From positions 1 to 32,557 of the forward strand of contig JADGPT010000009.1 in NCBI GenBank assembly GCA_017882345.1: a stretch of 32,557 nt of DNA, written 5' to 3'. Below the pieces are notes generated by a model. The model was not told the origin of the DNA. It saw only the letters and a list, made by a program, of their open reading frames with translations, and made no database searches. A program made the position numbers and the translations under genes. Origin of the DNA: Bacteroidales bacterium (GTDB lineage Bacteria; Bacteroidota; Bacteroidia; Bacteroidales; VadinHA17). Positions within the stretch are counted from its first letter, which is position 1. Each line of letters starts with the position of its first letter. Positions 1-32,557 of this stretch are shown here, piece by piece.

Positions 1-1829
1 GTATCGGGAGTACCATCGAGCACCATACCAAATCCTCCATTTATAACTTCACCCCATCCTACCCCGCCTCCATTGTGCAATGATACCCAGGTAGCGCCAC
101 GGAAGGAGTCACCGATTACATTCTGAACTGCCATGTCTGCTGTGAACTTTGAGCCGTCATAAATATTTGAAGTCTCCCGGTAAGGTGAATCGGTACCTGA
201 CACATCGTGATGGTCTCTTCCAATTACCACGGGTGCAGAAATTTTGCCTTCTGATATGGCATTGTTGAATGCCGAAGCAATCTCAATTCTTCCTTCAGCA
301 TCAGCATAAAGAATACGTGCCTGGGAACCAACTACCAGCCTGTTTTTGCCTGCATCTTTAATCCAGTGAATATTATCATTCATCTGTTGTTTTATCTGAT
401 CCGGAGATTTTTTAATCAATTTTCTGAGTACATCAATGGCAATTTTATCTGTCACTTCCAGGTCTGAAGGTTCGTTTGAACAACAGACCCATCTGAATGG
501 ACCAAACCCGAAATCAAAACACACTGGACCCATAATATCCTGAACATAAGACGGATACTTAAATTCGCCATCAGGCTTCAAAATATCTCCCCCAGCCCTT
601 GAAGCCTCCAGGAGGAAGGCATTACCATAATCAAAAAAGTATGTACCTCTTGCTGTATGCCTGTTTATAGCTTCCACTTGTCGTCTTAATGATTTGCGGA
701 CGGCATCCTTAAACTTTTCAGGATTTTCTGTTATCATCCTATTTGATTCTTCAAAACTTAACCCGGCAGGATAATAACCTCCTGACCATGGATTATGAAG
801 TGAGGTCTGGTCAGAACCCAGATCAACATAAATGTTTTCATCAGCAAATTTTTCCCACACGTCAACTACATTTCCCTCATAAGCGATTGATATCGCCTTC
901 TTTTCTGCAGTTGCCTCTCTCACTCTTTTAATAAGACTATTCAAATCTGAAAAGACTTCATTGACCCAACCCTGGGAATGTCTGGTTTTAAGAGCCTTTT
1001 GATTTACTTCAGCTATAACAGAAATTATTCCGGCAATACTTGCTGCTTTTGGTTGAGCCCCTGACATCCCTCCAAGTCCGGATGATACAAATAATTTACA
1101 CTTTAACCCATTGTCAGATTTACCTGTCATTCTGGCTGCATTCAGAAGTGTAATAGTAGTCCCATGAACAATGCCCTGAGGTCCGATATACATGTAGGAA
1201 CCTGCTGTCATCTGACTATATTGTGAAACTCCAAGGGCATTAAACTTCTCCCAGTGATCCTGTGAAGAATAATTTGGGATTACCATGCCATTTGTTACAA
1301 CTAACCTCGGAGAATCTTTCGTTGAGGGGAAAAGGCCAAGCGGATGACCTGAATAGATAACGAGCGTTTGCTCTTCGGTCATCTCTGAAAGATATTTCAT
1401 TGTTAACCGGTACTGTGCCCAGTTCTGAAAGACTGCACCATTACCACCATAAGTTATCAGTTCATGAGGATGCTGAGCGACGGTAATGTCGAGATTGTTC
1501 GAAATCATAAGCATAATTGCAGCTGCACTCCGCGTCCGGTAAGGAAAATCATCAATATGGCGTGCTTTAATCACATAATCTGGTCTGAACCTGTACATAT
1601 AAATTCTTCCATAAGTAGCCAGCTCGTAAGCAAATTCTTTAGCAAGAAGAGGATGAAATCTTTCCGGAAAATATCTCAGGGCGTTCTTTATTGCAAGTCG
1701 CTTTTCTACGCTATTCAGTATATCTTTTCTTTTGGGTGCGTGATTAAGATTCTGATCGTATGATTTAAGCGCTGGCATTTCGTGAGGAATTCCCTCAGCC
1801 ATCATTCTTTTGAAATCAGTGATTTTCAT
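1..1829 (-). CDS. hutU: Urocanate hydratase (3' end outside window)
   Basis: Urocanase converts urocanate to 4-imidazolone-5-propionate, the second step of histidine degradation, in the cytoplasm with tightly bound NAD+. I read about 609 residues from the ATG at 1829-1827 with no stop before the window edge. The C-terminus is missing; the Bacteroidota form is usually around 660-670 residues. Recognisable segments are QHPHELITYGGNGAVFQNW near residue 105, the Gly-rich NAD-binding stretch SSGLGGMSGAQPKAA near 245-258, DQTSLHNPWSGGYYPAG near 340, and FGFGPFRWVCCSNEPSD near 445. The last visible part, GATWVSLHNGGGVGWGE, is also typical. The frame is intact across the stretches I translated base by base. 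The gene follows the terminator of the zinc-ribbon operon, so it should have its own promoter, but I see no convincing -7 element. No other hut gene is in view. Confidence 0.95.
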   Translation of the reverse strand, partial: MKITDFKRMMAEGIPHEMPALKSYDQNLNHAPKRKDILNSVEKRLAIKNALRYFPERFHPLLAKEFAYELATYGRIYMYRFRPDYVIKARHIDDFPYRTRSAAAIMLMISNNLDITVAQHPHELITYGGNGAVFQNWAQYRLTMKYLSEMTEEQTLVIYSGHPLGLFPSTKDSPRLVVTNGMVIPNYSSQDHWEKFNALGVSQYSQMTAGSYMYIGPQGIVHGTTITLLNAARMTGKSDNGLKCKLFVSSGLGGMSGAQPKAASIAGIISVIAEVNQKALKTRHSQGWVNEVFSDLNSLIKRVREATAEKKAISIAYEGNVVDVWEKFADENIYVDLGSDQTSLHNPWSGGYYPAGLSFEESNRMITENPEKFKDAVRKSLRRQVEAINRHTARGTYFFDYGNAFLLEASRAGGDILKPDGEFKYPSYVQDIMGPVCFDFGFGPFRWVCCSNEPSDLEVTDKIAIDVLRKLIKKSPDQIKQQMNDNIHWIKDAGKNRLVVGSQARILYADAEGRIEIASAFNNAISEGKISAPVVIGRDHHDVSGTDSPYRETSNIYDGSKFTADMAVQNVIGDSFRGATWVSLHNGGGVGWGEVINGGFGMVLDGTPD

Positions 1830-1870
1830 AACAATTGGATTCTGTATTGTTGTTGTAAAGTTAGTGAAAA

Positions 1871-1901
1871 CAAAAAAGCCGACCCATACAGAGTCAGCTT
1901 T
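1871..1901 (-). terminator. Rho-independent terminator of the M23-MerR-Nif3-zinc-ribbon operon
   Basis: On the minus strand AAGCTGAC (1900-1893) pairs with GTCGGCTT (1883-1876) around a 9-nt loop, with one G-T wobble, and runs straight into a T6 tract (1877-1872). It lies about 20 bp after the stop codon of the zinc-ribbon gene and before urocanase, so it separates the two transcription units. The plus strand has no comparable T tract. Confidence 0.75.
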
Positions 1902-1921
1902 CTTTATTTCTTAATGGCTTT

Positions 1922-2686
1922 CTAAAGATGGCCTTCTTTTATAATTTCATCGTCAACGAGAATTCGTCCGCAATATTCACATACGATAATCTTCTTTCTC
2001 GATTTAATGTCGAGTTGTCTTTGCGGAGGTATCTGATTGAAACAACCTCCACATGCATCCCTCTGTACCGGTACCACAGCAAGCCCGTTTCTCGCATTGG
2101 AACGGATCCTTTTGTAGGCGGTAAGTAACCTGTCTTCAATAATTGCCTCAACTTTTTCAGATTTTTTATAGAGACCCTCTTCTTCTTTCTGAGTATCGGA
2201 AATAATCTCATCGAGTTCCGATTTTTTGTTTTCAAGGTCGGACTTGCGATCGTTAAGAGTTACTTCCGAATCATTAATAACCAATTTCTTTTCCTCAATT
2301 AGAAAATTGAACTCCTTAATTTTTTTATTGAATAGTTCAATCTCCAGGTTTTGATATTCAATCTCTTTCGAAAGCGAATCAAATTCCCTGTTATTTCTTA
2401 CGTTTTTTTGCTGTTCTTCGTATTTTTTTATCAGAACTTCAGCATCGCTAATCTCATTATTCTTCTTTTCAACCGACTTTTCAAGGTTCGCTACTTCGTC
2501 TTTCAGATTTCCTAAACGTGTCTCAAGACCTGCTATCTCATCTTCAAGATCCTGTACTTCCAGCGGCAATTCACCTCTTAGTGTCTTTATCTTATCTATT
2601 TCTGAATCAACTAATTGTAAACCATATAATGCTCTTAATCTCTCTTCAACAGAAATTTCAGACTCATGTGATTTTGCTTTTTCCAT
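1922..2686 (-). CDS. Coiled-coil C4-type zinc ribbon protein (CT398/COG1579 type)
   Basis: A 254-residue soluble protein with two parts. Residues about 15-195 are a long, highly charged coiled coil rich in E, K, L and N. Residues about 207-245 form a four-cysteine zinc ribbon: CGGC near 212-215 and CEYC near 236-239. This is the layout of the COG1579 family, which is widespread and thought to bind nucleic acid or protein partners; its biochemical role is not settled. Its start lies only 2 bp after the stop of the Nif3-like gene, so the two are co-transcribed and probably translationally linked. This pairing is common in Bacteroidota. The terminator at 1871-1901 closes the unit. Confidence 0.88.
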   Translation of the reverse strand: MEKAKSHESEISVEERLRALYGLQLVDSEIDKIKTLRGELPLEVQDLEDEIAGLETRLGNLKDEVANLEKSVEKKNNEISDAEVLIKKYEEQQKNVRNNREFDSLSKEIEYQNLEIELFNKKIKEFNFLIEEKKLVINDSEVTLNDRKSDLENKKSELDEIISDTQKEEEGLYKKSEKVEAIIEDRLLTAYKRIRSNARNGLAVVPVQRDACGGCFNQIPPQRQLDIKSRKKIIVCEYCGRILVDDEIIKEGHL

Positions 2687-2688
2687 CT

Positions 2689-3783
2689 TTAAAAATAATT
2701 TATCGGATTCGTATTTGTTTCTGAAAACCGGACTGCAAATTTAGGGAATTTTTTCATAATTAGGTCTTTTAAAATTTCTCTGGAGAATTTTTCACTTTCA
2801 AAATGTCCGGTATCAACCAGTAGAATCTTATTCTCCGTTTTAAAAAAATCATGATATTTAATGTCTGCTGTCAGAAATGCATCTGCTCCTGAACGAATTG
2901 CATCATTGAGCAAAGAGGCGCCTGAGCCTCCGCAGAGTGCAACTTTGCTGACTTGTTTACCTGTCGGATTCGAGTACCTTACCCCCCTGGCTTCAAATAC
3001 CGAAGAAATAAGTTTCAGAAAATCATTTTCCGAAATCGGAGTATGAAATTTCCCGACACACCCTAAACCTATCTCAATATTATTATTTTCAAGTGCGTAA
3101 AGATCATAGGCAACTTCTTCATAAGGATGAGCATCAAGAAGAGCCTTTATCACTTTATCTTTAAGATGAGTAAACAATATAGTTTCAAAGCGGATCTCTT
3201 TTTCAAAATGGATCTTTTCTTTTTCACCCCGAAATGGGTTAGTCTTTTCGTTACCTCTGAAACTGCCTGTTCCTGAGATTGCGAATCCACAATGGTCATA
3301 ATTGCCTATTATACCTGCTCCTGCTATAAAAAGTGCATTTTTCACTTCTTCAAAATGAGATTCAGGAATATAGGTAACAAGTTTTAATAATCTGTTCACT
3401 GAGGGTGATAACACACTTACCTCTTCCAGACCAATCTTTTCAGCCATCTTCCTGCTGACTCCATTGCTTAATAGATCAAGATTGGTGTGAGCGGAGTAAA
3501 TAGCAATATCTTTCTTTACAGCTTCATAGAGAATCCTTTCGGTAAATGATTTACCGGTCAGGCTCTTTATTCCGTTAAATATGAGTGGATGATGTGAAAT
3601 TATCAAATCGCATTTAGATGCTATAGCTTCCGAGATGACCTCTTCGGTAATATCGAGACAGATCATTGCTGAAGTGATCTCTTTTTGTGGAAGCCCGATC
3701 TGCAGTCCGGAATTATCATAACTTTCCTGGAATGCTAATGGAATTGCGGAATCGAGATATGAACAGAAATCCTTTAATTTCAT
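2689..3783 (-). CDS. Nif3-like dinuclear metal centre protein (NGG1-interacting factor family)
   Basis: A 364-residue protein of the Nif3/YbgI (DUF34) family, often annotated as GTP cyclohydrolase I type 2; the true substrate is uncertain. Metal-ligand motifs are visible: ISHHPLIFNG (His64/His65), AHTNLD (99-103) and DTGHFESE (His327, Glu329). About 365 residues is the long form, in which a CutA/PII-like domain sits between the halves of the Nif3 core; the middle part AHPYEEVAYDLY (around 215-227) belongs to that insert. It is the third gene of the probable operon M23-merR-nif3-zinc ribbon. A 61-bp gap containing a palindrome (3818-3834) separates it from merR. The start is the ATG at 3783. 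Confidence 0.9.
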   Translation of the reverse strand: MKLKDFCSYLDSAIPLAFQESYDNSGLQIGLPQKEITSAMICLDITEEVISEAIASKCDLIISHHPLIFNGIKSLTGKSFTERILYEAVKKDIAIYSAHTNLDLLSNGVSRKMAEKIGLEEVSVLSPSVNRLLKLVTYIPESHFEEVKNALFIAGAGIIGNYDHCGFAISGTGSFRGNEKTNPFRGEKEKIHFEKEIRFETILFTHLKDKVIKALLDAHPYEEVAYDLYALENNNIEIGLGCVGKFHTPISENDFLKLISSVFEARGVRYSNPTGKQVSKVALCGGSGASLLNDAIRSGADAFLTADIKYHDFFKTENKILLVDTGHFESEKFSREILKDLIMKKFPKFAVRFSETNTNPINYF

Positions 3784-3817
3784 ATTTTATTGTCACTAAG
3801 GCTATTTTTGCAAATTT

Positions 3818-3834
3818 TTAACCTTTGCGGTTAA
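3818..3834. repeat. Perfect 6-bp inverted repeat between merR and nif3-like genes
   Basis: TTAACC and GGTTAA are separated by TTTGC, a 17-bp palindromic site filling part of the 61-bp gap. It has no T tract on the minus strand, so it is not a standard terminator. It could be a weak hairpin modulating readthrough, or a binding site, possibly for the MerR protein encoded just upstream. Function unproven. Confidence 0.45.
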
Positions 3835-3844
3835 CTGGATTTTA

Positions 3845-4180
3845 TTAAATATTATCTCTGATATCGAGAAGCATAGATTTTATTTTCATAAGAGATTCGT
3901 TGACCTCATATTTATAATCGGTCTCTTCCCACTTTTCTGATAGTCGTTTTTTAGCTCCCGAAAGTGTCATCCCTTCATCTTTTACCAGGTGATGTATTAT
4001 CCTCAGGTTTTTGATATCTGCAGGAGTAAACAGCCGGTTGCCTTTTTTATTTTTCATTGGTTTTAATACCTCGAATTCATTTTCCCAAAACCTTACTGTC
4101 GATATCGGCACTCCGAGCATTTCAGCAACTTCACCTATTGGATAGTAGAGTTTTTCGACTTTTTTTTCTTTATACGGCAT
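3845..4180 (-). CDS. MerR family transcriptional regulator
   Basis: A 111-residue protein with an N-terminal MerR winged helix-turn-helix: YYPIGEVAEMLGVPISTVRF (about 12-31), then WENEFEVLKPMKNKKGNRLF and the TPADIKNLRIIHHLV helix. After the DNA-binding domain only about 40 residues remain, a short helical dimerisation segment without cysteines or a ligand domain. The effector is therefore unknown and a metal sensor is unlikely. It lies 27 bp downstream of the M23 gene and upstream of the Nif3-like gene, all on the same strand. A short MerR protein beside alaS and an M23 peptidase is a recurring Bacteroidota arrangement, from memory. What it regulates cannot be read from the sequence. Confidence 0.88.
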   Translation of the reverse strand: MPYKEKKVEKLYYPIGEVAEMLGVPISTVRFWENEFEVLKPMKNKKGNRLFTPADIKNLRIIHHLVKDEGMTLSGAKKRLSEKWEETDYKYEVNESLMKIKSMLLDIRDNI

Positions 4181-4207
4181 AGTAAGAATATTGTACTAAG
4201 TAAGATT

Positions 4208-5179
4208 TCAATCAAAAGATTGTCCGGTTTTGGAAGAGATCTCGATCATCCTTTCATATTCTTCTGAATTGAGATCTTCAAAATAATAGTTGACAGGATC
4301 AACATTAACGCCATTCAGCTTTATCTCATAATGAAGATGATTTGCTACTGAAGTCCCTGTACTACCGACAAATCCAATAATATCGCCTCTCTGCACTTTC
4401 TGGCCAACCTTTACATTGAAATTGCTGAGATGTGCATAAATGCTTGAATAACCGAAACCGTGATCAATAATTACATGTTCCCCGGCCCCTCTTTGTGCTG
4501 ATAATAGTGCAACAACAGTTCCATTCCCTGTTGCATAGACTTCAGTTCCAAAGGGAGCAGTGAAATCCATCCCGTAATGAAACTTACTTATCTTATAGAT
4601 AGGATGAATCCTCCAACCGAATCCTGAAGCAGTTCTTGTAAGGTCCTTATTGGAAATTGGAAGAATTGCAGGAACTGATTTGAGCATATCTCCCTTGTTT
4701 ATAGCTAGTTTAATAAGGTCGTCGAATGATTTCGACTGGACATAGACCTTCTTCCTGATCTTATCAAGCCGGTTTGCGGTTTCTATAACAAGGTTGGAAT
4801 TATTATAACCCTCGAGAGCCTCATATCGGTTTACTCCTCCTATTCCCCCCTCTCTCTCAGTTACCGGTATAGGTTCCGCTTCAAAAATAGTTCTATAGAG
4901 ATTATCATCGGTTTTCTGCAGGTCCTCAAGAACATTTTCAACAGTTCCCATCTCCCTGTGAATCAGATCGTACTGAATAGTAATCTGCTCAACCTCCCGT
5001 TTCAGGGCTTTCTCCTTGGGAGAATCGAAGAAAGAAGCAAAAATAACCCAGTAAATAAGAGCAACAATTACTGACCCGGTAAAATAGGCCAGAAACCTTA
5101 GCAACAAAGTCCTTATCCCGAGTCTTATTCTATCAAAACTCAGGGAATCGGGATTAAACTTATATTTTGTCTGTGGCAT
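4208..5179 (-). CDS. Membrane-anchored M23 family metallopeptidase (paralogue 1)
   Basis: A peptidoglycan endopeptidase of the LytM/lysostaphin fold. From the ATG at 5179 it is 323 residues: a short cytoplasmic N-terminus, one transmembrane helix (about 28-50, LAYFTGSVIVALIYWVIFA), a coiled-coil linker (about 52-100) and a C-terminal M23 domain (about 180-290). Zinc ligands are intact: HYGMD (HxxxD) and HLHYE (HxH). This resembles the MepM/DipM-like anchored hydrolases of the cell wall. A TTG nine bases upstream (5188) is in frame, but it lies inside the -7 promoter element at 5186-5193 and cannot be the start. It is closely related to the M23 gene at 5270-6271 and heads the operon with merR, the Nif3-like gene and the zinc-ribbon gene. 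Confidence 0.92.
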   Translation of the reverse strand: MPQTKYKFNPDSLSFDRIRLGIRTLLLRFLAYFTGSVIVALIYWVIFASFFDSPKEKALKREVEQITIQYDLIHREMGTVENVLEDLQKTDDNLYRTIFEAEPIPVTEREGGIGGVNRYEALEGYNNSNLVIETANRLDKIRKKVYVQSKSFDDLIKLAINKGDMLKSVPAILPISNKDLTRTASGFGWRIHPIYKISKFHYGMDFTAPFGTEVYATGNGTVVALLSAQRGAGEHVIIDHGFGYSSIYAHLSNFNVKVGQKVQRGDIIGFVGSTGTSVANHLHYEIKLNGVNVDPVNYYFEDLNSEEYERMIEISSKTGQSFD

Positions 5180-5185
5180 AATGTG

Positions 5186-5193
5186 CAAAGATA
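5186..5193 (-). promoter_or_regulatory. Bacteroidota -7 element (TATCTTTG) for the M23 paralogue 1 operon
   Basis: The minus strand reads TATCTTTG, a perfect TAnnTTTG, ending 6 nt before the ATG at 5179. A T-rich TTTC lies 18 bp upstream as a poor -33 element. The usual start of transcription, a few bases after the motif, falls on or next to the ATG, which implies a leaderless or nearly leaderless mRNA. Confidence 0.7.
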
Positions 5194-5269
5194 ATCAATT
5201 CTGAAAAAAAAGAAACTCGCTATCCAATTTGGATATTAAGATGAATGGAATTGAAGCGTACAGGAGAGA

Positions 5270-6271
5270 TTATCTTAATTTGGATTTTGATTCGAATGCC
5301 TGAATCATTTCATTATATTCCTCAGTGCTAACATCGTTATTAAAGAAATTAATAGGATTCTTATGTGCACCAAATTGTTCGATCTGATAATGAAGATGAG
5401 GGCCGGAAGACAAACCGGTACTTCCGCTTATACCTATAATATCACCTCGTTTAACATTCTGACCTTTAACAACTTTAATATCGCTTAGATGACCATAGAC
5501 AGTCTGAAAGCCGTAGCCATGATCAATTACAATGCAATTTCCGAATCCCCCTGAATTATAGCCGGATTCAATTACTGAACCATTGCCTGTAGCATACACA
5601 TCGGTACCATAAGGTACATCAAAATCCTGACCGTTATGCATACGTCCAATGCCTAATACCGGGTGAACAGTGCGCCATTTGAGTCCGTCACCAAGTCTGA
5701 ACTTTACACTCACCGGACTTATTCCAGGGAAATGATCAATTTCCCTTTTCCATTCAACAGATCTTTCGGTTATAGACTTAAAAGATTCGTTCTGAACAGT
5801 CGCCATGCTCTTTATTTCATCAATTTTTGATTTATATGATATTAGCATATCTGAGTTCTGATAACCTGACAGATCGCGGTACCTGTCAACACCGCCATGT
5901 CCGGCTTTTCTGTATGATTCAGGAACACTGTCCATGTCGAGTATAGGCCGGTAACGTTTGTCATCAGAGAGCCTGAGACTATTAAGAGATGCAACTGAAT
6001 TGTCCAACTCTCTTCCGATAAGTGAATACTGAAGTTTCAGGTTTTCAATCTGCTGACTTAGTAACTTCTCTTTTGGTGAACCAAACACGTTTTCAAAGAA
6101 AGTACCATAAATGGTTGCAACAATAACTGATGCGGCAAACCATAAAATAACATGCATAAACTTCTTCTTCCAGGGCAACCTGATCTGCTTATATTGCAGA
6201 TCGGAAAAATCTAGTACGTATTTCTTGTTTCGTAACAACAGAGTGAGGTTTTTTTTAATTTTATTTTTCAA
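5270..6271 (-). CDS. Membrane-anchored M23 family metallopeptidase (paralogue 2)
   Basis: A second LytM-type peptidoglycan endopeptidase, built like its neighbour: basic cytoplasmic start, transmembrane helix (about 38-60, MHVILWFAASVIVATIYGTF), coiled-coil linker, and M23 domain with HNGQD (HxxxD) and HLHYQ (HxH). Both proteins share the juxtamembrane SPKEK motif and a GGVxRY...GYxNS segment in the linker, so they arose by duplication. The start is uncertain. The longest frame begins with TTG at 6271, only 5 nt after a well-formed promoter; the first in-frame ATG is residue 39, inside the membrane segment and too late, because residues 17-32 still align with paralogue 1. Start is therefore TTG 6271 or TTG 6238. 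No terminator is visible before the next gene's promoter. Confidence 0.88.
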   Translation of the reverse strand: MKNKIKKNLTLLLRNKKYVLDFSDLQYKQIRLPWKKKFMHVILWFAASVIVATIYGTFFENVFGSPKEKLLSQQIENLKLQYSLIGRELDNSVASLNSLRLSDDKRYRPILDMDSVPESYRKAGHGGVDRYRDLSGYQNSDMLISYKSKIDEIKSMATVQNESFKSITERSVEWKREIDHFPGISPVSVKFRLGDGLKWRTVHPVLGIGRMHNGQDFDVPYGTDVYATGNGSVIESGYNSGGFGNCIVIDHGYGFQTVYGHLSDIKVVKGQNVKRGDIIGISGSTGLSSGPHLHYQIEQFGAHKNPINFFNNDVSTEEYNEMIQAFESKSKLR

Positions 6272-6276
6272 GTTGA

Positions 6277-6307
6277 CAAATCTAAATCAAATAAACTAAT
6301 TTTACAA
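6277..6307 (-). promoter_or_regulatory. Bacteroidota promoter for M23 paralogue 2
   Basis: On the minus strand TTG (6307-6305) is followed by a 20-bp spacer and TAGATTTG (6284-6277). Both elements and the spacing fit the Bacteroidota sigma-ABfr consensus TTG-N19-21-TAnnTTTG. The -7 element ends 5 nt before the TTG proposed as start codon, again giving almost no leader. Confidence 0.75.
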
Positions 6308-6424
6308 GCTAATTTTTAAGTATGAATATTTAACACACTGATAGGTATTTAACGAATATCAGATATAAATGTTACATTTTTTTTAAAATGATTTTTAAAA
6401 CTTATTTTTTTGACGAAAAACTTA

Positions 6425-9061
6425 ATGAATATGAATTCACAGGAACTTAGACAATTGTTTTTTGATTTTTTCGAGTCGAAAGGTCATCTTATTGTACCAT
6501 CAGCGCCAATGGTGGTTAAGAATGACCCCACCCTTATGTTTACAAATGCAGGAATGAATCAGTTCAAAGACATTTTCCTTGGGAACCGGCTGGCTGTGAA
6601 CAAAAGAGTTGCAAATTCACAAAAGTGTTTAAGAGTATCCGGAAAACATAATGATCTGGAAGAGGTTGGCCATGATACTTACCACCATACAATGTTTGAA
6701 ATGCTTGGTAACTGGTCGTTTGGCGATTATTTTAAAAAAGAGGCGATTGAATGGGGATGGGAATTGCTCGTAAAAAAGCTGGGGATATCTGAAGACCGAT
6801 TGTATGCAACAATATTTGAAGGAAGCAAAGAAGATAATGTACCACGTGATAATGACGCGTATCAGTACTGGGAAAAGTGTTTTGCAAAACCGGAAGGAAG
6901 GATAATCGAGGGATCAAAAAAGGATAACTTCTGGGAGATGGGAGAAACAGGTCCATGTGGTCCATGTTCTGAAATCCATGTTGATATCCGGGACGATGAT
7001 GAGAGAAAAAAGATACCAGGGAAAGATCTGGTTAATAAAGGTCATCCACAGGTAATTGAAATCTGGAACCTTGTCTTTATCCAGTATAACCGGTTGAGCG
7101 ACGGGGTACTCGAACAACTTCCCTCTAAACATGTAGATACCGGTATGGGATTCGAGAGACTATGCATGGTTGTGCAGGGCAAAAAATCGAATTACGAAAC
7201 TGATATTTTCCAGGATATTATAAAGGAAATATCTTCGATTACAGGCAAAGAATACGGGGCTAATGAAAAATGGGATATTGCACTCCGTGTCGTTGCAGAT
7301 CATCTCAGAGCTGTTTCATTCTCAATAGCTGACGGCCAGCTTCCTTCAAATAATAAAGCTGGTTATGTTATAAGAAGAATACTCCGGCGTGCAGTCAGAT
7401 ATGGATACAATAATCTGGGTATCGAGGAACCATTTATGTACCGGCTGGTACCTGTGCTTGCTGCCAATATGGGGGACCAATATCCTGAACTTCAATCAGG
7501 GAAAGATCAGATCGCGAAAATAATCTTTGAAGAAGAGACTGCTTTCCTGAAGACTCTTGGAAAAGGTTTGAAAATGATAGAAAAGATGATTACCGATCTC
7601 AGAAAAGAACATAAGAATGTGCTCCCGGGAAAAATAGCCTTTGAGATGTACGATACTTTCGGGTTTCCTATTGACCTTACGCAGCTTATTCTTAAAGAGA
7701 ATGATATGCATCTTGATATGAAAGGTTTTGAAGAAGAGATGAAGAACCAGAAGCACCGCTCGCGTGAAGATGCCTCAGTTGAAGCGGCTGACTGGATAGT
7801 TGTAAAAGAAACTGACGGAACTGAATTCACAGGTTATAACAAGACCGAGGATGAAGTGTTCATAACAAAATACCGGAGCGTTAAGGTAAAAGGAAAAGAG
7901 AATTTCCAACTTGTTTTTAATAAAACTCCATTCTATGCTGAGTCAGGTGGACAGACCGGAGACACAGGGTTTATAGCATCCGTAAAAGAAAAAATTGCGA
8001 TCACCGATACTATTAAAGAGAATAACCTTATACTACATATTGCAACCAGATTGCCTTCCGAGCTAACAGTAGTTTTCAAAGCCACTGTTGATCTTGAAAA
8101 GCGGCTGATGACTGCCAATAACCATACTGCTACTCACTTGATTCATTTTGCGTTACGCTTTGTTTTGGGAAATCATGTTGAACAAAAAGGCTCCCTTGTA
8201 ACTCCTGATCGTCTACGATTTGACTTTAGCCATTTCAGCAAATTGAGTATAGAGGAATTATCAAAGGTTGAAGAAAAAGTAAACCAGATGGTAAGAGATA
8301 ATTATGTCAGTAAGATAACCGAGGGAGTTTCTATGGAAAAAGCCAGGTCAATGGGTGCTATGGCTCTTTTTGGAGAAAAATACGGTGATCGGGTGAGAGT
8401 TGTTGAATTTGGAAAATCGATAGAACTGTGTGGGGGAACGCATGTCAAGGCTACCGGCAGTATCGGAATAGTAAAAATTGTATCAGAAGGCGCTATTGCA
8501 GCGGGTATAAGAAGAATTGAAGCCGTAACTGCCTCAAAAGCTGATGAATATATTAATGAGAAGTTGAAAATAGTTGATGAGATAGCCACACTTCTAAAAA
8601 GTACAGGTAGAATCACCGAGAGTGTTGAAAAGTTAATAACAGAATATAATTCACTTAAGAAGAGCGTAGAGAAATTCCAGATTCAATCAGTAACAACCAG
8701 AATGAAAGAACTGGTTGACAAAGCCGTTAATTTTAATAATATAAGATTTGTATCCGGCCAGATCGAAGCCGATTCAGTTGATATATTGAAGAATGTAGCA
8801 TATAAGATCAGAACTTCTTCAGAAAACACTGTCTTGGTTATCGGATCAGAGAACGGTGGAAAAGCGAATCTGCTGGTGATGGTAAGCGACGATCTTATTA
8901 AAAGCAGAAACATTAGTGCAGTTGCAATAATAAAGGAAATCTCCGGTGAAATTAATGGAGGTGGTGGAGGTCAACCCTATCTGGCTACTGCAGGAGGAAA
9001 AAATCCGGAAGGGATTCAACGTGCCCTTGCAAAAGCAGCTGAGTTCCTTAAAAAGCCATAA
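6425..9061 (+). CDS. alaS: Alanine--tRNA ligase
   Basis: Charges tRNA-Ala with alanine in the cytoplasm and edits mischarged Ser/Gly-tRNA. About 878 residues, full length. The class II catalytic core starts ELRQLFFDFFESKGH and contains PTLMFTNAGMNQFKDIFLG and KCLRVSGKHNDLEEVG. The editing domain has HTATHLIHF and CGGTH, the zinc-binding His/Cys set. The C-terminal DHHA1 (C-Ala) domain ends in GGGGGQPYLATAGG. The frame is open back to a TTG at 6410, but the ATG at 6425, or the one at 6431 just before NSQELRQ, matches the usual family start. Divergently transcribed from the M23 gene; the intervening 150 bp is AT-rich with no convincing -7 element on this strand. Confidence 0.97.
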   Translation: MNMNSQELRQLFFDFFESKGHLIVPSAPMVVKNDPTLMFTNAGMNQFKDIFLGNRLAVNKRVANSQKCLRVSGKHNDLEEVGHDTYHHTMFEMLGNWSFGDYFKKEAIEWGWELLVKKLGISEDRLYATIFEGSKEDNVPRDNDAYQYWEKCFAKPEGRIIEGSKKDNFWEMGETGPCGPCSEIHVDIRDDDERKKIPGKDLVNKGHPQVIEIWNLVFIQYNRLSDGVLEQLPSKHVDTGMGFERLCMVVQGKKSNYETDIFQDIIKEISSITGKEYGANEKWDIALRVVADHLRAVSFSIADGQLPSNNKAGYVIRRILRRAVRYGYNNLGIEEPFMYRLVPVLAANMGDQYPELQSGKDQIAKIIFEEETAFLKTLGKGLKMIEKMITDLRKEHKNVLPGKIAFEMYDTFGFPIDLTQLILKENDMHLDMKGFEEEMKNQKHRSREDASVEAADWIVVKETDGTEFTGYNKTEDEVFITKYRSVKVKGKENFQLVFNKTPFYAESGGQTGDTGFIASVKEKIAITDTIKENNLILHIATRLPSELTVVFKATVDLEKRLMTANNHTATHLIHFALRFVLGNHVEQKGSLVTPDRLRFDFSHFSKLSIEELSKVEEKVNQMVRDNYVSKITEGVSMEKARSMGAMALFGEKYGDRVRVVEFGKSIELCGGTHVKATGSIGIVKIVSEGAIAAGIRRIEAVTASKADEYINEKLKIVDEIATLLKSTGRITESVEKLITEYNSLKKSVEKFQIQSVTTRMKELVDKAVNFNNIRFVSGQIEADSVDILKNVAYKIRTSSENTVLVIGSENGGKANLLVMVSDDLIKSRNISAVAIIKEISGEINGGGGGQPYLATAGGKNPEGIQRALAKAAEFLKKP

Positions 9062-9160
9062 GGTTAATATATAGCATTTATTAAATACATTGAGTTTTGG
9101 AAAGAGTACTTAAGAATCTACCTGAGTTCCAGCAATTTATTTATCCAAAAGTCACCGTCA

Positions 9161-9192
9161 TTGCAAATCACACTAAAATTTTTATAATTTTG
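9161..9192 (+). promoter_or_regulatory. Bacteroidota promoter for the DUF6452/DUF6048 pair
   Basis: TTG at 9161-9163, a 21-bp spacer and TAATTTTG (TAnnTTTG) at 9185-9192. The start codon follows 17 bp later, giving a leader of roughly 11-13 nt without a Shine-Dalgarno sequence. Confidence 0.7.
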
Positions 9193-9209
9193 AAGCTTTC
9201 AAACAAACA

Positions 9210-9683
9210 ATGAGAAAATATATTTCGGAAAGCCTTCTTATCATATTGCCAGGTTTTATTCTTTTCATGATTTCATGTACAGCAGGATCATGTTTTGAGG
9301 AAACGGAATCATACCTGAAAGCTTCATTTTACACCGGTGAAGTCACACCAAAAATAACTGCTCCCGATACTCTGACTCTTTATGGATTGAACAATGATTC
9401 AATTATATATAATAAATCAGCTAAGATACAACCCGCTCTTATACCTCTTAACTCCTCAACAGATAGTTGCACATTCATTATTAAAATAAACGGGGTTACC
9501 GACACTATTAAATTCCAATACAGCAGTTACCCTCATCTTATCTCAAAGGAATGCGGTTATACATTTTACCATCATCTTTCTGACTCAGTAAGAACCTATA
9601 CAAGACACGCAATCAAAAATATATTTACTTCTAACATGACTATTACAAATTTAAATGTGGAGAACATTCGCATATTTTATTAA
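9210..9683 (+). CDS. DUF6452 family putative lipoprotein
   Basis: A 157-residue exported protein of unknown function. The N-terminus has a hydrophobic stretch (LLIILPGFILFMI) ending in SCTAGSC, so it is either a lipoprotein anchored at Cys23 or secreted with cysteines at 23 and 28. The mature part is beta-rich, with DTLTLYGLNNDSIIYNKS, ALIPLNSSTDSCTFII and a Cys in SKECGYTFYHHL. The spacing fits my memory of the DUF6452 family, found in Bacteroidota. It overlaps the next gene by 29 bp, which indicates co-expression and probably a shared function at the outer membrane. Family assignment is by pattern; the function is not known. Confidence 0.7.
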   Translation: MRKYISESLLIILPGFILFMISCTAGSCFEETESYLKASFYTGEVTPKITAPDTLTLYGLNNDSIIYNKSAKIQPALIPLNSSTDSCTFIIKINGVTDTIKFQYSSYPHLISKECGYTFYHHLSDSVRTYTRHAIKNIFTSNMTITNLNVENIRIFY

Positions 9684-10416
9684 CCTCCTGCTTTTCCTGA
9701 TTTGCGGATTGATTCAGGTCAATGCCCAGGACACAATCCCTATTCCGCTTAAAATTAAGATTGGAATGGAGGTATCTGGTCCTGCAATACATTACTTTGA
9801 TAAAAATATTTTGAATGCTGAAGGATATATTTCTGTAGATCTTGATGAAAAACGATCAGTCGTGTTTGCTGCGGGCTACCTCAATTACAAATACAACCAG
9901 TATAATTATACTTATTTGAATAAAGGAAGTTTTGTCCGTGTCGGCATGGACTTTAACCTGCTAAAACCTGATAAGTCGTTAGGTAAGTATTATGCAGGAA
10001 TTGGATTGAGATACGGTTTAAGCCGGTTCACTTCCGAAGTTCCATCCTTTGAAAAGACAAACTACTGGGGTACAACATCTTCTTCTATCCCCAAAAAAAC
10101 TTACTGGGGACATTTCATTGAAGTATCTCCCGGCGTACGGGCAGAAATTTTCAAAAATTTCAGTATGGGATGGTCAATAAGTCTAAGGATGTTGCTTTAT
10201 ACCGGTACCGGTAAAGACCTCAAGCCAGTCTATTTCCCGGGGTTCGGCGATGGTACAAAAACAATCAGTGCTGGAATGAACTATTATATTGTCTGGAACA
10301 TCCCATATAAAAAGATAAAGGCAATAATGAAAAAAGATGTTCCTGAAGAAACTGATGATACTAAAGATACTGGTACTACGGGCAACAATCAGCAGGGGTC
10401 AGGTATCAGGCAATAG
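9655..10416 (+). CDS. DUF6048 family outer-membrane beta-barrel-like protein
   Basis: A 253-residue protein with a signal peptide (about 1-24, ending VNAQ). The rest shows alternating hydrophobic/aromatic strands such as YYAGIGLRYGLSRF, GVRAEIFKNFSMGWSISLRM and TISAGMNYYIVWNIPYKK, as in small OM barrels. The C-terminal tail is charged and disordered (D/E/T/G/Q-rich). It matches the Bacteroidota DUF6048 family, which I remember as a frequent neighbour of DUF6452. Its ATG lies 29 bp inside the preceding gene in another frame, so translation is probably coupled. Likely partner of the DUF6452 lipoprotein; what they transport or assemble is unknown. Confidence 0.7.
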   Translation: MWRTFAYFINLLLFLICGLIQVNAQDTIPIPLKIKIGMEVSGPAIHYFDKNILNAEGYISVDLDEKRSVVFAAGYLNYKYNQYNYTYLNKGSFVRVGMDFNLLKPDKSLGKYYAGIGLRYGLSRFTSEVPSFEKTNYWGTTSSSIPKKTYWGHFIEVSPGVRAEIFKNFSMGWSISLRMLLYTGTGKDLKPVYFPGFGDGTKTISAGMNYYIVWNIPYKKIKAIMKKDVPEETDDTKDTGTTGNNQQGSGIRQ

Positions 10417-10446
10417 ACAAAAGACAATCCACCTTCGCTAATTAGC

Positions 10447-10474
10447 CGCATGTCGCAAGCCGCAAACCGCAAAC
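10447..10474 (+). repeat. Four tandem heptads (CGCAxxx)
   Basis: Four consecutive 7-bp units read CGCATGT, CGCAAGC, CGCAAAC, CGCAAAC, in the 65-bp gap between the convergent DUF6048 and symporter genes. The block is more GC-rich than its surroundings. Too short for a coding or CRISPR array; probably a small slippage repeat or remnant of an intergenic repeat family. Confidence 0.5.
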
Positions 10475-10481
10475 CGGAGTA

Positions 10482-11936
10482 TTAAGACCTGTTTGGTTTT
10501 CTGCTGAAAAGATATAAGCCGATAAAGGTCAGCAGCCCGTTAAGGAGAAGCAATTCAAATCCGAATTTATACCCGTTAAACAACTCTACTGAATATTTAC
10601 TGAGAAAGAAACAGGCAACAGGTGAAAAAATCGCAATAACCGGTGTTATCCTATCGTTTACTATTCTTTTCGTAAACAATCCGAAGGAATATAATCCCAG
10701 TAATGGGCCATAAGTATATCCTGCAATTGTAAAAAGTTTATCTATTACTGCCCTGTCATTCAAAGCGCTGAACATCAACACACTAATAAAAAACACCAAC
10801 GCAATTGTCAGGTGCACAGCATACCTTATCCGGGTCTTTGTCTTTTCTGAAATACCTTCTCTTCGTTCGAGACCCAAAAAATCGATACTCACAGAAGTCG
10901 TGAGAGAAGTCAATGCCCCATCTGCACTTGGAAATGCCGCGGAGATAAGACCTATGAGAAATACCACACCGGCTACCGGACCCAGATACCTGATTGCAAT
11001 TGTTGGAAAGATATCATCACTTGAAGTTATAGTCAAACCCTTATTCTGTATAAAGATAAGCAGAAGGGCTCCAAGGAACAGAAATAACAGATTTACCACA
11101 ACCAGTATCCCACTGAATGTGAACATATTCTTCTGTGCCTCTTTTATATTTCTGCAACTGAGATTTTTTTGCATCATCTCCTGGTCCAGACCTGTCATAA
11201 CAATCGTAATAAACATTCCACTAAAAAATTGTTTCAGAAAAAACCTTGGATGATGCCAGTCAGTTATGAACATTTTCGACACGGAACTCTCTTTTACAAT
11301 GGAAACCAGTTTAATAAGAGGCATATGCAGATTTTTTCCAATGTAAATTACTGATAGTACAACAGCAAGAAGCATAAAGGTCGTCTGCAGAGTATCAGTC
11401 CATATTATTGTCCTGATTCCTCCTTTTAAGGTATAAAGAATGATTAGAATGATGAATACAAGAACATTAATCCAGAATGGGACATTCCACGCGTCAAAAA
11501 CAAAAATCTGTAGAACGTTTATGACCAGAAACATACGCAATGAGGCGCCAAGGGTCCTGGATAATATAAAAAAACCTGCGCCTGTTTTATATGACCAGTA
11601 GCCAAACCGTTGTTCCAGATAGGAATAAATAGATGTCAGCTTTAACCTGTAATATAAAGGGAGTAAGACAAGTGCAATAACAAAATAACCGAACAGGTAG
11701 CCTAAAACAACAACCATGTAACTGAACTGAGTATCTTTTACCCATCCTGGCACCGACATGAATGTAACCCCTGAAAGTGAAGCGCCTATCATTCCATACG
11801 CAACCACAAACCATGGAGATACTTTGTTACCAATAAAAAATGACTGGCTGTCGGCTTTCCGCGCAGTGAACCAGGTAACTGTAAATAAAACCAATGTATA
11901 GATCAGAAATAATCCAAGTATTAAGATAGGCGACAT
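10482..11936 (-). CDS. Sodium:solute symporter (SSS family)
   Basis: A 484-residue polytopic inner-membrane protein with about 13 hydrophobic helices. Family landmarks include the N-terminal YTLVLFTVTWFTARKADSQS, SFFIGNKVSPWFVVAYGMIG (first core helix), ASLSGVTFMSVPGW, YLEQRFG, GGIRTIIWTDTLQTTFML and the late DGALTSLTTSVSIDFLG motif. These place it in the SSS family (LeuT fold), which couples Na+ entry to uptake of sugars, amino acids, vitamins or sialic acid. The substrate cannot be read from the sequence and no catabolic gene lies beside it. Monocistronic, convergent with the DUF6048 gene and divergent from recR. Confidence 0.9.
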   Translation of the reverse strand: MSPILILGLFLIYTLVLFTVTWFTARKADSQSFFIGNKVSPWFVVAYGMIGASLSGVTFMSVPGWVKDTQFSYMVVVLGYLFGYFVIALVLLPLYYRLKLTSIYSYLEQRFGYWSYKTGAGFFILSRTLGASLRMFLVINVLQIFVFDAWNVPFWINVLVFIILIILYTLKGGIRTIIWTDTLQTTFMLLAVVLSVIYIGKNLHMPLIKLVSIVKESSVSKMFITDWHHPRFFLKQFFSGMFITIVMTGLDQEMMQKNLSCRNIKEAQKNMFTFSGILVVVNLLFLFLGALLLIFIQNKGLTITSSDDIFPTIAIRYLGPVAGVVFLIGLISAAFPSADGALTSLTTSVSIDFLGLERREGISEKTKTRIRYAVHLTIALVFFISVLMFSALNDRAVIDKLFTIAGYTYGPLLGLYSFGLFTKRIVNDRITPVIAIFSPVACFFLSKYSVELFNGYKFGFELLLLNGLLTFIGLYLFSRKPNRS

Positions 11937-12022
11937 TTCAGAGTCAATTAGTTTACAAGAATAACAAAAACAAAGGAAGACAAAAAATTCTCTGCCAGTT
12001 TAATAACACCGGAAAATTGAAC

Positions 12023-12030
12023 TAATTTTG
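12023..12030 (+). promoter_or_regulatory. Bacteroidota -7 element for recR
   Basis: TAATTTTG fits TAnnTTTG and ends 17 bp before the recR ATG, the same distance as in front of the DUF6452 gene. A -33 TTG is not evident at the expected distance; only a TTTA is found near 11999. Confidence 0.5.
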
Positions 12031-12047
12031 TCTAAAAGATTTTTGTT

Positions 12048-12665
12048 ATGAGTTTTACTGAATTTCCTTCCAGACTCCTGGAAAACGCAGTCAATGAATT
12101 TGCTTCTCTTCCGGGAGTGGGAAGAAAGACAGCCTTCAGGCTGGTAATGAATCTGTTAAGAAGAGATTCTGAAGAAGTAAGAAAGTTCGGGCAGAGCATT
12201 ATCAAACTTCATGAAGAGATTCACTATTGCAAGATCTGCAACAACATTTCAGATACTGAGATATGCAATATCTGCAAAGATGACAAGAGGGAGAGATCAG
12301 TAATCTGTATAGTGGAAAACATTCAGGACGTGATGGCAATTGAAAACACAAGGCAGTTTAAGGGATTGTATCATGTTCTCGGGGGTATCATATCACCTAT
12401 TGATGGAATTGGTCCATCTGATCTGAAAATTGACAACCTTGAAGAAAAAGTAAAGGCCGGTGGTGTAAGTGAGATAATTCTTGCATTGAGTACTACGATG
12501 GAGGGAGACACTACTAACTATTATCTGTTTAAAAGGTTGAACAAATATAATATACCCATGACAACCCTTGCAAGAGGCGTTGCTATTGGAGATGAACTTG
12601 AATATACCGATGAGATTACCCTGGGACGAGCGATCAATAACAGAAATCCATACCAGCAATGTTAA
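12048..12665 (+). CDS. recR: Recombination mediator protein RecR
   Basis: RecR acts with RecF/RecO to load RecA at single-stranded gaps. At 205 residues it is standard length. Domains in order: helix-hairpin-helix with [13 protein letters not shown] (21-33), a C4 zinc finger CKIC...CNIC (Cys61, 64, 73, 76), then a Toprim domain starting [18 protein letters not shown] (84-101) with [16 protein letters not shown]. The end [20 protein letters not shown] is typical. The ATG at 12048 follows a -7 element. The E2 acyltransferase gene starts 111 bp downstream, without a terminator that I can see. Confidence 0.97.
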
Positions 12666-12776
12666 CATCAGTTAATCAATTTCTTTCGAATTTAATTGTT
12701 TCACCATGAAACGGAAATCTGAAACATTTCGTCAATCCGGTTGTTTAATAAGTAAGAAAATTTATTTGTAAATTAT

Positions 12777-14102
12777 ATGGCAAAGTTGAATATCACATTA
12801 CCTGCAATGGGAGAAGGAGTAATTGAAGCAACAATTAATAAATGGCTGGTTACAGAAGGTGCACAGGTTAAAGAGGATGATCCGCTGGTTGAGGTAGCAA
12901 CAGATAAAGTGGATTCTGAAGTCCCGGCGCCTATAGCAGGTACAATAGTCTCAATTTTAGCGAAAGAGGGTTCAATTGCAAAAATTGGCGACATATTGGC
13001 TGTGATTGAAAATGACGTTGTCCCGACCCGTGAGGACCTGAAAAAGGTTGACAAAGAGGTTGAGAGAGTCCGTGAAACTATTGATTCGGTAAAAAAGGAG
13101 AAAACTGAAATTGAAGTTTTATCGAATGAGATGAAAAGTCGGACACCTTCCGGAAAATTTATATCACCACTTGTCAGAAGTATTGCCGCGCGAGAAGGAA
13201 TAAGTTACACAGATCTTGACAAAACATCAGGAACAGGAATGGACGGAAGGATAACGAAAGATGATATCCTGAAAATCCTTGACGAGAGGAATTCTGAAAA
13301 AGAATCATTAAAATCTCCTGATACTGAAGAAGTTGTGGAAGCTTCAAATATAGTAAAGCCCACAAAGAAGGAGACAATATCTGTTTCAAGGTCGCAAGGT
13401 GATGAAATAATTCCGATGGACAGGATCCGTAAGATTATTGCAGAACACATGGTTATGTCAAAAAGAACATCACCTCATGTTACATCTTTTATTGATGCTG
13501 ATGTGACTCGCCTGGTAAACTGGAGAAATGCGAATAAGGATAAGTTTCTGGCTGTTGAAGGGCAAAAACTCACTCTCACCCCTATTTTTATTGATGCTGT
13601 TGCAAAAGCTCTCTATGAATTCCCAATGGTTAATATATCAGTTGATGGGGACAATATCATTAAAAAGAAAAATATTAATATCGGCATGGCCACCGCGTTG
13701 CCCAATGGTAACCTGATTGTCCCGGTAATAAAAAATGCAAACGAAAAGAGCCTTACCGGACTGGCAAAAACTGTCAATGATCTTGCAGAAAGAGCCAGAA
13801 CCAATAAATTAAAGCCTGATGAAATTACCGGTGGTACCTTTACCATCACAAATTTTGGGAGTTACAATAATCTTGCAGGGACACCTATTATTAATCAACC
13901 TCAGGCTGCTATACTTGGAACAGGAGTCGTTAGAAAAACTCCGGTAGTTATAGAAACCCCTGATGGAGACACAATAGGTATCAGGCAGATAATGATACTT
14001 TCATTAAGTTATGACCATAGAGTTATAGATGGTGCGCTTGCCGGGAGATTCCTGCATAAAGTGAAAGAGATTCTTGAAGATTATTCTACTGATGATATCT
14101 GA
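12777..14102 (+). CDS. Dihydrolipoamide acyltransferase, E2 of a 2-oxoacid dehydrogenase complex
   Basis: Transfers acyl groups from the lipoyl arm to CoA as core of a pyruvate or branched-chain 2-oxoacid dehydrogenase complex. In 441 residues: N-terminal lipoyl domain (1-75) with the attachment lysine in VATDKVDSEVPAP (Lys44), a charged linker, an E1/E3-binding domain (about 124-162, SPLVRSIAAREGISYTDL), a second linker, and the catalytic CAT domain (about 210-435) ending with DHRVIDG (His414, Asp418). The lipoyl motif EVATDKVDSEV and a single lipoyl domain favour the branched-chain type common in Bacteroidota, but the substrate is not certain. No E1 or E3 gene is adjacent. The upstream TTTATTTG is only an imperfect -7 element. 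Confidence 0.93.
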   Translation: MAKLNITLPAMGEGVIEATINKWLVTEGAQVKEDDPLVEVATDKVDSEVPAPIAGTIVSILAKEGSIAKIGDILAVIENDVVPTREDLKKVDKEVERVRETIDSVKKEKTEIEVLSNEMKSRTPSGKFISPLVRSIAAREGISYTDLDKTSGTGMDGRITKDDILKILDERNSEKESLKSPDTEEVVEASNIVKPTKKETISVSRSQGDEIIPMDRIRKIIAEHMVMSKRTSPHVTSFIDADVTRLVNWRNANKDKFLAVEGQKLTLTPIFIDAVAKALYEFPMVNISVDGDNIIKKKNINIGMATALPNGNLIVPVIKNANEKSLTGLAKTVNDLAERARTNKLKPDEITGGTFTITNFGSYNNLAGTPIINQPQAAILGTGVVRKTPVVIETPDGDTIGIRQIMILSLSYDHRVIDGALAGRFLHKVKEILEDYSTDDI

Positions 14103-14181
14103 TCTGGCATTCCGATTCAGATCCTGACTGTGATTTTCATCCGATAACAGATTGATTTAGAAATAAAAGGAAAGTTTTGGT

Positions 14182-14212
14182 AAAAAGGACTGCCATAAAT
14201 AGTCCTTTTTTC
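14182..14212 (+). terminator. Rho-independent terminator after the E2 gene
   Basis: AAAAAGGACT (14182-14191) pairs perfectly with AGTCCTTTTT (14201-14210) around a 9-nt loop, continuing into more T residues. It ends the recR/E2 transcript 80 bp after the stop. The rest of the 247-bp gap up to 14349 is AT-rich; a near-consensus -7 element TAGATTTA at 14334-14341 may drive the TPR/PD40 cluster. Confidence 0.85.
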
Positions 14213-14349
14213 TAATATTTATACTATATTAGTAGCCTTGAGTAGAGAAATGACACATTGACTTCCTCCATTCCAAAAAGCAGAAACCAAGGATTATAAT
14301 TTTCACAAATGTTTTATGTGCCTGCATTCCATTTAGATTTAATTTTATT

Positions 14350-17202
14350 ATGATGAAACGTTTAGTTCTCTTAACGTGGCTGTTGGCTACATTTATTAAT
14401 TCTGATTTAATTTCTCAGACAAAAGAAAATATGAGAAATAATTTTTACGATGCAGAAAGCTGGATCTTATTTGAAGCCTACAAGGATGCTCTGCCTCTTT
14501 ACCAGCAGTTACTAAAAAATTACCCTGATAATTCAAATTTTAAATACAGGATCGGCCAATGCTATATGAATATCCCCGGGGAGAAAATCAGGGCTGTCAG
14601 CTACCTTGAGGATGCTGTTAAAAACATTGATCCAAAGTACAAAGAGGGGAAATTCAAGGAGACCGGAGCGCCTTATGATGCTATCTATTACCTCGCCAAT
14701 GCTTACCGGATCAATAACCAGATTGATAAAGCTCTTAAAACTTATGAACAATTCAGGAAGAACCTTAATTCTGATGTATATGATACTACAGTAGTAAATC
14801 TACAGATACAATCATGTCGTAATGCTTTGGAACTGATGAGGATGCCATTATATGTAAAATTCAATAACCTTGGGAAGATGATAAATGGAGTAAACAATGA
14901 CTTTAACCCTGTTGTATCTGACAAAGAAGACCTTCTTGTATTTTCGAGAAGCCAGGCATTTTATGATGCGCTTCTTTACTCCCGTAAAGTTAATGGAGTA
15001 TGGTCTGAACCACTGAATATGAATGAGTTGTTGAAAGTTGACAAAGATCTTTTTCCAACTTCCATTTCAAAAGACGATAAAGATTTATACCTCTACAGTT
15101 CTGCAGATTATGATGGAATTATTTATACATCCAGATTTGAAAATGGCACTTGGTCTCCAATTGTAAAGCTCAATGATAACATCAATACCAAATATTGGGA
15201 ATCGCATGCAACTATCTCCCACGACAATAAAAAACTATACTTCACGAGTAATAGAAAAGGGACGTACGGGGGTCTTGATATCTATGTTTCGAATCGTGAC
15301 AGTACAGGCGACTGGGGACCGGCAAAAAATCTTGGACCTGTAATAAATACACCTTATAATGAAGAATCCCCTTTTTTGAGTGATGATGATAAAACACTTT
15401 TTTTTAGCTCAAGGGGCCATTTTAATATGGGCGGTTATGATATTTTCTATTCAACACTTCTTGATAATGGTGAGTGGTCAGTTCCACTGAATGTTGGTTA
15501 TCCATTTAATACAACCGACGATGATGTGTTTTTTAAGCCTCTGAATCAAGGTTATGAAGGATACATCGCCAAAGAACTTCCCGGAGGTTATGGGAAACAG
15601 GATATTTACCGGGTCGAGATTTTTTCTAACAATCATCCCAGAAAATTCTTTGTAAGAGGAATGGTAAAAGTAGCTGACCTGATAAGTAGTATGAATGATA
15701 GTGTGAAGATAAGCGCTATGAATATCAAAAACTCAAACCAGACTATGATTGTCTATTCGAATCCTATAACAGGTGAATATGAGTTCCAGCTTCCCCAGGG
15801 GGACTATAAAATCACCTATGAAGGAGACGGAGGCGAAAAAGTCGTCAGAAATCTGGATTTGCCTCTTTTAAACCCTTCCGACAGTTTTGTACTTCCTGGA
15901 ACAGTACTGCCAAAAACTGATTTTGTTGCAGATTTAAAGGTTGAGACTAATAAAACAATCTCAGTTACAAAAGGTGACTCAATACTGTTTCCTATAAAAG
16001 TGGAGCCAAACTCTTTCCTTATAGTTGAACATTGGGTTGGAAACTCATTGATATCAGTCCAACATTTCACAATCCGCGATTCAACTTTCAACTATAAGAT
16101 GGCACCTGATAGTGGAAACAACAGAGTTGTCTTTAAATTGACGGACAAATTTAATAACAAAACTGAAACTGAAGTTTTAATTACCAGGCAGAATAACCTT
16201 ATAGGACAACCAATAACCCGACCTGAATACAGCCGGGTTATCTCTGAGAAACAGATAGCCTCACTTTCTACAATGATGAAGAACAGGGCTAAAGATGATC
16301 TGTTAAAGGCCATTACAGAGGCAAATATTGAAAAACGGCAGTTCGGGAAAATCGATGAATATATATCATTTCTTAAAGAAGAAGTCAGTAAAAAAGGTAT
16401 AAGATCTGAAGAAATTGATAAACTGGCTTTAAAAGTTGCCGTTATGGATAATATTCTTACACAGGCAGCAGTTGATTATTTGGCAAATCATACAGATGGT
16501 GACTTGAATAAAATTCTCAGAGATCTTGATATTTATGAATCCAATCTCAAGAACTGGACTGATTTACAGGAATATGTAAATGTTAAGACGGGCGGTAAAA
16601 TAGGCCCCGGGGATCTGAACAGGATTGCTGCAGCAGTCTTAGCTGAAACAGATCCATCCATTGAATCAATGAAAAAGAAAATATTGGCATTTAGTGAAAA
16701 CTCAGCTGCCGGAGAGATTATTCGTCAATCTGTGACTACTATAGACCAGAGCAACTTAAAATCAAGAGAGCAATGGTTACAGGCATTTTATACCGAATCT
16801 CTCAAACGTGGACTTACCCCGAGCCAGATATCAGAAATGTTGGTATTGATAAGTTCATTGCCTGGTACTAAGGTTGAACAGTATCTAAAGGATTTGATTG
16901 AACAATCTGATGAACCTTTAGCAACAGCGCTAAAATCAATTGACCTGAAAAAAGAAAGAATCAATACACCGGAGGATCTGCTCTCATATCTCTTCAACAA
17001 TAAGGAAAAGTTTCCTGAAAAAGCTGTCCTTAAGAGTTTAGCGAACCTGATATCTGCAAAAGATATCTCAGTTGATAATATTAAAGCTCATTTTACAACT
17101 TCCGGGAAAGCCTATCTATGGATCCTATGGGTTCTAATCGGTGCCGGGCTTTTTAGCTTGTTCCTGATAATGTGGAAAAGAAAAAGGAACAATAAGAGAT
17201 AG
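14350..17202 (+). CDS. TPR/PD40 beta-propeller envelope protein with C-terminal membrane helix (paralogue 1)
   Basis: A 950-residue exported protein. A signal peptide (about 1-23) is followed by TPR-like helices (about 28-165; ESWILFEAYKDALPLYQQLL, IGQCYMNIPGEK). Next come WD40-like PD40 repeats (about 183-430) with blades at 183, 234, 284, 339 and 391, such as ISHDNKKLYFTSN and GGLDIYVS. Then a carboxypeptidase-regulatory-like domain (about 433-520, NPITGEYEFQLPQGDYKITY), a long helical region (about 640-915), one transmembrane helix (about 921-942) and a basic tail WKRKRNNKR. TPR+PD40 recalls PorE-type proteins of the type IX secretion system, but there is no OmpA domain. The basic tail suggests inner-membrane anchoring with the propeller in the periplasm. 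First of three tandem paralogues. Function unknown. Confidence 0.85.
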   Translation: MMKRLVLLTWLLATFINSDLISQTKENMRNNFYDAESWILFEAYKDALPLYQQLLKNYPDNSNFKYRIGQCYMNIPGEKIRAVSYLEDAVKNIDPKYKEGKFKETGAPYDAIYYLANAYRINNQIDKALKTYEQFRKNLNSDVYDTTVVNLQIQSCRNALELMRMPLYVKFNNLGKMINGVNNDFNPVVSDKEDLLVFSRSQAFYDALLYSRKVNGVWSEPLNMNELLKVDKDLFPTSISKDDKDLYLYSSADYDGIIYTSRFENGTWSPIVKLNDNINTKYWESHATISHDNKKLYFTSNRKGTYGGLDIYVSNRDSTGDWGPAKNLGPVINTPYNEESPFLSDDDKTLFFSSRGHFNMGGYDIFYSTLLDNGEWSVPLNVGYPFNTTDDDVFFKPLNQGYEGYIAKELPGGYGKQDIYRVEIFSNNHPRKFFVRGMVKVADLISSMNDSVKISAMNIKNSNQTMIVYSNPITGEYEFQLPQGDYKITYEGDGGEKVVRNLDLPLLNPSDSFVLPGTVLPKTDFVADLKVETNKTISVTKGDSILFPIKVEPNSFLIVEHWVGNSLISVQHFTIRDSTFNYKMAPDSGNNRVVFKLTDKFNNKTETEVLITRQNNLIGQPITRPEYSRVISEKQIASLSTMMKNRAKDDLLKAITEANIEKRQFGKIDEYISFLKEEVSKKGIRSEEIDKLALKVAVMDNILTQAAVDYLANHTDGDLNKILRDLDIYESNLKNWTDLQEYVNVKTGGKIGPGDLNRIAAAVLAETDPSIESMKKKILAFSENSAAGEIIRQSVTTIDQSNLKSREQWLQAFYTESLKRGLTPSQISEMLVLISSLPGTKVEQYLKDLIEQSDEPLATALKSIDLKKERINTPEDLLSYLFNNKEKFPEKAVLKSLANLISAKDISVDNIKAHFTTSGKAYLWILWVLIGAGLFSLFLIMWKRKRNNKR

Positions 17203-17283
17203 AAATACAGTACTATGAGCGGCTTTTGCCGGTAATATTTATAAAAAAATATATGATTAACAATTCTTTCAACTTTTTTTTAA

Positions 17284-17291
17284 TAAATTTG
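17284..17291 (+). promoter_or_regulatory. -7 element for TPR/PD40 paralogue 2
   Basis: TAAATTTG fits TAnnTTTG and ends 18 bp before the ATG at 17310, the same distance as other promoters in this window. It lies downstream of the TTG (17226) and ATG (17253) that could extend the frame, so it decides in favour of the start at 17310. No clear TTG at -33. Confidence 0.5.
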
Positions 17292-17309
17292 TTTTCCAAA
17301 AATCTGTTT

Positions 17310-18584
17310 ATGAGCAAAAGAGCAGTGTGTCTGTTTTTTACATTAGTATTAATCATTCCGACATACGGTCAGGATAATAAAGAGCTTCAGGAATCATTTC
17401 TTGAGGCTGAGTATTTTCTGATGAATGAAGATTACACCGATGCGCTAACCTACTATTTGCAATTGTATGAAAAGCTGCCTGATAATGCAAACCTGGCTTA
17501 TTGTATAGGTGTATGTTACCTGCATATTCCTTCTAAAAAGAATCTCTCAGTTGATTTTCTTGAAAATGCAATAAAAAACATGTCGGCGAAGCACAAAGAG
17601 GGTTCAATTAACCAGATAGCTGCTCCATACGATGCATTATTCGAACTGGGAAAAGCATACCGTGTTAATTTCAGGTTCGATAAAGCAAAAGAAACCTTCA
17701 CGAAATACCTGGCAACACTACTTCCTGACGATCATGAGAACATCGATTTCGTTAAACATGAAATAGAGGTATGTGATACGGCGAAAGATCTGATATCAAA
17801 GCCAGTATCATATTCAGAAGAAAATATGGGAGAACTCTTCAATGATGAAAAAGATAATTTCAATCCCTTGATTTCAGCTGATGGAAAATCTTTTGCCTAT
17901 ATGGTGTCTCTCAAATTCTATGACGCTGTAATGTTTTCGAAGCTCGTTAATGGAAAATGGACTGCTCCCATTAATATTACTCCTGAACTCAAATCTGATG
18001 GAGATTTCTATATTTCCTGCCTTTCCGCCGATGGTAAATTATTATTCCTATCTAAAGATGATAATATTAATAGCGATATATATGTGAGTTCATTTGACGG
18101 AGGCAGCTGGAGCAAGACTGTTAAACTAAACAAAAATATCAATACAAAATATTGGGAATCACATGGCTTTATTTCTGAAGACGGCAATCAACTCGTTTTC
18201 GCTTCAGACAGACCAGGCGGTTTTGGTGGACTGGATCTCTATATCTCGCATAAAACAAATGGGGACTGGGGTCCTGCTATAAACATTGGTCCGGAAATTA
18301 ACACTCAATTCAATGAGGACAGACCATTTCTTATTAATAATGGGAAGACTCTCTTCTTCGCTTCCCAGGGGCATGAAAATATCGGAGGTTATGATCTGTT
18401 CAGATCCGATCTTCAATCAAATGGTCTATGGAGTAAACCTAAAAACCTTGGATATCCGATTAATACACCCGATGATGATATTTTCTTTATGCCGGTTGGT
18501 GATGGTAAATCTGGTTATTATTCCAGGTTTAATGAGACGGGAGGTTCTGGAAAAGTAGATATCTATAAGATAACATTTAAATAA
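17310..18584 (+). CDS. TPR/PD40 beta-propeller exported protein (paralogue 2, short form)
   Basis: 424 residues from the ATG at 17310, which begins a good signal peptide (MSKRAVCLFFTLVLIIPTYG). Frames upstream are open to 17226 but would put 28 extra residues in front of it. It contains the same TPR-like region (about 22-150; CIGVCYLHIPSKK) and PD40 propeller (about 182-420; ISEDGNQLVFASDRPGGFGG, GGYDLFRSD). It then stops directly after the last blade (GSGKVDIYKITFK), lacking the regulatory-like, helical and membrane parts of paralogue 1. It is thus a free periplasmic or surface version of the shared core. Second of the tandem array, 107 bp after paralogue 1. Function unknown; PD40/TPR proteins often serve in protein-protein assembly. 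Confidence 0.85.
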   Translation: MSKRAVCLFFTLVLIIPTYGQDNKELQESFLEAEYFLMNEDYTDALTYYLQLYEKLPDNANLAYCIGVCYLHIPSKKNLSVDFLENAIKNMSAKHKEGSINQIAAPYDALFELGKAYRVNFRFDKAKETFTKYLATLLPDDHENIDFVKHEIEVCDTAKDLISKPVSYSEENMGELFNDEKDNFNPLISADGKSFAYMVSLKFYDAVMFSKLVNGKWTAPINITPELKSDGDFYISCLSADGKLLFLSKDDNINSDIYVSSFDGGSWSKTVKLNKNINTKYWESHGFISEDGNQLVFASDRPGGFGGLDLYISHKTNGDWGPAINIGPEINTQFNEDRPFLINNGKTLFFASQGHENIGGYDLFRSDLQSNGLWSKPKNLGYPINTPDDDIFFMPVGDGKSGYYSRFNETGGSGKVDIYKITFK

Positions 18585-18624
18585 AAAATGACCATTTTAT
18601 ATTTTATTCCTTTAGAATAATTGC

Positions 18625-18632
18625 TATATTTG
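18625..18632 (+). promoter_or_regulatory. -7 element abutting TPR/PD40 paralogue 3
   Basis: TATATTTG, a perfect TAnnTTTG, ends 5 nt before the ATG at 18638. Transcription would start at or immediately before the start codon, implying a leaderless mRNA. A T-rich stretch near 18602-18606 is the only possible -33 element. Confidence 0.55.
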
Positions 18633-18637
18633 TTTTG

Positions 18638-20590
18638 ATGGTAAAATTCAGAGTAAAGATCCTAAGTTTCATACTGCAGCTATTAACTCTGGCAGTTCTT
18701 CCAGTTGCTGTTTCCGCTCAATCCGTTAGCGAGATGAAACAAATATTTGCAAAGGCGGAGTCTTACTATCTCTATGAAGAATATGAACTTGCAAATCCGT
18801 TATACCTTCTTCTTGATTCTGCAGGAAATCTGAATATTAAATATAAAATAGGGAACTGCTATCTGAATATTCCAGGTGAAAAAGAGAAATCAATTCCTTT
18901 CCTCGAGGATGCTATTAAAACTGCCAGTTATGATTCAAAAACAGAGTCTTTTAAAGAGAAGAAAGCTCCTCTTGATGCCTATTTTTCCCTTGCTAAAGCC
19001 TATTTGATTACTAATCAGTTGGAGAAAGCTCTCAATACACTTCAAACATTTAATAAGCTCGCCAGGGAAACAACCCGCAAAGGAGGAATGAAGAACCTCG
19101 AATACATCGAACAGCAGATTCAAGCCTGTAAAAATGCTATTCAGTTTAAGGAGAATCCAGCCGTTTTTAGTAAAAAAAGTATGGGAAGTGATTTCAGTCA
19201 GGGCTCCATTAACGATAACCCTGCTGTAAGCTTTGATGGGAATACAATAGTTTATACCGAACACAGAGGTATAGTCAACGCTATCTTCTATTCGAAAAAG
19301 GAAAGAGGAAAATGGCAGACACCTATTGAAATTACAGCTGCACTCAACGCCGGAGAAGATTGTTCATCATCTTCTCTTAACAGTGACGGTACAGAACTGT
19401 TTCTCTATAAAACAGATAATTATGACGGAGCTATTTATTCATCAAATTTTGTAGATGGCGCCTGGACTCCAATAAAAAAATTAAATAAGAATATAAATAC
19501 TAAGTTTTATGAATCCCATGCTTCTATTTCATCTGATGGGAAAAAATTATATTTTACCAGTAACAGAGATGGCGGCCAGGGGAACCTCGATATTTATGTT
19601 TCCGAAAAAGATGCTACAGGTGACTGGGGTCTGGCAGTTAACCTGGGAGCAGCAATCAATACACCATTTAATGAGGATACTCCTTTTATAACCGCGAATG
19701 ATTCTCTACTCTACTTTAGTTCCGAAGGACATAGTTCGATGGGTGGATTTGATAATTTCAAAAGTCGGAAAACAGGAACAGCCTGGAATACACCTGTCAA
19801 TATCGGATTCCCGCTTAATACTACTGACGATGATAAGTTTTTCCAACCCATAAATAACGGGCAAAATGCTTATTATTCAATGACAACGGATTACAAAAAG
19901 AAAGAAATTTTTTACCTGGGAATGGGGAATACAAATGTTAATGAGCTATTTGAAATTAAAGGTAAATTCAGCCTCCAGGATACTATTGTAACCTTTAATG
20001 AAAATTATTCAATACATCTTATTAACAAAACATCAGGAGATACTGTAGATGTTGGATTCCCAAATAAATATTCTGGTCTTTACAGTTTTACTGTTGCCCC
20101 CGGAGAATTCAGATTGTTTTATAAAGGTCTTGGATATATAACACACACAATTGATACTGCAATTTTACATAACGACCCGAACCTGATATTAAATATAGAT
20201 GTATCACTTGAGAGAGATACTACTATAGAAAGAATAAAAATGCCAACAATAGTGTACGAAAAAATCAATCTTGCTCTGATACCTACTATTACTTCAATTG
20301 ATACAAGCATGCTCATAAGAAACTTGAATGTGAGTGATGTGGGGGATTTAAATATTAAGGATTCAGATGTGCTCTATTATACAGTTCAGGTTATGGCACT
20401 TCATAATCCAGTCGATGTGACCTATTTTAAGTACATAGCTGACATGAAAGTTATGTATAATGACATCGATAAATTTTACATATACACAACAGGCAGATTT
20501 CCAACAAGAGCAGATGCTTATTCATTAAGACTTGAATTGATAAGAAAAGGATATCCGGAAGAAATCTTTATCAAGAAAGTTTCCAAATAA
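18638..20590 (+). CDS. TPR/PD40 beta-propeller protein with C-terminal SPOR-like domain (paralogue 3)
   Basis: 650 residues. Signal peptide about 1-27 (ending VAVSAQ), TPR-like helices (about 30-165; IGNCYLNIPGEKEKS), PD40 propeller (about 190-430; SSDGKKLYFTSNRDGGQGN, SSMGGFDNF), a beta-sandwich-like segment (about 440-540), and a C-terminal SPOR-like module (about 578-648). That module has YYTVQVMAL at its start and RFPTRADAYSLRLELIRKGY near its end. SPOR domains bind peptidoglycan with denuded glycan strands, so this paralogue may hold the propeller to the cell wall. A TTG at 18635 is also in frame, but ATG 18638 is preferred. Its stop overlaps the start of the collapsed fourth copy (TAATG). 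Confidence 0.85.
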   Translation: MVKFRVKILSFILQLLTLAVLPVAVSAQSVSEMKQIFAKAESYYLYEEYELANPLYLLLDSAGNLNIKYKIGNCYLNIPGEKEKSIPFLEDAIKTASYDSKTESFKEKKAPLDAYFSLAKAYLITNQLEKALNTLQTFNKLARETTRKGGMKNLEYIEQQIQACKNAIQFKENPAVFSKKSMGSDFSQGSINDNPAVSFDGNTIVYTEHRGIVNAIFYSKKERGKWQTPIEITAALNAGEDCSSSSLNSDGTELFLYKTDNYDGAIYSSNFVDGAWTPIKKLNKNINTKFYESHASISSDGKKLYFTSNRDGGQGNLDIYVSEKDATGDWGLAVNLGAAINTPFNEDTPFITANDSLLYFSSEGHSSMGGFDNFKSRKTGTAWNTPVNIGFPLNTTDDDKFFQPINNGQNAYYSMTTDYKKKEIFYLGMGNTNVNELFEIKGKFSLQDTIVTFNENYSIHLINKTSGDTVDVGFPNKYSGLYSFTVAPGEFRLFYKGLGYITHTIDTAILHNDPNLILNIDVSLERDTTIERIKMPTIVYEKINLALIPTITSIDTSMLIRNLNVSDVGDLNIKDSDVLYYTVQVMALHNPVDVTYFKYIADMKVMYNDIDKFYIYTTGRFPTRADAYSLRLELIRKGYPEEIFIKKVSK

Positions 20591-20856
20591 TGAAAAAGGT
20601 AATCAGAAAAACCACAATACTCACTTTACTTTTTTTTTGCTTCCTTACTCTGTCTTCACAAGTGATTACCAAAAAGGCATTTATTAAAGCAGTTCAGGAA
20701 GCTGATATTTATTACTATTATGATCAAAATTATGCGAAGGCTTCCGACATGTACAAGTCCCTTCTTAATAAATATCCTGAAAACTCCAATCTAACTGCAA
20801 AGTTGGGATTTGAAGATGCTTTTATCAGAAACCTTTACCTTTTGATGACTCAATAG
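20590..20856 (+). pseudogene. Collapsed fourth TPR/PD40/SPOR paralogue (88-residue remnant)
   Basis: The frame begins like its neighbours: signal peptide (LLFFCFLTLSSQ), a helix with EADIYYYYDQNYAKASDMYK, and LLNKYPENSNLTAKLG, which aligns with YPDNSNFKYRIGQCY of paralogue 1. At the Gly the resemblance stops and GFEDAFIR follows, which looks like the last strand of a SPOR domain. An internal deletion probably fused the first TPR to the C-terminal end. The following codons shift frame: reading on in the other frame gives KPLPFDDSIVIRNPT and a TGA overlapping the ATG of the acetyltransferase gene (ATGA). A 1-bp loss in the AGAAACC stretch would explain this. It may still be expressed as a small exported peptide, coupled to paralogue 3 through the TAATG overlap. 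Confidence 0.55.
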
Positions 20857-20872
20857 TAATCAGAAATCCCAC

Positions 20873-21391
20873 ATGAAGTATAAAAATATAAAGCTCAGAG
20901 CTCTGGAACCTGAAGATCTTGAGCTTCTCTATGAGTGGGAAAATAACAACAGTTATTGGGCAATAAGTAATACGGTTTCTCCATTTTCACGATATACATT
21001 AAAAAGATATATAGAGAATTCTCACAAGAATATCTATGAAACAGGTCAGCTAAGGCTTATGATTGACCACGTTGAAGATAAAATAACTATCGGAACAATA
21101 GATGTTTTTGAGTTTGATCCTTTTCACAAGAGAGCCGGTATAGGAATACTTATTGCAAATGAATCTTACAGGAGAAAAGGATATGCGTCTATGGCCCTTA
21201 CCTGCCTGATAAAATATTGTTTTAAAACACTTCAGCTGCATCAATTGTACTGTAATATACTGGCAAATAATTTTGTAAGTATGGATTTGTTTAAGAAGCA
21301 GGGATTTGTTCAGACAGGAATCAAGAAAGAGTGGATCCAGACAGATAACGGATACGTGGATGTATTTATTTTCCAATTGATTAATTCATAA
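20873..21391 (+). CDS. GNAT family N-acetyltransferase (RimJ/RimL-like)
   Basis: A 172-residue cytoplasmic acetyl-CoA-dependent acyltransferase. It starts with the Acetyltransf_3 pattern LRALEPEDLELLYEWENN, then the substrate region, and the acetyl-CoA loop in RAGIGILIANESYRRKGYAS (about 92-111; RxxGxG/A variant with RRKGYA). The C-terminal part includes LYCNILANNFVSMDLFKKQG. The family acetylates ribosomal protein N-termini, aminoglycosides, polyamines or cell-wall sugars; the substrate is unknown here. It lies 16 bp after the remnant fourth paralogue, so it is the last gene of the plus-strand cluster and convergent with rlmN 12 bp away. Confidence 0.88.
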   Translation: MKYKNIKLRALEPEDLELLYEWENNNSYWAISNTVSPFSRYTLKRYIENSHKNIYETGQLRLMIDHVEDKITIGTIDVFEFDPFHKRAGIGILIANESYRRKGYASMALTCLIKYCFKTLQLHQLYCNILANNFVSMDLFKKQGFVQTGIKKEWIQTDNGYVDVFIFQLINS

Positions 21392-21403
21392 TGACAGGCA
21401 ATA

Positions 21404-22426
21404 TTAATATTTTTGGAATCCTGTAGCAAGAAGGCCGCACGCTGCTGAAATATCTTTTCCACGTGATTTACGGATTGAAGCAGAGATCCCGGAAATTATC
21501 AGATTATGTTTGTAATACTGCATTCTCTCGTCGGAAGATGAACAGTTTTGATCGTTCAAAACAGAATGATATGGAAGCAGATTAACCCTGATTGCTGAGC
21601 CTTTGAGAATTGCCTTAAGTCCGACTAGATGGCGATCAGTATCATTTAAATCTTTTACCATGACATAAGCAAGGCTTAACGTCCTTTTCTTTTTCACCGG
21701 GAAACTTTTCATTATCTCTATTATCTTCTCTACGGGATACTGAGTTTCAACCGGGATAGATTTTTTCCTTTCCTCCGGGAATGGTGAATAAAGACTTAAT
21801 GCAAGATTGCATCCGGATCTTTTTAGGAATTGCTCAACTCCTGGCATAAGTCCTACGGTTGAGACAGTTACATTTCTTGAACTGATTGCAAGACCCCATT
21901 CAGAAGTAATTATACTGCAGGCCTTCAGAACGTTTTCCAGGTTATCCATCGGTTCTCCCATACCCATAAATACAACATGTGTAACTTTTTTTGCCTGAGG
22001 AAGAGCAATGATCTGGTTTATTATCTCCCCGGCAGTAAGATTACCCTTGTAACCATACCTGCCAGTGACACAGAATGAACATCCCATTCTGCAACCCGAC
22101 TGGGTTGAAACACATACGGTATTTCTTTTATTATCGGGTATATAAACAGTTTCAAACTTTTTCCCAGAATCTGTTCTGAAGAGATATTTAACCGATTTAT
22201 CAGTTGAAGTTTCTGAAGCCAGAGGTAAAAAAACGCCACTGACTGCAATATTAAAAAGTTCTTCTTTAAGTCTATTTGGAATTTTCAGGATTTGTGAAAT
22301 ATCGGAAATACTTTTTTTATAAATACTATTTGTGATTGAAACTGCATGAACAGCAGTGAACCCTGAAGGTCCTATCAGATCAAATATTTCATCAGCAGTT
22401 AAACCACAAAGACTCTTCTTAACCAT
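21404..22426 (-). CDS. rlmN: 23S rRNA (adenine(2503)-C(2))-methyltransferase RlmN
   Basis: A radical SAM enzyme that methylates A2503 of 23S rRNA (and often A37 of some tRNAs), tuning translation fidelity. 340 residues, standard length. The [4Fe-4S] ligands are in CRMGCSFC (Cys112, 116, 119). The motif VVFMGMGEPMDN follows, and the methyl-carrying cysteine is in SRGKDISAACGLLA (Cys330). The N-terminal small domain aids RNA recognition. A -7 element (22443-22450) lies 16 bp before its ATG, inside the tail of the upstream M3 gene, so it can be transcribed independently although it follows that gene by 33 bp. Confidence 0.95.
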   Translation of the reverse strand: MVKKSLCGLTADEIFDLIGPSGFTAVHAVSITNSIYKKSISDISQILKIPNRLKEELFNIAVSGVFLPLASETSTDKSVKYLFRTDSGKKFETVYIPDNKRNTVCVSTQSGCRMGCSFCVTGRYGYKGNLTAGEIINQIIALPQAKKVTHVVFMGMGEPMDNLENVLKACSIITSEWGLAISSRNVTVSTVGLMPGVEQFLKRSGCNLALSLYSPFPEERKKSIPVETQYPVEKIIEIMKSFPVKKKRTLSLAYVMVKDLNDTDRHLVGLKAILKGSAIRVNLLPYHSVLNDQNCSSSDERMQYYKHNLIISGISASIRKSRGKDISAACGLLATGFQKY

Positions 22427-22442
22427 ATATACTTGATATTTT

Positions 22443-22450
22443 CAAAAATA
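22443..22450 (-). promoter_or_regulatory. -7 element for rlmN
   Basis: The minus strand reads TATTTTTG (TAnnTTTG), 16 bp before the rlmN ATG, in the 33-bp gap after the M3 peptidase gene. The distance to the start codon equals that of other promoters in this window. No TTG is found at a good -33 distance. Confidence 0.45.
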
Positions 22451-22459
22451 GAAGGATTA

Positions 22460-24574
22460 TCAATCCTTTATAAGCCCTCTGTTTTTAAGAAGAGGCTCAA
22501 TTATAGGTTCCCGCCCGCGAAAGTTTACAAACATCTTCATTGCATCCATTGTTCCGTTTTTCTCAAGAATATTCTTGCGATAGGAAGTGGCAACCGTGGT
22601 GTCGAAGATTCCCTTTTCTTTAAAGGCTTCAAACGCATCATTGTCAAGAACTGCCGCCCAGGTATAACAATAATAACCTGCATCATATCCTCCTGCAATA
22701 TGTGTGAAATAAGTACTCCTGTACCTGGAAACAATCTCAGGTATGAGTCCGATTTTTTTGAAGTACTCCTTCTCAAAACTCTGAATATCAATATTCACAG
22801 GAGCTTCTAATGAATGGTATGACATATCAAGCAATGAGGCAGCCATAATTTCAACATTTTGAAACCCCTGATTAAAGTAACCGCTATTCTTTATTTTTTC
22901 AACCAATACTGATGGAATAGGTTCTCCGGTTTTATAGTTTTTTGCATAAATATTCAGAACTTCAGGTTCTGTAGTCCAATGTTCCATCAACTGAGAAGGC
23001 AGTTCCACAAAGTCCCATGCTATATTTGTCTGATTGTAAGTACTTTTATTGAAAAGAGCGTCCAGAGCATGTCCAAATTCATGATACATCGTGCTGGCTT
23101 CCTCAATACTTAGAAGAGCTGGTATATCGCCGCTGGGACGAGTAAAATTGTAGACTACTGTTACAACCGGAGTAACCCCTTTATTGTTGACAATATGGTA
23201 ACTGCGGTAATTTCCACACCATGCACCCTGCTGTTTACTGGCTCTTGGGAAAAAATCCATATACAGCACACCTAAATGAGATCCATCTGCATCTTTTACT
23301 TCATAAGCCTGGGCGTCAGGATGAGGACATGGAATTCCGGTAAGTGGCGTGAGAGTAATTCCAAATAATTTATTGGCAACTGTAAAAAGACCATCACGTA
23401 CATTTTCGAGCTTAAAGTATGGTCTCAGCTCGCTGTCATTCAGATTATATTTTTCTTTTCTGAGCTTCTCAGCATAATACCACCAGTCGGATGGTTCGAG
23501 TATGAATTTACTTCCCTCCTTTGTGATTATTTTCTGCATCTCCTCAACTTCATTCCTTGCTACCGGAATTGCTTTCTCCCAAAGGTTATTCAGAAGATTA
23601 AAGACATTCTCAGGAACTTTAGCCATACGTGGTTCAAGAACAAAATGTGCGTGAGTTTTATACCCAAGCAGTTTTGCCCTATCTGCTCTGAGCTTAACTA
23701 TCTCAGCGAGTATCTTGTTATTATCAAATGCATTACCATTATTGCCTCTGTTGGTATAGGCATTAAAAAGTTTTTCACGAAGACTTCTGTTTGGGGAATA
23801 CTGAATAAAAGGGAAAATACTGGGTCTTTGTGTCGTGAATGCCCACTTTCCTTCCTGCCCGGCTTCTTTTGCCGTTTCAGCAGCTGTGGCGATTACAGAT
23901 TCCGGAAGTCCTTTGAGATCTTCCTTGTTAACAAACAATATAAAAGAATTTGTTTCTGCAAGTACATTCTGACTGAACTTAACTGTCAACACGGATAACC
24001 TCTGGTTTAGTCTTTTCAGAGTATCCTGATCCTGTTTGTTAAGGTTCGCCCCATTCCTTATAAAACTTTTATAAAGATTTTCAAGCAGAAATTGTTGTTC
24101 AGGATTAAGTTTTAAATCTGACTGGTTATCATACACAGATTTTATCTTTTTAAAGAGTGCTGAATTAAGTAATATCTCATCACGGTATGCGGATAGTAAT
24201 GGTGAGACTTCCACTTCGATCTTCTGCAGCGAATCATTTGTATTGGCAGAAGACTGTGAAGAGAAAACAGAGGAGACCTTAGTTAAAAGCAGTCCTGCTT
24301 TATCAAATGATTCGATTGTGTTTTGAAATGTTGGATTGGTTTTACTGCTGGCAAGACTATCAATCTCAACTCTGCCGTCAGCCATTCCTTTTATAAAAGC
24401 AGGCATGTAATGTTTTGCCATAATCTTTTCAAAAGGAGGGACGTCGAAAGGAGTATTATATGCAGTAAAGAATGGATTGGTAGTATCGACTTCAGCTACC
24501 TGGTTATTTTTACAACCTGCTATAGCTATGCTTAGGAATCCGGATATCAACAACATTTTATAAGATTTTTTCAT
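22460..24574 (-). CDS. M3 family oligopeptidase lipoprotein (peptidyl-dipeptidase Dcp-like)
   Basis: A 704-residue zinc peptidase of the thimet oligopeptidase family, trimming short peptides. Lipoprotein signal peptide with lipobox AIAGC (Cys21), so unlike cytoplasmic Dcp/PrlC it is anchored in the envelope, as is usual in Bacteroidota. The catalytic motif is HEFGHALDALF near residue 496, within SIEEASTMYHEFGHAL. The Dcp-like C-terminal signature AGGYDAGYYCYTWAAVLDND lies near 630-650. Family landmarks GVLYMDFFPRASKQQGAWC and PSQLMEHW are also present. Likely role: degrading peptides in the periplasm, for amino-acid uptake or wall turnover. Upstream, a 22-bp palindrome at 24600-24621 may be its operator. 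Confidence 0.93.
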   Translation of the reverse strand: MKKSYKMLLISGFLSIAIAGCKNNQVAEVDTTNPFFTAYNTPFDVPPFEKIMAKHYMPAFIKGMADGRVEIDSLASSKTNPTFQNTIESFDKAGLLLTKVSSVFSSQSSANTNDSLQKIEVEVSPLLSAYRDEILLNSALFKKIKSVYDNQSDLKLNPEQQFLLENLYKSFIRNGANLNKQDQDTLKRLNQRLSVLTVKFSQNVLAETNSFILFVNKEDLKGLPESVIATAAETAKEAGQEGKWAFTTQRPSIFPFIQYSPNRSLREKLFNAYTNRGNNGNAFDNNKILAEIVKLRADRAKLLGYKTHAHFVLEPRMAKVPENVFNLLNNLWEKAIPVARNEVEEMQKIITKEGSKFILEPSDWWYYAEKLRKEKYNLNDSELRPYFKLENVRDGLFTVANKLFGITLTPLTGIPCPHPDAQAYEVKDADGSHLGVLYMDFFPRASKQQGAWCGNYRSYHIVNNKGVTPVVTVVYNFTRPSGDIPALLSIEEASTMYHEFGHALDALFNKSTYNQTNIAWDFVELPSQLMEHWTTEPEVLNIYAKNYKTGEPIPSVLVEKIKNSGYFNQGFQNVEIMAASLLDMSYHSLEAPVNIDIQSFEKEYFKKIGLIPEIVSRYRSTYFTHIAGGYDAGYYCYTWAAVLDNDAFEAFKEKGIFDTTVATSYRKNILEKNGTMDAMKMFVNFRGREPIIEPLLKNRGLIKD

Positions 24575-24599
24575 AATCAGAAATTAAAAGTTTATTTAA

Positions 24600-24621
24600 T
24601 TTGTAATGATATAATTACAAA
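24600..24621. promoter_or_regulatory. Perfect palindrome upstream of the M3 peptidase gene
   Basis: TTTGTAAT and ATTACAAA are separated by 6 bp (GATATA). The site lies 26-47 bp before the M3 start codon, in the 195-bp gap to the tRNA. Size and symmetry suit a dimeric regulator. No canonical -7 element was found nearby on the minus strand, so the promoter position is uncertain. Confidence 0.4.
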
Positions 24622-24742
24622 ATAAGGCTATTAAAAGTGGAATCAAAAGAAACTTGACGAATTTAACAGACTACTTAACGGAATGTAATTTTGAATGAGC
24701 GCCATATTATTTATAAAGGATGATATGAAGAAAAATATTTAC

Positions 24743-24750
24743 TATTTTTG
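24743..24750 (+). promoter_or_regulatory. -7 element for tRNA-Ser
   Basis: TATTTTTG (TAnnTTTG) ends 19 bp before the first base of the tRNA, as expected for a stable RNA with a short 5' leader. A clear -33 TTG is absent. Confidence 0.5.
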
Positions 24751-24769
24751 TCAGCCTCTATTAAGAAAA

Positions 24770-24858
24770 GGAGAGATGGCAGAGTGGTCGAATGCGGCGG
24801 TCTCGAAAACCGTTGTTCGCCTTCCGGTGAACCGGGGGTTCGAATCCCCCTCTCTCCG
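24770..24858 (+). tRNA. tRNA-Ser (anticodon CGA)
   Basis: An 89-nt class II tRNA. The acceptor stem GGAGAGA pairs with TCTCTCC (24851-24857), discriminator G at 24858. The D arm is GCA...TGC, the anticodon stem GCGGT/ACCGT (24797-24801 / 24809-24813) with loop CTCGAAA, anticodon CGA at 24804-24806, reading UCG codons. A long variable arm (GTTC...GAAC) identifies serine. The T arm is GGGGG-TTCGAAT-CCCCC. CCA is not encoded (the sequence continues CAAAG). Its last 16 bases plus three more recur at 25026-25044. Confidence 0.95.
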
Positions 24859-24861
24859 CAA
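24843..24861 (+). repeat. Copy 1 of 19-bp direct repeat (tRNA-Ser 3' end)
   Basis: The 19 bases AATCCCCCTCTCTCCGCAA cover the 3' half of the T arm, the 3' acceptor strand, the discriminator and three flanking bases. The identical sequence recurs 183 bp downstream (25026-25044). A tRNA 3' end repeated directly downstream is the usual footprint of site-specific integration at a tRNA gene. Confidence 0.85.
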
Positions 24862-24982
24862 AGCTTAAATGAACCCCGCGTCAGCGGGGCTTATTTATTT
24901 TACCGAAGATCCGAAGGAAATTTGCTTTCTGAAGGAACTGAGGGAAAATAAATAGGACCTGAAGGGATCATTTAAGCTTTGC
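24858..24982. repeat. 125-bp nested palindromic element behind tRNA-Ser
   Basis: The outer arms are a perfect 15-bp inverted repeat: 24858-24872 (GCAAAGCTTAAATGA) and 24968-24982. Inside are a second perfect 10-bp inverted repeat, TATTTATTTT (24892-24901) with AAAATAAATA (24945-24954), and a GC-rich hairpin (24874-24889). The interior repeats the motif C(C/T)GAAGG several times. There is no convincing coding content. It could form one long branched hairpin in RNA or a cruciform in DNA. It may be a small non-autonomous mobile element or a structured tRNA trailer. Confidence 0.7.
24873..24901 (+). terminator. Hairpin terminator of tRNA-Ser
   Basis: CCCCGC (24874-24879), loop GTCA, GCGGGG (24884-24889), then a T-rich run CTTATTTATTTT. 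It starts 15 bp after the tRNA and is the likely end of its transcript, although the T tract is interrupted by A residues. Confidence 0.6.
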
Positions 24983-24984
24983 AA

Positions 24985-25030
24985 GGATTCCCGTAAGGGA
25001 TCACGACCGAACGAAGTGAGGTCGTAATCC
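24985..25030. repeat. Three-way-junction-like palindromic element
   Basis: GGATT (24985-24989) pairs with AATCC (25026-25030) and encloses two hairpins: CCC-gtaa-GGG (24990-24999) and ACGACC-11 nt-GGTCGT (25003-25008 / 25020-25025). The closing arm is shared with the second copy of the tRNA 3' end repeat. On the minus strand it may also help end nupC transcription, since that gene stops at 25063. Confidence 0.55.
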
Positions 25031-25044
25031 CCCTCTCTCCGCAA
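25026..25044 (+). repeat. Copy 2 of 19-bp direct repeat (orphan tRNA-Ser 3' end)
   Basis: Identical to 24843-24861 and ending just 18 bp before the nucleoside transporter stop codon. It is not part of a second tRNA: no acceptor, D or anticodon arm precedes it. It reads as an att-like scar or duplicated tRNA end. Confidence 0.85.
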
Positions 25045-25062
25045 CGAAATAAGGCCGTAACC

Positions 25063-26340
25063 TTATAGTAGGATTCCGGCAAGAGATGCCGAAACATAAG
25101 AAGCCATTGTACCGCAGAGCATTGCCTTAAATCCCAGTTTAGCAAGGTCGGCTTTACGATTTGGTACGAGTACTCCTATTCCTCCGAGCTGAATAGCGAT
25201 TGAGCTGAAATTTGCAAATCCGCAAAGAGCGAAACTTGCAATTACAACTGATTTTGCGCTTAGTAAACCCTGTTGAATCATTGGTGTAAGGTCGGAATAT
25301 GCAACAAATTCGTTTATTACCATTTTTGTTCCCATCAATGAACCAACATGAAGTGACTCAGCAGGCGGAACTCCCATAACTATAGCAAAGAGGCTGAAGA
25401 ATGCTCCAACAACATCCTTCAGACGAAGATTATCCACATTCAGGCCCAAGGCATTAAGAGATAAACCTATCCATGAAAGAAGATGTCCGAAATATCCAAG
25501 GAGAGCATCCAGAAGAGCTATCAGTGCTATAACTCCGATGAGCATGGCGATAACATTAATTGAAATCTTCATCCCGTCGCTGGCGCCATGTGATATAGCA
25601 TCCATAATATTAGAATGTTCTTTTTTTACTTCAAGTTTTACAGTTCCCTGGGTTTCTGACTCTTCAGTTTCAGGATAGACTATTTTTGCAATGACCAATG
25701 CGCCGGGTGCTGCCATCAGGCTGGCTGCGAGAAGGTATGAGGCAGGCACACCCATTGAGATATAAACTGCCATTACACCACCTGCAATACAAGCCATACT
25801 TCCTGTCATAGATGCAAGCAGTTCCGACATTGTCATTCCTGAAAGATAAGGTCTTATCATTATTTGTGCTTCAACCTGACCTACAAAAGCGCTGGCAACA
25901 TTCGATAAAGCTTCGCTCCCGCTGACTCTCATTGCCCAATGAACAAAACGTGCAATTACTGCTATAACTCTTTGCATCAGACCAATATGATACGCAATTG
26001 CAACAAGAACGCAGACGAATATAATTGTCGGTAACAATATGAAGAGAAAAATACCGCTTTTTACAATTCCTTCCGGAAGAATCTGAGTTACTTTTGTAAG
26101 ATCACCAAAAACGAAAAGACCTCCTGCTTTAGAGAAATCAAGTAGCTTATTTATTGCTTTTCCGAGCCAGAAGAAAATGTCCTGGCCGATTGGAACTTTC
26201 AGAATAAAGATTGCCAGGACAACTTGCAAAAGGAGTCCGGTAACAACCAGGCGGTAATTAATTTTCTTTCGGTTATTAGACCATAAAAATGCAAGTCCGA
26301 GAATAATAATGATCCCGATAACGCCAGTAAATCTTCCCAT
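25063..26340 (-). CDS. Concentrative nucleoside transporter (NupC/CNT family)
   Basis: A 425-residue inner-membrane protein that imports nucleosides with a cation. The N-terminus has three helices, followed by the CNT core: GKAINKLLDFSKAGGLFVFG, LFILLPTIIFVCVLVAIAYH, VSGSEALSNVASAFVGQVEA, MTMSELLASMTGSMACIAGG and, near the end, YSDLTPMIQQGLLSAKSVV and ALCGFANFSSIAIQLGG. These are the Gly/Ser/Asn-rich nucleoside-binding segments of the family. Full length. An SD-like AAGAGG lies 3 nt before the ATG, unusual in this window. A -7 element at 26372-26379 gives a leader of about 25 nt. Confidence 0.93.
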   Translation of the reverse strand: MGRFTGVIGIIIILGLAFLWSNNRKKINYRLVVTGLLLQVVLAIFILKVPIGQDIFFWLGKAINKLLDFSKAGGLFVFGDLTKVTQILPEGIVKSGIFLFILLPTIIFVCVLVAIAYHIGLMQRVIAVIARFVHWAMRVSGSEALSNVASAFVGQVEAQIMIRPYLSGMTMSELLASMTGSMACIAGGVMAVYISMGVPASYLLAASLMAAPGALVIAKIVYPETEESETQGTVKLEVKKEHSNIMDAISHGASDGMKISINVIAMLIGVIALIALLDALLGYFGHLLSWIGLSLNALGLNVDNLRLKDVVGAFFSLFAIVMGVPPAESLHVGSLMGTKMVINEFVAYSDLTPMIQQGLLSAKSVVIASFALCGFANFSSIAIQLGGIGVLVPNRKADLAKLGFKAMLCGTMASYVSASLAGILL

Positions 26341-26371
26341 ATCCTCTTAAATTAAATAATTGAGCCTTCTT

Positions 26372-26379
26372 CAAACCTA
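26372..26379 (-). promoter_or_regulatory. -7 element for the nucleoside transporter
   Basis: The minus strand reads TAGGTTTG (TAnnTTTG), 31 bp before the ATG. A T-rich TTTTAG lies about 20 bp upstream instead of TTG, overlapping the end of the upstream gene. This makes the transporter a separate transcription unit from the L,D-transpeptidase cluster. Confidence 0.5.
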
Positions 26380-26395
26380 CATTTTTTTTGATATA

Positions 26396-27193
26396 TTAGC
26401 TAAAAACCGCTATCTGTCCATTCTTTGGAAGAGCTCTGAATATGATTTTGGCATCGGTACGTGGAAGTCTGATTTTTATAAACGGATGATATTCAGGAAC
26501 TTTTAATACAGCAACTCTCTTTAATGCACTCCAGGTATCGCTAATCCGATCATTTATATCGAAACGGAATCGACTTATCTTGTCATTGATTTGTGCATTT
26601 TCCTCCTGATATACATAGATTCTGATTCCCGAGCTCGTTTCAAGAATATAATTAACAGGTTCAGTAATTGATGTATCCGGCATAATATCAGGTTTATACT
26701 CCGAAGTATCTTTAGGTGCCATCTTGATCATTAGAGGTTCCTTCTTTATTGTAGCAAAGGCATGAGATATAGTAAACGGAGTTGCAAGTATTGATAATAT
26801 TGTATTATCATCTCCTCCCAAAAGAATCTTGCTGGTTTGCACTTTGCTCATCTTTGCTTTATGAACAACTACCCCGCTTATTTCAAGATTAGCAGAATTG
26901 TCCGCCATATTAATAGTGAGGTAAATTGAATCTGTTTCTGCCATCACAATTTTTGACTGAAGAATAGCCTTATCTTTCAATAACTTAAGGTAGGCTGTAT
27001 CCATCAATATCCGTTGGTCAACATCACTTTTCTTAGAGGTTTTAGCTCTATATTCATTTTTTATCTCTTCCAGTTTCCGAATAGGGCTAATCATACACAT
27101 TACGGAATAATAAATGATGAATACCGATATTAGACTGATTAGTATTACGAAAGTTATTTTTCGGTGAGGTTTTTTCTTGATTTCGGTTTTCAT
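26396..27193 (-). CDS. Membrane-anchored protein of unknown function in the L,D-transpeptidase cluster
   Basis: 265 residues. A basic cytoplasmic N-terminus (KTEIKKKPHRK) precedes one transmembrane helix (about 13-35, ITFVILISLISVFIIYYSVM). A short coiled stretch follows, then a periplasmic part of about 200 residues with beta-rich segments (SIYLTINMADNSANLEISGV, GIRIYVYQEE) ending in RLPRTDAKIIFRALPKNGQI. I recognise no catalytic motif or known family. It starts 18 bp after the YkuD gene at 27212 and shares its orientation, so it is probably co-expressed. A supporting or scaffold role for the L,D-transpeptidases is a guess from context only. Confidence 0.75.
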   Translation of the reverse strand: MKTEIKKKPHRKITFVILISLISVFIIYYSVMCMISPIRKLEEIKNEYRAKTSKKSDVDQRILMDTAYLKLLKDKAILQSKIVMAETDSIYLTINMADNSANLEISGVVVHKAKMSKVQTSKILLGGDDNTILSILATPFTISHAFATIKKEPLMIKMAPKDTSEYKPDIMPDTSITEPVNYILETSSGIRIYVYQEENAQINDKISRFRFDINDRISDTWSALKRVAVLKVPEYHPFIKIRLPRTDAKIIFRALPKNGQIAVFS

Positions 27194-27211
27194 ATTACTT
27201 TTTCGATCAGA

Positions 27212-27979
27212 TCAGAAAATATAAACTTTAGAACCAATATTCAGTGTATTGAAGATCACTTTCAGATCTTCATCATTCAACCTGACACAGCCATGTGTGA
27301 CAGGCATACCAAGAAAGCGCTTGTAAATAGTGCCATGTATCAGGTATCCATCTCCTATTGCAAGTGCGTAATCGCCTAATACGCCATACTCATATCTTGA
27401 AAAGTCATCTTTAGGAGGAATTGGGGAACCCTCTTCAACGAATGACCAGTCTGGTCTTTTCCAGACCGGATTTGTTGTTTTGCCGCGAATCCAGTATTTA
27501 CCTTTGGGTGTTTTAAAAACCCATTTTTTATTGCCTGATGTCTGAAGCATTGTATAGCTTCCTGAACTGCAAAATCCTTCTCTTACAAGCTTTTTATTTG
27601 TGTAAAGGTAGAACCTGTTTTCAGTTGTATTGACTACAATATATGATTGGCCTGAGGTATAAGCGTTAACTTTCAGAGATAGGCGCTGAATATCTTTCGT
27701 TAGCAGACCTATTTGCTTTTTGTAGTTCTGATCTTTCTTTAAATCCTTAATATTTGCAATTTCGGTTTTTTGCAGGGGTGCAAACTCCTTCAGAACCGGA
27801 ACAACCAAAAGGATAAAAAGAATCAAGGATAGAGGAACCAGAATTGAACAAATGATTATAAATAAAATCCTGACAACCTTAAGAAATGGTTTCCTCTCAT
27901 TATTAATGCGATTAGCTTCGCCTGTAGGTTGTTCAATCGCAGGCTGTGCCCCATCATGTATTATCTTCTTGTTTTTCAT
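27212..27979 (-). CDS. L,D-transpeptidase (YkuD domain, canonical HGC motif)
   Basis: 255 residues from the ATG at 27979; an ATG at 28006 would add 9 residues and overlap the upstream gene by 17 bp. A cytoplasmic stretch is followed by a transmembrane helix (ILFIIICSILVPLSLILFIL), a coiled linker (about 70-105), and a C-terminal YkuD domain. The active site is complete: YLIHGTIYKRF, then MPVTHGCVRLNDEDL with the catalytic Cys (231 here). Such enzymes make 3-3 crosslinks or attach proteins to meso-diaminopimelate of peptidoglycan. The substrate type cannot be decided from sequence. The gene follows a second YkuD gene by 10 bp. Confidence 0.88.
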   Translation of the reverse strand: MKNKKIIHDGAQPAIEQPTGEANRINNERKPFLKVVRILFIIICSILVPLSLILFILLVVPVLKEFAPLQKTEIANIKDLKKDQNYKKQIGLLTKDIQRLSLKVNAYTSGQSYIVVNTTENRFYLYTNKKLVREGFCSSGSYTMLQTSGNKKWVFKTPKGKYWIRGKTTNPVWKRPDWSFVEEGSPIPPKDDFSRYEYGVLGDYALAIGDGYLIHGTIYKRFLGMPVTHGCVRLNDEDLKVIFNTLNIGSKVYIF

Positions 27980-27989
27980 ATCAGATAAT

Positions 27990-29102
27990 TTACTTGTCCA
28001 CAACATCTTTCAGATCGACCATTGATCCGATAATAGTAACTGGAGTACCTACCCTCACAATCTTGAATACAACATCCATCTCGCTATCAGTAAGAGCAAT
28101 ACACCCTTCTGTCCAGTCTATTCCTTTTCCGCCGTTACCATGGATTTCGATTAACCCTCCAATTTTCGCGGATGCCGGAAGAGAACCGTGTTCTATCTCA
28201 GATCTGAATTTTGCTTTATCTTCATCATTCGGATAGTCGAGTAAAAGAGCTTTGTAGTACTTAGTTTTACCTCCGTCGAACTTTTTCGTAATCTTATACA
28301 TGCCTTCCGGAGTAGCCATGTCACCTTTCACTCTTTTGTCTCCGACCCAGTTTTTCCCCAGTTCGGCTTCAAATTCATATTTTCTGGTCCCATTAAGATA
28401 AATAAAACATTTTCTTGAAAATTTATCAATAATTATTGAATAATCAAGACTTTTTTTCGAATTATTTAAAGTTATGTCAACCCATTTCTTCCATACTGAA
28501 AATGATTTGAAATAGTTTTTAAGGTTGGCAGATGCATTTTCGTATGATCCTGTTAGCAGATACTCGGAATCAGTAATTTTTCTGTTAGCCTGGAGATACT
28601 GACCCTTATTATAGATTATCTCAGCCTCTATTAACAAAATCTTTCCTTTCGATATGCGGTTACGTACTTCTGAAGTTAAAGGATAAGTAGTGAAAAGTTT
28701 ATCAATCTGCGTTATCAGATCGTTAAGGGACTCAATTTTTTGCAGGAGTTTAATTTTAAGGTTCGATGAACTGCTGACTGAGTTATCATCAGCCAGGTTT
28801 GCTTTTTTCACAGAGAGATTTGCAAACATGACAACCCTGTCATAATGTCTGAAATAAAGAAACCTATAATTTTCTTTCTCCCAGTTTACCATAGCAGAAT
28901 CATAGAAGATCTTTGCTTCAGTAAAGAGCTTTTTAGAATATGTATCGGCTTTATTTTTTCCTGCCTTAGAAAGAGTTTCCCTGGCATGTTCCATTTCACC
29001 AGTAGGTGGTTGAGGTGTAAAACGGATTAATAATAAGATAACTAATGGAATAGAAACTGCAATTGCAGAAAAAATCAGCACATCTCTCCAAACCTTTCTC
29101 AT
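27990..29102 (-). CDS. L,D-transpeptidase family protein (YkuD/YafK-like, TEGC variant)
   Basis: 370 residues. An N-terminal transmembrane helix (about 8-28, VLIFSAIAVSIPLVILLLI) is followed by a periplasmic helical region (about 35-205, rich in A, K, Y) and a YkuD-type domain (about 225-360). The active site reads IEIHGNGGKGIDWTEGCIAL: His321 and Cys334, with Glu replacing the usual His of HGC. That WTxGCIA form is, as I recall, typical of the YafK-like branch; the E. coli member DpaA (YafK) releases Braun lipoprotein from peptidoglycan. The helical N-terminal region has an A-x-x-x-Y/F periodicity like the lipoprotein encoded upstream. No own promoter is evident between it and the terminator at 29122-29153. 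Confidence 0.85.
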   Translation of the reverse strand: MRKVWRDVLIFSAIAVSIPLVILLLIRFTPQPPTGEMEHARETLSKAGKNKADTYSKKLFTEAKIFYDSAMVNWEKENYRFLYFRHYDRVVMFANLSVKKANLADDNSVSSSSNLKIKLLQKIESLNDLITQIDKLFTTYPLTSEVRNRISKGKILLIEAEIIYNKGQYLQANRKITDSEYLLTGSYENASANLKNYFKSFSVWKKWVDITLNNSKKSLDYSIIIDKFSRKCFIYLNGTRKYEFEAELGKNWVGDKRVKGDMATPEGMYKITKKFDGGKTKYYKALLLDYPNDEDKAKFRSEIEHGSLPASAKIGGLIEIHGNGGKGIDWTEGCIALTDSEMDVVFKIVRVGTPVTIIGSMVDLKDVVDK

Positions 29103-29121
29103 GTAAACCTGTGACGACTTT

Positions 29122-29153
29122 AAAAAAAACCCCGGGAAATTCCCGGGGGTTTT
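29122..29153 (-). terminator. Strong terminator after the Ala/Lys-rich lipoprotein gene
   Basis: On the minus strand a GC-rich stem (pairing around CCCCGGGA / TCCCGGGG, flanked by A/T pairs and one bulged G, loop of 3-4 nt) is followed by T8 (29129-29122). It lies about 30 bp after the lipoprotein stop and 20 bp before the YkuD gene at 29102. Readthrough would supply that gene. Confidence 0.85.
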
Positions 29154-29178
29154 ATATAAATAAGCTAATACTTATTAA

Positions 29179-29799
29179 TTATTTTTTCTTAGGAGCTACT
29201 GCTTTGCCTTTTCCTTTTACTTTAGCAATAGCATCTTTAAGTTCGGTATTGATACCGGTTGCACTTGCATTTGCAGCTTTAACTTTATTAAGAGCATCCA
29301 TGAATGAACCTTTATCATACAGACCCTGTGCTTCAGCAACAGAAGTTTCACTCGTGGCCATTTCAGTTTTAATCTGCTCAAGAACAGCTGCTCCTTCTTT
29401 TCCTCTTGGAGCTTTTGTTATAAGAGTTTTGTTTTCTTCAATAACTGCTTTAACAGCTGCTATTGTAGTTTCAAACTCTTTTTTAACTTCTTCTTTCTTA
29501 GCAGTAGCATCACTAGCTACCTTGTTTGCAAGAGTTAAGGTAGTAGCAAGTTTAGCTTTTGCAGGGCCAAATTTCTTAAATAATTTTGAATCCTGAGTCG
29601 TAACGTCAGCCATAATAGCTTTCATTGAATCCTGTACAGCTGCAAATTCAGCGGGTACATAGACAGCTGCTTCAGCAGTCTGGGCAGCTGCGATAGCTGC
29701 ATTTGTTGCATCAATTTCAACCTGTGGTTTTTTACCACAACTAGAAAGGACGGCAACCATTGCTATAGCTGCTAATCCCATTAAAACTTTGTTCTTCAT
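29179..29799 (-). CDS. Small Ala/Lys-rich helical lipoprotein, candidate wall-linked
   Basis: 206 residues from the ATG at 29799; the frame is open further upstream, but this ATG begins a proper lipoprotein signal peptide (MKNKVLMGLAAIAMVAVLSSC, Cys21). The mature 186 residues are almost entirely alpha-helical, rich in Ala, Lys, Glu and Thr, and end in GKGKAVAPKKK. The first helix (AAIAAAQTAEAAVYVPAEFA) resembles DUF4398-type coiled helices, and GLYDKGSFMDALNKVKAA a TPR-like turn. No enzymatic motif. A well-formed promoter, a leader of about 75 nt and a strong terminator suggest an abundant protein. The next genes downstream encode two L,D-transpeptidases. The lysine C-terminus next to such genes recalls Braun lipoprotein (Lpp), although length and sequence differ. 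Function is inferred, not known. Confidence 0.8.
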   Translation of the reverse strand: MKNKVLMGLAAIAMVAVLSSCGKKPQVEIDATNAAIAAAQTAEAAVYVPAEFAAVQDSMKAIMADVTTQDSKLFKKFGPAKAKLATTLTLANKVASDATAKKEEVKKEFETTIAAVKAVIEENKTLITKAPRGKEGAAVLEQIKTEMATSETSVAEAQGLYDKGSFMDALNKVKAANASATGINTELKDAIAKVKGKGKAVAPKKK

Positions 29800-29866
29800 T
29801 TTTCTAACCTTTTTAATACTTTGTTTAATTAACAATTTCGATCTATTTAGTTTAATCGTTTCAACT

Positions 29867-29900
29867 TTAAAATTACGGTGCGAATATATTAAAATTACGG
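29867..29900 (-). repeat. Two 12-bp direct repeats 22 bp apart over the lipoprotein promoter
   Basis: On the minus strand CCGTAATTTTAA occurs at 29900-29889 and again at 29878-29867, with start-to-start spacing of 22 bp, about two helical turns. The first copy lies in the promoter spacer directly before the -7 element; the second covers the expected transcription start. This is an operator-like arrangement; alternatively it is a duplicated promoter fragment. Confidence 0.55.
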
Positions 29901-29910
29901 AACATAACAA
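29881..29910 (-). promoter_or_regulatory. Promoter of the Ala/Lys-rich lipoprotein gene
   Basis: On the minus strand TTG (29910-29908), a 19-bp spacer and TATATTCG (29888-29881), one mismatch from TAnnTTTG. Transcription would start near 29875, leaving a leader of about 75 nt, the longest in this window, containing AATTGTTAATT and an A/G-rich stretch before the ATG. Confidence 0.55.
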
Positions 29911-30004
29911 TATAAAAATCAAATAATCTTATTGTCTGTTAAAAAATATGTTGAAAAACACATGATTACTGACCCGACCGGGTATTTCAAATTGTATATT
30001 TTTT

Positions 30005-31378
30005 TCAATCGGCTATAAAACCAAGAAGGTTCAATCCATTTTGAATATCCTCAGAGGACATGAACAGATTCCAGAGTAATCCGGTTCTGTAATTTTCTAT
30101 CATAATAACAACCGGACCCTGATCAATAGCCAGATATCTCTGTGGATACCAATTATTCTGATCACTGAAAGCATCATAGAATCCATATTCGCCCCATATT
30201 TTGTTTCCAAGATTATAATAAAAATGTTTCATGGCATTCATTGATTGCTCCGGGGTATACGGGAAGGACGAGAGAGCAGCTGACGGAGTGATAACTCCCA
30301 GGTCGTTGGTTTCACCGGGAGCATGAGCTGCATAACCTTTCATTGAATAGCTTGCAGAAAGTCCCCAGCAATCCTCACTGTAACCAGCAAATTTCTTAGG
30401 ATTCTGCATACACCATTTCCAGTTAATGAGAGTCTGATTTTTATTCTCCTGCCAATAGTCTGCATATTTGTCCTTCAGGAAACGGGGATCTAATCCAAGA
30501 TATGAATAATGTGCCCAGAATAGTGGTCCGCCATAATCCTCCGCATCATTATGTTTGAGAACCAGGCTATACCCATATTTACTGCTGTGAGTATTTATTG
30601 CACCCGATCTTGCCCACCCCTCATGATAAACCTCTGGCCGGATAGGATAGGTTGGTGAAGATGCAGCTAATATATATAGTATAAGGCATTCGTTATAACC
30701 TTTGACTGCAAAATTCATTTCCCATCTATAATTGGGCGACCAGTGCCAGTACAATACATTCTCTCCGCCTTTTGTAAACCAGGTCCATTCAACTTCTTTC
30801 CATAATTTTTCTATTTCTGACGCGAGTAACTTTTCCCGTTCAGATCCATTTATAAAATACTGTCTGACAGCAAGTAACCCCTGCATCAGGTAGGCTGTCT
30901 CAACAATATCTGCACCATTATCTTTTGGACTAAAGGGTTTTACTTTCCCGGTTTCACCATAAATCCAATGCGGCCAGGCGCCATGAAACCTGTCGGCATG
31001 TTTAAGGAATTCTATAATTCTTGAAAAACGAGTAACTGCTTCGTCCCTCGTAATAAAATCTCTTTCAATACCTACAAGAATTGCCATCAGGCCAAAACCG
31101 CTGCCTCCCGATGTAACAACGTTCATGTCATTTTCAGTATATATTCCATCAACATGAAATCGTTCACGAGCCATCCCTGAATTAGGTTCAGCTCCATCCC
31201 AGAAGTACTGGAATGTTCTGTACTGAACCAACGTGAGAAGCGAATCATCTGATATCTTTTTAAACTCTGATAAACTATTTTTACCTGTTGTTTTGTCCTT
31301 GTTACCGACACAACAGTTAACACTAAATACAATCAGAGCGAACAGAGTATATAACCTGAGGTTTTTCATTGTTTTCAT
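30005..31378 (-). CDS. GH144-type (glucoamylase-like domain) lipoprotein, probable endo-beta-1,2-glucanase
   Basis: 457 residues. Signal peptide (about 1-21) with cysteines in SVNCCVGN, so probably a lipoprotein although the lipobox is poor. The rest is one (alpha/alpha)6-type domain: LVQYRTFQYFWDGAEPNSGM, GGSGFGLMAILVGIERDFIT, HADRFHGAWPHWIYGETGK, KDNGADIVETAYLMQGLLAV, NFAVKGYNECLILYILAASS, YGFYDAFSDQNNWYPQRYLA and DQGPVVIMIENYRTGLLWNL. This pattern (PF10091-like) is that of GH144, whose characterised member from Chitinophaga cleaves beta-1,2-glucan. Bacteroidota use such enzymes on cyclic or linear beta-1,2-glucans. Its ATG overlaps the stop of the upstream paralogue by 4 bp (ATGA). No clear terminator downstream; the 29923-30004 gap is AT-rich with a small ACCCG/CGGGT palindrome. 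Confidence 0.85.
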   Translation of the reverse strand: MKTMKNLRLYTLFALIVFSVNCCVGNKDKTTGKNSLSEFKKISDDSLLTLVQYRTFQYFWDGAEPNSGMARERFHVDGIYTENDMNVVTSGGSGFGLMAILVGIERDFITRDEAVTRFSRIIEFLKHADRFHGAWPHWIYGETGKVKPFSPKDNGADIVETAYLMQGLLAVRQYFINGSEREKLLASEIEKLWKEVEWTWFTKGGENVLYWHWSPNYRWEMNFAVKGYNECLILYILAASSPTYPIRPEVYHEGWARSGAINTHSSKYGYSLVLKHNDAEDYGGPLFWAHYSYLGLDPRFLKDKYADYWQENKNQTLINWKWCMQNPKKFAGYSEDCWGLSASYSMKGYAAHAPGETNDLGVITPSAALSSFPYTPEQSMNAMKHFYYNLGNKIWGEYGFYDAFSDQNNWYPQRYLAIDQGPVVIMIENYRTGLLWNLFMSSEDIQNGLNLLGFIAD

Positions 31379-32557
31379 AAGGTGAAGCCAAGTTTTGTTA
31401 AGCCGCTACGTATTTCAGGAGCTGACATAAATAAATTCCATAGCAGACCTGTTCTGTAGTTTTCAATCATGCAAATAATTGGCCCCTGGTCGATGGCCAG
31501 GGTAGAGTTTGCCCACCAGCCTGCTGTTACATCAAAAGCATCGTAAAAGCCATAATCTCCCCAGAGACGGTCCCCAAGAAAATAGTAATCCGTTTTCAAT
31601 GCGTTCAACGATTGTGTGGGTGTATAGGCAATAGAAGAAATGGCAGCTGTAGGTGTGATTACTCCAAGGTCATTGGTTGGAGATTGTGCATTATATCCCC
31701 ATGGATTGTCGGAAGCAGTCAACCCCCAGACCGCGGAACTATAACCCGGATATTTTTTGGGATTTGCAAGACAATAGTTCCAATTTATCAGAGATTGATT
31801 CACATTTTGTTCCCAATAATCAGCATATTGGTCTTTGAGGTGCCGGGGATCAAGTCCCATAAATGAATATTGGGTAAAAAACAAAGGTCCTCCATAGTCT
31901 GCTCCCAAAGGTAAAAGATATCCATAATAGCTTCTTCCGTTTCTTATTCCTCCGTTATTTGCATATCCGTTCGTATAGACATCCGCTGTAATGGAATATG
32001 TCGGAGAAGAAGCGGCTATGAGATATGTTATAAGGGTCTCATTGTAGCCCTGGATTTTAAGGTTGTACCCATAATCAGGTGACCATTCCCAATAGAGTGT
32101 TTTTTCACCATTTGTAAACCAATCAAATTCGATAGAATTATATAATTTATTGATTCGATCGATTTCTGTTTTCTCTATTGGTACGGTGGGATCAAGATAT
32201 TGTCTCATGCAAAGCAGGCCCTGTATCATAAAGGAGGTTTCCACGATATCTCCTCCGTTGTCCTTAGCACTAAAAGGCTGCGTTTTTCCCGTTACGCCGT
32301 TTATCCAGTGTGGCCAAACACCATGAAAACGATCACAAGTTTCTAAAAAACCAAGGATTTTATCTAATCGGGTGATGCCATCCGCCCTGGGAATGAATCC
32401 TCTTTCTATTGCCACAATCATGGCCATAATGCCAAATCCTGAGCCTCCCGTGGTAACGATATCGCCCGAAGAATTCCGTTCACGCGCCATACCGCATGAA
32501 GGATGGCCAAAATCCCAGAAATATTTAAAGGTTTGTCGTTGTATCAGTGTTAAAAGA
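31375..32557 (-). CDS. GH144-type glucanase paralogue (5' end outside window)
   Basis: Open to the window edge; at least 393 residues are visible. An internal ATG at 32490 should not be taken as the start: upstream codons continue the conserved LLTLIQRQTFKYFWDFG stretch that matches the N-terminal domain of the next gene. Shared landmarks: GGSGFGIMAMIVAIERGFIP, CDRFHGVWPHWINGVTGK, KDNGGDIVETSFMIQGLLCM, YGFYDAF, LAIDQGPIICMIENYRTGLL. It is clearly homologous to its neighbour yet well diverged, so the duplication is old or the substrates differ. Stop and start of the pair overlap as ATGA, meaning translational coupling. SusCD or regulator genes may lie just outside the window. Confidence 0.85.
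   Translation of the reverse strand, partial: LLTLIQRQTFKYFWDFGHPSCGMARERNSSGDIVTTGGSGFGIMAMIVAIERGFIPRADGITRLDKILGFLETCDRFHGVWPHWINGVTGKTQPFSAKDNGGDIVETSFMIQGLLCMRQYLDPTVPIEKTEIDRINKLYNSIEFDWFTNGEKTLYWEWSPDYGYNLKIQGYNETLITYLIAASSPTYSITADVYTNGYANNGGIRNGRSYYGYLLPLGADYGGPLFFTQYSFMGLDPRHLKDQYADYWEQNVNQSLINWNYCLANPKKYPGYSSAVWGLTASDNPWGYNAQSPTNDLGVITPTAAISSIAYTPTQSLNALKTDYYFLGDRLWGDYGFYDAFDVTAGWWANSTLAIDQGPIICMIENYRTGLLWNLFMSAPEIRSGLTKLGFTL

Follow-up and report, generated by a model that had tools for sequence, protein, structure and literature searches.

A conserved Bacteroidota cassette of a helical lipoprotein and YkuD-family proteins, a candidate module for attachment to and release from peptidoglycan

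The window analysed here is the whole 32,557-nucleotide stretch of contig JADGPT010000009.1 (assembly GCA_017882345.1), from a bacterium of the order Bacteroidales. Four genes lie in a row on its minus strand: one for a lipoprotein, two for YkuD proteins and one for an anchored protein. This set, listed in the initial annotation, is borne out by the open reading frames and by Pfam YkuD matches above cut-off in both enzymes. The features are, in the order in which they are read:

29881 to 29910, minus strand: promoter-like element, with TTG, 19 nt and the -7 box TATATTCG, read by eye
29179 to 29799, minus strand: lipoprotein P0001, a helical lipoprotein of 206 aa, with Cys21 in the lipobox SSC
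29398 to 29409, minus strand: invariant loop motif P-[RK]-G-K of the lipoprotein (P131, G133, K134), from the alignment of orthologues
29182 to 29196, minus strand: C-terminal APKKK of the lipoprotein, which varies among relatives
29130 to 29148, minus strand: intrinsic terminator in the gap between lipoprotein and enzyme genes, an 8-bp stem with 7 G-C pairs and a T tract
27990 to 29102, minus strand: YkuD#1 (P0002), 370 aa, a YkuD protein of the putative detaching type
27212 to 27979, minus strand: YkuD#2 (P0003), 255 aa, a putative L,D-transpeptidase of the attaching type
26396 to 27193, minus strand: P0004, an anchored protein of 265 aa with a probable catalytically dead YkuD-like domain

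The -7 box TATATTCG occupies 29888-29881, with TTG 19 nt upstream, 5' of the lipoprotein gene, and is of the Bacteroidota type. At 65 of 118 loci the 120 nt preceding the lipoprotein gene contain the pattern TAnnTTYG, against 10.3 expected from mononucleotide shuffling. A scan for sigma-70-type promoters was uninformative, because it gave 17 promoter-like sites in 26300-30100 and a mean of 12.7 in shuffled sequence. The terminator reported earlier behind the lipoprotein gene is present, and terminator-like sites number eight in the same interval compared with a mean of 2.1 in shuffles. A hairpin of this kind lies in the gap between the lipoprotein and YkuD#1 genes at 94 of 120 loci (0.7 expected, mononucleotide shuffle), or 88 of 112 when counted by distinct YkuD#1 enzyme. 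Possession of its own terminator suggests that there is more lipoprotein than enzyme transcript, and the lipoprotein is presumably abundant; the gene for ribosomal protein L22, the marker for a codon-usage test of abundance, was not found in the 87%-complete genome.

The gap between the lipoprotein gene and that of YkuD#1 is 76 nt here; across loci, the median is 78 nt at this position, as against 7 and 14 nt further downstream. The complete four-gene order was found at 115 of 122 loci, the remaining seven ending at contig edges, and with 108 of 114 distinct YkuD#1 enzymes. (The 122 loci comprise 80 and 42; eight of the 42 repeat an enzyme among the 80, and for 44 of the 80 the same enzyme also occurs in the family sample.) Linkage of the lipoprotein to YkuD genes is thus conserved, contig ends being the sole exceptions found, and since the arrangement is kept in relatives it is more than chance. 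A larger operon was considered and rejected: no flanking family occurs at more than 29 of 76 loci, and the one that reaches 29 is a nucleoside transporter.

In each of three samples, the genomes with the lipoprotein are precisely those with YkuD#1: 57 and 57 of 98 genomes, 37 and 37 of 295 in the order, and 9 and 9 of 345 when YkuD#1 matches are counted at E<1e-50. Neither was found without the other in these samples; a further 27 genomes in the 345-genome search match the YkuD domain of YkuD#1 only. The cassette is patchily distributed, at 37 of 295 genomes of the order, and seven OmpA-domain matches are found in the same genome as the window, which together make it unlikely that the cassette serves as the sole anchor. 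No description of it was found among the open-licence PMC papers listed, judged by their titles and abstract openings.

The lipoprotein has the Cys21 and the C-terminal APKKK assigned to it at the outset, the latter within the end VAPKKK, and is presumably located in the outer membrane. Its AF2 model is a helical bundle (pLDDT 89.3, pTM 0.75) without catalytic features, and a fold search among solved structures returned nothing significant (best E 0.086). Two entries for Borrelia BB0323 reached a probability of 0.99, with E values of 0.13 and 0.19, and provide no evidence of likeness. The initial annotation did not claim homology with Lpp; P0001 has no match to the Lpp family PF04728 at E<=1, and for 29 orthologues PF04728 is not one of the 25 families listed out of 69. 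A match to DUF4245 (E 0.0007; 20 bits against a cut-off of 30) covers the signal peptide and first helix and was judged compositional. DUF4398 (PF14346), for which the Pfam entry gives no function, resembles the cassette proteins through weak matches in relatives (E up to 0.1; 18 of 30 YkuD#1 proteins and 5 of 29 lipoproteins; best E 3.5e-6), with no match at E<=1 in P0001, P0002 or P0004.

YkuD#1 consists of an N-terminal transmembrane segment, read by eye, a lipoprotein-like helical domain at about 29027-28515 and a YkuD domain at 28442-28032. Profile comparison shows homology between its N-terminal half and the lipoprotein, of which that half appears to be a diverged copy (hhalign E 2.3e-17; score 123 against a maximum of 25.5 in 60 column shuffles). 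Passages of PMC8263019 give as diagnostic an arginine two residues after the catalytic cysteine in transpeptidases, and alanine or asparagine in the DpaA type. In YkuD#1 the catalytic Cys334 is followed by alanine at +2; among relatives the catalytic histidine and cysteine are present in 110 of 110 sequences and the +2 residue is alanine in 109 of 110, with one serine, two further rows being gapped here. The description of the enzyme as YafK-like holds as a resemblance, LdtF_DpaA_YafK (NF040599) being its best NCBIfam match, and fails as an equivalog assignment, at 36.3 bits against a cut-off of 365; by that score YkuD#1 is a lead towards a protein that works like DpaA and not an orthologue. 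Among the E. coli enzymes, the YkuD#1 profile gives DpaA its highest score (42.6 bits; 12.8-25.9 for LdtA, LdtB, LdtC and LdtE). In the DpaA pocket, as set out in part of PMC10653827, Lys83 and Tyr109 are conserved in DpaA-like proteins, while Gln86, Arg108, Lys130 and Tyr131 are DpaA-specific. The former two correspond to K256 and Y282 of YkuD#1, Gln86 and Arg108 are each replaced by lysine, and Lys130 and Tyr131 fall outside the alignment, so that two of the four alignable residues are identical. The matches to Lys83 and Tyr109 speak for, and the two replacements against, the attachment and release module proposed below.

YkuD#2 has an N-terminal transmembrane segment, again read by eye, and a YkuD domain at 27646-27218 (PF03734, 77.1 bits against a cut-off of 23.4). 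Its catalytic Cys231 is followed by arginine at +2, and the histidine, the cysteine of the HGC motif and this arginine are retained in all 113 sequences. Profile scores of 50.5 for LdtB, 45.0 for LdtE, 44.2 for LdtA, 38.9 for LdtC and 3.8 for DpaA place it with the transpeptidases, and as sequence scores they do not separate lipoprotein attachment from 3-3 crosslinking. The earlier pairing of an attaching with a releasing enzyme is supported by the +2 residue; the direction assigned to each reaction is presumptive.

P0004 was at one point regarded as an unrelated protein, as narrow profiles gave nothing, and this view was turned by wide profiles and the predicted fold. In the Foldseek search with its AF2 model (pLDDT 83.2), 48 of the 50 matches listed, of 423, name an L,D-transpeptidase or YkuD; the best E value, 9.4e-4, is the only one of the 423 at or below 1e-3, with TM scores of only 0.29 and 0.23. 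Against YkuD, hhalign gave a probability of 1% with narrow and 30% with wide profiles, and a score of 32.9 compared with a maximum of 20.0 in 60 shuffles. Across 105 sequences, cysteine exceeds 30% in no well-filled column. P0004 thus probably has a catalytically dead YkuD-like domain, with moderate support overall and weak support from sequence.

These observations suggest, with a probability of about one half, a dedicated four-gene module which attaches one helical lipoprotein to peptidoglycan and frees it again. YkuD#2 would join the amine of a lipoprotein lysine to the meso-diaminopimelate of a stem peptide, and YkuD#1, as an enzyme of the DpaA or L,D-carboxypeptidase type, would hydrolyse the resulting bond; its N-terminal half may dock either onto the helical bundle of the lipoprotein or at that same site of the wall. 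P0004 might regulate or scaffold both enzymes.

If there is covalent attachment, the alignments make an internal lysine more likely than the terminal one as its site, and the lysine concerned would be Lys134 in the P-x-G-K loop. P131, G133 and K134 are each present in 100 of 100 non-redundant orthologues, and K134 is never arginine. Because near-invariance extends to K72, K102 and K193, the role of Lys134 may be structural. From the order of helices in the AF2 model, an up-down bundle seems likely, which would place the Lys134 loop and the C-terminus at the lipidated end, a position awkward for a long tether; this counts against the module. A precedent for a non-terminal lysine is the outer-membrane lipoprotein LimB of Coxiella, which portions of PMC12274547 and PMC12729407 report to be attached through an internal lysine by an enzyme given there as unknown.

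The C-terminal lysine that was first proposed as the point of attachment is not conserved. Only 42 of 100 non-redundant orthologues end in lysine, compared with 47 of 422 background open reading frames; other counts are 15 of 56 complete orthologues in the family sample and, in wider samples, 34 of 79 complete loci and 19 of 42. Of the 100 orthologues, 98 have lysine or arginine among their final three residues, against 176 of 422 background frames, while 27 have no lysine there. The terminal lysine is thus enriched and not conserved, and it is a basic tail that is nearly universal. On the YkuD#1 tree of 110 rows the end switches between lysine and other residues at least 26 times (shuffled labels: mean 35.5, minimum 30). 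With lysine ends in only part of the orthologues and repeated changes on the tree, an Lpp-style terminal-lysine mechanism is rejected as the conserved one.

The fullest form of the proposal is a previously undescribed, self-contained outer membrane-wall tether of Bacteroidota, comprising a lipoprotein joined through Lys134, a dedicated YkuD transpeptidase, a hydrolase made by fusion of a substrate copy to YkuD, and a dead YkuD regulator. This we consider possible, if on the doubtful side. Of the independent tether envisaged in the initial annotation, the gene linkage and the enzyme pairing are supported, and attachment through the terminal lysine as a conserved mechanism is not.

A serious rival, which we judge unlikely, is that the lipoprotein is never attached and instead acts as a non-covalent activator or scaffold, gating L,D-transpeptidation through the wall. 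LpoA and LpoB act as such activators of PBPs. The homology between the lipoprotein and the YkuD#1 domain favours homotypic contact and hence this explanation, as do the identical occurrence of the two proteins and the all-helical model lacking catalytic features. It fits less well with the separate terminator, with its suggestion of an excess of lipoprotein transcript, and an invariant lysine that is never replaced by arginine exceeds the obvious needs of a scaffold.

General wall editing seems more unlikely still. YkuD#2 would form 3-3 crosslinks, YkuD#1 would trim tetrapeptides in the manner of Pgp2 and Csd6, and the lipoprotein would be a wall-binding spacer. In the 87%-complete genome no PF03734 matches were found besides these two enzymes, a result that also speaks for the module; provided that the assembly lacks no further gene of the family, YkuD#2 would have to account for whatever 3-3 crosslinking the family performs. 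Among solved structures, YkuD#1 is nearest to Pgp2 in sequence; the L,D-carboxypeptidases Pgp2 and Csd6 likewise lack the transpeptidase arginine, and some DpaA homologues may be carboxypeptidases, according to sections of PMC8263019. YkuD#1 may itself be an L,D-carboxypeptidase, which would count against the module. Unlike Pgp2 and Csd6, it has an N-terminal transmembrane segment, a lipoprotein-like helical domain and a co-encoded YkuD protein of the transpeptidase type. Wall editing leaves unexplained why lipoprotein and YkuD#1 were not found apart in the three samples. Lpp-like attachment through the side chain of the C-terminal lysine is very improbable: in its favour are the residue's presence here, its enrichment and the basic tail, together with reports, in parts of the sources, that Legionella Lpg1810 is attached through a Lys-Thr end (PMC12729407) and that the Lpp box in Dickeya is tolerant of many changes (PMC12274547), yet 58 of 100 orthologues end otherwise, with ends such as KARIRF, KVGGRI and TRPGQGS, and the repeated changes on the tree also speak against it.

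If the attachment and release module is real, its lipoprotein would be a substrate for the DpaA-like enzymes of Bacteroidota without Lpp; PMC8263019, in which the discovery of DpaA was published, places DpaA-like proteins in Bacteroidetes, among other groups that have no Lpp, and leaves the substrate open. The candidate substrate and candidate attaching enzyme are adjacent and testable in a cultured isolate, such as Mangrovibacterium lignilyticum BM_7, which carries the cassette, so that how the outer membrane is held to the wall in these Bacteroidota would become directly testable. The system of E. coli, with Lpp, LdtA, LdtB, LdtC and DpaA, similarly has a lipoprotein, attaching enzymes with arginine at +2 and a detaching enzyme with alanine at +2. 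The cassette differs in that its lipoprotein has 206 aa compared with 78 for Lpp, shows no match to the Lpp family and has an unconserved terminal lysine; its genes lie all together, its enzymes have N-terminal membrane anchors, the releaser-type enzyme bears a lipoprotein-like domain and there is an extra, probably dead YkuD-like protein. In E. coli, too, a YkuD gene, ldtE, adjoins lpp, as the YkuD genes adjoin the lipoprotein gene of the cassette.

The cassette comprises four genes on the minus strand, listed here in gene order together with the intervening terminator and a nearby tRNA gene.

29799-29179, minus: lipoprotein, 206 aa, first in gene order
29148-29130, minus: terminator, between the lipoprotein and YkuD#1
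29102-27990, minus: YkuD#1, candidate detaching enzyme
27979-27212, minus: YkuD#2, candidate attaching transpeptidase
27193-26396, minus: P0004, anchored protein
24770-24859, plus: tRNA-Ser (CGA)

A short ORF at 24748-24951, which overlaps the tRNA, probably represents chance translation.

The cassette is real and, judged by a search of the open-access literature, undescribed. YkuD#1 was found in 57 of 98 genomes of the family sample (2 of 15 genera) and in 37 of 295 genomes of the order sample (24 of 177 genera), the lipoprotein occurring in exactly the same genomes each time. In the phylum sample, where a match over most of the protein at E < 1e-50 was counted, nine of 345 genomes carry a near-full YkuD#1; the same nine have the lipoprotein, and seven of them belong outside the window's class. 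A further 27 match the YkuD domain only. Gene order was followed in 122 loci, made up of the best 80 of at least 504 confirmed relatives in named contigs (44 of the 80 being repeats of family-sample members) and 42 from the order and phylum samples. The order lipoprotein, YkuD#1, YkuD#2, P0004 is complete in 115, and in all seven others a contig end falls where the absent gene is expected; counted by distinct YkuD#1 protein, it is seen for 108 of 114. The linkage of the lipoprotein to YkuD genes, noted in the initial annotation, is borne out by these three samples and the gene order. Cassette loci include that of an isolate, Mangrovibacterium lignilyticum (L171), and seven from another class of the same phylum (L194-L200), at a G+C of 0.56-0.70. 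Of the eight deepest loci, two (L196 and L200) give only a weak P0004 match (25 bits). In G057 (L087) and G068 (L086) the reading frame of YkuD#1 is broken, through assembly error or decay.

The assembly holding the window contig (301 contigs, 3.08 Mb) is 87% complete, and within it PF03734 matches YkuD#1 and YkuD#2 only. Among the matches listed, the nearest named relatives are Bacteroidales MAGs, with isolate names pointing to fens and lakes, and the contig is accordingly taken to come from a Bacteroidota MAG.

We give a probability of about 0.5 to the reading that the cassette is a dedicated attachment and detachment module. It would then work like the Lpp/Ldt/DpaA set, although the lipoprotein falls outside the Lpp family and YkuD#1 is not a DpaA equivalog. 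The rival readings are that the lipoprotein is a non-covalent activator or scaffold, and that the cassette serves general wall editing.

The two enzymes differ at the residue two positions after the catalytic Cys. The catalytic His and Cys are kept in all 113 YkuD#2 sequences, each with Arg at Cys+2, and in all 110 of YkuD#1, where Cys+2 is Ala in 109 and Ser in one. According to PMC8263019, this residue separates transpeptidases (Arg) from most DpaA-like proteins (Ala or Asn), L,D-carboxypeptidases being likewise without the Arg. Compared with E. coli proteins, the YkuD#1 profile scores DpaA best and that of YkuD#2 scores LdtB best, with LdtE nearly equal. YkuD#1 has residues identical to DpaA Lys83 and Tyr109, described in PMC10653827 as highly conserved across DpaA-like sequences; Gln86 and Arg108 are not matched. 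Its best solved relative by sequence is Pgp2, named an L,D-carboxypeptidase in the same paper. Together, the Cys+2 residue, profile scores, DpaA residues and Pgp2 match support well the prediction that YkuD#1 is of hydrolase type; that it acts as a releaser we infer.

Over 172 columns the lipoprotein can be aligned with the N-terminal half of YkuD#1 (hhalign E 2.3e-17), at a score of 123 where the highest of 60 column-shuffled controls reaches 25.5, in agreement with weak DUF4398 matches in both families. YkuD#1 thus looks like a transmembrane anchor followed by a lipoprotein-type helical domain fused to the YkuD domain. The helical domain may dock on the lipoprotein or share its wall-binding site.

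The initial annotation suggested the terminal lysine of the lipoprotein as the attachment end, a residue that relatives often lack. Lysine is last in 15 of 56 complete family orthologues (F 15, I 11, R 10, L 3, Y 2) and in 42 of 100 non-redundant lipoproteins (R 23, F 17, I 8, S 7, others 3); ends in L194-L200 include TRPGQGS. Within the final three residues of these 100, Lys occurs in 73 and Lys or Arg in 98, against 176 of 422 background ORFs (those of at least 150 residues in the fetched loci) with K or R there, 47 of the 422 being K-ended. On the YkuD#1 tree (110 rows) the 'K or not' state changes at least 26 times, compared with a mean of 35.5 and a minimum of 30 for shuffled labels; it is thus partly inherited, with much turnover. 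Judged from these sequences, the tail is kept basic and a terminal lysine is not required.

Across the 100 lipoproteins, six of them from outside the window's class, the residues exceptionless where present are, start Met aside, Cys21, P25, P131, G133 and K134. Position 132 is Lys in 47 and Arg in 50, whereas K134 is Lys in 100 and Arg in none. K72 (94 K, 6 R), K102 (98 K, 1 R, 1 I) and K193 (Lys in 95 of 99) are near-invariant. A position that never takes Arg, such as K134, is as expected of an amine acceptor; a structural or binding role would also fit. G-K is absent from the stretch of the YkuD#1 helical domain that profile alignment pairs with the K134 region. The model of the lipoprotein consists of helices throughout, which in the mature part span 26-41, 49-70, 78-129, 136-162 and 166-197. 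If these alternate up and down, the C-terminus and the loop carrying Lys134 would both sit at the lipidated end, and a link there would put the wall near the outer membrane, which counts against a long tether of the Lpp kind. Such closeness would resemble Coxiella, for which PMC12729407 gives a wall-outer membrane distance of about 35 A, compared with about 85 A in E. coli.

Between the lipoprotein and YkuD#1 the median gap is 78 nt, and a terminator-like hairpin lies in it in 94 of 120 loci, or 88 of 112 by distinct enzyme, where shuffled gaps predict 0.7; for the next two gaps downstream the medians are 7 and 14 nt. The promoter-like box TAnnTTYG, searched up to 120 nt upstream of each gene, precedes the lipoprotein in 65 of 118 loci (10.3 expected), YkuD#1 in 27 of 122 (11.1), YkuD#2 in nine of 121 (8.7) and P0004 in five of 116 (10.2). 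These gaps, hairpins and boxes fit a predicted excess of lipoprotein over enzymes, as for a structural substrate.

P0004 is probably a catalytically dead YkuD-like domain. Among the 50 rows listed of 423 that Foldseek gave for its AF2 model (pLDDT 83.2, pTM 0.78), 48 carry the name L,D-transpeptidase or YkuD. The remaining two are 1zat, an L,D-transpeptidase, and 4xxt, to which YkuD#2 also shows a sequence match. E reaches 9.4e-4 at best; TM-scores are low (0.29, 0.23; 0.42 on the target for small YkuD entries) and rmsd is high. Profile comparison with YkuD is weak, at 1% probability with narrow alignments and 30% (E 5.5e-4) with wide ones, the wide score of 32.9 exceeding the maximum of 20.0 across 60 shuffles. 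No well-filled alignment column of P0004 holds a conserved Cys.

Elsewhere in the window, by eye, a tandem pair of membrane-anchored M23-type peptidase-like paralogues at 4208-6271 (minus) is possibly a second wall-editing pair. Three consecutive proteins at 14350-20590 (plus) likewise look paralogous by eye, with similar N-terminal repeats and propeller-like stretches. Upstream of the cassette, at 30005-32556 (minus), lie two similar adjoining proteins that by eye look like glycoside hydrolases, the second truncated by the window end.
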